Shown in pieces: positions 1 through 64,000 of a stretch of DNA of 64,000 nt. Made by a program: the position numbers and the translations under genes. The notes beneath the pieces were generated by a model that saw only the letters and a program-made list of their open reading frames with translations, did not search any database and was not told the DNA's origin. The first letter of the stretch is position 1, and each line of letters opens with the position of its first letter. The DNA is taken from NCBI RefSeq assembly GCF_001552655.1, contig NZ_BCRP01000001.1, forward strand, positions 186,001 to 250,000. The letters are read 5' to 3'. The DNA is from Alicyclobacillus kakegawensis NBRC 103104 (GTDB lineage: Bacteria > Bacillota > Bacilli > Alicyclobacillales > Alicyclobacillaceae).

Positions 1-6
1 GCTGGC

Positions 7-444
7 TCAGCCCGCGCGCCGCCCCAGCGGATGGCCGGCTTGCGCCGATTTTTCGGCAGCCTCCTGGCGCAGCCTGGCACGCCGCAAAGCCGCCTCCGCC
101 TCAGCCCGCTCCTCCGCGGTGGACGCCTTGGCCAGCCGTTCCTCCGCCTGCTCCTGCGCTCGAGCGGCCCGCTCCACATCGATGTGTCCGCCTAATTCCG
201 CTGTATCTGCCAGCAGCGTGATGCGCGTGGGTAGGACCTCCAGGAAACCGCCGGTGACGTGGATAAAGTCCTCTCCGTCCACAAGCTTCACCTTGACAAT
301 TCCCGGCTTCACGGTGGTCGCGAGCGGTGCGTGCCGCGGCAGGATGCCCAGTTCTCCGTCGCCCCCGCGCAGGGACACCATGCTCACTTCCTGAGACAAG
401 AGCTGCCGCTCCGGCGTCACCACTTCCAACAGAACCGTACTCAC
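7..444 (-). CDS. atpC: F-type ATP synthase epsilon subunit
   Basis: Central-stalk subunit of F1 that links the catalytic head to the c-ring and restrains ATP hydrolysis. The 145-residue product has the N-terminal beta-sandwich motif GGDGELGILPRHAPL and a C-terminal Ala/Glu/Arg-rich helical hairpin, as in the family. The GTG at 444 is chosen because a GGAGGTGG ribosome binding site precedes it; the frame stays open upstream to 510 but that extra part does not resemble AtpC. It is the last gene of the operon, 84 bases after atpD. Confidence 0.95.
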   Translation of the reverse strand: MSTVLLEVVTPERQLLSQEVSMVSLRGGDGELGILPRHAPLATTVKPGIVKVKLVDGEDFIHVTGGFLEVLPTRITLLADTAELGGHIDVERAARAQEQAEERLAKASTAEERAEAEAALRRARLRQEAAEKSAQAGHPLGRRAG

Positions 445-528
445 TGCGCCACCTCCTTCCTGGATGCGTTGCCGCGTGGGCGGCGGCCAATTCTCAGGCT
501 CGTCGCCCATCGTCGGCCCGGGCCCGCG

Positions 529-2813
<2,285 letters not shown>

Positions 2814-2905
2814 CGGTCATCACCACCTTCTGCCGCCCGCCTCCGGGCGGACGTGCGTTGCCGGGCTGTCGATCCGGCCGAAGGCCCGGCCGCCCGACGC
2901 CCCGA

Positions 2906-5015
<2,110 letters not shown>

Positions 5016-5022
<7 letters not shown>

Positions 5023-5501
5023 ACCAACTCACCCAGGCGCTTCTCCGCCTCTTTGAGCATCTCCTGGTGCACTTCCGGCGTCACCCGTTCACGCAGCAGC
5101 CGCCCGGTCAGCTCGACCGTCAGCCCGGCCACTTGGTTGAGGACGCTGTCCAGCGCCTCCTGCCGCTCCCGCTCAATCAGCTTGCGGTTCTCTTCCAACA
5201 GGCGCTCCGCCTCCGCTTCGGCCGCGGCCACAATCTGCCGCGCCTGCTCTTCCGCGCGGGCACGCGCCGCATCGACCATCTGCTTGGACTCCCTGCGGGC
5301 CTGGTCGACCAGTTCGCGGTGTTCCGCCAGCAACCGCTCGGCCTGCGCCCGACCCTCTTCCGCCTCCGCGATCTGCCGCTCAATGTACAGACGGCGTTGT
5401 TCCATCATGTTGCTGAGCGGCTTGAAGCCGAAGCGGATGACGATGGCCAGCATGATGAGAAACGCCAGGAGCGTGACAATCATCGTGCCGAATTCAAACA
5501 C
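5016..5501 (-). CDS. atpF: F-type ATP synthase b subunit
   Basis: Membrane-anchored peripheral stalk subunit. One N-terminal membrane helix (GTMIVTLLAFLIMLAIVI) is followed by a long charged coiled coil rich in Glu, Arg and Ala, as in subunit b. The GTG at 5501 is preferred because AAGGGG lies eight bases upstream; another in-frame GTG at 5510 is too close to that site. About 161 aa. It lies between atpE and atpH. Confidence 0.94.
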
Positions 5502-5558
5502 CTGCGTCACCCCTTCCCGATTTCTGCCCCAACACCGTCACGCCGTCACGCAGCCCGC

Positions 5559-5870
<312 letters not shown>

Positions 5871-5912
5871 TCAGCCCGCGGACGGGCGCTCCCGCCCGCT
5901 CCCGAAACCGGG

Positions 5913-6695
5913 TCAGGCCGTCGCCTGATGGTTGTGATCACCGTGCGCCTTGTTGCCGATATACAGCGTCATCAAAATGGTGAACACATAGGCCTGAATC
6001 GTGCTCACAAAGGCGCTGTAGAACACCCAGACCACAAGCAGCGGCAAACTCCACGGAATGAAGCCAAACAGCATCGGGGCTCCCGCGAGCACGCCAATCA
6101 AAGCCTCACCGGCAAAGATGTTGCCGTAAAGACGCATGCCGTGCGTCAAGGGATTCGTGATCTCCTCCAGAATGGCCATCGGGTTCTTGTAGTGCCTGAG
6201 CCATTGCAACGGGTGCCGAAGGCCGATGGCGTGGCTGATGACCCAGACCATGATGGCCAGCCCGAGGGCCATGCTCATGTTGGCCGTGGGCGAGTTGAAC
6301 AGCTCAATGGCGAACTCCTTGCCGCTTTGATGAGCCTTCGCGATGTCCTCGGCGGTGATGCCAAGCCAAGGAATGGGGTGGCCAATCTTCAAGTCGACGA
6401 CAAAAATCAACCCGAGCCAGTTAGCGAAGAATAAGAACACCAGCATCATGAAGGCGAGCGGTAGCACCCACTGCACAATCCGCTCATTGGGCATCGTCTC
6501 GCGCGCCATGTTGGTGACGAAATCCGCTGCCCATTCCACAACGTTCTGCATCCCGCGCGGGCTGCGCATATCCATACGGCGCACGCCCAAACGGACGAAC
6601 ACCAGCACCAGCAGACCGGCCAGGATGGTCATGGCGACCGTGGTCAGGTTGGTCGCCCACATGGTTCCCTTGAATAGGGTAGGGAACGGCGTCAC
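5913..6695 (-). CDS. atpB: F-type ATP synthase a subunit
   Basis: Stator channel subunit of Fo (260 aa, five or six membrane helices). The conserved helix with the essential Arg is seen as HGMRLYGNIFAGEALIGVL, and the C-terminal Gln/Tyr helix as FVSTIQAYVFTILMTLYIG. A GTG start follows AGGTGA. It follows atpI by 11 bases and precedes atpE. Confidence 0.97.
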   Translation of the reverse strand: MTPFPTLFKGTMWATNLTTVAMTILAGLLVLVFVRLGVRRMDMRSPRGMQNVVEWAADFVTNMARETMPNERIVQWVLPLAFMMLVFLFFANWLGLIFVVDLKIGHPIPWLGITAEDIAKAHQSGKEFAIELFNSPTANMSMALGLAIMVWVISHAIGLRHPLQWLRHYKNPMAILEEITNPLTHGMRLYGNIFAGEALIGVLAGAPMLFGFIPWSLPLLVVWVFYSAFVSTIQAYVFTILMTLYIGNKAHGDHNHQATA

Positions 6696-6706
6696 TCTGC
6701 TGTCAC

Positions 6707-7108
6707 CTACTTTTCCCTTGGAGTCTCGCCACGATTTCTGGCGTATCCGTAAAGTCCCGCGAACACCAGGACAAAACCGAGTAAGTAGCCAACCAGCGCG
6801 GCATACGGATTGACGTGCGGCAGTTTGACGGCTGCAACCATCACCGCTGCCAATACCGCCAAGCGCGTGAACATCCCCAGCATCCCCGACGCGAAGAGGG
6901 CCTTGCCCTCCAAGCCACCGTGCCGGTGGCCGTAGCGGATCATGCTGTAGACTGCGTAGGCACCGCCCGCCTCACCGAGCAGGAGACCATTCATGACCGA
7001 ACGCCACGGCAAGGCAACCGCCCAGACCGCTGCCGTCAACAGCAACCCTGCGGCACCCACATAGGCAATCCAACGTATCCGTGCATCCAGTTGCTGCATG
7101 TCGTTCAT
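6707..7108 (-). CDS. atpI: ATP synthase subunit I-like membrane protein
   Basis: Small membrane protein (133 aa, about four helices) of the AtpI type, thought to assist c-ring assembly or Mg2+ supply; it is not part of the finished enzyme. Position directly before atpB supports the call. ATG at 7108 is preceded by AGGAGATAAG and overlaps the end of the upstream atpZ-like gene by four bases. Confidence 0.85.
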   Translation of the reverse strand: MNDMQQLDARIRWIAYVGAAGLLLTAAVWAVALPWRSVMNGLLLGEAGGAYAVYSMIRYGHRHGGLEGKALFASGMLGMFTRLAVLAAVMVAAVKLPHVNPYAALVGYLLGFVLVFAGLYGYARNRGETPREK

Positions 7109-7353
7109 AACTTATCTCCTAGGACTTGTTTGGCGAGGAACGCGAGCCCGGACGCGCCGACGAACACTCCGAAAAACACGCCGACGGCTGTCACCCATGC
7201 GTGGTGCCAGTGGACAGCCAAACGCTGCCCCAAATAGCCGAAGACAACGATGCAGACCGCCAACTGCAGGGACGCACCCGAGAAAAACGCAAACGTTTTC
7301 CAGGGACTGGCCTGCCTTTGCTCTCCGTCATTGTCCGCTACGGCTGTCACCAC
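7105..7353 (-). CDS. AtpZ/AtpI-type small membrane protein, first gene of atp operon
   Basis: About 82 aa with two predicted membrane helices (AFFSGASLQLAVCIVVFGYLG and AWVTAVGVFFGVFVGASGLAF, each given in part), matching the AtpZ-like proteins found at the head of many Firmicute atp operons, with a proposed role in Mg2+ or assembly. The start is uncertain: the frame is open up to 7461, but that would place translation inside the promoter at 7445-7474, so a GTG near 7353 is proposed with only a weak ribosome site. Confidence 0.7.
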   Translation of the reverse strand: MVTAVADNDGEQRQASPWKTFAFFSGASLQLAVCIVVFGYLGQRLAVHWHHAWVTAVGVFFGVFVGASGLAFLAKQVLGDKL

Positions 7354-7444
7354 CCATCGACTCTGGTGGGGTATGGTACTGAGCTGCGGCGTGCCGCTTG
7401 TCTTTTGCCTGGGCTGCGCCGCGATAAAGCCGGAACCCTCGCTA

Positions 7445-7474
7445 ATACTATCGAACAACACTCCATTGTGTCAA
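7445..7474 (-). promoter_or_regulatory. Probable sigma-A promoter of the atp operon
   Basis: On the minus strand a perfect TTGACA (-35, at 7474-7469) is followed after 18 bases by TAGTAT (-10, at 7450-7445, four of six matches to TATAAT). It lies about 90 bases before the proposed start of the first atp gene. Confidence 0.6.
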
Positions 7475-7745
7475 CGCGCGAAGGCTGATATCGGGCCGAA
7501 AACGGGGAATACCGGCGGTTTGTTCATAATTCTGCCGTTTTCCTTCTGATCCGGCCGTCTCCTTTCATTTTATACCCCAATATTTTAGTTTAAGAAATTT
7601 TCGTCTCCCCTGTCGCTGCTCAGCTCCTCCCGCCACCCGGCGGGCTCCACACGCACCCGACCGAGCACCGACGGGGCTTCCCTTGGCGGCGGCTCCCCTC
7701 ATCTGGGAGCCGATCCGCCCGCGCCCCGCCGGCAACCGGCAGGAT
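7475..7745. other. Gap between wecB and the atp promoter
   Basis: No gene is seen. The stretch holds an AT-rich patch (7562-7605) and a 7-bp stem GGCTCCC/GGGAGCC at 7691-7711, extended by GGCGG/CCGCC, just after wecB. It has no U-tract, so it is at best a weak terminator for wecB. Confidence 0.4.
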
Positions 7746-8924
7746 CTACGCGCGCCGGTGCGGGCGGTGGACAAACGGGGTCGGCCTTGGCGCGCCGGTG
7801 AAACGGTGCAAAATCGCCGCCACAATGCGCCGCGACGCTTCCCCGTCGCCATACGGATTGGTCCGGCACGCCATATCGGCGTAAGCCCGCGGGTCCTCAA
7901 GCAGGCGCGCGGCTTCCGCGATGATGTGCTGGCGATCCGTGCCGACCAACCGCAGCGTCCCCGCCGCAATCCCCTCCGGCCGTTCGGTCGTGTCGCGCAG
8001 GACCAGAACCGGCACGCCCAGCGTCGGCGCCTCCTCCTGGATGCCGCCGGAATCGGTCAGAATCAACGCGGCGCGGGCCATGAAGTTGTGGTTGTCAACA
8101 ACCCCAAGCGGATGCAGCAGGTGAATGCGCGGGTGTCCGCCCAGAATGGAAAACACCGTCTCGCGCACCCGCGGATTGAGGTGCACCGGGTAAATCACAT
8201 GCACGTCCGGAAACCGGTCGGCCAGCGCCCGCGCGGCTTCGCAGATGTGGCGCAGCGGCGCGCCCAGGTTCTCCCGTCGGTGCGAGGTCATGTAGACGAT
8301 GCGCGCGCCCTCCGGCAGCCGCTCCAGCACCGGGTGCCGATACTCGCGGCGGACGGTTGTGCGCATCGCGTCAATCGCCGTGTTGCCGGTGACATACACC
8401 GACTCCGGCGGCTTGCCCTCACGCCACAGGTTCTTCGCCGACCACAGCGTCGGAGCGAAGTACATGTCGGCCAGCACGTCGGCCAGCTGGCGGTTCATCT
8501 CTTCCGGGTACGGGCTGTATTTGTCGTAGGTGCGCAGGCCGGCCTCGACGTGCCCCACGGCCACCCGCTGGTAGAACGCGGCCAAGGCGGCGGCAAAGGT
8601 GGTCGTGGTGTCTCCGTGCACCAACACAATGTCCGGCTGCCGCTGTGCGATGACCTCCTCCAGTCCGGCCAGCGCCTTGCGCGTTATCGTCCCCAGCGTT
8701 TGATTGGGTTCCATGATGTCCAGGTCGTTGTCCGGCGTGATGTCGAACACCTTCAGCACCTGGTCAAGCATCTCGCGGTGCTGCGCGGTCACACAGACGA
8801 GCGACTGCACGTTTGGGTGGCGCTCCAGCTCCTTGACCAAGGGCGCCATCTTGACCGCTTCCGGCCGCGTGCCAAAGACCGTCATCACCCGCACCGGGCG
8901 GTCCGTCACCAGCGCTTTCCCCAT
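7746..8924 (-). CDS. wecB: UDP-N-acetylglucosamine 2-epimerase (non-hydrolysing)
   Basis: Interconverts UDP-GlcNAc and UDP-ManNAc for teichoic acid linkage units or other surface glycans (the gene is called mnaA in Bacillus). The 392-residue protein begins with the signature VFGTRPEAVKMAPL, carries VHGDTTTTFAAALAAFY and VGHVEAGLRT near residue 85-110, and the UDP-binding LTDSGGIQEEAPTLGVPVL near 285. ATG at 8924 is eight bases after the upp stop and follows GAGGCGG; a longer open frame to 8996 overlaps upp and is rejected. Confidence 0.95.
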   Translation of the reverse strand: MGKALVTDRPVRVMTVFGTRPEAVKMAPLVKELERHPNVQSLVCVTAQHREMLDQVLKVFDITPDNDLDIMEPNQTLGTITRKALAGLEEVIAQRQPDIVLVHGDTTTTFAAALAAFYQRVAVGHVEAGLRTYDKYSPYPEEMNRQLADVLADMYFAPTLWSAKNLWREGKPPESVYVTGNTAIDAMRTTVRREYRHPVLERLPEGARIVYMTSHRRENLGAPLRHICEAARALADRFPDVHVIYPVHLNPRVRETVFSILGGHPRIHLLHPLGVVDNHNFMARAALILTDSGGIQEEAPTLGVPVLVLRDTTERPEGIAAGTLRLVGTDRQHIIAEAARLLEDPRAYADMACRTNPYGDGEASRRIVAAILHRFTGAPRPTPFVHRPHRRA

Positions 8925-8931
8925 AGCCGCC

Positions 8932-9561
8932 TCAGCGCGTCCCAAACAATCGGTCCCCGGCGTCTCCCAGCCCGGGCACGATGTATCCATGATCATTGAG
9001 CCCCTCGTCCACCGCCGCGCAGTAGATGTCCACGTCCGCGTGCGCCGCCTGCACCCGTTCTATCCCTTGCGGCGCCGCCACCAGGCACATCAGCTTGACC
9101 GAGGCGGCCCCGCGGCACTTGACCGCGGTGATGGCGGCGGCGGCCGATCCGCCCGTGGCCAGCATCGGATCGACCACGATGACGTCCCGCTCCTCAAGAT
9201 GGGCGGGGAGTTTGCAGTAGTACTCGACCGGCTGCAGCGACTCCGGGTCACGGTAGAGCCCCACGTGACCGACCTTGGCGTTGGGAATCATGTTGAGGAT
9301 ACCGTCGACCATTCCCAAGCCGGCACGCAAGACCGGCACCAGCGCCAGGGTCTTGCCGGCAATCACGCGGCTGGTCGCCGTGGCCACCGGCGTTTCCACC
9401 GTCGTCTCCACCAGCGGCAGGTCGCGCGTGATTTCATAGGCCATGAACATGGCCACTTCCTGGACCAATGCCCGAAACTCTTTGGTGCCCGTATCACGGC
9501 TGCGAATATACGTCAATTTGTGCTGGATCAGCGGGTGATCCAGAACATGCACCTGTCCCAA
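8932..9561 (-). CDS. upp: Uracil phosphoribosyltransferase
   Basis: Pyrimidine salvage enzyme making UMP from uracil and PRPP. Signature [13 protein letters not shown] is at the N-terminus and the PRPP loop [14 protein letters not shown] near residue 130. A TTG at 9561 is chosen because GAGGAG lies nine bases upstream and because it gives 209 aa beginning [11 protein letters not shown], the usual family length and start. Confidence 0.96.
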
Positions 9562-9638
9562 CAACACACGCTCCTCTTTTTTCAACAACACGCGGCAGGA
9601 ACCGGCGGCTGCCGTAGCGAACATGGCAGCTTGGTGAC

Positions 9639-9647
9639 ATTATACCA
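9639..9647 (-). promoter_or_regulatory. Extended -10 promoter element of upp
   Basis: Minus strand reads TGGTATAAT, a perfect TATAAT with the extended TGn, about 75 bases before the upp start. No good -35 is visible at the right spacing. Confidence 0.55.
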
Positions 9648-9730
9648 AACCCCACCGCCTGGCATGGTAATTCCAGTCGGTGTTGCGGGCAGACTGTAGG
9701 CAGCGATGTGGCAGAGCAGGAGGGAAGAGC

Positions 9731-11098
9731 GTGCGCAAGGAATCCCGATTTTCGCTTTCGCGCTGGCTCGAGCCGGAGTTGTTGCAACCGTTTCTGCTCG
9801 GCGTGTTGTTGTCGCTGACATTGTCCGAATTCGTCCGTGGGGCGCTGGTGTATTCGGTCCTGCCGACCTACGGCAGCACGGTGTTGGGGTTTGAAGTGGA
9901 ATGGGTGACCCTCGCCCTGTCGGTTCACTACTTTGTCGACAACATCCTGCGCTCGCCGATAGGGTGGCTGGTGGACCGATTGGGGCCGCGCCCGGTTTTG
10001 CTCGCCGGCTTCGCGCTCGCCGCCGTGTCCATGTACGGCATGATGCGGGCCGCGAGCGTCGGCATGCTGCTCGCCACGGCCGCGCTGTTCGGACTCGGCG
10101 TGACGCCGGTGTGGCCGTCCGCCGTGGCGGCTATCGGCATTTCCAGCCCGGAGCAAAAACGCGGCACGTTCATGAGCTACATGTACATGTTCTGGCTGGC
10201 GGGGGCGGGATTGGGACCGGTGCTCATCAATTTCGTCGTCGAGCAGAGCTACCGCATCGCCTTTTGGGCGATGGTGCTGGCCGAATGCGCCGCCTTCGCG
10301 GTCATTTGGCTGCTGGTCCGCCGCCCGCACGGCGCCCCAACGGCCGCCCCCGCCCCCCATCGGGCGGGGCCGGGACCGACATCGGGGCTCTCGCGAGCCG
10401 GATTGAAGGACCTGTGGCGCAATGTGCGCGACGTCTCCTTCCTGTTTCCCGGCATGTTCGCCCAGACCTTCGCCGTCTCCACGCTGGTGCCCATCCTCTC
10501 CCTGTACGCGCGCGTCGTTCTCCACCTGGGCGCCGGCATGTACAGCGGCTTGCTGATCTTCGGGGGCGCCTTCGCCGTGCTGCTGATGATTCCCGGCGGG
10601 CGTGTGGTGGACCGGTTTGGATCGCGCTGGTTCTTGGTGGCGGCCTTCGCCATCTGCGCCGCCTGCCTGCTGATCTATCCGTTTTACCACCGCATTTTCG
10701 CGACCTTCATCATGGTCGGCGTGGTCGGCATCTGCTACGCGTTCATCCTGCCGGCCTGGAATTCGGTGCTCGACCACTCCATAGACCCGGACAAAAAGGC
10801 GACGGTGTGGGGCGTGTTCATGACGGTTGAGGGCATGGGGTCGGCGCTCGGGCCGTACGTGGGCGGGCTGTTGTGGGACGGCTTTGGCCCCAACGCTCCG
10901 TTTTGGTTCTGCGGCGCCGTCATCGTGCTGATAGCGGGGCTGTACGCGGTGCTGCCGATTGAGCGCGCGGCCCGGGAGCGGCAGCGGGCTGCCGCTGCGG
11001 CCGCGGTCGATCCGGCCGCGGCACGCCTCCGGGCGATGCAAGACGAGCGGCCAGGCGCCCGGCCGTTCCCGAGCCAGCGCCAAGGCCCCCTGCGCTGA
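9731..11098 (+). CDS. Major facilitator superfamily transporter
   Basis: Integral membrane transporter of 455 aa with about 12 predicted helices. The MFS loop motif between helices 2 and 3 is seen as GWLVDRLGPRPVLLAG, with a second copy GGRVVDRFGSRWFLVA in the second half. The substrate cannot be told from sequence; a drug or metabolite exporter is plausible. GTG at 9731 follows GGAGGGAAGA. The gene stands alone, divergent from upp and ended by a strong terminator at 11216-11241. Confidence 0.85.
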   Translation: MRKESRFSLSRWLEPELLQPFLLGVLLSLTLSEFVRGALVYSVLPTYGSTVLGFEVEWVTLALSVHYFVDNILRSPIGWLVDRLGPRPVLLAGFALAAVSMYGMMRAASVGMLLATAALFGLGVTPVWPSAVAAIGISSPEQKRGTFMSYMYMFWLAGAGLGPVLINFVVEQSYRIAFWAMVLAECAAFAVIWLLVRRPHGAPTAAPAPHRAGPGPTSGLSRAGLKDLWRNVRDVSFLFPGMFAQTFAVSTLVPILSLYARVVLHLGAGMYSGLLIFGGAFAVLLMIPGGRVVDRFGSRWFLVAAFAICAACLLIYPFYHRIFATFIMVGVVGICYAFILPAWNSVLDHSIDPDKKATVWGVFMTVEGMGSALGPYVGGLLWDGFGPNAPFWFCGAVIVLIAGLYAVLPIERAARERQRAAAAAAVDPAAARLRAMQDERPGARPFPSQRQGPLR

Positions 11099-11160
11099 TC
11101 CGTTTTCAAGGAAATTTTGATGTTCCCGTCGTATCGTTAGCGGCGAGGGAGGCAATTCCC

Positions 11161-11196
11161 GGTGTGCTGCCGGAACCCAACCCCACGGAGCACACC
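11161..11196 (+). other. Hairpin upstream of the MFS terminator
   Basis: GGTGTGCT and AGCACACC form a perfect 8-bp stem, extended inwards by CCG/CGG across one bulged base. It sits between the MFS stop and the terminator and may be an mRNA 3'-end stabilising stem or part of a small RNA. Confidence 0.4.
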
Positions 11197-11215
11197 CGCT
11201 TCAACCCCCCATGTC

Positions 11216-11241
11216 CCCTGCCCACTGGCAGGGATTTTTTT
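11216..11241 (+). terminator. Rho-independent terminator after the MFS gene
   Basis: Perfect 7-bp stem CCCTGCC-CACT-GGCAGGG followed by A and seven T residues on the plus strand. Confidence 0.9.
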
Positions 11242-11286
11242 GTCCACTCAGCCGGCTCCAGACGCCAGTGCGCCGAGCGGCCGCTC

Positions 11287-12021
11287 CTATCTTTCGGGGT
11301 CCAGGCCCAGACGCCGGCGCGCCTCCACCGGGTCGTAAACGGCCCGGGCACCGCCTATCAAAGGCGGCCGCGTGCGCGCCATGGTGACGTGGGCGCGCCC
11401 CACCTGCGGCCGGCTCGGCCGCACGGGCACCGCCACGGGCTTTAGGTGCATGCCGATGAGCGTGTCGCCGATGTCGATGCCAGCCTCCGCTTCGACGGCC
11501 TCGACCAGGCAGGCTTCCTCCATCCGCGCGAAGGCCACAGCCGCCAGCGCCCCGCCTGCGCCAGGCACGGGGATGGCGCTGACCTCGCGATAGCCGCGCC
11601 GCTGCGCGACCGCACGAGGTAGGACGAGGGCGCGGTTGAGGTGTTCGCAGCACTGGAAGGCGACCGCGCAGCCGGTGCCCTTGGCCACGTCCAACACCGT
11701 ATCCACCAGGGCGCGGCCCACTGTCAGCGAAGTGGCGGTACCGATGCGCCGCCCCGTCACCTCGCTGGTCGAGGCGCCAACCACCAAAAGCCCGTCCGGC
11801 CCCAGTGCCGCGGCCTGGAGCAGCTCGTCCAAACACAGTGCGAGTTCGCGCCGGACAGCCTCCAGGTCCAGCGGCGCGTCGGCCGTCTCCCCCCCGCCGG
11901 GCGGCAGTTCCGTGCAGGCGCGTTTCGCCGTGGGTGCGGCGTACGGATGGGCCACAGGCGGCAAGACGCCTTCATCTCCCATGGGTTTGTCCCTTAACGG
12001 TTGCAAATCGGCCACCGGCAA
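11287..12021 (-). CDS. ywlG: YwlG-like protein (UPF0340/DUF436)
   Basis: Protein of the UPF0340 family, function unknown (about 190 residues is usual; here 244 with an extra N-terminal stretch of about 45). Family features are the region LVVGASTSEVTGRRIGTATS, CEHLNRALV and GIDIGDTLIGMHLKPVAVPV. It follows rpiB by seven bases, as in the Bacillus ywlDEFG order. The start is uncertain; a later start near the family consensus, around VRRELALCLDEL, is possible. Confidence 0.85.
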   Translation of the reverse strand: MPVADLQPLRDKPMGDEGVLPPVAHPYAAPTAKRACTELPPGGGETADAPLDLEAVRRELALCLDELLQAAALGPDGLLVVGASTSEVTGRRIGTATSLTVGRALVDTVLDVAKGTGCAVAFQCCEHLNRALVLPRAVAQRRGYREVSAIPVPGAGGALAAVAFARMEEACLVEAVEAEAGIDIGDTLIGMHLKPVAVPVRPSRPQVGRAHVTMARTRPPLIGGARAVYDPVEARRRLGLDPER

Positions 12022-12027
12022 TCCTCC

Positions 12028-12480
12028 TCAGCAACCGCCGTGGGTGCGCTCTATCCCGGTCATCTTATCCACGCGGCGGGCGTGCCGGCCGCCGTCAAAC
12101 TCGGTTGTCAAGAAAACCCGCATGACCTCCGCCGCCAGGCCCGGGCCGACGACGCGCTCCCCCATCGTCAGCACATTGGCGTTGTTGTGCCGGCGGGCCA
12201 TCTCCGCGGAGAACGTGTCATGCGCGGTGACCGCTCGAATCCCGTCCACCTTGTTGGCGCTGATGCACATGCCCAACCCGGTGCCGCAAACCAGGACACC
12301 GCGATCGTACTGGCCGCGCGCCACCCCGGTGGCCACCTTGAGGGCATAATCGGGGTAGTCGACCGACTGCTCGTCCACGGTGCCCAAATCGTCGTAATCC
12401 ATCCCCATCTCCTCGAGCACAGGCAGCAGCGCCTGCTTCAACCGATACCCGGCGTGATCACTGGCAATCGCAATCTTCAT
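12028..12480 (-). CDS. rpiB: Ribose-5-phosphate isomerase B / sugar-phosphate isomerase
   Basis: Interconverts ribose 5-phosphate and ribulose 5-phosphate. The 150-aa product begins MKIAIASDHAGYRLK and has the active-site segment VLVCGTGLGMCISANKV with the catalytic Cys. The start overlaps the end of ywlE by 23 bases, indicating coupled expression. Confidence 0.95.
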   Translation of the reverse strand: MKIAIASDHAGYRLKQALLPVLEEMGMDYDDLGTVDEQSVDYPDYALKVATGVARGQYDRGVLVCGTGLGMCISANKVDGIRAVTAHDTFSAEMARRHNNANVLTMGERVVGPGLAAEVMRVFLTTEFDGGRHARRVDKMTGIERTHGGC

Positions 12481-12964
12481 GTCCTGTCTCCTCGCTGTCG
12501 GCGCTCACCGGCTCGCGGCCAGGCGCCAATTTTTCCAACACATCCCGCAAGTGCCGTTCAATCTCCTGCGCGCAGCGGTCGTAGGCCGCTTCGTCGCCGC
12601 CGAACGGATCGGCCACATCGGCGCTGGAGTGGCCGGCGAACTTGGCCAGTTCATGGATTTTTTGACTGGCCTCGGGAAACCGGCGCTTCAGTTCCGCAGC
12701 GTGCTGGCTGGTCATCGCCAGAACCAAGTCCGCCCGCGCCACCAGCTCCGCGTCCACCACCTGTGCGCGGTGCGCCGTGTCGGCCACGCCTCGGCGGCGC
12801 AGCGCCTGGGCCGCTTGCTCGGTCATCGGCGACCCCGCCATCGCGTACAGCCCGGCTGACTCGATCTCCCAATCGAGCCCCCTTTGACGAGCCGCTTGTT
12901 GCAGCAGACGCGCCGCCATCGGGCTGCGGCACGTGTTGCCTGTACAGACGAAAACGATGCGCAC
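12458..12964 (-). CDS. ywlE: Protein-arginine-phosphatase, low-molecular-weight phosphatase fold
   Basis: The P-loop is VCTGNTCRSPMA (Cys nucleophile, Arg, Ser), with the general-acid loop ADPFGG near residue 118. The Thr in CTGNTCR is the residue known to favour phospho-arginine over phospho-tyrosine in B. subtilis YwlE, so it is likely the counterpart of the McsB arginine kinase. GTG at 12964 follows GGAGGGAGGAA. About 168 aa, with an acidic C-terminal tail (SADSEETGHED) that is longer than in Bacillus. Confidence 0.9.
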   Translation of the reverse strand: MRIVFVCTGNTCRSPMAARLLQQAARQRGLDWEIESAGLYAMAGSPMTEQAAQALRRRGVADTAHRAQVVDAELVARADLVLAMTSQHAAELKRRFPEASQKIHELAKFAGHSSADVADPFGGDEAAYDRCAQEIERHLRDVLEKLAPGREPVSADSEETGHEDCDCQ

Positions 12965-13087
12965 GGCCGTTCCTCCCTCCTGCAAGCCAAAGCGCCTACC
13001 TCCAGTATACTGTGCGCATTTTTGCAGGCAATCTGCAAGCAGGACGGGACGCGCCGGGGAGCGGGTAAACGTGGCCTTCCGAGCGCA

Positions 13088-13651
13088 TCAATGGATGAAG
13101 GTGCGCAGTCCAAAGCCGATGAGAATGGCGGCGCCGAGCAATTGGCCGTAGAGTCCAATCCAGCGGCTTGCGCGCTTGCCGATGAGCAGACCCAGCCCGC
13201 ACATCGCGGCTCCCCAGACCCCGAAACTGACGGCGGCGGTGACTCCGAAGCCGGTGGTGCGAAGCCCGAGGCTGAACCCGACGGAAAGCGCGTCGAGCGA
13301 AACGGAAGCGGCAAAGACGGTGACCGCGGTCAGCGAACTGCCGACGAGCGGATCGGCGTGCGATTTGAACAAGGTGGCATAGACCATGTGCACGCCCAGC
13401 CCGATCAGGACCAAGGCGGCAAACCACTTGGCGACATTGCCCATCAGGCCCTGCAGGACCATGCCCGCCAACAGCCCGAAGACGGTGAACATGACGTGAT
13501 AGATGCCGATGGACAGCATCAACTGGACCGCGGTGTCCCGCTTCAGCCCCTGCAGGCCGAGGCCCAGCGCCAGCGAGAACGCGTCCATGCCGAGCGCCAG
13601 CGACATGACGAAGATTTCCATCAGGTCGTGGATGTGATTGGCCACCGCCAT
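13088..13651 (-). CDS. mntP: Manganese efflux pump MntP
   Basis: Six-helix membrane exporter of Mn2+. The 187 residues show the duplicated signature: ALGMDAFSLALGLGLQ in the first half and SVSLDALSVGFSLGLR in the second, each with the key Asp. ATG at 13651 follows AAGAGGGGG. The frame extends upstream to 14560, but that stretch is antisense to the GDSL gene and is rejected. No yybP-ykoY manganese riboswitch was recognised in the short upstream region. Confidence 0.93.
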   Translation of the reverse strand: MAVANHIHDLMEIFVMSLALGMDAFSLALGLGLQGLKRDTAVQLMLSIGIYHVMFTVFGLLAGMVLQGLMGNVAKWFAALVLIGLGVHMVYATLFKSHADPLVGSSLTAVTVFAASVSLDALSVGFSLGLRTTGFGVTAAVSFGVWGAAMCGLGLLIGKRASRWIGLYGQLLGAAILIGFGLRTFIH

Positions 13652-13810
13652 CCCCCTCTTCAAGACCCTACAGATTGTATGCGCCTGTCCAGCTGGACAT
13701 GATTGCGAGGGCGTACCCGGAAACGGAGTTTTGACGAGGCCTCGCCGCGCCCGTAGAATGAAAGCACCACACGTCGAAACGAGAGAGACAGACGGAGAGG
13801 GGTGTGGAGG

Positions 13811-15445
13811 ATGCGGTTCAGTCGACGGACGCCGCGCGGCAGGCAGTCCATGCGCCGACCGGGCGGAGACGCGACGCTCCGCGGCCCAGCCAGGACCTGG
13901 ATGGGCTGGGCGCGTGCCGGCTGCGCTGTGCTGGCGGCTGGCGCCGTGTTTGCCGCCTGCATGGTCAGCACCGTCCCTATTCCCCGCCAATTGGCATCCG
14001 CGAAACCGAAAACCTTGGTGGCCCTTGGGGATTCCATTCCCTTCGGCTGGCAGCTGCCCGACGCCTCGAGCGGCCACCCGTCCCCCGATGCCTTCCCGTA
14101 TATGGTCGGCCGGCGGCTCGGCTACCGGGTGCAGGACCTGGCCGTCCCCGGCGCCACCTCGCAGGACCTGCTGCGGCAACTGAACAGCGCCAAATTGAAA
14201 GCGGCTCTGCGGCAAGCCAACGTGGTTCTCATTGATGTCGGCAGCAACGACCTGTTGCACGCGGCGAACGACGTGCTCACCAACGCCTTGTCGGGCCGCC
14301 GATTGCCTGGGCGCAGCGATGCCGCCTTGTTTTCGGCGGCCCTGGCCGCCTACGCGCGGACCCTGCCGCAGGTTGTAGCGCGCGTGCAGGCGCAGACCGA
14401 CGCGCCGATTGTCCTCATCGACCTGTACAATCCGTTCCCCGACGGCACCATCCTGCACGACATTGCGGAGCCGCTGTTGGCCGCCGGCAACCAGACTGTG
14501 CTCAACACCGCCGCGCAGACCCACTGCCTGGTCGCCAGCGCCTATGAGCAGTTCAACCACAGGCAGGCCGAGTACGTGCGCCTACAGGAAGACGACATGC
14601 ACCCCAATGCGCGTGGACAAAAAGCGCTGGCGGACGCGGTGCTGACCACCCTCGACAGCCCGCTTTGGCACCAGCCGATGTATTACGCGCTCGCCCCCAA
14701 AGGGGCCATCGTCCGCTCCCAGTCCGTCATAGGGTCCAACGGCATCTCCTGGTTGCACGGGGATCAAGCCGATGTGGTCATTGGCAAATCGGGATCGTGG
14801 TTGGAAGTGGTGACGCCCGAGGGGAAAACAGGCTTTGTGGAACAAAAGTCGGTGCGGCTGCTGCTCCGCCCGTGGAACAACGATTCGTTCGCGACGTTTC
14901 GCACGCCGGTGACGCCCGTTCGCCTGCAAATTGAGCACGGGCGCGGGGGAATCAGCGAAGTCTCCGGGTTCGCCTGGTCGGGCTGGATTTACGCGCCTGT
15001 AGCCGACCTCGCACGAGCGGCAGGAGAAACAATGACGTGGGATGAAACCAACCGGGAAGCAGATGTGACGACGCCCGAAGTCGCGGCCTGGGATCTGAGC
15101 CAGGACCCGGCCAAGGCGCAGGCCGCCGCGGAGGACGCCATCGCCGCCGGCATCCCCGGCGCGGCAGGGAGCAAGCCGGCCGCCGCCAGGCCCCGTCTCA
15201 TCCTGCCCAGCGTCCATGCCTACACGGCCAAGCAGCGGACGGTGACGGTGCGCACGCGCGGCATCCTGGTCAAGATTGACGGCGAAGACACCAACCTGCG
15301 CGCCCAGCCGCTGGTCATCGGCGGGCGCATTTACGTGCCTGCCCCGGCCTTCTGGCAGGCGCTTGGACTGCCCCTGCGCGGAGCCACGACGCCCCCCGCC
15401 GAACCCGCAGTGGTGCCGTCGTACATCCGCCCCTTCCCAGGCTGA
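13811..15445 (+). CDS. Exported GDSL esterase-like protein with SH3-like and copper-amine-oxidase-N-like domains
   Basis: About 544 aa. After a basic N-terminus and one membrane/signal segment (WARAGCAVLAAGAVFAAC), an SGNH/GDSL hydrolase domain follows: block I ALGDSIPFGW, block III GSNDLL, block V DDMHPNARGQ. Around residues 300-355 there is an SH3b-like stretch, and the C-terminal third has two pieces like the copper amine oxidase N-terminal domain (GWIYAPVADLARAAG; LVIGGRIYVPAPAFWQAL). A cell-wall or extracellular esterase is inferred; the substrate is unknown. ATG at 13811 lies a suitable distance after GGAGAGGGG. Confidence 0.8.
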   Translation: MRFSRRTPRGRQSMRRPGGDATLRGPARTWMGWARAGCAVLAAGAVFAACMVSTVPIPRQLASAKPKTLVALGDSIPFGWQLPDASSGHPSPDAFPYMVGRRLGYRVQDLAVPGATSQDLLRQLNSAKLKAALRQANVVLIDVGSNDLLHAANDVLTNALSGRRLPGRSDAALFSAALAAYARTLPQVVARVQAQTDAPIVLIDLYNPFPDGTILHDIAEPLLAAGNQTVLNTAAQTHCLVASAYEQFNHRQAEYVRLQEDDMHPNARGQKALADAVLTTLDSPLWHQPMYYALAPKGAIVRSQSVIGSNGISWLHGDQADVVIGKSGSWLEVVTPEGKTGFVEQKSVRLLLRPWNNDSFATFRTPVTPVRLQIEHGRGGISEVSGFAWSGWIYAPVADLARAAGETMTWDETNREADVTTPEVAAWDLSQDPAKAQAAAEDAIAAGIPGAAGSKPAAARPRLILPSVHAYTAKQRTVTVRTRGILVKIDGEDTNLRAQPLVIGGRIYVPAPAFWQALGLPLRGATTPPAEPAVVPSYIRPFPG

Positions 15446-15457
15446 ATCAAGTCGCCG

Positions 15458-16636
15458 TCAGACCTTGTGGAGACGGCCCTCGGCCGCCTTTTGCAGCCGG
15501 TTCATGACGGCGGCGCCAACGCCCTCCGGGGCCACGCCCTGGACGAGGATGTAGTCCACCTGATGCCGGTCGAACTCGCGCAGCAGCCGGTACAGGTGGT
15601 GCGCCAGGGCTGTCTCGTATCGCTCACCTGGAGCAGGCGACCACGCCTTGCAGCGGCCGGCGAACGGGCGCTCCGAGATGACCGCCAGGCGCTTGCCCGG
15701 GTGGGCGTCGATAAACTCCATCATCGCCACCAGCACCTTCGCGCCGTCGCCCCACCACACATGCACCTGGGCGTCCGGGGCGTAGTGACGGTACTTCATG
15801 CCGGGAGAGGGCACCTTGTCCCCTTGGGCCTCGGCGTCGAGCAGGTGCGGGGCAAACTCCACCTGGATCCCGAGCGCCGCCTGCAACTGCTCCCGCGTCA
15901 CCCCACCCGGGCGATAGATGACCGCCTTGTCCTCCGTCACGTGCGCCACGGTGGATTCGATGCCCAAACGGCAGGCCCCGCCGTCCACCACGCCGTCGAT
16001 GTCATCGCCCAAATCCTCCATCACGTCCGCCGCCCGTGTCGGCGAGGGGCGGCCCGATTTGTTGGCGCTGGGCGCAGCCACCGGGCACCCGGCGCGGCGA
16101 ATCAGTTCCAGCGCCACCGGATGGTTGGGCATGCGCACGCCGACGGTGTCCGTCCCCGGGTGCACCGCCTCGGCCACGCGCTCCGACGCCGGCAGAATCA
16201 GCGTCAGCGGCCCCGGCCAAAACGCTTCCATCGCGCGCCGGACCGGTGCCGGCAGCGTCCCGGGGGCAGCGACGACATCCGCCAATTGGGCCACATCCGC
16301 GATGTGGACAATCAGCGGGTTGTCCGCCGGCCGGCCTTTGACCGCGAAAACGCGCTCCACTGCCGACTGCAGCATCGCGTTGGCGCCCAGGCCGTATACC
16401 GTCTCCGTCGGAAAGGCGACCAGACCGCCGTCTCTGAGCACCTGCGCCGCCTCCGTCAGGGCGCCGACGGCCGACACGTTCTGAGCTCCGATTGGGGAGG
16501 GCTTGCCCGCATCGTCCTTCGCGTATGTATCCTCTGCAAGATTCGAAGTGGGACCGTCCGCAGGCGGAGTCGCGGCGGCCTCGCGCGGGACCGCCTGCGC
16601 ATCGCCGTCCGCATGGACCTGCCACACCTTGGCCAT
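15458..16636 (-). CDS. tsaC: L-threonylcarbamoyladenylate synthase (Sua5 type)
   Basis: First step of the tRNA t6A37 modification, from threonine, bicarbonate and ATP. The YrdC domain (motifs LVAFPTETVYGLGANA and KGRPADNPLIVH near residues 75-110, SANKSGRPSPT) is followed by the C-terminal Sua5 domain with SPGMKYRHYAPDA. At 392 aa it has an unusual N-terminal extension of about 50 residues with no clear fold, but GAGGAGG six bases before ATG 16636 supports this start. B. subtilis ywlC is the counterpart, next to spoIIR in both. Confidence 0.93.
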   Translation of the reverse strand: MAKVWQVHADGDAQAVPREAAATPPADGPTSNLAEDTYAKDDAGKPSPIGAQNVSAVGALTEAAQVLRDGGLVAFPTETVYGLGANAMLQSAVERVFAVKGRPADNPLIVHIADVAQLADVVAAPGTLPAPVRRAMEAFWPGPLTLILPASERVAEAVHPGTDTVGVRMPNHPVALELIRRAGCPVAAPSANKSGRPSPTRAADVMEDLGDDIDGVVDGGACRLGIESTVAHVTEDKAVIYRPGGVTREQLQAALGIQVEFAPHLLDAEAQGDKVPSPGMKYRHYAPDAQVHVWWGDGAKVLVAMMEFIDAHPGKRLAVISERPFAGRCKAWSPAPGERYETALAHHLYRLLREFDRHQVDYILVQGVAPEGVGAAVMNRLQKAAEGRLHKV

Positions 16637-16648
16637 GATGATGCCTCC

Positions 16649-17344
16649 TCAGTTCAACTGCGAAAACCAGTGCTGGACGGCCCGCCACACTTCCTCACCG
16701 TAGTCCAGGGAGGCCAGCCGTACGGCCACCTTCGTCTGCCCGCCGTCCGCGTTCGGGATCTCCACCGTCTCCAGCGGCGGCAAGTCCGGGAAGCCGCCGG
16801 TGTTGGGAACGGCGTCCCCGTCCGCGATATCGACGAAACACAGCGGCGGGAACAAGACGCACCACCAGTTTGCCCCGGCGCCTTGCCCGATGGTGATACG
16901 CAGGGCCTCATACACGCCAGCCGGGTACACCTGGTTGCCGTAGACCTTGGTGGGAAACGGAACACGCCCCATGTCTGCTTTCACATGGTACCGAAATCCG
17001 TGCGCTTCCACAACGTGAGCCGCCAGCGCCTGGACCTCAGGCAGGTGCTGACGCAGGATGGACTCTGCCTGCTGCTCGTTTTTAGCCGGTTCCAGCCACT
17101 TGGCCACCTGCACCACCACCGCGTCGCGCACCTCGCGCTTCAGCGCTTGATCCGCTGGGCTGTCGCTGTTGGCGAGAATGCGCAGCCGCAGCGCCCCGTG
17201 CGGGATCGGCTTGGCGTGCGGGGCGGCCAGCGCCAGCTCCGCCAGTTCGCCGTTGTCCCGGGTGGGGAGATGAGTCAGCATCCTGCCTGCCGCCACCAAC
17301 GCCGCCACCAACGCCAGAAACACCCACAATCGCCGTGCACGCAT
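16649..17344 (-). CDS. spoIIR: Stage II sporulation protein R
   Basis: Forespore-made, exported signal that triggers SpoIIGA to process pro-sigma-E in the mother cell. The 231-aa product has an N-terminal membrane/signal segment (RRLWVFLALVAALVAAG) and family motifs LRLRILANSDSPADQALKRE, the paired WWCVLFPPLCFVD with its Cys residues, and EEVWRAVQHWF. ATG at 17344 follows GGGGGATGCCGG. A sigma-F promoter is expected but was not convincingly located. Confidence 0.93.
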   Translation of the reverse strand: MRARRLWVFLALVAALVAAGRMLTHLPTRDNGELAELALAAPHAKPIPHGALRLRILANSDSPADQALKREVRDAVVVQVAKWLEPAKNEQQAESILRQHLPEVQALAAHVVEAHGFRYHVKADMGRVPFPTKVYGNQVYPAGVYEALRITIGQGAGANWWCVLFPPLCFVDIADGDAVPNTGGFPDLPPLETVEIPNADGGQTKVAVRLASLDYGEEVWRAVQHWFSQLN

Positions 17345-17483
17345 CCGGCATCCCCCGTTCCTATCATGTCTAGCACCAGTGTGCCCAGGCATTGATAGGT
17401 TTAAACGGGGGAACCGGTCGTCCGGCCCGGCTGCCCCCTCATGCAGCCGCCATCCCAGCCCTGGCATGGCTGGCGGCCGGGCG

Positions 17484-18437
17484 TCACCATGGCGAAAGCA
17501 AGGACGCTGTGGCGCCGCGCTCCCCCACCACCACGCGCGGGATGTTGCGCAGATCTGGAACAGCGTCAAACTGCCAACCCGTCCACAGGTGTCCTCCGTC
17601 ACGCTGGATGAGGTCGATGACCGCCCCCGCCTGCCCGCTGCCGACTTCGAGCCACAAGGCCGCGGGACCTGGCGCAAAAGCGGCGCTCGCATCCTTGGCC
17701 AGGCGCCGGTAAAAGTCGAGCCCGTCCCGGCCGCCGTCCAGGGCCAGGCGCGGTTCATACCGGCGCACTTCCTCGTCCAGCTGGTCCACCTCTGGGCTCG
17801 GGATGTAGGGCGGATTGCTGGCGATGGCGTTCCAGCGGCCCGTGTGCACCCGCAGGAAAGCCGACGCGTCCGCATGATGCCACCACACGCGGGCGCCGAG
17901 ACGCCGGGCGTTCATCCTGCAGACACGAAGCGCGGCCTCGGAGATGTCGACGCCGTGGACCTCCGCCTCCGGGCACTCAAGGGCCAGCGTGATGGCGATG
18001 GCGCCGCTTCCGGCACCGATGTCGAGGACGCGCGCGCCCGGGTGGCGGCGCAGCCAACGAATGGCGCAAGCCACCAACACCTCCGTCTCCGGGCGCGGAA
18101 TCAGGCACCCCGGATTGACAGCAAAACTGCGCCCGTAAAACCAGGCCTCGCCCAGGATGTATTGCAGCGGCCGGCCGCTGCACCTCTGCTCCACCGTCTC
18201 GGCAAACCGGTCCCAAACGCCCGCCGCCAGCCGGTCGCGCAGGCGGACCAAGAGTTCCGTCCGGCTCCACCCGGCAGCCGCCAGCAGCAGCTGTTCCGCT
18301 TCGGCCCGAGCCACGGCCGTTGCCTCCGCCGCGTCCACGTGTTTGCCCGCAAAGGCCCGGGCCAAGCAAAAAGAGGCCCAGGCGAGGGCCTCCTGCACTG
18401 TCGCGGGCTGCGCGCCGCCCGTTGGACAATCCGTCAT
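17484..18437 (-). CDS. prmC: Release factor glutamine methyltransferase
   Basis: Methylates the Gln of the GGQ motif in release factors using SAM. The protein (317 aa) has the N-terminal helical domain, the SAM motif [16 protein letters not shown] near residue 140 and the catalytic [10 protein letters not shown] near 210. It overlaps the prfA stop by four bases, coupling it to its substrate gene. Confidence 0.95.
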
Positions 18438-19504
18438 GCTTCCGCCGCCTCCAGCATCTGCGTCCGCTCCGCCACAATGAGGGCCTGGATGATTTCGTCC
18501 AGGTCCCCGTCCAGCACCGCCTCCAGGCGGTGCAGCGTCAAGCCGACGCGGTGGTCAGTGACGCGGCTCTGGGGAAAGTTGTACGTGCGAATGCGCTCGC
18601 TGCGGTCGCCCGTACCCACCTGGCTGCGCCGGTTGGCGGCCACTTCAGCCTGCTGCTCCTGCTGATACTTCTCGTACAGCCGTGCCCGCAGGACCCGCAT
18701 CGCCTTGTCGCGGTTTTTCAGTTGCGACTTCTCATCCTGGCAGGAGACGACGATGCCGGTCGGCATGTGGGTGATGCGCACCGCGGACTGGGTGGTGTTG
18801 ACGCTTTGCCCGCCCGGTCCGGTGGAGCAGAAGGTGTCGATGCGCAGGTCCTTCTCGTGGATCTCGACTTGGATGTCCTCCACTTCCGGCAGGACGGCCA
18901 CCGTAGCCGTCGAGGTGTGGATGCGTCCGCCCGATTCGGTCACCGGCACGCGCTGCACCCGGTGCGTGCCGCTCTCAAACTTGAGCTGGCTGTAGGCGCC
19001 GCGTCCCTGGATGGACAGCGTCACTTCCTTCAGCCCGCCGATGTCCGTGTAGTGCGCATCGATGACTTCGGTCTTCCACCCGCATCGCTCCGCGTAGCGG
19101 GTGTACATGCGCAGCAGGTCGCCGGCGAACAACGCCGCCTCCTCGCCGCCGGCGGCGGCGCGGACCTCAAGGAAGACGTTCTTGTCGTCGTTCGGATCCT
19201 TGGGCAGAAGCAAGATCTGCAGGTCCTGTTGCAGCCGCTCTATTTGGGCTGTGTGCTGCTCGATTTCCTCGTTGACGAACGCGCGCATCTCGTCGTCCAG
19301 GCGCTCATTCAGCATCTCCTTGGCCGCCTGCAGGTCCGCCTGTGCGCGCTGGTACGCCTGGTACGTCTCCACCGTCTCGCGCAGGTCGGCCTGCTCCTTG
19401 GAATATTGCCGCAGCTTGTCGGCGTCCTGTATCACGTCCGGGCTGCAAAGCAAGGCGCTCAACTGCTCGTAGCGCTTGACCATCGCGTCCAGCCGGTCAA
19501 ACAC
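18434..19504 (-). CDS. prfA: Peptide chain release factor 1
   Basis: Recognises UAA and UAG stop codons. The GGQ loop is [20 protein letters not shown] near residue 230, and the anticodon-like region [20 protein letters not shown] near 185 contains no PxT variation that would change specificity. GTG at 19504 gives 356 aa, the normal length, with GGAGAGGGGG upstream; another GTG three codons earlier is possible. Confidence 0.95.
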
Positions 19505-19681
19505 GGTGAACACCCCCTCTCCGCTTCGTGGCTGCCACTCCCACGCGCCCAGGCCGCGGCCTGGCGATGTGGTGGCGCCGCTTCTTTCACACGTGTCTCC
19601 ATACGGACGCAAAGACACAGACGCCCGAAGAAGCGGGCGTTCTCCGGGCAACGTCGATAAGGGAGCGGCGCGGCCGCTCCC

Positions 19682-19701
19682 AAAAAACCTGCCGAAGCAG
19701 G
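19682..19701 (-). terminator. Rho-independent terminator of rpmE
   Basis: On the minus strand CCTGC-TTCG-GCAGG is followed directly by six T residues. The stem begins right after the rpmE stop codon. A larger GC-rich inverted repeat (GGGAGCGGC/GCCGCTCCC, 19661-19681) lies just beyond it. Confidence 0.88.
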
Positions 19702-19917
19702 CTACTGTTGTTCTTTTTGGTTGAGACCATACTTGCGGTTGAAGCGCTCAACGCGTCCGCCAGAATCGACAAACTTCTGCTTGCCCGTGAAAAACGGGTG
19801 GCAGTTCGAGCAGATTTCAACGCGCAGGTTCTCCTTCACGGACCCCGTCTCGAAGGAGTTCCCGCACGCACAGGTCACCGTCGTGATATGATAATCCGGA
19901 TGGATGCCTGTCTTCAT
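19702..19917 (-). CDS. rpmE: 50S ribosomal protein L31, zinc-binding form
   Basis: Large-subunit protein of 71 aa. It begins [20 protein letters not shown] and has the zinc ribbon Cys pairs CACGNSF and [10 protein letters not shown], so it is the Zn-containing (C+) paralogue rather than the zinc-free YtiA type. It sits between rho and prfA as in other Bacillales. Confidence 0.96.
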
Positions 19918-20088
19918 TCCGTGCTCACCTCTTTCGTTCCTGACACACTAACGGTCAGTATATCACGCCGAAGCGAGTTTGTCACTAGGCCGCCATCATC
20001 AGCGCGGACATGTTGCCCGAACATACTGGAAAACGGCGTAAAGTTTCTTCAGAATAGAAGACATCCAAAAGGAGAGGAGTGGGTGAAA

Positions 20089-20658
20089 ATGTACGACATC
20101 GCCATCATCGGCGCCGGCCCCGCGGGCGCCAGCGCCGCGATTTTCGCCGCCCGGGCGGGCAAGAAGACACTGGTGTTCGACAGCGGCCAGAGCGTGACCC
20201 GCAGGGCTTGGATTGAAAACCATTACGGCATCGACCGCATCACCGGTCCCGACCTGGTGGACCAGGGCAAGCAGCAGGTCCGGCGCTTCGGGGCCACCAT
20301 CGTTGAGGCCAAGGTGACCGGCATAGAACGGCTCTCGGAAGGGTTTGCCCTGACCACCGAAGACGGACGCTTTGAGGCCAGGCACGTCCTGTTTGCGACC
20401 GGCTTGTGGACCGACCTAGCCGAAGAGGTGGGCTTAGAGACCAAGCCGGCCACGGAACCGCGCATCAAAACGGTGATTGTTGTGGATAGAGAGGGCCGGA
20501 CCAACATCCCCGGCATCTGGGCCGCCGGCACCGTCGCCGGCACCAGCGTGCACACCATCATCACCTCGGGAGACGGCGCCCGCGTCGCGGTGAACATCAT
20601 CAGCGAACTCAACGGCGAGCGTTGGGTGGACCACGACGTGCTCAAACCGTCCACCTGA
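20089..20658 (+). CDS. Small FAD/NAD(P)-dependent oxidoreductase, thioredoxin-reductase-like
   Basis: The 189-aa protein starts with the dinucleotide-binding motif IIGAGPAGASAAIFAARAG and ends with the second FAD contact NIPGIWAAGTVAGTSVHTII, as in the FAD domain of thioredoxin reductase. It lacks the inserted NAD(P)H domain and any CxxC redox pair, so it cannot be an ordinary thioredoxin reductase. Its substrate is unknown. ATG at 20089 has GGAGAGGAG nine bases upstream. It forms a single-gene unit ending in the terminator at 20741. Confidence 0.8.
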   Translation: MYDIAIIGAGPAGASAAIFAARAGKKTLVFDSGQSVTRRAWIENHYGIDRITGPDLVDQGKQQVRRFGATIVEAKVTGIERLSEGFALTTEDGRFEARHVLFATGLWTDLAEEVGLETKPATEPRIKTVIVVDREGRTNIPGIWAAGTVAGTSVHTIITSGDGARVAVNIISELNGERWVDHDVLKPST

Positions 20659-20740
20659 TATGCGCCCTCGGCTCCCGCGGCGGTGTCATCCCGCGGCGGA
20701 CAACGCCATGCCAGGTGGGAAATTGATCATTGGAAGCGCG

Positions 20741-20777
20741 GATAACCGGCCGGCCGTGGCCGGTTATCGCATCTTTT
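20741..20777 (+). terminator. Rho-independent terminator after the FAD oxidoreductase
   Basis: Perfect 11-bp stem GATAACCGGCC/GGCCGGTTATC with a six-base loop, then GCATCTTTTCG on the plus strand. Confidence 0.85.
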
Positions 20778-20939
20778 CGTAACCTCAGAGACGCACTCCC
20801 TCCACGCCCCAGTACCTCCCATCGCCGTTTGCGATCGATTTGCCAAAAAGAAATTTACTTATCCTAAATTTCATTGATATAGGAAATGAATATCTATATG
20901 CTTATTTTGTATGAAACTTCTATATCAGGGGAAGGGGAA

Positions 20940-21134
20940 ATGGAAATGCACAAGTGGACTCGTGTGTTGCTCGGCGCAGTCGTCAGCATGGTGTTTGGCG
21001 GGATGACCGCGTTCGCCACCCCACAGCCAAACCGGGATCTGGGATGGCCAGAAAAGCTGGCCATCCATTCCCCGCAACCTGCCGGAGACCTGGAGGAGCC
21101 CGAGTGGCTGAACACACCGGCCGTGCCACAGTGA
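20940..21134 (+). CDS. Small exported peptide with an internal repeat
   Basis: The 64-residue product has a short basic N-terminus, a hydrophobic stretch (VLLGAVVSMVFGGMTAFA) and a likely signal peptidase site after AFA. The roughly 40-residue mature part has two imperfect copies of PQPxxDLxxPExL. The family is not recognised. ATG at 20940 (or 20946) follows GGGGAAGGGGAA. The upstream 100 bases are AT-rich and could hold a promoter. A secreted signal peptide or small wall-associated peptide is possible, but nothing nearby looks like its receptor. Confidence 0.6.
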   Translation: MEMHKWTRVLLGAVVSMVFGGMTAFATPQPNRDLGWPEKLAIHSPQPAGDLEEPEWLNTPAVPQ

Positions 21135-21152
21135 GACTATAGACCTTTCGCG

Positions 21153-21247
21153 TCCCCACTCGCATGCCCGACGCACATACCGAAATGGACAGCCCGCCCC
21201 AGGGAGCGGCCATCCCAGGGCGGGCTGCAGGGGTGCGCGAGTGGGGA
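21153..21247. other. Nested perfect inverted repeats between the exported peptide gene and rho
   Basis: An outer 11-bp perfect stem (TCCCCACTCGC at 21153-21163 with GCGAGTGGGGA at 21237-21247) encloses an inner 10-bp perfect stem (21190-21199 with 21218-21227), whose loop holds a further GGGA/TCCC pair. No U-tract follows on either strand. The rest of the gap up to 21451 shows no gene. Confidence 0.6.
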
Positions 21248-21451
21248 GATCCACGGCGTCCCCCTCGCCCGCCGCGGGCCCCGATGACACCCGGACGCTC
21301 CCTGCCCTTGGCGTACCACGGCATACCGCTGCTGCCAGCGTGCGCGACGCTGCCCACGACCGTCTGCATCCACCGCCGCCAACAAGCCTTTGCGGTGATT
21401 TCGTCTCGCAATCAGATTGTCCACTGTGGAGGATTCATGAAGAGGCGGCCC

Positions 21452-22705
21452 TCAGGCCCTTTTCTCTTTGCGAAGTTCCAAACTCCCCAGGAACTCGGCG
21501 TTTGTCTTGTAGTGCTTGAACTTGCGGATAAACATCTCGGTGAAGTCCTGGTTGTCCCCCATCGACTTGCGGATGGCCCACACCTTTTCCAACTCCTCGC
21601 GGCTCTGCAGGAGCTCCTCCCGGCGAGTGCCCGAGCGACGAATGTCGATGGCCGGGAACACGCGCTTTTCCGCCAGCCTGCGCTCCAGATGCAATTCCAT
21701 GTTGCCCGTTCCCTTGAACTCTTCGTAAATCACGTCATCCATTCGCGATCCGGTCTCCACCAAGGCGGTGGCCAGGATGGTGAGACTCCCACCTTCCTCC
21801 ACGTTGCGGGCGGAACCGAAGAAGCGCTTCGGGCGGTGGAACGCGGCCGGATCGATGCCTCCGGACAACGTGCGGCCGCTCGGCGGCACCACCAGGTTGT
21901 AGGCGCGCGCCAGGCGCGTGATGCTGTCCAGGAGGATGACGACATCCCGCTTGTGTTCCACCAGACGCAGAGCCCGCTCGAGCACCAGCTCCGCCACTTT
22001 GATGTGGTTCTCCGGCACTTCGTCGAACGTGGACGCAATCACTTCACCTTTGACCGAGCGCTGCATGTCAGTCACTTCTTCGGGACGCTCGTCAATCAGC
22101 AAAATCAAAAGCTCGCTGTCCGGATGATTGGCCGCTATGCTGTTAGCGATTTCCTTGAGCAGAACCGTCTTCCCGGCCTTCGGCGGCGCCACAATCAGAC
22201 CGCGCTGTCCGAACCCGATGGGGGTGAACAGGTCAATGATGCGAGTGGCGATTCGGTCCGGCGCTGTTTCAAGGATCATCCGTCGCTGAGGAAACAATGG
22301 AGTGAGAGCGGGGAAGTGAAGTCGTTCGGCAGCCTGCTCAGGGCTCACCTGATTGACAGCTTCCACGTGCAGGAGCCCGAAGTACCGTTCATTTTCCTTC
22401 GGCGGTCTCACCTTCCCAGAGACCAAATCTCCGGTGCGCAGGTCAAATCTTCGAATCTGGGACGCGGCTACGTAGATGTCTTCCGCGCTTGGCAGGTATC
22501 CGACCGGCCTCAGGAACCCGTAGCCGTCTGGCATGATTTCCAGGATGCCCTCTGCGAACATCAGTCCGTCTTTTTCGGCCTGGGCTTTCAAAATCGCAAA
22601 GATGAGTTCGCGCTTCTTCATCGACCCGTAATACGGGATTTGGAACTCTCGCGCGAGTTGGTAGAGTTCTGTCAACTTTTTTGATTCAAGGTCGCGTATG
22701 TCCAA
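21452..22705 (-). CDS. rho: Transcription termination factor Rho
   Basis: Hexameric RNA-dependent ATPase. Domains in order: N-terminal helix bundle ([19 protein letters not shown]), cold-shock-like RNA-binding domain ([20 protein letters not shown]), and the RecA-like motor with P-loop [17 protein letters not shown] near residue 170 and Walker [21 protein letters not shown] at 22705 is proposed because GGGGGA lies eight bases upstream (417 aa, Bacillus 427); a GTG at 22750 has no ribosome site. Confidence 0.95.
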
Positions 22706-22828
22706 TAGGCGTCCCCCACATTCAGCAATCCGCTCGGAGTGCGGACCCACGGCCCGATCCGGCTGCCTGCAGCATCACAAAAATGGCACAAAACAAGGGC
22801 ACCCTGCCTCCTGCGTCGAGCCTTCTGC

Positions 22829-22834
22829 ATTATA
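22829..22834 (-). promoter_or_regulatory. -10 box likely serving rho
   Basis: The minus strand has a perfect TATAAT about 125 bases before the rho start. No matching -35 was found at 17 bases. The long leader would allow the autoregulation known for rho. Confidence 0.45.
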
Positions 22835-22888
22835 TCATGTTTACCCGCACAATTGGATCCTATGCTGCAGCGCGGCAGAATGATTCCG

Positions 22889-23863
<975 letters not shown>

Positions 23864-24078
23864 CCGCATCCGTCTCCTATCCTGGCTCGAATTACACGGA
23901 CCTTTTGCAAGGCACGCTCTTATATAGTACAACATAATTCTCGTTTTGTGACATATCGTTCTCAAGAAGGGACGCCGCTGGAAGCCACCGCCCCGGCCAG
24001 CAGTAAGCGAGAAAAGGAATTGTGCGGACCATTGCCGTAATTAAAGATAGGATAGATGGGACAAGAGGGGATGCCACT

Positions 24079-25251
24079 TTGACACAGACCAAAGAACACC
24101 TTATCAACCCGCGCGTGCGGGACATCCAAATCTCCGGTATCCGCCGCTTCTTTGACCGCATGCGCGAATTCCCGGACGCCATCTCGCTGACCATAGGGCA
24201 GCCGGACTTCCCGACTCCCGCCCACGTCGGCGAAGCGGCAAAGCGGGCGATAGATGCCGGCCGCACGACTTACACCGCAAACGCCGGGATTCTCGAACTG
24301 CGCCGCGCCGCAGCCGGTTTCTTTGCCACGCGCTACGGCCTGCACTACAACCCGGACACCGAGATGATTGTCACGCTCGGCGCCACGCAGGCCATTGACA
24401 TCGCTCTGCGCACCATCCTGGATGTGGACAGCGAGGCCATCCTGCCCGGCCCCGCGTACCCCGGGTACGATCCGCTGATACGCCTGTGCGGCGCCCGGCC
24501 GGTGTACATCGACACCCGCGACACCGGCTTCAAGCTCGCCCCGGACAGGCTGGCGGCGGCGATCAGCCCGCGCACGAGGTGTGTGATTCTGCCCTATCCG
24601 GCCAACCCCACCGGCGCCGTCCTCAGCCGCAGTGAATTGGCGGCCATCGCTGAGGTCCTAAAAGGACGGGACCTGTTCATCCTGGCCGACGAGATCTACT
24701 CCGAGCTGATCTACGACGGGGAGCACCATTCTATCGCCTGTTTCCCCGACTTGCGCGAACAAACGGTGGTCATCAACGGCCTGTCCAAATCGCACGCGAT
24801 GACCGGTTGGCGCATCGGCTTCACGTTGGCCCCCGCCTACCTGACGCGGGAGATGCTCAAGGTCCACCAGTACAACGTCTCCTGCGCCTCCAGCGTCAGC
24901 CAATACGCGGCGCTCGAAGCCTTGCAAAACGGGGCGGACGACTCCCGGCCGATGCGCGAGACGTATGCCAGGCGCCGGGACTACGCCTTCCGGCGCCTGG
25001 TGGATATGGGGTTGGAGGTGGCGCGTCCGGGCGGCGCTTTCTATCTCTTCCCGTCAATCCACCCGTTTGCGCTGTCCTCGTGGGAGTTCGCGGACCGGCT
25101 GCTGAGGGAGGCGGGAGTGGCCGTGGTCCCGGGTGACGCGTTTTCGGAGTACGGGGAAGGCTATGTACGGATTTCCTACGCCTGCGACGAAGCGGTCTTG
25201 GCCGAGGCGTTGAATCGGATGGAGCGCTTTGTGGCCCGGCTGCGGGCGTAA
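24079..25251 (+). CDS. patA: PLP-dependent aminotransferase, PatA type
   Basis: Class I/II aminotransferase of 390 aa that closely follows B. subtilis PatA throughout: NPRVRDIQISGIRRFF at the N-terminus, TIGQPDFPTPAHV, PYPANPTGAVLS (PLP contacts), and the Schiff-base Lys in VINGLSKSHAMTGWRIGF near residue 230. PatA acts on N-acetyl-LL-diaminopimelate, which fits the convergent dapH-dapL pair next door. A TTG at 24079 after AGAGGGG gives the expected length; a GTG at 24022 is less likely. Confidence 0.9.
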   Translation: MTQTKEHLINPRVRDIQISGIRRFFDRMREFPDAISLTIGQPDFPTPAHVGEAAKRAIDAGRTTYTANAGILELRRAAAGFFATRYGLHYNPDTEMIVTLGATQAIDIALRTILDVDSEAILPGPAYPGYDPLIRLCGARPVYIDTRDTGFKLAPDRLAAAISPRTRCVILPYPANPTGAVLSRSELAAIAEVLKGRDLFILADEIYSELIYDGEHHSIACFPDLREQTVVINGLSKSHAMTGWRIGFTLAPAYLTREMLKVHQYNVSCASSVSQYAALEALQNGADDSRPMRETYARRRDYAFRRLVDMGLEVARPGGAFYLFPSIHPFALSSWEFADRLLREAGVAVVPGDAFSEYGEGYVRISYACDEAVLAEALNRMERFVARLRA

Positions 25252-25404
25252 GGCAAGCACGCACAGCGGCGCGCGGGGAAGACAGGCTGCCGCGGCAGGT
25301 AGGGCGCCAAACGCGCCGCCGGGCACGTGAGGCACGCGTACCCGGCCGCGCAGCCGGCGTCGGTGCGAAGGAAACGGCTGGTGGGCGGCGTGGATGCGCC
25401 GACG

Positions 25405-26526
25405 CTACGGCTGACCGGCCCGCCAGCGCAGGTACTCACTGACCACGCGAATGCCCACCGCAATCGCATCTTCGGACGGATCCATGCGGGCGTGGTGCAG
25501 GCCGTAAGGCGAGTCCACGCCGAGCCAGAACAAAAAGCCCGGGATGCGCTCCAGAAAATAGCCGAAATCCTCGCCGGTCATGGCCGCGTCGCACTCCACC
25601 GCCCGCACCTGAGGCGACTGCGCGGCCCAGTCGAGGAACGCGCGGGTCAGGCGGGGGTCGTTGTCCACCTGCCGGTAATTGGCGCCGTAGTCAATGCCGG
25701 CGCGGCAGTCGAAACTCTGCTCGATGCCGCGCACGCACGCCTCGACGCGGGATTTCACGATTTTCATCGTCTCCGCCGACAGGGTGCGGATGGTGCCTTC
25801 AAGACGGGCGTGATCGGCAATAATGTTTTGCTTGCTGCCGCCGTGGATGCGGCCCACGGTGATGACCGCCGCATCGAGGGGATCGACGTTGCGGGCCACA
25901 ATCGTCTGCAGTTGAGTCACCAGGTGGCAAGCCGCCACCACCATGTCGTTCGCCCGATGGGGGAAGGCCGCGTGCCCGCCGGTGCCGTGGAGATCGATAA
26001 ACAGCTCGGAGGTATTGGCGAACAAAATCCCCGGCCGCGTGGCAACGGTGCCCACCGGATATTCGGGAGCGACGTGCAGGGCGATGATTTCATCGGGGCG
26101 CCAGGCCTGGAATTCGGCACTTTGCAGCATCGGGCGGGCGCCGCCCGGCCCCTCCTCGGCCGGCTGAAACACGACCAACAGGTCGTCTGCCAGAGGCTCG
26201 GCGGCAACGGCGGCGAGAACCCCCAGGGCAATCGTCATATGCACGTCGTGCCCGCAGGCGTGCATGTACCCCGCATGCTGGGAGCAAAAGGAATGGCCGG
26301 TCTCTTCCGCCACCGGCAGCCCGTCCATATCGGCGCGATAGGCGAGCGTGCGGCGCGGGGAGCGCCCGCGCACGCGTACCAGGATGCCGGTGCGCCAGGT
26401 TTTGACCTCTAGGTGCTCCTGCGGCAGGGAGCGGATGACCTCAAGGAGCAAGGCCTGGGTGCGCTGCTCGGCGAACCCAGGCTCGGGGATCTGATGCAGA
26501 CGGCGGCGGATCTGGATGAAATCCAT
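25405..26526 (-). CDS. dapL: N-acetyldiaminopimelate deacetylase (M20 family)
   Basis: Removes the acetyl group from N-acetyl-LL-diaminopimelate in the acetylase branch of lysine/cell-wall synthesis. Metal-binding segments of the M20 amidohydrolases are present: [28 protein letters not shown], and near the C-terminus [21 protein letters not shown]. 373 aa; ATG follows AGGAGCG. It lies 23 bases after dapH, as in the ykuQR pair of Bacillus. Confidence 0.93.
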
Positions 26527-26549
26527 GGTGCATCGCTCCTGTGCGGGGA

Positions 26550-27251
26550 TTAGAGCTGGCGCAGTTCCTGCTTGATTTCAATCTTGGCCGGGTCGGTGTC
26601 GCCGATGCTCTTGATGACGCGCGCCGGCACCCCGGCCACCACGACACCGGGCGGCACGTCCTCGGTCACGATGGCGCCAGCCGCCACAACGGATCCCCGG
26701 CCGACAGTGACACCCTCGAGGATGACCGCATTGGCGCCAATCAGCACGTTGTCCTCCACCACCACCGGCTTGGCGGACGGCGGCTCAATCACGCCCGCCA
26801 CGACGGCACCCGCCCCGATGTGGCAGTTGGCGCCAATCAAGCCGCGCCCGCCGATGACCGCGTTCATGTCGACCATCGTCCCGGGGCCGATGACCGCCCC
26901 GATGTTGATGACCGCGCCCATCATGATGACCGCGTTGTCGCCAATTTCAACCTGGTCGCGGATGATGGCGCCCGGTTCAATGCGCGCCCGGATGTTTTTC
27001 AAATCCAGCAGCGGGATGGCGGAGTTGCGCCTGTCCGATTCGACGACAAAATCCTCAATCCGCTCGGCCTCGGCCCTGAGCACCGGCTCGATGTCCTTCC
27101 ATTCTCCGAACACCACGCCCAGCGAGGCGCCCAAAAACGCGCGTACGCCCTCACCAAAATGAAGACCGGCCAGGTCCCCTTTCAGGTACACCTTGACGGG
27201 CGTCTTCTTTTCACTGCTGCGGATAAACTCAATCAACTGATTGGCGTCCAC
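26550..27251 (-). CDS. dapH: 2,3,4,5-tetrahydropyridine-2,6-dicarboxylate N-acetyltransferase
   Basis: Acetyl-CoA-dependent first step of the acetylase branch of diaminopimelate synthesis. The 233-aa product has a DapH-type N-terminal domain ([21 protein letters not shown] in part) and then a left-handed beta-helix of hexapeptide repeats ([20 protein letters not shown]). GTG at 27251 is chosen because AGGAGG is eight bases upstream; an earlier GTG at 27260 overlaps that site. Confidence 0.95.
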
Positions 27252-27377
27252 TCGGTCCACCTCCTATGTATGCAAAAACAGCGGCGAACCCCAGGGGCCT
27301 GCCGCTGCCTGTGCCCCAGCCGGCGGCGCGTTCGCGCCCGGACCCGCCTGCCGGTGCGCCTGGGGCCATGCTTACAT

Positions 27378-27395
27378 GCCCTGGTGCCCCAGGGC
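27378..27395 (-). terminator. Hairpin directly after the fsa stop codon
   Basis: GCCCTGG/CCCAGGGC forms a 7-bp stem with a three-base loop, ending one base from the stop codon. There is no T-run, so termination here is not certain. Confidence 0.35.
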
Positions 27396-28043
27396 TCACT
27401 TCTTCTGCACTTTGCTCCAATCGGCCAGGAAGCGCTCGATGCCCTGGTCGGTCAGCGGGTGCTTAATCATCCGGTCGATGACCGCGTATGGGCAGGTAGC
27501 GATGTGCGCCCCCGCTTTGGCCGCCTCGGTCACGTGCATCGGGTGGCGGATGCTGGCGGCGATGATCTCCGTCTCGATGTCGTGCAGGTCAAAGATGGTG
27601 CTGATGTCGGAGATCAGTTCGACGCCGTTGAAGCTGATGTCGTCCAGACGGCCGATGAACGGGCTGACAAACGTCGCACCGGCGCGGGCGGCCAACAGCG
27701 CCTGGTTGGCACTGAAAACCAGCGTCACATTGGTCTTGATCCCGCGCTTGGCGAACCGGTTGACCGCCTTGAGCCCCTCCGCCGTCAGCGGTACCTTGAT
27801 CACGATGTTCGGGTGAATTTCAGCCAGCGGCAGGCCTTCCTCCACCATCCCATCCGCGTCTAGGCTGACCACCTCGGCGCTGATGGGACCGTCCACAATC
27901 TGCACAATCTCCTTCAGCACTTCGATAAAGTCACGGCCCTCTTTGGCGACGAGGCTCGGGTTGGTGGTGACACCGCTCAGGATGCCCATCTCCGCCGCAT
28001 TGCGGATTTCCGCCACATTGGCTGTATCGATGAAAATCTTCAT
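27396..28043 (-). CDS. fsa: Transaldolase / fructose-6-phosphate aldolase family
   Basis: 215-aa class I aldolase of the short transaldolase type. It begins [17 protein letters not shown], has [13 protein letters not shown], the Schiff-base Lys in [16 protein letters not shown] near residue 85, and [12 protein letters not shown]. Which of transaldolase or aldolase activity dominates cannot be told, though the spo0F-fsa order is that of Bacillus ywjH (tal). ATG at 28043 follows GAGGTGA. Confidence 0.9.
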
Positions 28044-28268
28044 GCACAAGTCACCTCACTCAAGAGTCCGCACTTATCATATCATTTCTTGACGCAGCAG
28101 GGAAAAACCCTGGGGCATAGGCATGGCCCGAGTCGGTTATGTATGCGCGGTGTTTCGATTTCCACGCCTCGGCGTCCGGCCGGCCCCCCGCCTGCGACGC
28201 GTTCCTTCTTGTCTGTCGCGTCCGGGCATTGCCGCCCCGCTCTGCGCCACGCGTGTCCATCGCGAAAA

Positions 28269-28646
28269 CTACGATGAATGGTCCTCCTCGTTCAGGTATG
28301 AGCGCACCACCTGCCGCAGCTCCTCAATGTCGAACGGCTTGGTAAAGTGGGCAAGCGCTCCCATTTCCATCGCTTCTTGAATGAGGTCGAGTTCCCCGTA
28401 CGCGGTCATCATTACGACCTTGCTGGGGATCTCCAACTTGCACAGGTTACGAAGGATTTCGAGGCCATCCATGCCCGGAATTTTCATGTCCAGCAGGATC
28501 AGGTCAGGCGACTCCGTCCTTGCGAGTTCCAACGCCGTCGGTCCATTGTGCGCGAGCAACGTCTGGTAGCCTTCCTTGCTGAGCACCTCTTGCAGCAACA
28601 CACGGATGCCGAACTGGTCATCCACAATCAGGATTTTCTTGCCCAA
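28269..28646 (-). CDS. spo0F: Sporulation phosphorelay response regulator Spo0F
   Basis: Stand-alone receiver domain (125 aa) that carries phosphate from sporulation kinases to Spo0B. It matches B. subtilis Spo0F closely: [14 protein letters not shown] (Asp9/10), the phosphorylated Asp53 in [28 protein letters not shown] and the conserved Lys in [11 protein letters not shown]. The start is a TTG with AAAGGGTGG upstream. Gene order with fsa and pyrG agrees. Confidence 0.95.
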
Positions 28647-28659
28647 TGAAACCCACCCT

Positions 28660-28938
28660 TTAGCGGGCGCGCTGCACGGCCAGAGAACCCGAATGGGGCT
28701 GTCCTGACCTGCGGGCGCCCTCGTCGATGTAATGCGGAGCCCCCCATTCCTCCCTCAGGACAGTCGGTATCTCCAACATTTCGAGATGCAGGGCAGAAAA
28801 TCCTCCCAAACGCGAACCGCGGACGGACTGAAACAGGCGAAAATTGCGCACCGTCTCGCGCGCCTCGCCGGGGACGCGGGCGGATCGACATCCGGGCCGT
28901 ACGGTCATCCGGTCCCGTTCGCTGCCAAGGCGCTGCAC
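28660..28938 (-). CDS. Possible small protein between pyrG and spo0F, unrecognised
   Basis: A reading frame of up to 92 codons ends 14 bases before spo0F on the same strand. The second half ([20 protein letters not shown]) looks protein-like and third positions are about 70 percent G or C, but there is no clear ribosome site for the GTG at 28938, and an inner start is possible. Bacillus has ywjG here; no similarity to it was recognised. The 327-base gap holds nothing else visible. Confidence 0.3.
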
Positions 28939-28973
28939 CCGGCCCGCCCGGTAGAGAGCGGTGCCAGCCCTCT

Positions 28974-30614
<1,641 letters not shown>

Positions 30615-30618
30615 TCAC

Positions 30619-30649
30619 AAAAACAGCGTCCCAGCCGCAGCTGGAACGC
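30619..30649 (-). terminator. Intrinsic terminator in the pyrG leader
   Basis: The minus strand reads GCGTTCCAGC-TGCG-GCTGGGACGC, a continuous 10-bp stem with one G-T pair, followed by TGTTTTTGTG. It lies between the rpoE stop and the pyrG ribosome site. Confidence 0.85.
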
Positions 30650-30676
30650 AAACTGGCGCACCAAGCCAGGGTTCCA
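30642..30676 (-). promoter_or_regulatory. Alternative (antiterminator-type) hairpin in the pyrG leader
   Basis: TGGAAC (30676-30671) can pair with GTTCCA (30647-30642), enclosing a second stem CTGGC/GCCAG (30669-30665 with 30657-30653). The GTTCCA is the upstream arm of the terminator, so this fold and the terminator exclude each other. Confidence 0.6.
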
Positions 30677-30679
30677 ATC

Positions 30680-30705
30680 AGTATTTGCTGTCAGTATTTG
30701 CTGTC
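30680..30705 (-). repeat. 13-bp perfect tandem duplication across the rpoE stop codon
   Basis: The minus strand has two adjoining copies of GACAGCAAATACT. The first ends rpoE (Ser-Lys-Tyr, then TGA formed at the junction); the second lies in the pyrG leader. Confidence 0.9.
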
Positions 30706-31263
30706 TTCGCCATCCAGCGACTCATCCAGGTCTTCTTCCGTCAAAAGCTCTGAGGCCTCGTCTTCGCCGAGGTCCTCGTCACTGTCTGCGTCCAAGTCGT
30801 CCGTCTCTATGTCGTCCGAATCCTGGTCCTCGTCGGTGAGGTCCACATCCTCCAGGTCCTCGTCGTCCACGGCGACTTCATCGTCTTCCAGGACGTCCTC
30901 ATCGTTCTCGTATTCGTCCACATCGACGTCTTCGTCGTCGTCACTGAACGCATCGCCGCTCTTGCGGACAAACCGTTTGTTGGAGAGCGCCTTCTCCGCG
31001 GTTCTGTCCACCGGATACCAGCGCCGCAACCCCCAGGTGTTCTGCCCGAGGCAGACGAATCGCCCGTCGATGTTGATCTCGGTGTACAGCCGCGCGATGA
31101 CCTCCATCACCTCTTCGTCAGTCATGCCGCGCAGCTCCTGAACCTCAGCCACCAGGTCGCGGAAGTAACACGGTTCCTTGCGGACGCGCAGGATCTCCCA
31201 TGCCAGCTCGACCAAGGGCATCTGCAAAATCTCGTCTTGCGACTTGGACAGCGCCACAGCCAT
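30691..31263 (-). CDS. rpoE: RNA polymerase delta subunit
   Basis: Firmicute-specific polymerase subunit that promotes recycling and raises promoter specificity. The 190 residues have the N-terminal HARE-HTH domain (PLVELAWEILRVRKEPCYF; GLRRWYPVDR) and a long, almost purely Asp/Glu C-terminal tail, as expected. The ATG follows GAGGAGGAA. A TATAAT at 31319-31324 precedes it. Confidence 0.95.
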   Translation of the reverse strand: MAVALSKSQDEILQMPLVELAWEILRVRKEPCYFRDLVAEVQELRGMTDEEVMEVIARLYTEINIDGRFVCLGQNTWGLRRWYPVDRTAEKALSNKRFVRKSGDAFSDDDEDVDVDEYENDEDVLEDDEVAVDDEDLEDVDLTDEDQDSDDIETDDLDADSDEDLGEDEASELLTEEDLDESLDGEDSKY

Positions 31264-31318
31264 GCCTATTCCTCCTCGCCGTTCGACGGGGCTTGACTAT
31301 GTCAACTCAAATATGAGC

Positions 31319-31324
31319 ATTATA
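31319..31324 (-). promoter_or_regulatory. -10 box of rpoE
   Basis: Perfect TATAAT on the minus strand about 55 bases before rpoE, with TGTGAC 16 bases upstream as a weak -35. A TTGAC-ATA-GTCAA inverted repeat lies in the leader at 31293-31305. Confidence 0.5.
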
Positions 31325-31390
31325 ACACACGATGCGTCCTGTCACACGTCCCTCTGAAGGAATTTTTTCAGACGCCCACCGCCTCCAAGA

Positions 31391-32530
31391 TCACCTCGTC
31401 AAGTGGCGGGCGATGACCATGCGTTGAATCTGATTGGTCCCTTCGTAAATCTGCGTCACTTTGGCGTCGCGCATATACCGCTCCACCGGATAGTCCTTGA
31501 TATAGCCGTAGCCGCCAAACAACTGCACGGCGTCGGTCGTCACCTGCATCGCGGTGTCGGAGGCAAACAGCTTCGCCATCGACGCCTCCTTCCCGCACGG
31601 CTGCCTCTTGTCGCGCAGCCAGGCGGCATGATAGACCAGCCACTGGGCCGCCTCGACGCGCGTCGCCATGTCGGCCAGCATGAACTGCACCCCTTGCAAC
31701 TCGGACAAAGGCTTGCCGAACTGGCGCCGCGTCTTGGTGTGGGCGCGGGCGGCGTCGAGCGCCGCCCGGGCGATGCCGAGCGCCTGCGCACCAATTCCAA
31801 TGCGGCCCGTATCCAGGAGGCGCATGGCGATGGCAAACCCTTCCCCCTCGCCGCCGAGTCGCTGCGCCGCCGGGATGCGAGCGTCTTCGAACAACAGCTC
31901 GCACGTGGCCGACCCGTTCAGCCCCATCTTCCGCTCCTTCTTGCCGACACGAAAGCCTTGTGTGTCCTTGTCCACGAGGAACGCCGTCACCCCGTGACTG
32001 CCTTGAGCCCCATCCGTCACGGCGAACACGCAGTACACGCCAGCCACGCCGCCATTGGAGATGAACACCTTACTGCCGTTGAGCACGTAGGTGTCCCCTT
32101 CGCGCACCGCCCGTGTACGGATGGATCGCGCGTCCGAGCCTGCATCCGGCTCCGTCAACGCGAACGCGCCGAGACACTCGCCCGAGCACAGCCGCGGCAG
32201 GTACCGCCGCTTTTGTTCGTCGCTGCCAAAGTACAGAATCGCGAGCGTCGCGACCGAGGTGTGCACCGCAAGAATGACTCCGAGCGTCGCCGAAGCGTAG
32301 GAGATTTCCTCCATAGCCGCGATGTAGGAGACAAAATCGGCGCCCACGCCGCCCCATTCCTCCGGGATGGGCAGGCCCAGAAGCCCAATCTCCCCCATCT
32401 GCCGCACCAGGTCGTGCGGAAACTCGTCCCGTTCATCGATTTCCTGTGCGCGGGGGGCAACCACCTCGCGCGCGAAGGACCGCACCAGCTGGCGCATCCG
32501 CTCCTGCTCGGGTGTGAACTGAAAGTCCAT
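31391..32530 (-). CDS. acdA: Acyl-CoA dehydrogenase
   Basis: FAD enzyme of beta-oxidation (379 aa). Signatures: CLGAFALTEPDAGSDARSI (acyl-CoA/FAD contacts), YVLNGSKVFISNGGVAGVY, and near the C-terminus QLFGGYGYIKDYPVERYMRD with the usual region for the catalytic base and ITQIYEGTNQIQRMVIARH. ATG follows GGAGGCGG. It is 74 bases downstream of fadF, the same pair as in B. subtilis. Confidence 0.93.
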   Translation of the reverse strand: MDFQFTPEQERMRQLVRSFAREVVAPRAQEIDERDEFPHDLVRQMGEIGLLGLPIPEEWGGVGADFVSYIAAMEEISYASATLGVILAVHTSVATLAILYFGSDEQKRRYLPRLCSGECLGAFALTEPDAGSDARSIRTRAVREGDTYVLNGSKVFISNGGVAGVYCVFAVTDGAQGSHGVTAFLVDKDTQGFRVGKKERKMGLNGSATCELLFEDARIPAAQRLGGEGEGFAIAMRLLDTGRIGIGAQALGIARAALDAARAHTKTRRQFGKPLSELQGVQFMLADMATRVEAAQWLVYHAAWLRDKRQPCGKEASMAKLFASDTAMQVTTDAVQLFGGYGYIKDYPVERYMRDAKVTQIYEGTNQIQRMVIARHLTR

Positions 32531-32604
32531 CGCTCACCGCCTCCAAAATGCGCCCCGTCCAGCGCCAAACGGCGTTTGCGCATAGGCCACAACCGCAATC
32601 CGCC

Positions 32605-34623
32605 TCAGGCGGTTTCCTCCTTCGGGTTCACCGCCTCTGTGCCCGCAAGCGACATCGCCAGCAGCTCAATCACATCGTAGGTCTGCATCTTATCCTCCGC
32701 GCCGTGCGCCTTGGTGCCGTCTATCAGCATCGTCATGCAGTACGGACAGGCGGTGCCCAGCACGGTGGCGCCGGTTTTGAGCGCCTGCTCCGCCCGCATC
32801 ACGTTGATGCGCGTCCCCGTCTCCTCTTTGAACATCCCGCCGCCGCCGGCGCCGCAGCACATGCTGTGCTGCCGGCTGCGCTCCATTTCCACCAAGCGGA
32901 CGCCGGGAATGGATTCGAGGATGTAGCGCGGCGGATCATAGATGCCGTTGTAGCGGCCCAGGTAGCACGAGTCGTGGTACGTGACCACCTGTTCAACGCG
33001 CCGCTCCGGTTTGATGCGCCCCTCCTGAATCAGTTTCGCCGCAAACTGGGTGCTATGCCAGACCTCCTCCGCCTGCCAGCCAAAGTCCGGATACTCGTTC
33101 CTGAAAGTGTTATACGCGTGCGGATCGGTCGTGATGATTTTCCTTACGCCGTAGGCCTGGAAGATCTCGATGTTGCGCTGCACGAACTCCTGGTACAAAA
33201 ACTCGTTGCCAAGCCGGCGTGCCGAGTCTCCGTCCGACTCCTCCTCGACGCCGAGAATGGCGAAATCGACGCCGGCGGCCAGCAGCACCTTGGCGAACGC
33301 CTGGGCAATCTTCTGCGCCCGCTGGTCGAACGAGGCGGCGGTGCCGACGAAGAACAGGTATTCCGCCTGCCCGTTCACCTCCGCCATCGTGCGCACCGGC
33401 AGGTCTTTGGCCCAGGCGGCCCGCTCGCGGCGGTTGATGCCCCACTCGTTCGATTGCCGTTCCAGATGGGTGAACACCTTGTTCACCTCGGGGCTGGCCC
33501 TGCCCTCGGTCAGCACCAGGTAGCGGCGCAGATCAATGACGTCCTGCACATGTTCGTTGGCCACCGGGCACGCTTCTTCGCAGGCGCGGCAGGTGGTGCA
33601 GGCCCAGACCTCCTCCTCGCTGAAAACCCCCAGCTCAAACAGCGACTGATGGGTCAATGGCTCCGCCCCGACCGCCAGGTTGGCCAGCATGCCGGGACCT
33701 TGCTGGTTTACCGCGTCCTTCATCTTGAGAATCAGGTACTTCGGCGACAACGGCTTCCCCGACAGTGTCGCCGGGCAGTTGATATGGCAGCGGCCGCACT
33801 CGGTGCAGGCATACCCATCCAACAGCTGCTTCCAGGTGAATTGCTCAATCCGCCCGACGCCAAACTCCTCGACGCTCTCGTCCTCCAGGTCGAGCGGCCG
33901 CAGTTTGGGAGGGCCCAGGCGGCGAAAGTACCAGTTGAGCATGGCGCCCAGCATGTGCGAGTGTTTGGAGCGCGGGATGACATAGAGGAAAGTGAAAATG
34001 CAGAACACATGGATCCAGAAGCAGGCCTCGGCGATGGCGAGCAAGGCGCCCCGCCCGAGGCCGCTGAATCCCCCGGCGATGGCACTGACCACCGGGGACC
34101 ACCAGCCCGGGGCCTTGCCCTCCAGGTCGACGTCCGCCCCAGTGGCCACCAGATAGGTCAGGACGATGAGCCCAATCAGCCCGAGGATAAGGCCGCCTTC
34201 CAGGCCCCCGTCAAGGCGCATCGGCCTCAGTCCATAGCGGCGGATGAGCCCGACAATGACAGCCGCCAGCACGCACAGCGACAGAAGTTCCTGGATGAAT
34301 AGGTAGACGTTCGAGTTCCCCCACGGAAAATGCCAACGGGTCAGGTGAAAGACGATGAAATCGAGGTCCCCGAAGACCAGGACCAAAAACCCCCAAAAGA
34401 TAAAAAAGTGGGCCAAACCCGACGGCTGGGCCAACACCTTCTTCTGAAGCAGCACGTTCACGACAAAACTCCGCACACGCTGGCCCGTATCCCCCAGGCG
34501 GCTGCCGTCCGGAGCCCCTGCCAGCACATAACGGACGCGATCCGCAACTGCCTTGACAAACAGATACACGGCCCCAGCAAACAAGAGGAGAAAAATGATT
34601 CCTTGCACAATGTACCAAACCAC
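32605..34623 (-). CDS. fadF: FadF-like membrane iron-sulfur oxidoreductase
   Basis: 672 aa. The N-terminal 240 residues hold about six membrane helices of the nitrate-reductase-gamma-like type; then two 4Fe-4S ferredoxin motifs (CTECGRCHINCP, CTTCRACEEACP), then two CCG domains (YHDSCYLGRYNG, CCGAGGGGMF and a later ACPYCMTM). It resembles B. subtilis FadF, which probably passes electrons from electron-transfer flavoprotein to menaquinone during fatty acid oxidation; the acdA neighbour fits. The start is GTG. Confidence 0.9.
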   Translation of the reverse strand: MVWYIVQGIIFLLLFAGAVYLFVKAVADRVRYVLAGAPDGSRLGDTGQRVRSFVVNVLLQKKVLAQPSGLAHFFIFWGFLVLVFGDLDFIVFHLTRWHFPWGNSNVYLFIQELLSLCVLAAVIVGLIRRYGLRPMRLDGGLEGGLILGLIGLIVLTYLVATGADVDLEGKAPGWWSPVVSAIAGGFSGLGRGALLAIAEACFWIHVFCIFTFLYVIPRSKHSHMLGAMLNWYFRRLGPPKLRPLDLEDESVEEFGVGRIEQFTWKQLLDGYACTECGRCHINCPATLSGKPLSPKYLILKMKDAVNQQGPGMLANLAVGAEPLTHQSLFELGVFSEEEVWACTTCRACEEACPVANEHVQDVIDLRRYLVLTEGRASPEVNKVFTHLERQSNEWGINRRERAAWAKDLPVRTMAEVNGQAEYLFFVGTAASFDQRAQKIAQAFAKVLLAAGVDFAILGVEEESDGDSARRLGNEFLYQEFVQRNIEIFQAYGVRKIITTDPHAYNTFRNEYPDFGWQAEEVWHSTQFAAKLIQEGRIKPERRVEQVVTYHDSCYLGRYNGIYDPPRYILESIPGVRLVEMERSRQHSMCCGAGGGGMFKEETGTRINVMRAEQALKTGATVLGTACPYCMTMLIDGTKAHGAEDKMQTYDVIELLAMSLAGTEAVNPKEETA

Positions 34624-35083
34624 GACGCGGATGCCTCCCCTCCGCCGGCACGCATGAAGCGGGGCGAACGGTGCCGGGATGATAAACGTTTGCCGAACAA
34701 CCTACCGACCGGTCGGTTTAGGTTATGGTATAACACTTCTCCTGAATAGCCAAGGAGAAAATCTGGCTTCGCCCCCCTTGCCTTCGTCAGACTCTTGACT
34801 CTACCATACCATTGGCGGTCTGGAATGTGAACTGAGCAGGCAGCGGCCCCAGGCGTCCGGGCGTCCACGCGAACCAGGTTGGGGCGCTGTCTGGGTTTGA
34901 ACGCTGGTTGGATCCGCTGTTAGGATAGTCCATTCGAACTAGTTGCAACCGAAGCAGGAAAATAGCCCGGTCTCACCTGGTTTGTTGGGCTATTCCCAGG
35001 TACCCTGACGGTGCGTGCGGTGCGCACGAACTGGGCGCAATCACCGGTTGTCCAGTGGGCCTTGCAAAAGAGGAGGTCGTCAA
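34624..35083. other. Divergent intergenic region between fadF and the chemoreceptor gene
   Basis: No gene is seen in 460 bases. It contains the palindromic operator at 34704-34717, a possible fadF promoter, and near the plus-strand gene two competing stems: AATAGCCC (34962-34969) with GGGCTATT (34988-34995), or ACCTGG (34976-34981) with CCAGGT (34997-35002). No U-tract follows either stem. Confidence 0.5.
34704..34717. promoter_or_regulatory. Palindromic TetR-type operator upstream of fadF-acdA
   Basis: ACCGACCGGTCGGT is a perfect 14-bp palindrome, extended by AACC/GGTT on the outside. On the minus strand it lies just after a TATACC -10-like box (34727-34732), a placement suited to repression. 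Its form is like operators of TetR-family fatty acid degradation repressors. Confidence 0.6.
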
Positions 35084-36382
35084 ATGGAAGAACATGCAAA
35101 AGACAAACCATTACCGCAACGATTTCACCGGGTCCGCAGTGAAGTGACCCTGTATTGGCTGGGCGCTTCAGCTGGCGCCATCGCCGCCGACGCCATCTTT
35201 TTCCGGATAGCCTATCGGGAACATGACAATGGATTGGCCTGGTCCGTGGCCTCTGTCATTCTGCTCATCGTCATCCTCGCTCTGCTCATCCAATGGCGGT
35301 TCCGGGCCTTGTTTCGACCGATTCAGGCGCTCTATGACGAAATGATGTACATAAGAACGGGAGACTTTCGCGCGCGGGACCTGGACGCCGCGGGTCGCAC
35401 CGACCTGGTTCAAGTGGTGCAAGCGCTTCAGGAGGCAAAGGCGGGTGTGCGCCGCATCCTGGAGCAGATGCAGCAGGCGGCGAGCGACATCAGCGACGGG
35501 ATAGAGTCCCTGCGTGAAAGCGCACATACCACCAGCCAGGCCTCGGAACAAAACGCGTCCGCGATGACGCAAGTCATGACGGCCGTGGACGAGGAGAGAG
35601 CCCTGACCAACCAAACCGTCTCCGCGATGCAGGAGACCATGCAGAGTGTGGCGTCCATCCAGGCCTTGATTGCCAAGACGCAAGACCTTTCCTCCGCCAT
35701 GATGGAGAACGCGGAGCAAGGGAAGGCGCAGATGTCCGCAGCCACGGACCAGATGAAGAAAATGGAGCAGGCGGTGGCGCGGGTGCGGCAGAGTACACAG
35801 GCGCTGGAACAATCCGCCCACCAGGTGACAGACATTGTGCAGGCGATGCAGTCCATCGCGGCGCAGACGCACATGCTCGCCCTCAACGCCGCGGTCGAGG
35901 CGGCGCGGGCCGGCGGCGAAGGCAAAGGCTTCGCCGTGGTCGCGGCCGAGGTGCGCAAACTCGCGGAACAATCGCGCCGCGACGCGGATACCGTGCGCCA
36001 GGTGGTGACCGACATGGTCAGCCACGTGCAAGCGGCGGCCGCATCCATGGAGGAGGCGGCGGGCACGGTGGTTCACACGTCGCAAGCGGTGCGCGCCTCC
36101 GAAAACACGTTTCTGGGACTGGCCCAGGACGTGCTGGAACTCCAGGATGGGATGCGGACCATCGAAACGGCGGCGCAAGCCATCCGCAGCCACACCGAAC
36201 GGGTTGCGGAACAGATGCCGGTGCTGCAGAAGGCGGCCGATGTGCAGTCGCAATCGGTGGCGGAAGTCGCCGCCGCAAGCGAAGAGCAGGTGGCGATGAT
36301 GGAAGAAGTGGCCTCGACGGTGGACGAGATCAGCCGCATGGCCGGTCAGTTGCGCGCCGCGGCAGGACAGTTTCAGTGGTGA
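35084..36382 (+). CDS. Methyl-accepting chemotaxis protein with minimal outer region
   Basis: 432 aa. Two membrane helices (residues about 20-45 and 55-75) are separated by only a few residues (AYREHDNG), so there is no extracellular ligand domain. A HAMP-like linker and the cytoplasmic signalling coiled coil follow, with the tip LALNAAVEAARAGGEGKGFA and VVAAEVRKLAEQSRRDA. It may sense an intracellular or membrane cue. ATG follows AGGAGGTCGTCAA. Confidence 0.9.
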   Translation: MEEHAKDKPLPQRFHRVRSEVTLYWLGASAGAIAADAIFFRIAYREHDNGLAWSVASVILLIVILALLIQWRFRALFRPIQALYDEMMYIRTGDFRARDLDAAGRTDLVQVVQALQEAKAGVRRILEQMQQAASDISDGIESLRESAHTTSQASEQNASAMTQVMTAVDEERALTNQTVSAMQETMQSVASIQALIAKTQDLSSAMMENAEQGKAQMSAATDQMKKMEQAVARVRQSTQALEQSAHQVTDIVQAMQSIAAQTHMLALNAAVEAARAGGEGKGFAVVAAEVRKLAEQSRRDADTVRQVVTDMVSHVQAAAASMEEAAGTVVHTSQAVRASENTFLGLAQDVLELQDGMRTIETAAQAIRSHTERVAEQMPVLQKAADVQSQSVAEVAAASEEQVAMMEEVASTVDEISRMAGQLRAAAGQFQW

Positions 36383-36753
36383 GGATCAGCCCTGTTGATG
36401 CCTTCTGTCCCTGCCCGCCGACGCAGCAACTCGTCGGCGCGCTGGCGCAACAGGGCGCCAAATTTCCCGCACTGCGCCGTCGTGGCGCGGCCGAGATCGC
36501 CGAGGAGGTACTCGTGCAGGCCCACTTCCCGCGCCACCTCGGCGCGCATGCGCTCCATCAGGCGCGCGCGCTCCGCATCCAGGGCCTCCCGCTCGTTGGC
36601 TGGGCGCGCGGCGCTTTCGGCACGCCACTTCCCCGCAACGAAGTCCTCGACGGGGCGCGTGCCGCCGGCCCGCCTGCCGTCGGCGCGGGCCGGGCCACGC
36701 TGTGGCCCCCGCGCGGACCGGGGTTGGACCGGTGTGTTTTCGCGCTCGCTCAT
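36373..36753 (-). CDS. Basic small protein with an alpha/beta-SASP-like C-terminal region
   Basis: 126 aa. The first 60 residues are rich in Arg, Pro and Gly. The rest (MRAEVAREVGL, then TTAQCGKFGALL, then RADELL) resembles the spore DNA-binding alpha/beta small acid-soluble proteins, including the EVAREVG segment that corresponds to the germination protease site. The usual GG doublet is replaced by GA and the last helix is shorter. It is convergent with, and overlaps by ten bases, the chemoreceptor gene, and follows the YwiB-like gene. Confidence 0.55.
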   Translation of the reverse strand: MSERENTPVQPRSARGPQRGPARADGRRAGGTRPVEDFVAGKWRAESAARPANEREALDAERARLMERMRAEVAREVGLHEYLLGDLGRATTAQCGKFGALLRQRADELLRRRAGTEGINRADPHH

Positions 36754-37253
36754 CGCGCATCCTCCGAACCCTCGCTCGCACGCGCGCTCGCGCACGCATC
36801 CAGCGGCTCCAGTGTGAACACCAGGTCAATCCGATTGGCCTGCGCTGGGTCCGCGTCCCGCCCCAGCCCCATCCGGCAGCGGACGCGCGCCTCCCCGCCG
36901 TCGGGGCGCAGCCGCACGTCCATGGCCTCCACGGCCACGGCGACCGGGATGGCCCGCCCTTGCACACGCAGCTCGGAATACGTGGTGCGGCCGGGGACAA
37001 AGCGGTGTGTCCAGGTGACCGGCCCCCGGCGCGCCCAGGTCAGCGCGCCCGGCTCCAGCTTGAGGGCGCTTTGCCCGGCCGGCCCGCCCTGTGCGGCCTC
37101 GACCGGCTCCTGATAGACAAACCAGTGCGATCCGCCCTTCTGCCGCCACCGTGCGTCTTCGATGCACGCTTCGAGGGCGTCGGAACCCGACTCGACGCGC
37201 CGCCAGCGGATGCGCACGCGCCGTTCGGGGGCGCCTTCCTCATACCACCACAT
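36750..37253 (-). CDS. YwiB-like protein (DUF1934)
   Basis: 167 aa. The pattern of beta-strands with WFVYQEP, LKLEPGALTWARRGPVTWTH and RFVPGRTTYSEL fits the DUF1934 calycin-like family of Firmicutes, whose role is not known. ATG at 37253 has AAGGGG about 11 bases upstream. It overlaps the following gene by four bases. Confidence 0.75.
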   Translation of the reverse strand: MWWYEEGAPERRVRIRWRRVESGSDALEACIEDARWRQKGGSHWFVYQEPVEAAQGGPAGQSALKLEPGALTWARRGPVTWTHRFVPGRTTYSELRVQGRAIPVAVAVEAMDVRLRPDGGEARVRCRMGLGRDADPAQANRIDLVFTLEPLDACASARASEGSEDAR

Positions 37254-37379
37254 GCTGAATCTACCCCTTGTCCATCCGCCGGCAATGCGCCATCCGCGGC
37301 CTTTTCCGTTGCCGAGGCCCTGCCGTTTCCGCCTGAGCCGCCAGCCTTGTCCTCACGCGCCCGAACGGCTGCAGGAAGC

Positions 37380-38291
37380 CTACGCTGTGTGAACAAACGC
37401 GAGCAGGGCCTCACGCACCAGCTTCGCCGCCAGGATTTGCGTCTGCTCGGACGGATCGATCAGCGGCGAGGTCTCCACCAGGTCGAATCCCACCACGTTC
37501 AGCTTCGCCAACTCGCACATGACCGCAAACCCTTCGCGCGGGGTGATGCCGCCGTGCTCGGCCGTGCCCGTGCCGGGGGCGTGAGCAGGATCGAACACGT
37601 CGATATCCCAGGTCACGTACACCGGGTGGCCCATCAGCTCGGGCAACACCTGTCGCAACGGCGTGAGCACGTCAAATGGGAAAAAGTGGGTATGCTCGCG
37701 GGCCCACCGAAACTCCTCGCGCGTTCCGGAGCGGATACCGAACTGGTAGACCTTCTCCGGGCCAATGGCATCGCACACCTTGCGGATGACGGTGGCGTGC
37801 GAGTACGCCTCGCCCTCGTACGACTCACGCAGATCCGTATGCGCGTCCAGGTGCACCACGCGCAAATCGGGGTACGCCTCCCAGGCGGCGCGCAGGGCGC
37901 CCCAGGAGGCCAAGTGCTCACCGCCCAAGCCGAGCGGAAACTTGCCGGCTGTGTACAACGTGCGCACGTACTGGTAAATCTTCTCCACGCTCGCCTGCGG
38001 ATTGCCGAAAGGCAGCGGGATGTCCCCGGCGTCAAAGTACCGGATGTCCGAGAGGTCGCGGTCGAGGTATGGGCTGTACTCCTCAAGCCCAATCGAGACC
38101 TCGCGGATGCGGGCCGGTCCGAGACGCGTGCCGGATCGAAAGGAGACCGTCCAGTCCATGGGCATGCCGTAGATGACCGCTTGCGCGGCGGCGAAGTCGT
38201 CGCTGGCGGCGATGAACACGTTGCCGCTGTACGCAGGGTCAAACGGACGGCCGATGCCGCCCGGCTGCCCGGGTGCCCAGGGATGGCTCAT
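37380..38291 (-). CDS. speB: Agmatinase (ureohydrolase family)
   Basis: Splits agmatine to putrescine and urea. The binuclear manganese site residues are seen in GLGGEHLASWG, VVHLDAHTDLRESYEG and VTWDIDVFDPAHAPGTGTAE. 303 aa. ATG 38291 overlaps the speE stop (ATGA) and follows GAGGAG. Clustering with speE supports polyamine synthesis rather than arginase. Confidence 0.93.
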   Translation of the reverse strand: MSHPWAPGQPGGIGRPFDPAYSGNVFIAASDDFAAAQAVIYGMPMDWTVSFRSGTRLGPARIREVSIGLEEYSPYLDRDLSDIRYFDAGDIPLPFGNPQASVEKIYQYVRTLYTAGKFPLGLGGEHLASWGALRAAWEAYPDLRVVHLDAHTDLRESYEGEAYSHATVIRKVCDAIGPEKVYQFGIRSGTREEFRWAREHTHFFPFDVLTPLRQVLPELMGHPVYVTWDIDVFDPAHAPGTGTAEHGGITPREGFAVMCELAKLNVVGFDLVETSPLIDPSEQTQILAAKLVREALLAFVHTA

Positions 38292-39121
38292 CCCCGAGTC
38301 AACTCCTCGACAAAGGGCGGCAGGGCGAACGCGGCTTGGTGCACCTGCGGCGAATAATACTTGCAATCCGTCACGCGGGCCGGCTGGGGCGCGAGCGGGT
38401 TATACTCCTTGCTGCCGATGGTGAAGCTCCACATGCCGGTTGGATAGGTCGGGACATACGCCAGGTACAGGTGCGTCTTCGCGAATACGCTCGAGACGTC
38501 GCTGAAGACCTGGCGAATGAGGTCCTGGTTGGTAAACGGAGATTCGGTCTGGGCGACAAACAGGCCGTCCTCACGCAGCGCCCGGTGGACCGCCTGGAAG
38601 AACGTCCTGGCGAAGAGACCGACCGCGGGGCCGACGGGATCCGTCGAGTCCACCAGTATGACGTCAAACTCGCCGGGGTGCTGCTCGACGTAGCGGATGC
38701 CGTCGGTCACCTGCACATCGACGCGGGCATCCGAGAGGCCCTTTGCGATGTGCGGGAAGTATCGCTTGGACGCTTCAATGACGCGCCCGTCGATCTCCGC
38801 CAGCACGACGCGTTCGACCGAGGGGTGTTTGAGGATCTCCCTCACCGCGCCTCCGTCGCCGCCGCCAACCACCAGGACACTTTTGGGATTGGGATGCGTG
38901 TGCATCGGCACGTGGGCAATCATTTCATGATAGACAAACTCGTCCTTGTCGGTGGTCATCACGCAACCGTCGAGGACAAGCAGGTTACCATATTGGGCGG
39001 TTTCGTAAACGGCGAGCGACTGAAACTCCGTCTGCTCGCTGTGAAGGGTCCGGTTGACCCGAAGTCCGAGCGACAGGTTCTCGTTCTGCAGCTCGGTGAA
39101 CCACAGTTCCGGCTTCGGCAT
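38288..39121 (-). CDS. speE: Spermidine synthase
   Basis: Aminopropyltransferase, putrescine to spermidine. 277 aa with ELWFTELQNENLSLG at the N-terminus, the nucleotide-binding VLVVGGGDGGAVREILKH near residue 85 and DVILVDSTDPVGPA near 150. ATG at 39121 follows AGGAGG; earlier starts lie before this site. Confidence 0.96.
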   Translation of the reverse strand: MPKPELWFTELQNENLSLGLRVNRTLHSEQTEFQSLAVYETAQYGNLLVLDGCVMTTDKDEFVYHEMIAHVPMHTHPNPKSVLVVGGGDGGAVREILKHPSVERVVLAEIDGRVIEASKRYFPHIAKGLSDARVDVQVTDGIRYVEQHPGEFDVILVDSTDPVGPAVGLFARTFFQAVHRALREDGLFVAQTESPFTNQDLIRQVFSDVSSVFAKTHLYLAYVPTYPTGMWSFTIGSKEYNPLAPQPARVTDCKYYSPQVHQAAFALPPFVEELTRG

Positions 39122-39162
39122 GGGCGCGCCTCCTAGCACAGTGCAGTCAAATTGCCGTCCGT

Positions 39163-39171
39163 ATTATACCA
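39163..39171 (-). promoter_or_regulatory. Extended -10 promoter of speE-speB
   Basis: TGGTATAAT on the minus strand about 45 bases before speE, the same extended -10 form as at upp; the -35 region is poor. Confidence 0.55.
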
Positions 39172-39504
39172 AACTGTGAAGGTGAGAATGTGACAGGTGC
39201 GGCAGAGTTCGGAGGAGACACGTCCATTGTCGGCAGTCAGACCGTGTAGGAGTGGAGGCTCTTCAAACTCGCACACATCCGGATCGCCCTGGAGCACTTG
39301 GTTCGGGTTGAAGCCTTCCGCAAGAACTGACTCGTACCCAAGGAGTCGACGTTTCTTTGCCTTTCTGGTTCAGGAACCAGGGTGAAATAGGGATTCATGG
39401 TGCTGCAATCCCCGATTGAGGCTTGCGGCACTTCATGGTTTGCTCTTGAAGGGACGGGTCTATATCCGCCTCCATAACCCCCGCACTGCAGCGGTGGCCA
39501 TCCG
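39172..39504. other. Gap between the speE promoter and feoC, with possible decayed coding
   Basis: No intact gene. On the minus strand two short open pieces in different frames look protein-like: MNPYFTLVPEPERQRN near 39395, and, in the next frame towards 39190, NPNQVLQGDPDVCEFEEPPL. They could be a frameshifted relic, but no family was recognised. Confidence 0.3.
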
Positions 39505-39786
39505 TCATCTCGCCACATCCCCGGCCCGCCCATAGGCGTGCGCCACCTTGCGCAGCGACGTCTCGTCCTCCATGCACAGGCCCTGGAACGCGCAGCGGTT
39601 GCAGTGGTGCGTCGGGTTGGCGCAGTGCTCAATCTGCCCCACCGCGTTCTCCCTCAGGCGGCCCATGCGCTTGAGCTGTTCAATCCCCGCCCGCACCAGT
39701 TCCGGCGACACACCGACAAACGACGCCAGCTCGTCCATCGTCCACACCCTGCACTGGGTAAACGCCGCTTCGATCTTTGACAGCAC
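39505..39786 (-). CDS. feoC: FeoC-like iron-sulfur winged-helix regulator
   Basis: About 93 aa: a helix-turn-helix half (MDELASFVGVSPELVRAGIEQL) followed by a Cys cluster HHCNRCAFQGLCM that could bind Fe-S. Placement directly after feoB supports a FeoC role in tuning ferrous uptake. GTG at 39786 has GAGGGG eight bases upstream. Confidence 0.8.
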   Translation of the reverse strand: MLSKIEAAFTQCRVWTMDELASFVGVSPELVRAGIEQLKRMGRLRENAVGQIEHCANPTHHCNRCAFQGLCMEDETSLRKVAHAYGRAGDVAR

Positions 39787-39831
39787 CGCCGTAGCCCCTC
39801 TCACCCAGCCGGCCAACCGGCATTACTCGCT

Positions 39832-42006
39832 TCATATCTGCAGCCCGAAGACCATCCCGACGCGTTCCAGCAGCAGCCCCAGCCCAAACGCCACCGCCAC
39901 GTTCACGATGATGCCAGCCGCCGTCCACCTCCAGCTGCCGCTCTCGCGACGCATCTGGATGACCGTGGACAAGCAGGGCACATACAGCATGTAGACCACC
40001 AGGTAGGTGAACGCCACCAGCGGCGTCATCGCTTGTGTCAGCAAATGCCCGAGCGATCCGTCCGTCCCCGCCCCATACAGCACGCCGAGGGTGGAGAGCG
40101 TCGTCTCCTTGGCGACAAAGCCGAACAATATGGCAATCATCAGGCGCCAGTCGAACCCGTACCACCGCCCCACCGACTCCAGCCAGTGCCCTACCTGCGC
40201 CGCGTACGACTGACCGACCGGCGCGCCCATGGGGAAGTACGTCAGTGCCCACGTCAGGAGCGTCGCCCAAATCAGGAACATCCAGATGCGGCTGATGAAC
40301 ATCCACACACGGTGCCAGGTCGGAATCAGGATATTGCGCATGGACGGCACGTGATAGCTCGGCAGCTCAATCAGCAGCGGCGCTGGATCGGTCGGCAGCA
40401 CCGTCCGGCGGTACAGCATAGCCGATCCCGCCACCACCCCGAGACTGATGAGGATGAGCGCCATCATCACAAACGCGCCGCGCGTGCCCGGGAAAAACGC
40501 CGCCGTCATGACCGCCATAACACCGAGCCGCGCGTTGCAAGGAATGAACGGGATCACCAAATTGGCCAACAGGCGATCCCGATGGTTTTCCATCACCCTC
40601 GTCGCCGCCATCGCCGGCACATTGCACCCGTACGCCGAGACCAGCGCGAAAAACCCTTTCCCATGCAGGCCAATCCCCTGCATCAACCGGTCCACCAACA
40701 CCGATGCCCGCGCCATATAGCCGCTGTCCTGGAGAAGCTGATAGATGGCGAAGAAGATGGCCATGTAGGGAACAAACGACAACACCGCCCCGACGCCGGC
40801 AAACACTCCGTCGACCGTCAGGCTCTGCACATAGGTTGGGGCCCCTACAGCCGCCAACCCCTTGGCGACAAGCTGTCCTAGCCACCCCATGCCGTTGCCC
40901 ACCCAATCGGAGAGAGGCGCGCTGGCCACAAACGACAGCCAAAAGGCAGCAAAAAATACAACCGCCATCGCCGGGTAGCCCCAAAACCGATGCAGCAACA
41001 CCTTATCCAGCCGCTCGCTGAAGGTCTGTTTGGCGAGCGGATCCCGCCGCACACAGTCGGCGAGAAGATTCGCGATGTGGTTGTACTTTGCGTCGGCGAT
41101 GCGCATCTCGAACTCCTCGTGCTGGGCGCGCAGGCGCTCAAGAACCGCCGGTTCCAGGGCCAACGCCTGATTTCCCAGCTCCACCTGGACACCCGCTTGC
41201 TGCGCGCAGCAGGACAGCGCAAGTTGCACAGCCGCCTGGCCCTGCGGGATGACGCGCACCTCGCGCGTCACCTCTTCGTCGCCCTGCAGCAGCCGCAGCG
41301 CCATCCACTCAGGGCGGAAGCGGCCGACACCTGCGGCCGGCTGTGCGCCCGCCACCACCGGCGATGCGGTGAGGCCCCGGGCGCGAGTATCCCCTGCACC
41401 CAGGGCGATGCCGGGCCCCGGGGCCGCAGCGGCCAACTGCGACGCGAGCGGATCCAACACCTCGCGCAGCTCCTCCGGATACGGGACCACCCAGGTGTTG
41501 ATGGGGACAACTTCCCGCCCGCCGATGCGTTCCATCCACGCCACCAGCTCCGTGAGGCCCACGCCCCGCGCCGCCACCGTCGGCACCACAGGCACCCCGA
41601 GCCGCCGCGACAGGGCGGCCGCATCCACGGTAATGCCCTGGTCTTCGGCCACGTCCACCATGTTCAAGGCCACTACGACGCGCGGCGTCAGTTCCAACAC
41701 CTCGAGCGCGAGAAACAGATTGCGCTCCAAACTCGCCGCGTTGACGACCACAATCACAGCGTCGTATGGCTCGTACAACAGGAAGTTGCGCGTCACGAGT
41801 TCATCGCGCGCGTAGGCTGTCAGCGCGTACGTGCCCGGGAGATCCACCAACTCTATGAGGTCTCCCGCCGCTCCCGAACGCACTTTGCCGATGATGTATT
41901 CCACAGTGGTTCCCGGCCAGTTGGCAACCTCTTGATGAGCGCCCGTCAGCGCGTTGAACAGTGTGGTTTTGCCCACGTTCGGGTTCCCCACCAGTGCAAC
42001 TCTCAC
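39832..42006 (-). CDS. feoB: Ferrous iron transporter FeoB
   Basis: Fe2+ permease with an N-terminal GTPase: G1 GNPNVGKTTLFNAL at residue 7, G3 VDLPGTYALT near 54, G4 LNMVD near 114. The membrane part has two Gate motifs, seen around SAYGCNVPAMAATRVM and FIPCNARLGVMAVM (both with conserved Cys). 724 aa, GTG start after GGGGGCAG. Operon feoA-feoB-feoC. Confidence 0.96.
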   Translation of the reverse strand: MRVALVGNPNVGKTTLFNALTGAHQEVANWPGTTVEYIIGKVRSGAAGDLIELVDLPGTYALTAYARDELVTRNFLLYEPYDAVIVVVNAASLERNLFLALEVLELTPRVVVALNMVDVAEDQGITVDAAALSRRLGVPVVPTVAARGVGLTELVAWMERIGGREVVPINTWVVPYPEELREVLDPLASQLAAAAPGPGIALGAGDTRARGLTASPVVAGAQPAAGVGRFRPEWMALRLLQGDEEVTREVRVIPQGQAAVQLALSCCAQQAGVQVELGNQALALEPAVLERLRAQHEEFEMRIADAKYNHIANLLADCVRRDPLAKQTFSERLDKVLLHRFWGYPAMAVVFFAAFWLSFVASAPLSDWVGNGMGWLGQLVAKGLAAVGAPTYVQSLTVDGVFAGVGAVLSFVPYMAIFFAIYQLLQDSGYMARASVLVDRLMQGIGLHGKGFFALVSAYGCNVPAMAATRVMENHRDRLLANLVIPFIPCNARLGVMAVMTAAFFPGTRGAFVMMALILISLGVVAGSAMLYRRTVLPTDPAPLLIELPSYHVPSMRNILIPTWHRVWMFISRIWMFLIWATLLTWALTYFPMGAPVGQSYAAQVGHWLESVGRWYGFDWRLMIAILFGFVAKETTLSTLGVLYGAGTDGSLGHLLTQAMTPLVAFTYLVVYMLYVPCLSTVIQMRRESGSWRWTAAGIIVNVAVAFGLGLLLERVGMVFGLQI

Positions 42007-42099
42007 GCTAGCTGCCCCCGATCTCTATCCACTGAGCGAACCGTCCAACAACCCAACGTCCACTCCCGCGTCCCCGACAGCCTGCCTCAATCCAGTCGG

Positions 42100-42336
42100 T
42101 CAGCCTACTACGGAGACCCAAACCCTATCCGCGTCGTGGCGCCGGATGGCCAACCGAGTGCCGCGCACTTCAATCTCCAGCGGCCCACCGAGCGGCATGC
42201 GCCGCACCAGTACAAGCCGGCTGCGCGGCGTAATGCCGAGCGAGAACAAGCGGTTGCGAAACTGCGGTGGCCCCGCAAGGTCCTGAACCTCCGCCTCGGC
42301 GTTGACGCTCAGTTGTGACAGTCGCACGGTCCGCAT
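42100..42336 (-). CDS. feoA: FeoA-like SH3 protein
   Basis: Small cytosolic partner of FeoB, about 78 aa, with the SH3-type pattern NRLFSLGITPRSRLVLVRR and LEIEVRGTRLAIRR. The start is ambiguous between ATG 42336 and GTG 42348; AAGGGAG favours the ATG. It is 93 bases before feoB. Confidence 0.9.
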   Translation of the reverse strand: MRTVRLSQLSVNAEAEVQDLAGPPQFRNRLFSLGITPRSRLVLVRRMPLGGPLEIEVRGTRLAIRRHDADRVWVSVVG

Positions 42337-42404
42337 CCAGATGGCCACTCCCTTGCCTTACCGGGAACCCTTTTTCCGCTCATCCTGACGACTCGTTATC
42401 TGTG

Positions 42405-42410
42405 ATTATA
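42405..42410 (-). promoter_or_regulatory. -10 box of feoABC
   Basis: Perfect TATAAT on the minus strand, 69 bases before feoA. The inverted repeat at 42422-42436 covers the spacer and -35 position. Confidence 0.6.
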
Positions 42411-42421
42411 GCACAAAAAGT

Positions 42422-42436
42422 TGATCAGTCTGATCA
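42422..42436. promoter_or_regulatory. 7-1-7 inverted repeat, candidate Fur-family operator of feo
   Basis: TGATCAG-T-CTGATCA is a perfect 7-1-7 inverted repeat, the same geometry as the Bacillus Fur/PerR box TGATAAT-N-ATTATCA, with 10 of 14 bases equal. Confidence 0.6.
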
Positions 42437-42499
42437 TCTTTTGGCTCTTGTTTTCCTTCGTAAAGCATATTCGTTTGTACACACTAATGACCTGCAGTT

Positions 42500-43525
42500 T
42501 TAGAGGTCACAGTGTAGTTCCACGTGCTGTTTTGAGAGAGAGGATTCAACGTAGCTGCGGATCAACTGCCAGCCGGCCGATTCCCTGCGGAACGTTTCAA
42601 CGAAGAGATTGACCTCCTTCGTGGGCTTTCCATCCAGTTCAAACGTCACCCAATACACCGCGAGGACTTCGTCTTCATCGACCGGAGTGACGACAACCTC
42701 GTGGAAGTGCCACTTTGGGCTTCTTCCCGCGTATGACTGGAACGCTTCGCGCCAACCGCTGTAGGCTTCGTCATAGCCCCAATCGGAAATCTGGTTTCCG
42801 GGATATGCCCAGCGAGCCCGCAATTCCGGAGAACAAAAGGCGCTCACGCGTTCCGCGTCACAGTCGTTCCACGCAGTTTGATATTGGGTGAAGAAACTCC
42901 GAAAATCAAACAGTAATTCCGACAGTCGGCCCGTCCCGTCGAACGGCTTCTGGCGGACCTCATCGTCCCACTGCACCGGCGTCACGGTTCCGCGAGCCCA
43001 ATCACTCCGAAGCATAGTGTAACTGATGGAATCGGCATACGTTCCGTCCGCTTTCGGCCACGCGACCCGGTGGTGGGCCTCCTTGACGTAGTTGCACTTG
43101 CGGAACGTTCTCCTCATCGCGGCATTGTCCTGCCTGGTTTCACCCTCCACCCGCCTGACATGCGGATACACGGCAAAAACAAACTCGGTCAGCCATAATA
43201 GCGCCTGGGTTCCATACCCTTTGCCCCGCTCCCCCTGACGGATGCGAAGGTCAAACATCGCCGTATCGTCCTCGAGATCATGCAGCCGAATGAGGCCCAC
43301 CTTGCGCTCTTGCACACCTAACCAGAACACACGCGTTCCCGTGTCGCTCATCCACCCATCCATCCACCTGCGAACGTCCGCGGGAGATGGCCGAGTCAAG
43401 ACGTGGAACGGCCACGCCGACGCGGTGAGAAATTCAACCAGGTCGCTCTCGTCTTGAGGAGCCTGGAATTCCACAACGTCGAATTCCGCAAAGTCAGCGC
43501 CACCGGCTTCACCGTAACCTCCCAT
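42500..43525 (-). CDS. GNAT acetyltransferase fused to an NTF2/SnoaL-like domain
   Basis: 341 aa. The first 185 residues are a RimJ/RimL-like N-acetyltransferase (acetyl-CoA loop RIRQGERGKGYGTQALLWLTEF, in part; RRVEGETRQDNAAMRRTFRKC in part). The last 130 are an NTF2-like domain (AWNDCDAERVSAFCSPEL; VYWVTFELDGKPTKEVNLF). This fusion is unusual; the substrate is unknown, perhaps an antibiotic or small metabolite. ATG at 43525 follows GAGGGG. Confidence 0.75.
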   Translation of the reverse strand: MGGYGEAGGADFAEFDVVEFQAPQDESDLVEFLTASAWPFHVLTRPSPADVRRWMDGWMSDTGTRVFWLGVQERKVGLIRLHDLEDDTAMFDLRIRQGERGKGYGTQALLWLTEFVFAVYPHVRRVEGETRQDNAAMRRTFRKCNYVKEAHHRVAWPKADGTYADSISYTMLRSDWARGTVTPVQWDDEVRQKPFDGTGRLSELLFDFRSFFTQYQTAWNDCDAERVSAFCSPELRARWAYPGNQISDWGYDEAYSGWREAFQSYAGRSPKWHFHEVVVTPVDEDEVLAVYWVTFELDGKPTKEVNLFVETFRRESAGWQLIRSYVESSLSKQHVELHCDL

Positions 43526-43622
43526 GGCAACCACCCCTCACGATGGTGCTATGTCAATAGAAAGGACGCAGAAAAATCGAGAATGCAGGGAACTGAATGT
43601 TCTGTAATGTACCGGGTCGGTT

Positions 43623-44462
43623 TCAACCAGCAAGAGATACCCTCTTCTGGTTGTAGGCTTTCTCAAATTCTATAGGCGTCATATATCTCAGCGACGAGTG
43701 AATCCGCTGGCGGTTGTACCTGACCTCAATATATTCCCATATGCGTCGCTTCGCTTCATCACGCGTCTTAAACTTCTCTTGATACACCAACTCGCGCTTT
43801 AACACGCTGTGAAATGACTCCATGCACGCATTGTCGTAGCAGTTTCCCTTCCGGATCATGCTCGGGATCATTCCGTATTCCCGAAGTTTTTGCTGATAAT
43901 CATGCGATGCGTATTGGCTACCTCGGTCAGAATGATGGAGCACCAGGCCTTTCGGTCTCTCGCGACAAACGGCCTGCTCGAGTGCCTTAATGACCAGCGC
44001 TTTCGTCATTCTCGAATCCGCGTGCCAGCCGACAATTTTGCGTGTAAACAGGTCCATGATGCTTGCAACGTACAGCCATCCCTCCTCTGTGGGAACGTAC
44101 GTGATGTCAGCCATCCAAATCTGGTTGGGTCGTTCGGCTTCAAAAGATTGGTTCAGCCGATTGTCATGTACTGGATAAGCGTGGTTGGAGTCCGTCGTAG
44201 CCTTGTATTTGCGCACAACGCGACTTCTCAGCCCATGCTCCCGCATGATACGAGCCACTGTCTTCTGTCCGACTCGTACCCCTTCACGGTGAAGAAGCTG
44301 TGTGATCTTCGGGCTCCCATACAGCCGCCTGGTTCGAACAAAGATCGGGTAAATCCGGCGTGTTAACTGCCGCCGCCGCTTTGCGCGGCCACTGACAGGA
44401 CGCCTTAGCCACGTATAGTAGCCACTCCGTGACACGCCAAGCACGTCACACATCTTCTGCAC
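43623..44462 (-). CDS. IS3-family transposase OrfB (DDE integrase)
   Basis: 279 aa from a GTG. DDE catalytic residues are present: Asp in WMADITYVPT, Asp in LHHSDRGSQYASHDYQ and Glu in NACMESFHSVLKREL. HTH_21-like N-terminus (LGVSRSGYYTWLRRP). It normally works only as an OrfAB fusion. Confidence 0.9.
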   Translation of the reverse strand: MQKMCDVLGVSRSGYYTWLRRPVSGRAKRRRQLTRRIYPIFVRTRRLYGSPKITQLLHREGVRVGQKTVARIMREHGLRSRVVRKYKATTDSNHAYPVHDNRLNQSFEAERPNQIWMADITYVPTEEGWLYVASIMDLFTRKIVGWHADSRMTKALVIKALEQAVCRERPKGLVLHHSDRGSQYASHDYQQKLREYGMIPSMIRKGNCYDNACMESFHSVLKRELVYQEKFKTRDEAKRRIWEYIEVRYNRQRIHSSLRYMTPIEFEKAYNQKRVSLAG

Positions 44463-44481
44463 TCGAAATTCAAACCGGTGT

Positions 44482-44787
44482 TCATGGATAAACCGGTACT
44501 TTACCTCCGGTCGTTCGCAAAGTACCGAATGACTTTTTTAAAATGGCATTCTCTTCACGAAGCTCACGGAGCTCTCGTTCCATGTCACGAATCCTCTGGT
44601 CCTCCGGCCGCAGATGCCCACTGCCCACGAATGGGTGCTCCGGGTTTTCCTTATACTTTGCAATCCACCCGTAGACCGTCTTAACCGGAATATCCAACTC
44701 CCGAGCAACCTGTGTCGCAGACTTGCCCTCTTCCAAAACCATTCCCACTACGTGAGTTTTAAAGTCCTTGTCATAGTGCTGCGCCAT
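44482..44787 (-). CDS. IS3-family transposase OrfA (helix-turn-helix)
   Basis: 101 aa: HTH (KSATQVARELDIPVKTVYGW) and leucine-zipper-like helix (MERELRELREENAILKK). A slippery A6G lies at 44533-44539 near its end, the usual site of -1 frameshifting in this family. Confidence 0.88.
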   Translation of the reverse strand: MAQHYDKDFKTHVVGMVLEEGKSATQVARELDIPVKTVYGWIAKYKENPEHPFVGSGHLRPEDQRIRDMERELRELREENAILKKSFGTLRTTGGKVPVYP

Positions 44788-44856
44788 GGGAGTCGACACC
44801 TCGAATCGACTATATTCTTACATTCTCGATTCGCTGTGTCCACTTTTTAGACTACA

Positions 44857-45385
44857 TCACGATTCCTGATGGATCTTCTCCGTCCGCGCCGCCGCGAGCA
44901 CCGACTGGATAAACGGCGCCTTTCTGTCCGTGTACGTCTGCCTGTCCGGCGCCACACTCGCCAACTCTGCCTTCAGCCTCTTGTACGCCTGCGCTGCCTC
45001 CGGATGTTTGACCAAGTAGTCGCGAAAGAGCAGGATAATTTACCCAATCCTCGCTTTGCAGCTCATATACATGCAGGTGATAAGTTCCGGCTCCCCAAGG
45101 ACCCCGCCGTGAAGAATCTTCGGTGGGGAAGTTCCCGCTTCGGTACGTATTCGTAGCCAATGTCGGCCAATCGGGTGAGACCTCATTATCAACAAGCGAC
45201 AAATCGTCCACCGCCACGGCAATGTCGATGATGCGCTTGGCCGGCATGCCAGGGATGGATGTGCTGCCCACGTGCTTGATTCTCCGGACGCGGCTCCCAA
45301 TGGCAGCGAGGATACGGTTCTTGTCTGCGAGAAACTCCTCCGCCCAGGCCGGATTGTAGTCGCACAGCACCGCAGGATGAGTCAA
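44857..45385 (-). pseudogene. GrpB-like (UPF0157) gene broken by a one-base frameshift
   Basis: The first 110 codons encode a GrpB-family nucleotidyltransferase-like protein (IKHVGSTSIPGMPAKRIIDI). Near 45034 the frame changes: the continuation LLFRDYLVKHPEAAQAYKRL to the proper C-terminus and a TGA at 44859-44857 lies in another frame. The total of 529 bases is 3n+1, consistent with one inserted base. The TTG start at 45385 follows GGGGGTGA. The IS right end abuts the stop codon. Confidence 0.8.
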
Positions 45386-45416
45386 AAAATCACCCCCATT
45401 CCGAATCATACCGCAT

Positions 45417-45800
45417 TCATCCTCGCAAGCGGACCAGAAGCAGGAAAATGTCGTCCACAATTTCCACGATGGCCTCTTCTGGCAGCTCCAAGTTGGTAAA
45501 GAACAGCTCGTGGCGGACCAAGTCCATGAGCAGAGACGCCATCCGCGGCGTGATGTGGTCCACGCGGACCTCTCCCCGAGCGGCGGCGCGTTTCAGGATG
45601 GTCATCATCGTTTCCATACTCACCTGTCGGATATACAGATACGCCGAGACCGGAACATCGTCCAGGTATTCGGCCATCAGGCCGTGCAATGTGCTCATGC
45701 CAATGGCCTGTACACGCTGGGACACGTGCCGGAGCAGGGCCAGGACGTCGCTGCGCAGATCGCCGGTGTCCGGGACGTAGTCGGATACGATGGGGCCATG
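45417..45800 (-). pseudogene. C-terminal half of a TetR-family repressor
   Basis: About 127 codons read as the ligand/dimer domain of a TetR protein (ALLRHVSQRVQAIGMSTLHG; LVRHELFFTNLELPEEA). The frame is closed by a stop at 45801-45803 and the N-terminal helix-turn-helix is missing. An internal start at 45725 is possible but would give no DNA-binding domain. Confidence 0.65.
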
Positions 45801-46366
45801 TCAGCGAATGGCCGCAAGGACGAGTTTAGCCCCCGTATTTCGTGCCCACTGTTGAGGACATTTCTATTTTCGACAAGAATTTCGCCAGCCGGCCTGGAAT
45901 CCAGTGGAATCCAATAGATCGTTACCTCCCTGGAACAGGAGGATTTCGAGTTGCTCGGTGGCATTCGTACGTTTGTCATGGGACCAGCACCCGATTCGAG
46001 CGTCTCAGATCGGCCCGGATGAGTGGACATCATGGACCGGGCGATGACACGTTCGGACTGCAAGCTGTCGGTCGGCTTACGCACCACAGCATTGCTCCTG
46101 TATATAGGCACCAAGCGAAAAGCCCTCTACCGTACGGAATCACCCCGGTTATAAAACGCTTACAGGCCCCTGCCACTTCCTATTCCCAAATGTAGTTGTG
46201 GCATACAAGTGGTTGTAGCCAAGCGACCCAAGGATGGCAATAATAGCAGCCAGTCAAACACATCGGCACGCTTTCAGAATCACCAAATCCAGGAGGATAT
46301 TCGATATTTGTAGCGAAGCTATACGCGTTAGTACATGATACCAAACTTGGCGAGGAGGTTCCTTAA
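45801..46366. other. Non-coding stretch upstream of the AT-rich island
   Basis: No convincing gene. Frames on both strands in 45842-46195 are open for about 110 codons but look like chance. The last 150 bases are AT-rich and should hold the promoter of the next gene. The missing half of the TetR gene was not found here. Confidence 0.4.
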
Positions 46367-46867
46367 ATGCAAGTGAATTGGAATACACAATGGATTCCAC
46401 AAACGTTCACGACAACCACAGGGGCTCAGGGATCATCAGCGTCGTCGGCGATGGGATCGACATTTTCGAATGTCATCAATGACACACTCGAACTATCTGG
46501 GGACCCGACGTTGTCGTTCCCACCAAAGGACGCACCTGAAACATTGCAACAAGCTTATAGTAAATTATCCCAAAGCGACAAATTTGCTATTGCGGCAACG
46601 ATATTGGGAATGCAGGCAAAAGCCAACACACGTGTTGTTGACGGTAAACTCACCATCCTTGGTCCGACTGATCCAGGATACGTGAATATTTATGAACAAT
46701 CGAATTTGAGCGTCGGGGACTTTTTAAATCAAATGAAGCAGTCAGTGCTCAATGATGAGAATGTTGCAGGTTACACTCAAGGTAGAGAACACGTGATGAA
46801 TCTTATTGATCAACTGATTCAATCTGTCACCCAGGCTGGCAGTATCAATCAATCTCTTCAAGGCTAG
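46367..46867 (+). CDS. Unrecognised 166-aa protein, AT-rich island gene 1
   Basis: No family recognised. It has a Thr/Ser-rich N-terminus (QTFTTTTGAQGSSASS), no signal peptide or membrane helix, and a predicted helical second half (SVGDFLNQMKQSVLNDENVA). Codon use is clearly more AT-rich than in the flanking genes, suggesting transfer. ATG follows GGCGAGGAGGTTCC. It forms a likely operon with the next gene, 45 bases on. Confidence 0.7.
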   Translation: MQVNWNTQWIPQTFTTTTGAQGSSASSAMGSTFSNVINDTLELSGDPTLSFPPKDAPETLQQAYSKLSQSDKFAIAATILGMQAKANTRVVDGKLTILGPTDPGYVNIYEQSNLSVGDFLNQMKQSVLNDENVAGYTQGREHVMNLIDQLIQSVTQAGSINQSLQG

Positions 46868-46912
46868 AAATCCTGTGTGTCCTTCAGGACAGATGCAATG
46901 GGGGGATTAATC

Positions 46913-47785
46913 GTGAAACAATCCAAGGTTATTTGCGGATTAGTCAGTTGCATTGCATCGATCGGATTACTGACTGCCACTGCTTCTGCTGAACCTGCTC
47001 CACCGTTAACCAGTTTTACATTTTACGCAGGCACATCCGATGGTGCAGGATATGTATGGGACTACTACTATCCTTATGGAGATCCCACTCCACATGTAGC
47101 TGCTCAACCTATGACTGGGACTACAGGCTATTTCGCGCTCTTTGAAGATGGTAGCGGGGACGACACTACCATTCAGTTATCCTATGAAGGAAATACACTA
47201 ACAAGTTTTATAGCTGCTGATGACACTCCTCTTACAGATTCGGCAGGTATAGTATGGGGCTGGATTGCATATCGAGGCTTCACACTAAATCAAGTACCTC
47301 AAAATAGTTTGGATACCATTTTTACTTCTTGCCGGAGTTTGGTTTTTCCTTACAACACGTATTATGATTACATTGATGTTGATATAAACCCGTCTACCAA
47401 TACAAGCACGGCACCACAAACTTCTGCTGTGATCTCGAATTCAAATGAATCAACTAATGACCCAACTATGGATGCTTACAATTTGCTTTCAATTGTGGCA
47501 GATATACGGATTCATGAGCTTGATCATGAAACAGTAAAACAACCTACAATTAACTACAACCAATTTGCGGAGCTACTCGATAAAAATGAGATGGTACGAT
47601 CCAGTCACAAAACCACGGTACCATCTTACTTAGTAAAGTCTGCTCAATTGATTGGACAGAAGTATGGTAAGTCCATCGGTGATAAAGTCCTAGCGGATCT
47701 CGTCAAAGCATACAAACTTGGTTTGGTTGATACAAACGACCGGCTCTTAACGAATACGGAATTGACTCAATCAATTACTGCTTAA
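46913..47785 (+). CDS. Unrecognised secreted protein, AT-rich island gene 2
   Basis: 290 aa from GTG 46913 (GGGGGG upstream). A signal peptide is clear (KVICGLVSCIASIGLLTATASA, cut after ASA; given in part as VSCIASIGLLTATASA). The mature part is Tyr/Asp/Thr-rich in the first 170 residues and more helical and Lys-rich near the C-terminus (YLVKSAQLIGQKYGKSIGDK). No family recognised. AT-rich like its partner. Confidence 0.75.
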   Translation: MKQSKVICGLVSCIASIGLLTATASAEPAPPLTSFTFYAGTSDGAGYVWDYYYPYGDPTPHVAAQPMTGTTGYFALFEDGSGDDTTIQLSYEGNTLTSFIAADDTPLTDSAGIVWGWIAYRGFTLNQVPQNSLDTIFTSCRSLVFPYNTYYDYIDVDINPSTNTSTAPQTSAVISNSNESTNDPTMDAYNLLSIVADIRIHELDHETVKQPTINYNQFAELLDKNEMVRSSHKTTVPSYLVKSAQLIGQKYGKSIGDKVLADLVKAYKLGLVDTNDRLLTNTELTQSITA

Positions 47786-47789
47786 TGAA

Positions 47790-47811
47790 TCTGTGTTATA
47801 AACAGACTTTT
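47790..47811 (+). terminator. Weak terminator after the AT-rich island
   Basis: TCTGT-GTTATAA-ACAGA followed by CTTTT, directly after the stop codon; the composition returns to GC-rich beyond it. Confidence 0.5.
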
Positions 47812-48000
47812 AGGCCGCCTTCTGGTCGTTGATGGGTTCGCCGTACTCGCGTTGGTTCCCGGACTCTTTCTCTCCGGACGCAAGCACGAGGCGGGTCACT
47901 AATACCACCACGCCGACGAAGTACACCGACGAAGTACACCGACGAGGCGGGGCCCGGCGCCGGCGAAATCCATCCTCCAACTTGATGCGGGTCCCGGATT
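47812..48000 (-). pseudogene. Small membrane-protein ORF shifted by a 13-bp duplication
   Basis: Downstream of the histidine kinase on the same strand, one frame reads GPASSVYFVGV before the tandem repeat and another reads VGVVVLVTRLVLASGEK and ends GEPINDQKAA after it. Removing one 13-bp copy would join them into one small protein with a single membrane helix. The start is unclear. Confidence 0.4.
47914..47945. repeat. 13-bp tandem repeat, about 2.5 copies
   Basis: CGACGAAGTACAC occurs twice without interruption, followed by CGACGA. Confidence 0.9.
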
Positions 48001-49309
48001 AAACGTCCTGAACCCATCCCGTAAGCAGGGCGCCCCCCTGCGGATGGTTCGTTGCAACGAGATCGCCGCCGTGGGCTCGGAATATGCGTCGGGCGATAGT
48101 GAGTCCGAGCCCCACTCCTCCCGTCGCCCGGTTCCTTGAGACTTCGCCTCGGTACAGCGGATCGAACACGTGATTCAGCTCTTCACCAGAGAAACCTGGC
48201 CCCGTGTCCCTGACCGAGACAATGATCTTTCCGGGTGCTTTATACCACTTTACGAAAATCTCGCCACGAGATGGCGTATGCCGCAGTGCATTGTCCAGCA
48301 GATTATTTATCGCACGCTCCAATAAATGCGCATCTGCCCGGACCACGCACTCATAGGCGGGCCGCTGCATGATGATAGACACGGCCTTGTCCTGCGCCTG
48401 CGGACGCAGGCTGTCCACAGACCCCTCCAGGACAGAGGCAAAGTCCACCTTGTCGTAGTGGAGAGTCTGCTCCATGAACTCGAGCTTCGTGAAGGCGAAC
48501 AGATCGGAGACGAGACGGTCGAGCTGGTCGGACTTTTCCTTGCACACCGCCACATACTTCGCCATCTTTTCCGGGGTGTTGGCGATGCCCTGTTCCAAAC
48601 CCTCCAGGTAACCCCGCAGAGCGAATAAGGGTGTACGCAAGTCATGGGCAATCGCGCCGATGAAAAAGCGTCGTTCCTCCTCCAATCTGGCTTGTTTTTG
48701 AAAGGATTCCCGGAGGCCCGCGACCATAATCTCAAAACCGCTGCGCACCTGAGCGATTTCCGTGACACGGGAAACCGGCAGACGAAAATCGAAATCTCCC
48801 TCTGCGATTTGTCGGGCGGCGCGGCTCATGGACTCAAGAGGCTTGACGACCTGCCGACCCATTTGGAACGCGACAAAGGAAATCGCGAGCATCACCGCGG
48901 CCAGGGCGGAAATCGCGGCGACCGCGCTGTTTACGTTGGTGGTGGACGCAAAGACCCGCACGGTGCCCAGGACCTGTCCGTTCTCGACCACCGTAGTCTG
49001 TTGGCTCGGCATCCACTGTGGCCCATGCCGATGACCGGATGAAAAGACCTCGTGATTCGACGGCGAAAGGATGGTCGCTTCCATTCGGGCATCCGCCAAT
49101 TGCTCCCGCAAATGGTTTTGCCACGCAGGGTTCTTCCAGTCCTCCGGGTTCTTGACGATCTCGTTCATGACCTGGTTGAGCGCAACTTGCCGCCGTGGAC
49201 TGTGCCATTGCGACCACGGCTGCAGTACCAGGCAATAGACCAGCCATGGGAAGACGACAATCGAAAGTACGCCGACCACCATGTACTTGCGGATCCGCAC
49301 TGTCCTCAT
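47999..49309 (-). CDS. Sensor histidine kinase
   Basis: 436 aa. Two membrane helices (residues about 8-30 and 130-155) flank an extracellular region of about 100 residues with no known fold. HAMP follows, then the H-box FIGAIAHDLRTPLFALRGY (His near 222), N-box INNLLDNALRHTP and G-boxes VRDTGPGF and GGVGLGLTIA. Its start overlaps the response regulator stop by four bases (ATGA). The stimulus is unknown. Confidence 0.92.
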   Translation of the reverse strand: MRTVRIRKYMVVGVLSIVVFPWLVYCLVLQPWSQWHSPRRQVALNQVMNEIVKNPEDWKNPAWQNHLREQLADARMEATILSPSNHEVFSSGHRHGPQWMPSQQTTVVENGQVLGTVRVFASTTNVNSAVAAISALAAVMLAISFVAFQMGRQVVKPLESMSRAARQIAEGDFDFRLPVSRVTEIAQVRSGFEIMVAGLRESFQKQARLEEERRFFIGAIAHDLRTPLFALRGYLEGLEQGIANTPEKMAKYVAVCKEKSDQLDRLVSDLFAFTKLEFMEQTLHYDKVDFASVLEGSVDSLRPQAQDKAVSIIMQRPAYECVVRADAHLLERAINNLLDNALRHTPSRGEIFVKWYKAPGKIIVSVRDTGPGFSGEELNHVFDPLYRGEVSRNRATGGVGLGLTIARRIFRAHGGDLVATNHPQGGALLTGWVQDV

Positions 49310-49998
49310 TTCGGGATCCCCTCAAACCGATACCCAACTCCCCACACGTTCACGATGTATCGCGGATTATTCGGATCGATTTCAATCTTCTCCCGAATCC
49401 GGGCGACGTGGACCCTGACGGTGTGTTTATCCCCCACCCCGCTCCAGAATTTTTCCAACAAATCGTCGTAGGTGAAGACCTGCCGGGGATGCTCCGCAAA
49501 CAGGCGCAACAAATCATACTCCTTAGGGGTCAGGGAGACTTCCTGTCCGTCCACCCGAACTTCTCTCGCCGACAGGTCCAGCTGCAGCCGCCCGTACTGC
49601 AAGATGGTCCTGCGGGAAGTCTGCGGGGAACGATAGCGGCGCAACACGGCTTTCACACGCGCCACAACCTCGGCTGGCGAAGCCGTTTTGACGATGTAAT
49701 CGTCTCCGCCCAGCCCCAGCCCTCGAATCTTGTCCACGTCCTCATCACGCGCGCTGATGAACAGAATGGGCACGTCGCTTTCGGTTCGGATCTGCCGACA
49801 CAGCTCAAACCCGTTCTGGCACGGCATCATCACATCCAGAAGGATGCAATCGACCGGTTTATCGCGCACCACCGCCCACGCCTGATGCGCATTATGCGCC
49901 ATTTCCACGTGAAACCCGTCGTTCTCCAGAAAATCCCGCATCAATTCCACGATGGCTTCATCATCGTCCACGACCAACACCGTTTGCAACGGATCCAT
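49306..49998 (-). CDS. OmpR/PhoB-type response regulator
   Basis: 230 aa. Receiver with DDD at 11-13, phosphorylated Asp55 in CILLDVMMP, and Lys104. The usual Lys-Pro after helix alpha-4 is Lys-Thr here (DDYIVKTASPAEV). Winged-helix output domain C-terminal (LTPKEYDLLRLFAEHPRQVF; HTVRVHVARIREKIE). ATG 49998 follows GGGGGACCG; the open frame upstream to 50166 is rejected. Confidence 0.93.
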   Translation of the reverse strand: MDPLQTVLVVDDDEAIVELMRDFLENDGFHVEMAHNAHQAWAVVRDKPVDCILLDVMMPCQNGFELCRQIRTESDVPILFISARDEDVDKIRGLGLGGDDYIVKTASPAEVVARVKAVLRRYRSPQTSRRTILQYGRLQLDLSAREVRVDGQEVSLTPKEYDLLRLFAEHPRQVFTYDDLLEKFWSGVGDKHTVRVHVARIREKIEIDPNNPRYIVNVWGVGYRFEGIPK

Positions 49999-50233
49999 AC
50001 ATCGGTCCCCCGCCGTCTGGTTCCTGTTCACAGATGCCACACGCACCGAAACTATGGTCAGTTTACCACTCTGCCGGTGGCTGTTTGCTTCCATGTTGGC
50101 GTTATGACACGGACTGTGATCGGTCGTTGATCGTTTCGTGACTTTCTGCTCCTTTGTTTGAGACATTCATCGCCTATGCTCGTAGCGTGCTGGACGGAAC
50201 AGAGCACACAACGTATCGAAGGAGGTCTCACTC

Positions 50234-50449
50234 ATGTGGTGGGGACATCACGGTTTTTGGTGCTTCGGGGCGCTGCTTCTGTTTCTCATCCTTGTGTTTT
50301 TCATCGTCCGCGCATTTGCCTTCGGCGCCTGCGGACGTTGCCACCGGCGATGGCCTGACGATGCCGAGGCCATCCTGAGAAGACGGCTGGCCAACGGCGA
50401 GATTGACGAGTCGGAGTATCAGAAGTTAAAAGACGCCCTGAAAAAGTAA
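50234..50449 (+). CDS. Small membrane protein with SHOCT domain
   Basis: 71 aa: one membrane helix (FGALLLFLILVFFIVRAFAF), a CxxC (GACGRCH) and the C-terminal SHOCT motif ILRRRLANGEIDESEYQKLK. SHOCT domains are oligomerisation modules. ATG follows GAAGGAGGTCTCACTC. It diverges from the two-component system and may be its target. Confidence 0.8.
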   Translation: MWWGHHGFWCFGALLLFLILVFFIVRAFAFGACGRCHRRWPDDAEAILRRRLANGEIDESEYQKLKDALKK

Positions 50450-50536
50450 CTGCCTGACGGCATGGGTTTGAAAAATGCGGAGACCAGGCGCGTGGAGGGA
50501 TGGTCAGGATTTGACCCAACCAAAGGAGTAGGTGAA

Positions 50537-50896
50537 ATGAAACGGATAGGCTCGGCTGTGCATCAAGGTCTCAGCACCCTGATACTGATAGGTGTAATTG
50601 TAGAGTTTTTTCTCGCAGGTACAGGGATATTCCATGCCACAGATTTCCAGATGCACAGAGTGACAGGCGTACTGTTATGGGCGGTATCTGCACTGCTGGT
50701 TTTGTTCGCCTTGATGGGCAGAACAGGTCGTAAGACCATTGGCTTTTCCGTACTGCTGTTCGTGCTTTTGTCCATCCAGCCCCTGCTGTTACAGATCAAC
50801 CAACCTTTTGTCGAGGCACTGCACCCGGTCAATGCGTTGGCCATCATGGCCACGAGTGCTTACCTCGTTCGTCTTCAAGCATTGAGGACTAAATGA
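50537..50896 (+). CDS. Four-helix membrane protein, DUF6220-like
   Basis: 119 aa with four predicted helices; His residues in GIFHATDFQMHRVTG and EALHPVNALAIM lie in helix positions typical of small haem-b-like membrane proteins. The role is unknown. ATG 50537 follows AAGGAGTAGG. It is 87 bases after the SHOCT gene, probably cotranscribed. Confidence 0.65.
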   Translation: MKRIGSAVHQGLSTLILIGVIVEFFLAGTGIFHATDFQMHRVTGVLLWAVSALLVLFALMGRTGRKTIGFSVLLFVLLSIQPLLLQINQPFVEALHPVNALAIMATSAYLVRLQALRTK

Positions 50897-50918
50897 TCCT
50901 CTCTCTACAAAACACAGA

Positions 50919-50940
50919 GGGGCCGTCACTCGGCCCCTAT
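50919..50940. terminator. Bidirectional terminator
   Basis: GGGGCCG-TCACT-CGGCCCC between convergent genes. On the minus strand it is followed by TCTGTGTTTTG; on the plus strand by TATTCG. Confidence 0.6.
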
Positions 50941-51022
50941 TCGTATGGCAGCGTGGGAGTCCGGCGCCCTCCCTCCCCTTCCCAATCAGGACACGCCTGG
51001 AGACCGCGCGCGGCAGCCTCGC

Positions 51023-51814
51023 TCAACCGCCCCGCGCTCGCTCTCGCAGAGCCTGCCGTTGCTCGGGGCGCAGGCGCGGACAGGTGTAGCAATATTGCCC
51101 TCCTTCGGTCTGGTAGTACAGGCAGCAGCTCGTCCTTATGGGAATACAACGAGTGGCGTCTGTCCCGTCTTCAATCAGCCGGATGCGAACGGAAAATGGA
51201 TTCTTGTTCCTGCCAAACACTGCCGAAGGCAGAGCCCGTAACGCGTCTAAGTCTTCCTGCACGCGGCGCTGTGTGTCTTGGTCCTTTGCCTTTGCGAATA
51301 GAACCTCCCGAAACATGTAGAAACGAGAAGGCAGCTGGCCCCACAACTGGCCGACCCGCAAAGACGATGTCGCAGCCAGGGATTCCAGCAGCGGCCGCAT
51401 CGTCCCGGCGTAGACTTGGCCGAGAACGCGCCTGAGCTCCTTCATGCGAGACGCCGCATCCTCCGGCAGGGCGCTCTCTGCCCAACGGTGAAGCCGGAAT
51501 GAGAAGGCGTAATAGCCTTCCGCCTGGTACAACTCAATTTGCAGGTTGTCCAACGACAAATCGAGGCTCCGGTTGCCAATGCTGAGGAGAAACTGTTGCG
51601 CCAGCGCGACGTCGGCCAACCAACCGCTGAAATACGCGGCCGCCGGCTGCAAAGTCCGGGCCCGGATGCAAGCCGCGTACTCAGTCAACAAGCGCTCGGC
51701 GCCCTCTGGACTCAGCAGTTCCCGGGCTGGCATGGATAGCATCGCGTCCTGCCGGCCCTGGACGTCCAGGTGAAGGCGCGCGTCATTTCGCAGCCGCTCA
51801 GCGTCCCAAGTCAT
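51023..51814 (-). CDS. FhuF-like ferric siderophore reductase
   Basis: 263 aa. The C-terminal Cys pattern [19 protein letters not shown] fits the 2Fe-2S site of FhuF-type proteins (CC...CxxC), which reduce imported ferric siderophores to release Fe2+. The N-terminal part is helical and divergent. It ends the siderophore operon and overlaps the ATPase gene by four bases. Confidence 0.8.
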
Positions 51815-52677
51815 CGAACACCACCCTCGGCCGCTTCAAGAGCATCGAGAGACTCGGCCTCTGACGGTGCAGGATGGACCGACGCCTGCCCCGCACCCGC
51901 CGCCAGGTCGAAGGGCAGGCAGAGCGGTACGCCCGTCCTCGGGTCCGCGACGATGTCCGCCTCCACCCCGAACACATCGCGCAGCACCTCGCGGCGGATG
52001 ACCGCCTTCGGTGCGCCCTCCGTGACCACCCGGCCAGACTTGAGGACCACCATATGGTCGGCGTAACGGGAAGCCAGGTTTAAATCGTGCACCACCATGA
52101 CAATCGTGCGGTTGTGGTCCCGGTTGAGACGCCGGAGCAGCTGCAGGATTTCCAACTGGTACGTGATGTCCAGAAAGCTCGTCGGTTCGTCGAGAAACAG
52201 GATGTCCGTTTCCTGGGCCAGCGCCATGGCTATCCACGCCCTCTGCCGCTGCCCGCCGGACAGCGCATCCACGGGACGATCCGCAAACGGGTCCATGCCC
52301 GTCAGCTCCAGCACACTCGTGATGACGCGTCGATCCGATGGGGTCAGGGTCAGCCCGCGCCGGTGCGGGAACCGACCATAGGCCACAAGCTCCGCCACCG
52401 TCAGCCCTTCCGGAGCGCTTGGGTTTTGTGGCAGAATGGCGAGCTTCTTGGCCACCTCCCGGGTCGGCTGCGCGTGAATGGCCTTGCCGTCCAGGATGAC
52501 CTCCCCTGCCTGCGGGCGCAGGATTCGCGCCAACGTCTTCAGCACCGTGGATTTGCCGGACCCGTTCGGGCCCACCAGAGCGGTCACCTTGCCGGTCGGG
52601 ATCGTCAGGTTCAAGTCCTGGACAATGAGCGCGCCGCCATATCCAATCGCCACCCCTCGCGCCGTCAGTCTGTCCAA
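51811..52677 (-). CDS. fhuC: Iron-siderophore ABC transporter, ATP-binding protein
   Basis: ATPase of the FecE/FhuC type. Walker [21 protein letters not shown], signature [19 protein letters not shown], Walker [14 protein letters not shown], switch His [17 protein letters not shown] at 52677 has AAGGAGG eight bases upstream (288 aa); an ATG ten codons earlier (52707) lacks a ribosome site. The C-terminus has about 25 extra Ala/Glu-rich residues. Confidence 0.93.
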
Positions 52678-52732
52678 CTCCTTCGCCTCCTTGTCTTCTT
52701 CTCGCATCAACGGCCGAGACCCGCTGATAGCC

Positions 52733-53767
52733 TCACGTCTCTGAGCGCGCCAGCAAGTAGAGGAAGTAGGGTGCGCCCACCACCGCCACCACGATACCCG
52801 TCGGGATCTCGGAAGGCTGGAGCACAGTGCGCCCAATCGTGTCGGCCACCAGGACCAACAGTCCCCCGACCAGCGCGGAAGCTGGCAGCAGCGACTGATG
52901 GTTCGATCCCACCAAGCGGCGCGCCAGGTGCGGGGCGATAAGACCGACGAAGCTGATGGCCCCGCCTACGGCCACCGCGGACGCAGCCAGGCCCACCGCG
53001 CCCGCCAACAGGCGGATGCGTGCCCGCTCCACCCGGATGCCCAGGCCGGCGGCCATCTCCTCGCCCAGGTTCAACACGTTGAGCACGGCCGCCTGGCTGT
53101 ACACAAACGGCAACAGGACCAACAGCCAGGGGAGAAGGGCGAGCACAAACGCCCAGCTGGAACCCAGGATGCTACCGGCCAGCCACTCGCTGACAAACTG
53201 ATACCGGTCTGGGCTCAGGCGCACGGTCAACACAATCATCGCGGCGTCAATCCCGGCCGCCACGGCGACACCGGAAAGGACAAGACGCACCGGGGAGACA
53301 CCACCGTGCCGGTAACTCAAGGCGTAGGTGAGCCACCCGGCGAAGCCTCCGCCGACAAAGGCGAGACACGGCAGCAGCCAGGTAGGCACAGCATCGTTGG
53401 TTGGGTACAGGAACGTGAACAGCATCACCACCAGTCCCGCCCCCGCATTGATGCCGAGAATCCCCGGGTCCGCCAGGGCGTTGCGCGACACGCCCTGCAG
53501 CACACACCCGGAGACAGCCAGCCCGACGCCGAGCAACACGGCGATGAGGAGCCGCGGCAGCCGGAACGAGTACAGGGCGAGCTCGTCTTCTGTCGATCCC
53601 GCCCCGGCAAAGGTACGCACGACCTCCACGGGTGACATCCGGATGTAGCCGGTGTCCAAGCTGACCAACAATGCCGCGACCAAGAGCAGCATGAGCGCGA
53701 TCATGACTGTGCGCGTCCTGCGCGTCCGTGACTGCGACGAGCCGGACCACAAGGAGCGAATGGTCAT
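52733..53767 (-). CDS. fhuG: FecCD-type iron-siderophore permease 2
   Basis: 344 aa, about ten membrane helices. FecCD signatures: [42 protein letters not shown] in part, and [19 protein letters not shown], the segment contacting the ATPase. It starts with ATG overlapping the stop of permease 1. Confidence 0.93.
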
Positions 53768-54861
53768 TCCGCCAGCCTCCCTACGCGCCTGCGCGCCAGG
53801 AACAGAAAGAACGGCACCCCAATGAGGGCAATCAGGGCGCCCACCGGCGTTTCATACGGCGGGTTGACCAAGCGCGCGGCAATGTCGGCCACGAGCACCA
53901 GCAAGCTCCCGAATACGGCCGAGCAGGCAATCACCCAGCGATAATCTACGCCCACCAAAAACCGCACCACGTGCGGTACAATCAGTCCCACAAAGCTGAT
54001 GGAGCCCACCACCGAGACAGAACTGCCTGCCAGGACCAACACCGTCAGGGCCGCGCCCAGCTTCACCCAGCGGGTGCGCTGACCGAGACTGACGGCCAGC
54101 TCATCGCCCAGACTCAAGACGGTGATGGAGCGCGCCAGGAAGAGCGCAGCCACCAGGGCGCCGCAGACCCAGGGCAGCAGCAGCTTCACCTGCAGCCAGG
54201 TGGCGCCCGATATGCCGCCTGCCGACCAAAAAGCGAGGTCTTGCCCGACCTCAAAGCGAATGGCGATGGCCTGGCTGAGCGCGGTGAACAGGGCACCGAT
54301 GGCCGCGCCGGCCAGGGTTAACCGCACCGGGGTCAACCCCGCCTTGGATAAAGAGCCAATGCCATACACCAATCCGGCGGCGGCCGCCGCGCCCAGGAAA
54401 GAGAACAGTGCCAGGTACACGTACGGCAGCCCGCGAAACAGGGCAAAACAAAGCGCCAAGACGAATCCGGCGCCTGCGTTCAGGCCAAGCAGCCCGGAAT
54501 CCGCCAACGGATTGCGCGTCAGTCCCTGCATCATGGCGCCGGCCACCGCAAACGCGGCACCGACCAGAACAGCGCACAGGGTGCGCGGCAAGCGCAGGCC
54601 AAGGACGATTTGCCCGGCCATGGTGTCCTGCCGGCCCGCCATCACGACGTGCCAGACGGTCCCCAACGAAAGATGACTCGCGCCCGCGCAGAGGGACACC
54701 ACGGCGGCTGCCACGAGCAGCAGCAATCCGCCCAACAGCACGGCCGGACCTGCCAATCGCCTCCGGCCCAGGATGGCGGCTGTACGCTCCTGGATGTTCG
54801 CTTGCGTGTCGCCATCGGTCATCAGATGTCGGTCGTCATCCGTCGCCAGGTTCACACGCAC
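53764..54861 (-). CDS. fhuB: FecCD-type iron-siderophore permease 1
   Basis: 365 aa, about ten helices, with LGLRLPRTLCAVLVGAAFAV, GLTRNPLADSGLLGLNAGAG and SISFVGLIVPHVVRFLVG. It pairs with the second permease as a heterodimer. The first 30 residues are hydrophilic; ATG at 54848 side or GTG could serve, so the start is approximate. Confidence 0.92.
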   Translation of the reverse strand: MRVNLATDDDRHLMTDGDTQANIQERTAAILGRRRLAGPAVLLGGLLLLVAAAVVSLCAGASHLSLGTVWHVVMAGRQDTMAGQIVLGLRLPRTLCAVLVGAAFAVAGAMMQGLTRNPLADSGLLGLNAGAGFVLALCFALFRGLPYVYLALFSFLGAAAAAGLVYGIGSLSKAGLTPVRLTLAGAAIGALFTALSQAIAIRFEVGQDLAFWSAGGISGATWLQVKLLLPWVCGALVAALFLARSITVLSLGDELAVSLGQRTRWVKLGAALTVLVLAGSSVSVVGSISFVGLIVPHVVRFLVGVDYRWVIACSAVFGSLLVLVADIAARLVNPPYETPVGALIALIGVPFFLFLARRRVGRLAE

Positions 54862-54866
54862 GCTTC

Positions 54867-55862
54867 TTACCTCCCTTGCCCCTGCCCCGGTTTGTTCTCC
54901 TTCGCGTTTTGCTTCAGCATGTCCACAAACAGGTCAATCTGCTTCGTGATGGAGATGGGATCATACGGATAGAAGGTATTGAAGTCGTTGTAGAACACAC
55001 GGTGCTCCTTGACAGCCGGCAGGTCTTTCCAGACAGGCGACTGACGCAGGTTCTTCAGCGCCGTACCTTTGTGCTCCGGATCGTACGAGGTCAGGAACAT
55101 ATAGTCGGCCGCGTACTGCGGCAAGGCCTCCAGCGACAGTTGCAGGTACTGCTTGTTGCTGGCCGCGAGTTTAGGCGGCAACTTGAATTTCAAGGCGTTG
55201 TAGATGGCCTGGCCGCCGCGCCCCCAGTTGGGGCCGAACACCCACAGGTCTCCCTTGTCCGTGATCTCGTACAAGCCCGCTGTGGCGCCGGGAGCGACCA
55301 CGCCCTTGAGGGCCTTGCGCCCGGCTGCCGCCTTTTCCCGGTACTCCGCCAACAGCCGCTCGCCGGGCTTGGTCTGGCCGACAATGCGGCTGAACAAGTG
55401 AACAGTTTCGTCAATGTTGTGCGCGGTGCCGTAAGGTATGTACAGCGTCGGGGCAATCTTGCACAGCTGGTCGTAGTTCTTGTCGCTGTCGGTCACGATG
55501 AGGTCGGGCTTGAGCGCTAACGCCTTTTCGACGTTGATGGGATCCCCGACATCCACCGCGCCTTTGAGCTTGTCCTTCAGGAACGGGTTGGTGAACTCCA
55601 GCGGCGCCGCGCCGATGACGTGGCCGCCCACGCTCAACAGTTCACCGGCGTAGTAATCGGTGAGAATGCGTTTGGGGTGGGCCGGAATCTGCACCTTGCC
55701 TTTCACCGTCTGGATGGTGCGGGTTGCAGCGTCGGCCGATGAATGTGAAGCTTGCGCAGTATTCTTGGAGCCCACGTTGTCACGGCCGCAGGCGCTTATC
55801 ATACCCACTAGGGCGAGCGCGCTCACGGTGAGTTGAACAACCCTTTTCTTGTTTCGAAGCAA
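54867..55862 (-). CDS. fhuD: Siderophore-binding lipoprotein
   Basis: Periplasmic-binding-protein-like lipoprotein, about 331 aa. The signal LTVSALALVGMISACG ends in the lipobox ISAC. Class III fold features: PKRILTDYYAGELLSVGGHV, KPDLIVTDSDKNYDQL, and C-terminal WKDLPAVKEHRVFYND. A TTG at 55862 follows GAGGGGGAAG. The specific siderophore is unknown. Confidence 0.9.
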   Translation of the reverse strand: MLRNKKRVVQLTVSALALVGMISACGRDNVGSKNTAQASHSSADAATRTIQTVKGKVQIPAHPKRILTDYYAGELLSVGGHVIGAAPLEFTNPFLKDKLKGAVDVGDPINVEKALALKPDLIVTDSDKNYDQLCKIAPTLYIPYGTAHNIDETVHLFSRIVGQTKPGERLLAEYREKAAAGRKALKGVVAPGATAGLYEITDKGDLWVFGPNWGRGGQAIYNALKFKLPPKLAASNKQYLQLSLEALPQYAADYMFLTSYDPEHKGTALKNLRQSPVWKDLPAVKEHRVFYNDFNTFYPYDPISITKQIDLFVDMLKQNAKENKPGQGQGR

Positions 55863-55935
55863 AGGAACTTCCCCCTCTACGTTCCACGGCTTGGCCGGAT
55901 AATGTTGACCTCTGTGGTCATGTTTAGCTACGACT

Positions 55936-55964
55936 ATTCTATAGTTAGTGTTAACTAACTGCAA
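55936..55964 (-). promoter_or_regulatory. Promoter of the siderophore operon with an embedded operator
   Basis: On the minus strand TTGCAG (-35, 55964-55959), 17 bases, TAGAAT (-10, 55941-55936). The spacer holds the inverted repeat AGTTAG-TGTTAA-CTAACT (55943-55960), which resembles DtxR/IdeR-type metal repressor sites. Confidence 0.65.
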
Positions 55965-56135
55965 GCATTAGTTTTTAGAAATGAGATCGAATATCTTCTT
56001 CATCGGCGGTGGATGACGGGCGTTGGGCGGAGCATATTCAGGAGAATCGCATTGACACGGCGAGCGGATCGCGATAGTATTCTGTTTGACTTAGTAAGTG
56101 ATGCGTAATAATCCGGTCCGGAAGAGGGAGATTCT

Positions 56136-56471
56136 GTGAATCGTGACCTGAGCACCCGTTTTTCCGATCCGCCCCTGCTCATCCTCGTCAGCCTATCGGA
56201 CGGCCCGAAGCACGGCTACGCGATGATGGAGGACATTCGCGCCTTTTCCGGGACTCGACTGGAACCCGGCACCTTGTACGGGGCCATCACTCGCTTGGAG
56301 AAGCACGGGCTCATCGCCGCCTGCGAAATGGAAGAACGAAGGCGCCCCTATCGCATTACGAATGCCGGCCGGGAGTGGCTGCAGCAACGAGTAGAGACGC
56401 TGGAACGCATCGCCGCGACCAGCAGACGACGGCTCTCGTTGCAGGCGGATTGGGGGCTGAGAGGATGTTGA
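56136..56471 (+). CDS. PadR-family transcriptional regulator
   Basis: 111 aa winged-helix repressor: LILVSLSDGPKHGYAMMEDI, LEPGTLYGAITRLEKHGLI and RRPYRITNAGREWLQQRVE. GTG start after GAAGAGGGAG. It probably controlled the membrane-protein gene whose remnant follows. Confidence 0.9.
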   Translation: MNRDLSTRFSDPPLLILVSLSDGPKHGYAMMEDIRAFSGTRLEPGTLYGAITRLEKHGLIAACEMEERRRPYRITNAGREWLQQRVETLERIAATSRRRLSLQADWGLRGC

Positions 56472-56955
56472 CCGGAGCAAACTATCCTCAGATAGAAATG
56501 GCGGCAGTCCCTCGCCCAGCGCTTGGGAAATGGGGAGCCTCTCGGCGCAAACGCAAATTTACCTGCGCCGGTGGACCTGCATAAAAGCCTTCAACCGTTC
56601 CTGATTGTCTACAACCGGGAGGAGAAGTCCGTACAGTCAACCGGGTATGTAAACGGACAGGTGCCGCCACTCCCGCAAGGGGTCTTGGGATTCACTCGCC
56701 AGCACCATGAGGATTGCATCACCTGGCAGCCGGCACCAGGCATCCGCATTGCCGCGGTGGTCGTCAGCTACGGCGGCAACGGCGGCGGGTATGTTCTCGC
56801 CAGTAGGTCGCTGCGCGTAGTGGAGGAGCGTGAGTCTTCCCTGTTTAACACGGTGGGCCATAGCCTATTTGAGCGCTCTGTTGCTCTTGGCGGCCATCCT
56901 CGGCGCGTGGTGGCACAGGGTCAGAAAGATCCGTGCGGCGCCGTCCGCAGGCTGA
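56465..56955 (+). pseudogene. Remnant of a membrane protein linked to PadR
   Basis: Three pieces in different frames give one protein in order: GANYPQIEMA (from 56465), then from about 56500 SLAQRLGNGEPL through ITWQPAPGIRIAAVVVSYGG and VLASRSLRVVEE, then from about 56845 RWAIAYLSALLLLAAILGAW with a basic tail to a stop at 56955. It resembles a common Firmicute membrane protein with an extracytoplasmic domain between two helices; the N-terminal helix is missing and two frameshifts are present. Confidence 0.65.
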
Positions 56956-57041
56956 CGGCGGGATAAACGGCGTGGTTTCCCGGCTAGACGCCCGCGGACC
57001 GGACAGACTCTTTGGCCAATTTGCCAAAGTGGTGCCCCCGG

Positions 57042-57980
57042 CTAAATCGCCTGGGCTGCCCTAGCGGGCGCAGGCGCGCCATGGTCTCGCACGATACTCC
57101 GCCGGCCGTCTACGCCAACCGGGACTTCGCCCACGACCGCGACCCTTCGCACCACTCGGTGTTGTTCACCATAGTCGTTAATGGCATAGTGTTGGGTTGC
57201 GCGATTGTCCCAAATCGCGACATCGCCGTCGGACCACCGCCAACGGACCGTATTTTCAAGGCGCGTGATATGTCCCTGGAGCACGGAGAACACATGGGCA
57301 GAATCCACGGAGGACAGACCCAGGATCTTTTTCACAAAATGACCGAGCACAAGCGTGCGTTCGCCGGTTTCTGGATGAACCCGGACAACCGGGTGTTCAG
57401 TGGCGTACAAGCGCCGGGTGAAGACTTCCTTGTGGTGCCTCAACGCCTCCGACGAGAAATCATTGCGTTGGGCGCCGTAATCGTAATCGTTCGTATGCAA
57501 CGCCCACAACTTGTCGGCTAGGTCTCGCAGTTCAGACGGCAACGTCTCGTATGCTGCGGCGGTATTGGCCCATACCGTGTCTCCTCCGGCAGGTGGGACC
57601 TTGACCGCGCGCAGGATGCAAAACTTTGGATAGGCATCGACAAACGTCACATCCGTGTGCCAGGAATTCGCCCGACCTCCACCATGATCCGAATCCAATT
57701 CAAAGATATAGTTGCTCCCTTCACGAGTCGGGACGGTCGGATGCGCGACGGGCTCACCAAGCAGCTTGGCGAAAGCTTCTTGCTCGGCGTCGTCTAGGTG
57801 GTGCTGCCCGCGAAAGAAAACCACCTTGTGCCGCAGGAGTGCCTGGTGGATAAACTCGATGGCGGACGGATCCAGGTCTTTAGACAGACGAATGCCTCGA
57901 ATTTCGGCTCCAATGCGTCCCGCAACCGGCACAATTTCAGGCTCCTTCGCGTTCCATTCCTTGCCGACATCCTGGCTCAT
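57042..57980 (-). CDS. TauD/TfdA-family alpha-ketoglutarate dioxygenase
   Basis: 312 aa Fe(II)/2-oxoglutarate enzyme. Iron ligands are His108 and Asp110 in SWHTDVTF and His264 in [12 protein letters not shown]; the 2-oxoglutarate-binding Arg is in HRVVRRV near 279. Family members release sulfite from taurine or alkyl sulfates, or cut other substrates. The divergent sulfonate-type ABC transporter favours a sulfur-scavenging role. ATG follows AGGAGG by ten bases. Confidence 0.9.
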
Positions 57981-58146
57981 TCCGATGAAACCTCCTCCTG
58001 TGAATTCTGATATGAGTGGCGACGGCCCGAGATGCTTCCATGCCTGTTCCTTCTGAAATCCCTCCGTCCACCCCCTCGGAACTGCCGGACCGAGTCCAAA
58101 AATGAAGGAGGCCAGAATCCCACGCAAGGTGGTCTTCTAGCCTCCG

Positions 58147-58160
58147 GCTGACCGGTCAGC
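58147..58160. promoter_or_regulatory. Palindrome upstream of the dioxygenase gene
   Basis: GCTGACCGGTCAGC is a perfect 14-bp palindrome sharing the 8-bp core GACCGGTC with the site before fadF. Confidence 0.5.
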
Positions 58161-58200
58161 GCGTTTGTGAAAAACCCATAAACCTCATAGGATTGCGATT

Positions 58201-58230
58201 ATATTAGAACGTGAAGGCCACAAATGTCAA
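58201..58230 (-). promoter_or_regulatory. Possible promoter of the dioxygenase gene
   Basis: TTGACA (58230-58225) and TAATAT (58206-58201) on the minus strand at 18-base spacing; TATAAT overlaps at 21 bases. Confidence 0.4.
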
Positions 58231-58295
58231 TAGATCAGGCTGAGCACCCGGGATGAAGGATGTAAACGTTCGCCACGTGATTTTGGAAGAACCGG

Positions 58296-58324
58296 TTGAC
58301 AAATTACCGTCGACTCTTCAAAAT
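58296..58324 (+). promoter_or_regulatory. Probable promoter of the sulfonate-type ABC operon
   Basis: Perfect TTGACA, 17 bases, CAAAAT (four of six matches). It would give a leader of about 210 bases before the ATPase gene. Confidence 0.55.
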
Positions 58325-58367
58325 AGTGATTACTTGAGTTTTCAAATAGGAAATATTGAATTTCACA

Positions 58368-58440
58368 GTCAGCTCTGTTCCACAGCTGACCTGCCAACCA
58401 GACCACTGGAGGCTCCCAACAAGCAGGGCCTCCATTTTTT
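58368..58440 (+). promoter_or_regulatory. Leader attenuator: hairpin followed by an intrinsic terminator
   Basis: Stem GTCAGCT/AGCTGAC (58368-58374 with 58384-58390) is followed by terminator stem TGGAGGC/GCCTCCA (58407-58413 with 58428-58434) and six T residues (58435-58440). The coding region starts 100 bases further on, so the terminator lies inside the leader. Confidence 0.65.
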
Positions 58441-58539
58441 GTTTCTCCGCGTGGGCAAGTGCTACGTCTGCCGACACGGAGAAGAGCCAAACTGGCCTTG
58501 CAAACCTGTGAACACAGTCTGCGGATTGGGGGACGAAGA

Positions 58540-59382
58540 GTGAGTGAAAGGAAACTTCAACAAATCACCATCCGTGCGAACGGCGTAAGCAAGAAGTACG
58601 GTGATTCGGTGGAGGCGGACTTCGTTCTCGAAGACGTTAAACTCGAAATTCGTCAGGGCGAGTTCTTCATTCTCCTGGGTCCAAGCGGGTGCGGAAAATC
58701 CACTCTCCTCAACATGATGGCGGGATTTGTCGAACCAACCCGCGGAGACATCTTTGTGCACGACCAACCCGTTCGCCGTCCGGGGCCGGACAGGGGGATG
58801 GTTTTTCAACACCCAGACGCGTCTCTCTTCCCGTGGCTCAACGTCCGCCAAAACGTGGAATTTGGCTTGAAGATGAAGCACATGAAGCGCGAAGAACGAA
58901 GGTTGATTTCGAACCGTTTCCTTGACATGGTGGGCTTGTCTGAACACGAGACAAAATTCCCACATGAACTGTCTGGAGGGATGAAGCAGCGGTTGCAACT
59001 GGCGCGAGTTCTGGCCAATGACCCAGAAATCCTTTTGATGGATGAACCGTTCGGCGCCCTTGATGCCCAGACGCGATCCGTCATGCAAGCGGAGTTGGTG
59101 CGTATCTGGCTACATACGAACAAGACGGTGGCTTTCGTAACGCACGACCTGAACGAGGCCATCCTGCTTGGCCAGAAAATTGGCGTGATGTCGCGAAGCC
59201 CCTCGGCCCACATAGAAGCTGTTTACCATGTGGATTTGCCATACCCTCGCGACGCCACAAGCACTGAGTTTGTCGAATTGTACAAAGATATCGCCTCCCA
59301 TTTTAACGTCACGGGAAGATCTGACGGCGTCCAAGTCGGTGCATTCCCACCTTCACTGACGAAATTGGGGGGACTGCCATGA
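58540..59382 (+). CDS. ssuB: ABC transporter ATP-binding protein, nitrate/sulfonate type
   Basis: 280 aa. Walker A LLGPSGCGKSTLLNMMAGF, Q-loop MVFQHPDASLFPWLNVRQNV, signature HELSGGMKQRLQLARVL, Walker B ILLMDEPFGALDAQ. Typical of SsuB/TauB/NrtD. GTG at 58540 (VSERK) follows GGGGGACG. It overlaps the permease gene by four bases. The exact substrate is inferred from context only. Confidence 0.88.
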   Translation: MSERKLQQITIRANGVSKKYGDSVEADFVLEDVKLEIRQGEFFILLGPSGCGKSTLLNMMAGFVEPTRGDIFVHDQPVRRPGPDRGMVFQHPDASLFPWLNVRQNVEFGLKMKHMKREERRLISNRFLDMVGLSEHETKFPHELSGGMKQRLQLARVLANDPEILLMDEPFGALDAQTRSVMQAELVRIWLHTNKTVAFVTHDLNEAILLGQKIGVMSRSPSAHIEAVYHVDLPYPRDATSTEFVELYKDIASHFNVTGRSDGVQVGAFPPSLTKLGGLP

Positions 59383-60179
59383 CCACAGCCATACGCGCTC
59401 TCTTCAAGTGGATATTGGAACGAGGTATCCTGTCGTGGCTGGCGGTGCTCGTCATCTGGGAATTGGTTGCTCTTGGGTATCACAACGCGGATCTCTTTCC
59501 AAGTCCAGTGCAAACTTTTGATGGCGCCATCCGATTGTGGAGCAACGGAGCGCTGCTAAAAGATATTGGCATTAGTTCCCTGCGCATTCTCGCCGGTTGG
59601 CTTTTGGGAACCCTTGTGGGAATACCCCTGGGCTTGATTATCGGCACGTCTCAAGTCTTGAGACATATGATTGAACCTTTCATCAATTTCTTCCGATTCA
59701 TTCCCGCCATTGCGTTTGTCACCGTGTTCATGATGTGGTTTGGCATTGGAGAAGGGTTCAAGGTTGCCCTTATCACCTACACCACGCTGTTCATCGTGGC
59801 GTTGAACACGATGATGGGGGTTGTTCGGGTGGACGAAGAGAAGATCCGTGCTTCCATGTGTCTCGGCGCGACCAGGTTTCAGATCTTCCTCTACGTAATT
59901 GTACCCGCAACCGTGCCGTTCATGGTAAACGGTATGCGGCTGGCCATGGGAAATTCGTTCGCCGCCATCGTCGGTGCCGAGATGCTCGCCGCACAACAAG
60001 GCGTGGGTTACCTGATTTGGACCTCCAGGCTGTACTTTCAAACCGATTGGATATTCGTCGGATTGTTCGTTCTCGGCCTTATGGGCTTCGTCGCAGACCG
60101 TCTCATCACTGTGCTCAGCCGTGTCTTTCTCAAACGGTACGGCGTCATGGATGGCGCGACTGCCGAGATGCGGCTATAA
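59379..60179 (+). CDS. ssuC: ABC transporter permease, nitrate/sulfonate type
   Basis: 266 aa with about six helices. The loop contacting the ATPase is RASMCLGATRFQIFLYVIVPATVPF (in part CLGATRFQIFLYVIVPA), with Glu-Ala replaced by a shorter variant of the EAA motif, and AEMLAAQQGVGYLI near the C-terminus as in SsuC/TauC. Confidence 0.9.
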   Translation: MTTAIRALFKWILERGILSWLAVLVIWELVALGYHNADLFPSPVQTFDGAIRLWSNGALLKDIGISSLRILAGWLLGTLVGIPLGLIIGTSQVLRHMIEPFINFFRFIPAIAFVTVFMMWFGIGEGFKVALITYTTLFIVALNTMMGVVRVDEEKIRASMCLGATRFQIFLYVIVPATVPFMVNGMRLAMGNSFAAIVGAEMLAAQQGVGYLIWTSRLYFQTDWIFVGLFVLGLMGFVADRLITVLSRVFLKRYGVMDGATAEMRL

Positions 60180-60248
60180 GGTGAGATGCAACTGCCATAA
60201 TGAACTCTTCACAGTCAGCACAACTGTGTTTAAGAAAGGGGAGTCCTC

Positions 60249-61298
60249 ATGCCTCACGCGCCGACAATCGACACTCGCGCATGGATGAAGCGATTGCTCG
60301 CTGTAGTTACGATCTCGATGATCTCGGCGTCCGCATTTGGATGCGGTGCCGAGCCGGCGGGAAAATCGTCAGGCAGCAACACGTCAGCAGACAACACGAC
60401 TGTAACCATCGGCGTGGACTCGTCGAGTTTTAGCCTACCCTTCCGAGTTGCTCAGGATGAAGGATACTTCGATAAATACGGCGCCCATGTGCAACTCTCC
60501 ACCTATTCTTTTGGCATCGACACGCTCAACGCCGTCGTTACCAAGCAAGCCAACTTTGGTGAAGCGATGGATTTCGCCCTACTCACGCGCCTGGGCAAGG
60601 GAAACATGAAAGTGACATCCGTTATCGCCTCCCCAGCTTCCGGTGATCAGATCCTGTACGTGAGGAGCCCGATATCAAGACCATCGGACCTAAAAGGGAA
60701 AAGACTCGGTGTACAGCGCGGCACTGTGAACGAGTACATCTGGGCACGGTATTTGAATCAGTACCACGTCGGCGAGAGCCAGGTAAAACTGGAGCCGCTC
60801 ACCTCTGAAGCCGAATTGGTCGAGGCATTCGCCAAGGGCGATGTCGACGCCATATGGGTCAACAAGGCGTTTGAAAGCAAGGTTAAAAAACTTCCCGGAG
60901 TCAAGAAACTGGCTGACTTATCGGCCATTCATTTCCGCATGGTCGGGTATCTCGTCGGAGACGAATCATTTGTTGCCTCTCATCCCACTGTCGTCTCCAA
61001 CATCCTCAAAGCACTCAACGATGCTGACCGGTTTATCAGAGAACATCCGAATCAAGCCGCGGACATTGCCTACAACGAGCTGAACATCCCCAAGTCTGAG
61101 GTACTGCTTGAGATTGAACACGATTATGATTTCATGTTGCGATTCACGCGAGGTGATTACAATGAACTGCAGGCGATTCTTCAATGGTCGCGCAACAATG
61201 GACTCATTACAGACAACGTAGACCTGCGCAAGTCTATTGAACTGCAGCCCTTGATGGCCGCATTCCCAAACAAGGTGTCTTATGACCCCCAATCGTGA
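60249..61298 (+). CDS. ABC transporter substrate-binding lipoprotein (NMT1/SsuA type)
   Basis: 349 aa. After an unusually long N-terminus (MPHAPTIDTRAWMKR) comes a signal segment ending AFGC, a weak lipobox. The NMT1/SsuA fold is seen in VAQDEGYFDKYGAHVQL, SDLKGKRLGVQRGTVNEYIW and FAKGDVDAIWVNKAFESKV. It follows the permease by 69 bases. The ligand could be a sulfonate, thiamine precursor or similar. Confidence 0.88.
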   Translation: MPHAPTIDTRAWMKRLLAVVTISMISASAFGCGAEPAGKSSGSNTSADNTTVTIGVDSSSFSLPFRVAQDEGYFDKYGAHVQLSTYSFGIDTLNAVVTKQANFGEAMDFALLTRLGKGNMKVTSVIASPASGDQILYVRSPISRPSDLKGKRLGVQRGTVNEYIWARYLNQYHVGESQVKLEPLTSEAELVEAFAKGDVDAIWVNKAFESKVKKLPGVKKLADLSAIHFRMVGYLVGDESFVASHPTVVSNILKALNDADRFIREHPNQAADIAYNELNIPKSEVLLEIEHDYDFMLRFTRGDYNELQAILQWSRNNGLITDNVDLRKSIELQPLMAAFPNKVSYDPQS

Positions 61299-61301
61299 GG
61301 C

Positions 61302-61352
61302 GAGGGACCTTCCCGAACCGGGGGCCTACCGCCCGGTTTGGCGAGGTCCCTC
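61302..61352. terminator. Long hairpin between convergent genes
   Basis: GAGGGACCT/AGGTCCCTC (9 bp) encloses a second stem AACCGGG/CCCGGTT. It has no long T-run but stands exactly between the two convergent 3' ends. Confidence 0.5.
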
Positions 61353-61377
61353 ACACTTCTCACCCCCCGCCGCTTGC

Positions 61378-63162
61378 TCATGGTTGTTTCTCAATCGCTG
61401 CAACCCGCGTGTTGATGCGCCGGATGACTTCCGCATCAAACTTTGGTCTACGGTCGTACGTGTATAGACCGTTCACCTCTTGCTCCACATCGTATAATTG
61501 CGTGTAACAAAATGCGCATATAGCTGGGTTTTCTAATAAAGCTGTGGTTAATCCTTCATAGCGTCGCAAAAATTCTTCTTTTGACCTAGGTCGCTCGCCA
61601 TACCCCCAGCCTTTGTCATCCGCCTGCTCCGGATACCACCAGATTCCTCCGTATTCGCTGACGAAATACGGTTGTCCCTCGTACCGTTGGCGCTCCGGAA
61701 ATGTGTTGTAAACCGCCCCTCCATCTTTCATCGGCGCAAATTTTTCCGCAAACGTCTCTGGGTCCTGTTCATAATCGTGGATATCGAAGATATCCGTCAT
61801 CACATGAAAGTTCCCGCTCGTGTCGATGACCGGCCGCGTGCAATCGAACGCCTTCGTTACGTTGTAGACAATACGCAATACCTCGTCATCCTGGCGGGCA
61901 TGGTTTGCCGACATGCTGTCCCAGGTCTCGTTGAACGGGCACCATCCGACAATGGATGGATGGTTGAAGTCACGCCGAATCCCCTCCAGCCACTCGGGCA
62001 AAAATCGCTCCAGTCCCACTGCGGTTGAAATATCCAGCCCCCAGCTTGCGTGCTCCCCCCATACGATATATCCCAGCTGGTCGGCCCAATAGAGGTATCT
62101 TTCTTCGAACATTTTCTGATGCAGTCGTGCCCCGTTGAAACCAAGCTCCATGGCCAGCTCAATATCTCGACGAAGGGACGCATCGGTTGGGGCCGTGTAG
62201 ACGCCGTCTGGATAATATCCCTGGTCCAAGACCAGGCGTTGAAACACGGGTCTGCCGTTAATGAGAATCTTTTTCTCGCCAAGCGACACCGTGCGCAATC
62301 CAAAATAACTTTCCACGCGATCCCGGACATCACCGCGGCAAGAGAGTGTCAACTGAACGTCATACAGACGAGGCTTGCCCACGTCCCACAAATGCACCTC
62401 AGATAGTGGAATCGTGATGCGGATGCTGTTCATTCCCACTTTCGCAGCGCCTTGTCCGACCGCCCTGCCTTTGTATTTCACGTGAATCTGGAGGTCTTCG
62501 TCATACTGGATGCGTCCAGCAACGCCCACCTCAACATGAACACAGGCATTGGCTGGATCGGGAAAGTATCTCAACCCAGAGATGTAGGTTTCGTTCGTAC
62601 ATTCCAACCATACCGTTTGCCAAATGCCCGTCGTCCTCGTGTAATCGCAGCCGTGCGAATATAGTAGAGCGCTCTGCTTGCCGCGGGGTTGCAGACGGGA
62701 ACGGTTGTCGTCCTCGGCGCAGACGGTAATCACGTTTTCACCCGGGTGCACCAGGTGCGTGATGTTGAAAGAGAAAGATGAATACCCGCCGCGATGCGTA
62801 CCCACAGATTTACCGTTAATCCAAACCTCCGTTTCATAGTCCACAGCACCAAAGTGAATGAAGACCTGTTTCCCTTCCCACTCCCTTGGCAAGGTGAAGG
62901 TGCGTCGGTACCACACCGCGGCCATAAAGTCCTTGTATTCAATTCCAGATAACTTACTCTCCGGGCAAAAAGGCACCAGAATCCTTTGCGAAAAGCTGCT
63001 CTTGGCGGGAAAATTCCTCTCCCGGCCCGTCCGGCCGCCATCCATTTCGAATTCCCATGTTCCGTTTAGGTTTAACCAATCCGCTCGAACCAGTTGCGGC
63101 CGCGGATACTCTGGCCGCGGAATGTTCGTCGTGTTCAGAATGTCGCTCTCGGGAATGCCCAT
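61378..63162 (-). CDS. Glycoside hydrolase family 2 beta-glycosidase
   Basis: 594 aa. Jelly-roll sugar-binding domain (FIHFGAVDYETEVWINGKSVG), immunoglobulin-like domain, then the TIM barrel with acid/base Glu412 in WCPFNETWD and nucleophile Glu503 in YFVSEYGGIWW. It is shorter than LacZ and could be a beta-galactosidase, glucuronidase or mannosidase. ATG 63162 follows AAGGAGAG. It is downstream of a sugar ABC permease, presumably in the same operon. Confidence 0.88.
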   Translation of the reverse strand: MGIPESDILNTTNIPRPEYPRPQLVRADWLNLNGTWEFEMDGGRTGRERNFPAKSSFSQRILVPFCPESKLSGIEYKDFMAAVWYRRTFTLPREWEGKQVFIHFGAVDYETEVWINGKSVGTHRGGYSSFSFNITHLVHPGENVITVCAEDDNRSRLQPRGKQSALLYSHGCDYTRTTGIWQTVWLECTNETYISGLRYFPDPANACVHVEVGVAGRIQYDEDLQIHVKYKGRAVGQGAAKVGMNSIRITIPLSEVHLWDVGKPRLYDVQLTLSCRGDVRDRVESYFGLRTVSLGEKKILINGRPVFQRLVLDQGYYPDGVYTAPTDASLRRDIELAMELGFNGARLHQKMFEERYLYWADQLGYIVWGEHASWGLDISTAVGLERFLPEWLEGIRRDFNHPSIVGWCPFNETWDSMSANHARQDDEVLRIVYNVTKAFDCTRPVIDTSGNFHVMTDIFDIHDYEQDPETFAEKFAPMKDGGAVYNTFPERQRYEGQPYFVSEYGGIWWYPEQADDKGWGYGERPRSKEEFLRRYEGLTTALLENPAICAFCYTQLYDVEQEVNGLYTYDRRPKFDAEVIRRINTRVAAIEKQP

Positions 63163-63267
63163 GCTGTCAACTCTCCTTCTGTTGATCGCGCTATCTAGCA
63201 GGTGGAGTCCGCCGGAGTACACCTCTCTCCATCCCCCCAACCCGGCCGACTACGCCTTGATGACGCC

Positions 63268-64000
63268 TTATTTCAAGCCGGAGAATGCAAATCCCCTGAT
63301 AATGTGCCGCTGGAAAAGAACGTACACGATGAAGACTGGGATCGACACAATGACATCGGCAGTGGCCGGCAGGGTGTAGTCGGTGTGGTAGGACGAGTTA
63401 AAAAAGGGTATGCCGACCGGAACCGTCATCACGTTAGGAGAAGTGATGCTGATGTAGGGCCACAGGAAGTTGTTCCATGAGCCAAGGAACGTAAAAATAG
63501 CGAGGGCCGCCAACGCTGGGCGGGCCAACGGAACGGCTATCATAAAAATCATTCTCAACACGCCACAGCCATCCATTCTGGCAGCTTCAAAATACTCCCG
63601 AGAAAGGCCGTCAAAAAATTGCTTTACCAGCAAGACGCCGAACGGCACAGCGATACTCGGCAAAATTAACGCCCCATACCCATCCAGCATATGCAGAGAC
63701 CGAAACAGCAAATAAAACGGAATCAGCAGCGCCTCTCCCGGGACCATCAGACCCAGAGCGAGCAAAAAAACCACCAATCCGCGACCGGGAAAGCGATTTT
63801 GTGAAATCGGGAACGCACAGAGGACTGACAACAGGAGAACAAGCACCGTGACAATGAGTGCGACAAGGAAGCTATTGAGCAGCCATAACAAAATCGGAGC
63901 ATGGGTAAATGCGTAAACGTAGTTGCCGACAGAGTACGGAGCCTGAAACCAAGAAGCAACATTCAGCACATTGCTGCCTTGGGGCTTAAATGAAACCAAG
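63268..64000 (-). CDS. Carbohydrate ABC transporter permease, MalG type (partial)
   Basis: The C-terminal 243 or more residues; the start lies beyond the window. Five membrane helices are visible and the EAA loop EYFEAARMDGCGVLRMIFMIAVPL is clear (in part EAARMDGCGVLRMIFMIAVP). It ends IIRGFAFSGLK, a usual CUT1-family terminus. Substrate-binding and partner permease genes should be upstream. Confidence 0.92.
   Translation of the reverse strand, partial: LVSFKPQGSNVLNVASWFQAPYSVGNYVYAFTHAPILLWLLNSFLVALIVTVLVLLLSVLCAFPISQNRFPGRGLVVFLLALGLMVPGEALLIPFYLLFRSLHMLDGYGALILPSIAVPFGVLLVKQFFDGLSREYFEAARMDGCGVLRMIFMIAVPLARPALAALAIFTFLGSWNNFLWPYISITSPNVMTVPVGIPFFNSSYHTDYTLPATADVIVSIPVFIVYVLFQRHIIRGFAFSGLK

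Follow-up and report, generated by a model that had tools for sequence, protein, structure and literature searches.

The window (the whole stretch of DNA analysed, 64,000 nucleotides) belongs to a genome of 3.42 Mb that falls within the family of Alicyclobacillus, in an order which we take to be Alicyclobacillales. Its nearest named pyrG matches are 76-78% identical. On the minus strand, pyrG, the gene for the essential CTP synthase, follows rpoE, the gene for the delta subunit of RNA polymerase, after a spacer of 88 nt (Table 1); rpoE is the upstream neighbour of pyrG in Bacillus subtilis too. Below, genera and families are referred to by arbitrary working labels (g and f numbers).

Table 1. 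Genes and sequence features at the rpoE-pyrG junction (window positions)
Feature	Position	Strand	Remarks
pyrG, CTP synthase	28974..30602	-	NCBIfam TIGR00337, 835 bits; sole match found in genome; start codon 30602-30600
Shine-Dalgarno-like AGAGGAG	30607..30613	-	from sequence; precedes the pyrG start codon
U-tract tail TGTTTTTGTG	30616..30625	-	directly after the hairpin and conserved along with it
Terminator hairpin GCGTTCCAGC-TGCG-GCTGGGACGC	30626..30649	-	10 pairs, 7 G-C; widely conserved element
Inner hairpin CTGGC-TTGGTGC-GCCAG	30653..30669	-	stem 30669-30665 / 30657-30653
Competing arm UGGAAC (UUGGAAC from 30677)	30671..30676	-	pairs with 30647-30642; 3/3 genomes of the genus
13-nt tandem duplication CAGCAAATACTGA	30678..30703	-	spans the rpoE stop; window genome only among 3 of the genus
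rpoE, RNA polymerase delta subunit	30691..31263	-	NCBIfam TIGR04567, 108 bits; upstream gene; stop codon 30693-30691

The strong intrinsic terminator that the original prediction placed between the two genes was confirmed as a 10-bp stem followed by a U-tract. Among the minus-strand terminator-like sites listed for positions 20001-40000 it has the longest stem and the most G-C pairs. The end of the stem lies 23 nt from the pyrG start codon, ribosome-binding site included. This leaves no room for a promoter, and pyrG must therefore be transcribed through the terminator. A promoter scan of positions 30400-31500 detected no sigma-70-type promoter, and a second scan with a bonus for extended -10 elements was also negative over the 200 nt preceding the hairpin. 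Since no promoter was found in the spacer and none fits behind the stem, transcription of pyrG in the window probably arrives from rpoE or from further upstream.

The folding energy of the whole 103-nt leader is ordinary (z -1.16; 24 of 200 shuffles fold as well). Over 55 leaders, the energy of the hairpin averages -16.0 kcal/mol (sd 1.8, range -20.3 to -10.0). The case for a function of the leader comes from comparison between sequences and not from energy.

Conservation of the terminator hairpin in two families

A pyrG match was present in 40 of the 41 family genomes, and the leaders of those 40 were compared. In the sister family pyrG was matched in 17 of 18 genomes; in one of these the match was limited to a C-terminal piece, and the leaders of the other 16 were read. 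The hairpin stands at pyrG in 38 of the 40 family genomes and in all 16 sister-family leaders. In the family its consensus is GCGUUCUGG-loop-CCAGAACGC with the tail UGUUUUUGUGUG, while the sister family has GCGUUCUGGC-loop-GCCAGGACGU and the tail UUAUUUUGUG; the window carries the CGUUYYRG hairpin and U-tract immediately before pyrG. Three named Alicyclobacillus loci agree exactly with family members in their leaders: L002 with L100 (g2), L003 with L098 (g2) and L004 with L116 (g5).

In both families the sequence of the terminator is conserved, not merely its fold. When each of the 24 genera with the hairpin is represented by one sequence, mean pairwise identity is 0.93 in the 5' arm, 0.81 in the 3' arm and 0.62 in the tail, while the 20-nt flanks before and after the hairpin are near chance (0.28 and 0.29). 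The recognition rule demanded a 5' arm containing GTT and a 3' arm to match it, so the invariance of the required bases is partly built in; only two of the 56 leaders failed it. These are the two family genomes without the hairpin (L086 and L112), both of genus g9, and neither contains GAACG within 220 nt of the start codon. The hairpin is therefore dispensable. By eye, other inverted repeats are visible in the spacers of both g9 genomes. Between rpoE and pyrG, the sequence GGGACAAG occurs at most 160 nt before the pyrG start in four of the 56 leaders (L086, L088, L103 and L113, from four genera), which may be chance.

Stem positions pair in 99.7% of cells, and three pairs have changed on both sides. 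When two-sided changes are counted by cells none of 500 shuffles reaches the observed value, and when they are counted by pairs 23 of 500 do, so that the sequences carry a modest covariation signal in the stem. On a PyrG tree of the 55 leaders, the 5'-arm columns C, G, U, U and the last G never change. At the three U sites, the 3' side has changed 12 times and the 5' side twice (binomial p 0.013). Part of this asymmetry is expected from any such hairpin, because a change from U-A to U-G keeps the pair and a change from U-A to C-A does not. The asymmetry between the arms is moderate evidence that the terminator 5' arm may have a second partner.

Loop length varies from 5 to 12 nt among the leaders (in the 9-pair register), which argues for an RNA element rather than a DNA operator, and the latter reading was dropped for this reason. 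A metabolite riboswitch was also rejected: there is no conserved unpaired block or aptamer, and the flanks are at the identities given above over the 24 genera.

The stem pattern has one match in the window's own genome, at pyrG, and the covariance model R1 (E up to 0.1) likewise matched this genome at the pyrG hairpin only. Of the order genomes listed, 34 of 39 contain a single R1 match, which for one of them (G030) is not at pyrG. A regulon of several targets was rejected on the strength of the single stem-pattern match and these single R1 matches. With a broader pattern, more matches appeared in the family; judged by eye, most of these do not form a full stem. The R1 search covered a sample of 398 genomes of the class, and 173 genomes had a match. 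Of these, 18 stronger places were checked (17 outside the order and the one in G030); none has a PyrG motif within 1.5 kb, several resemble ordinary terminators, and a spread beyond the order was rejected. Outside the order, genome G147 (R1 27 bits) carries the hairpin at pyrG (L187), together with a promoter-like site of its own. No such hairpin was seen by eye in the pyrG leaders of 13 other genomes of its order, and its presence in G147 may reflect either descent or convergence.

Competing folds upstream of the terminator

The upstream two-part hairpin that had been predicted to borrow the 5' arm of the terminator is real: both folds were computed, and the arm is found in all three genomes of the window's genus. 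Upstream of the terminator, TGGAAC is complementary to GTTCCA within the terminator 5' arm, and the helix between them encloses a small inner hairpin. The terminator is excluded by the outer helix only, the inner hairpin being compatible with it. The genus thus has two mutually exclusive folds, as in a cis antiterminator. When the leader was folded at growing lengths, the competing fold formed first (-14.1 kcal/mol at 38-42 nt) and was overtaken by the terminator once the 3' arm of the latter had emerged. At the full length of 75 nt the terminator is the more stable fold by 7.6 kcal/mol (-31.0 vs -23.4), and readthrough would therefore need a kinetic or an outside cause.

Comparison within the genus, albeit of three genomes, indicates that the competing arm is under constraint. 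Between L083 and L084 there are 4 differences in the 75 bases of the leader, compared with 100 in 252 fourfold sites of pyrG (p 1e-9). Three of these four differences sit in the 7-nt inner loop (p 0.002), the inner stem is unchanged, and so are all 21 upstream bases outside the inner loop (p 6e-5). Leaders L082 and L083 differ at a single base. The CAGCAAATACTGA duplication that spans the rpoE stop is absent from both other genomes of the genus; because of it, the competing arm in the window is shifted 13 nt from the stop codon.

For the other genera, the best duplex of the 5' arm with the 57 nt upstream was compared with 500 dinucleotide shuffles of each leader, and genus medians (55 leaders, 25 genera) were combined by Fisher's method. 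Upstream complements proved to be at chance (p 0.73), and a cis antiterminator general to the family was rejected. Complements resembling GAACG or GGACG had been picked by eye in several genera and were unsupported by the shuffle test. In sister-family leader L133, merely ~10 nt separate the likely start from the terminator arm, which together with the chance-level complements leaves the upstream arm unsupported as a general mechanism. Of the two predicted pairings, then, that of the terminator is kept in related genera and that of the competing arm is kept within the genus, but elsewhere the competing arm is at chance.

In the pyr operon (PyrR), T-box and trp attenuators, terminator and antiterminator are mutually exclusive. 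The window's genus resembles these classical systems in having an upstream arm that competes for the terminator 5' arm. Unlike them, it has no known ligand or protein site that was recognised, and its competing arm is not common to other genera above chance.

Across genera, the upstream regions form somewhat more stable structures than their shuffles do (Fisher p 0.007). In genus g2, which includes Alicyclobacillus, 9 of 15 leaders (L090, L092, L094, L098-L100, L104, L107 and L109) have a hairpin across the rpoE stop, a short distance ahead of the pyrG terminator (each p 0.003 to 0.056). In it, the GA-rich end of rpoE forms a stem with CU-rich sequence just after the stop codon, which itself lies in or beside the loop.

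Promoters and the B. subtilis type of pyrG leader

CTP control of pyrG in B. subtilis is the standard example of regulation by untemplated G addition, in which a G-run pairs with a C/U-rich terminator arm. CTP-sensitive reiterative transcription at this leader was reportedly described by Meng, Turnbough and Switzer in 2004, a study cited in PMC4448216. The extra Gs are added at the start under pyrimidine starvation and prevent attenuation (PMC4448216, PMC4403831). The window gave no match to a start rule that asks for a -10 element followed by GGGC, and its terminator arm, GCGUUCCAGC, is not C/U-rich. Doubt about the B. subtilis mechanism, already voiced in the original prediction, was borne out by the missing GGGC start and by a spacer in which no promoter was found. 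With neither a GGGC start nor a C-rich arm, the window fails two defining features of the B. subtilis type. One feature is present, namely an intrinsic terminator between the source of transcription and pyrG. The window resembles the B. subtilis leader (RF02371) in the gene concerned and in the place of its terminator, and differs from it in start, arm, detected spacer promoter and hairpin sequence. Rfam, including RF02371 (PyrG_leader), had no match in the window at the gathering score. RF02371 also had none in six order members at E up to 1, but only one of six classic-looking controls was matched, at a sub-gathering score, which makes the Rfam result a weak negative.

The start rule was matched by 4 of 40 family leaders, by none of the 16 sister-family leaders and by 21 of 28 other Bacilli leaders, of which one (L188) is a false match at a ribosome-binding site, leaving 20. 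The 28 remain from 30 control genomes picked from the R1-searched set, after two (L215 and L216) with no readable pyrG start had been dropped. The four family leaders (L089, L093, L119 and L097), all among the 38 that bear the hairpin, have an extended -10 followed by GGG(G)C and come from genera g4 and g13. The terminator loops of these genera hold UCCU or UCCC next to CC, and the two genera may combine both designs. A further, weak promoter candidate in the family (L121) has no GGG(G)C start. Folding L097 with a G-run of 12 lowered the terminator pair probability from 0.98 to 0.01, while in the three g4 leaders it stayed at 0.76 at least; the test discriminates poorly, since a G-run of 10 leaves the terminator intact in three classic controls as well.

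In the sister family a clear promoter without a GGGC start lies just upstream of the hairpin in 12 of 16 leaders (L123-L138 except L128, L131, L134 and L137). It consists of TTGACA and TACGAT or TACTAT; from the end of the -10 to the arm there are 16 to 33 nt, and starts are mostly around AAGUCAA or AGGCAAA. Because the hairpin is downstream of the TTGACA promoter in these twelve leaders, it lies inside the pyrG leader. The sequence GCAAGTCAA follows the -10 in six of the 16 (L123, L124, L126, L129, L133 and L138), so that the bases transcribed first are conserved as well.

A putative attenuator and its alternatives

The claim that the terminator belongs to an attenuator controlling pyrG stands as far as layout is concerned, because pyrG can be reached only through a terminator that is conserved in the family and the sister family; the competing arm, proposed as its switch, is not a general mechanism. 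On balance we lean towards a lineage-specific transcription attenuator of pyrG, judging from the sequence comparisons. Transcription from rpoE or further upstream in the window's genus, and from a promoter just upstream in most sister-family leaders read, would meet the intrinsic terminator before pyrG, and the fraction that reads through would set the expression of CTP synthase. Readthrough would be regulated, and the conserved 5' arm CGUUYYRG would be read a second time by the polymerase, by a protein or by a second RNA segment. In the window's genus the added UUGGAAC arm, next to its small hairpin, would act kinetically as a local addition, pairing with the 5' arm first and thereby delaying or preventing the terminator. 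The signal is likely CTP, by analogy, given the gene and the B. subtilis precedent.

More tentatively, the terminator hairpin might itself be the sensor, its 5' arm being read by a trans-acting factor or in a CTP-dependent step of the polymerase, with lineage-specific additions placed in front. Such additions would be the competing arm in the window's genus and the GGGC start in two other genera. If this were true, it would amount to an undescribed kind of CTP-synthase attenuator.

The main and simplest rival to a regulated attenuator is an unregulated leaky terminator that fixes the pyrG:rpoE ratio and whose sequence is kept by selection on terminator strength. It is compatible with all results, and we regard it as a serious possibility, if not a probable one. 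In its favour, no antiterminator general to the 25 genera was found; the hairpin energies given above for the 55 leaders also agree with it, and toggling between U-A and U-G explains part of the arm asymmetry. Strength alone, however, does not require a near-invariant 5' arm in 24 genera. Where pyrG has its own promoter before the hairpin, as in the twelve sister-family leaders, a fixed stop would in our opinion be wasteful, and in B. subtilis an attenuator occupies the same position (PMC4448216 and PMC4403831). The sister-family promoter also bears on two other alternatives. In one of them the hairpin would simply end the rpoE mRNA, and pyrG would have a promoter of its own farther down or within the U-tract region. 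This seems hardly credible: most of the family leaders inspected do have an acidic-ended, rpoE-like open frame ahead of the hairpin, but 23 nt including the ribosome-binding site are too short for a promoter, and the promoter of the sister family precedes the hairpin.

Coupling to rpoE translation, in which a ribosome at the rpoE stop would cover the competing arm and let the terminator form, draws on the position of UUGGAAC, which begins 1 and 3 nt past the stop codon in L083 and L084, on the g2 hairpins over the rpoE stop and on the better-than-shuffled folding of upstream regions. The duplication in the window nevertheless puts the arm 13 nt farther from the stop, in twelve sister-family leaders a separate promoter follows rpoE, and the g2 hairpins as folded are situated upstream of the terminator arm and offer it no competition. 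Such coupling is unlikely. Less likely still is the B. subtilis mechanism itself, in which Gs are added reiteratively at a GGGC start when CTP is low and the G-run pairs with the terminator. It fits the starts and loops of genera g4 and g13 and the loss of terminator pairing in folded L097, but the g4 terminators hold with 12 Gs in a test that also fails to separate controls, within the two families the start rule matches only those four leaders, and the window has no detected promoter, G-run start or C-rich arm.

That the sequence of the stop signal is nearly unchanged in almost all relatives examined suggests that a leader switch unlike that of B. subtilis may control CTP production in these bacteria. 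The family and the sister family have a terminator in the same place, with a different, near-invariant sequence and mostly without a G-run start. This allows a clean comparison on the question of how a CTP-synthase leader might respond to its product in the absence of reiterative transcription. Alicyclobacillus is culturable, and features of the two designs seem to occur together in two genera of the family. A literature search that included Alicyclobacillus and pyrG returned, by title and start of abstract, nothing on this element. PMC11109978, whose main text does not contain the word Alicyclobacillus, mentions a 'pyrG motif', a structured-motif candidate at the same gene whose description is confined to the supplement.

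Other pyrG leaders without GGGC starts were noted by eye in families f14 and f29 (L273, L188, L189, L274 and L276) and f37 (L191, L275 and L277-L281), so the pyrG leaders of Bacilli show more variety than the B. subtilis example. They are comparable in having a short leader behind a sigma-A-like promoter, several with a terminator. Unlike the window, they have unrelated hairpins and start regions resembling AGGAUA or AGGUAUUUU.
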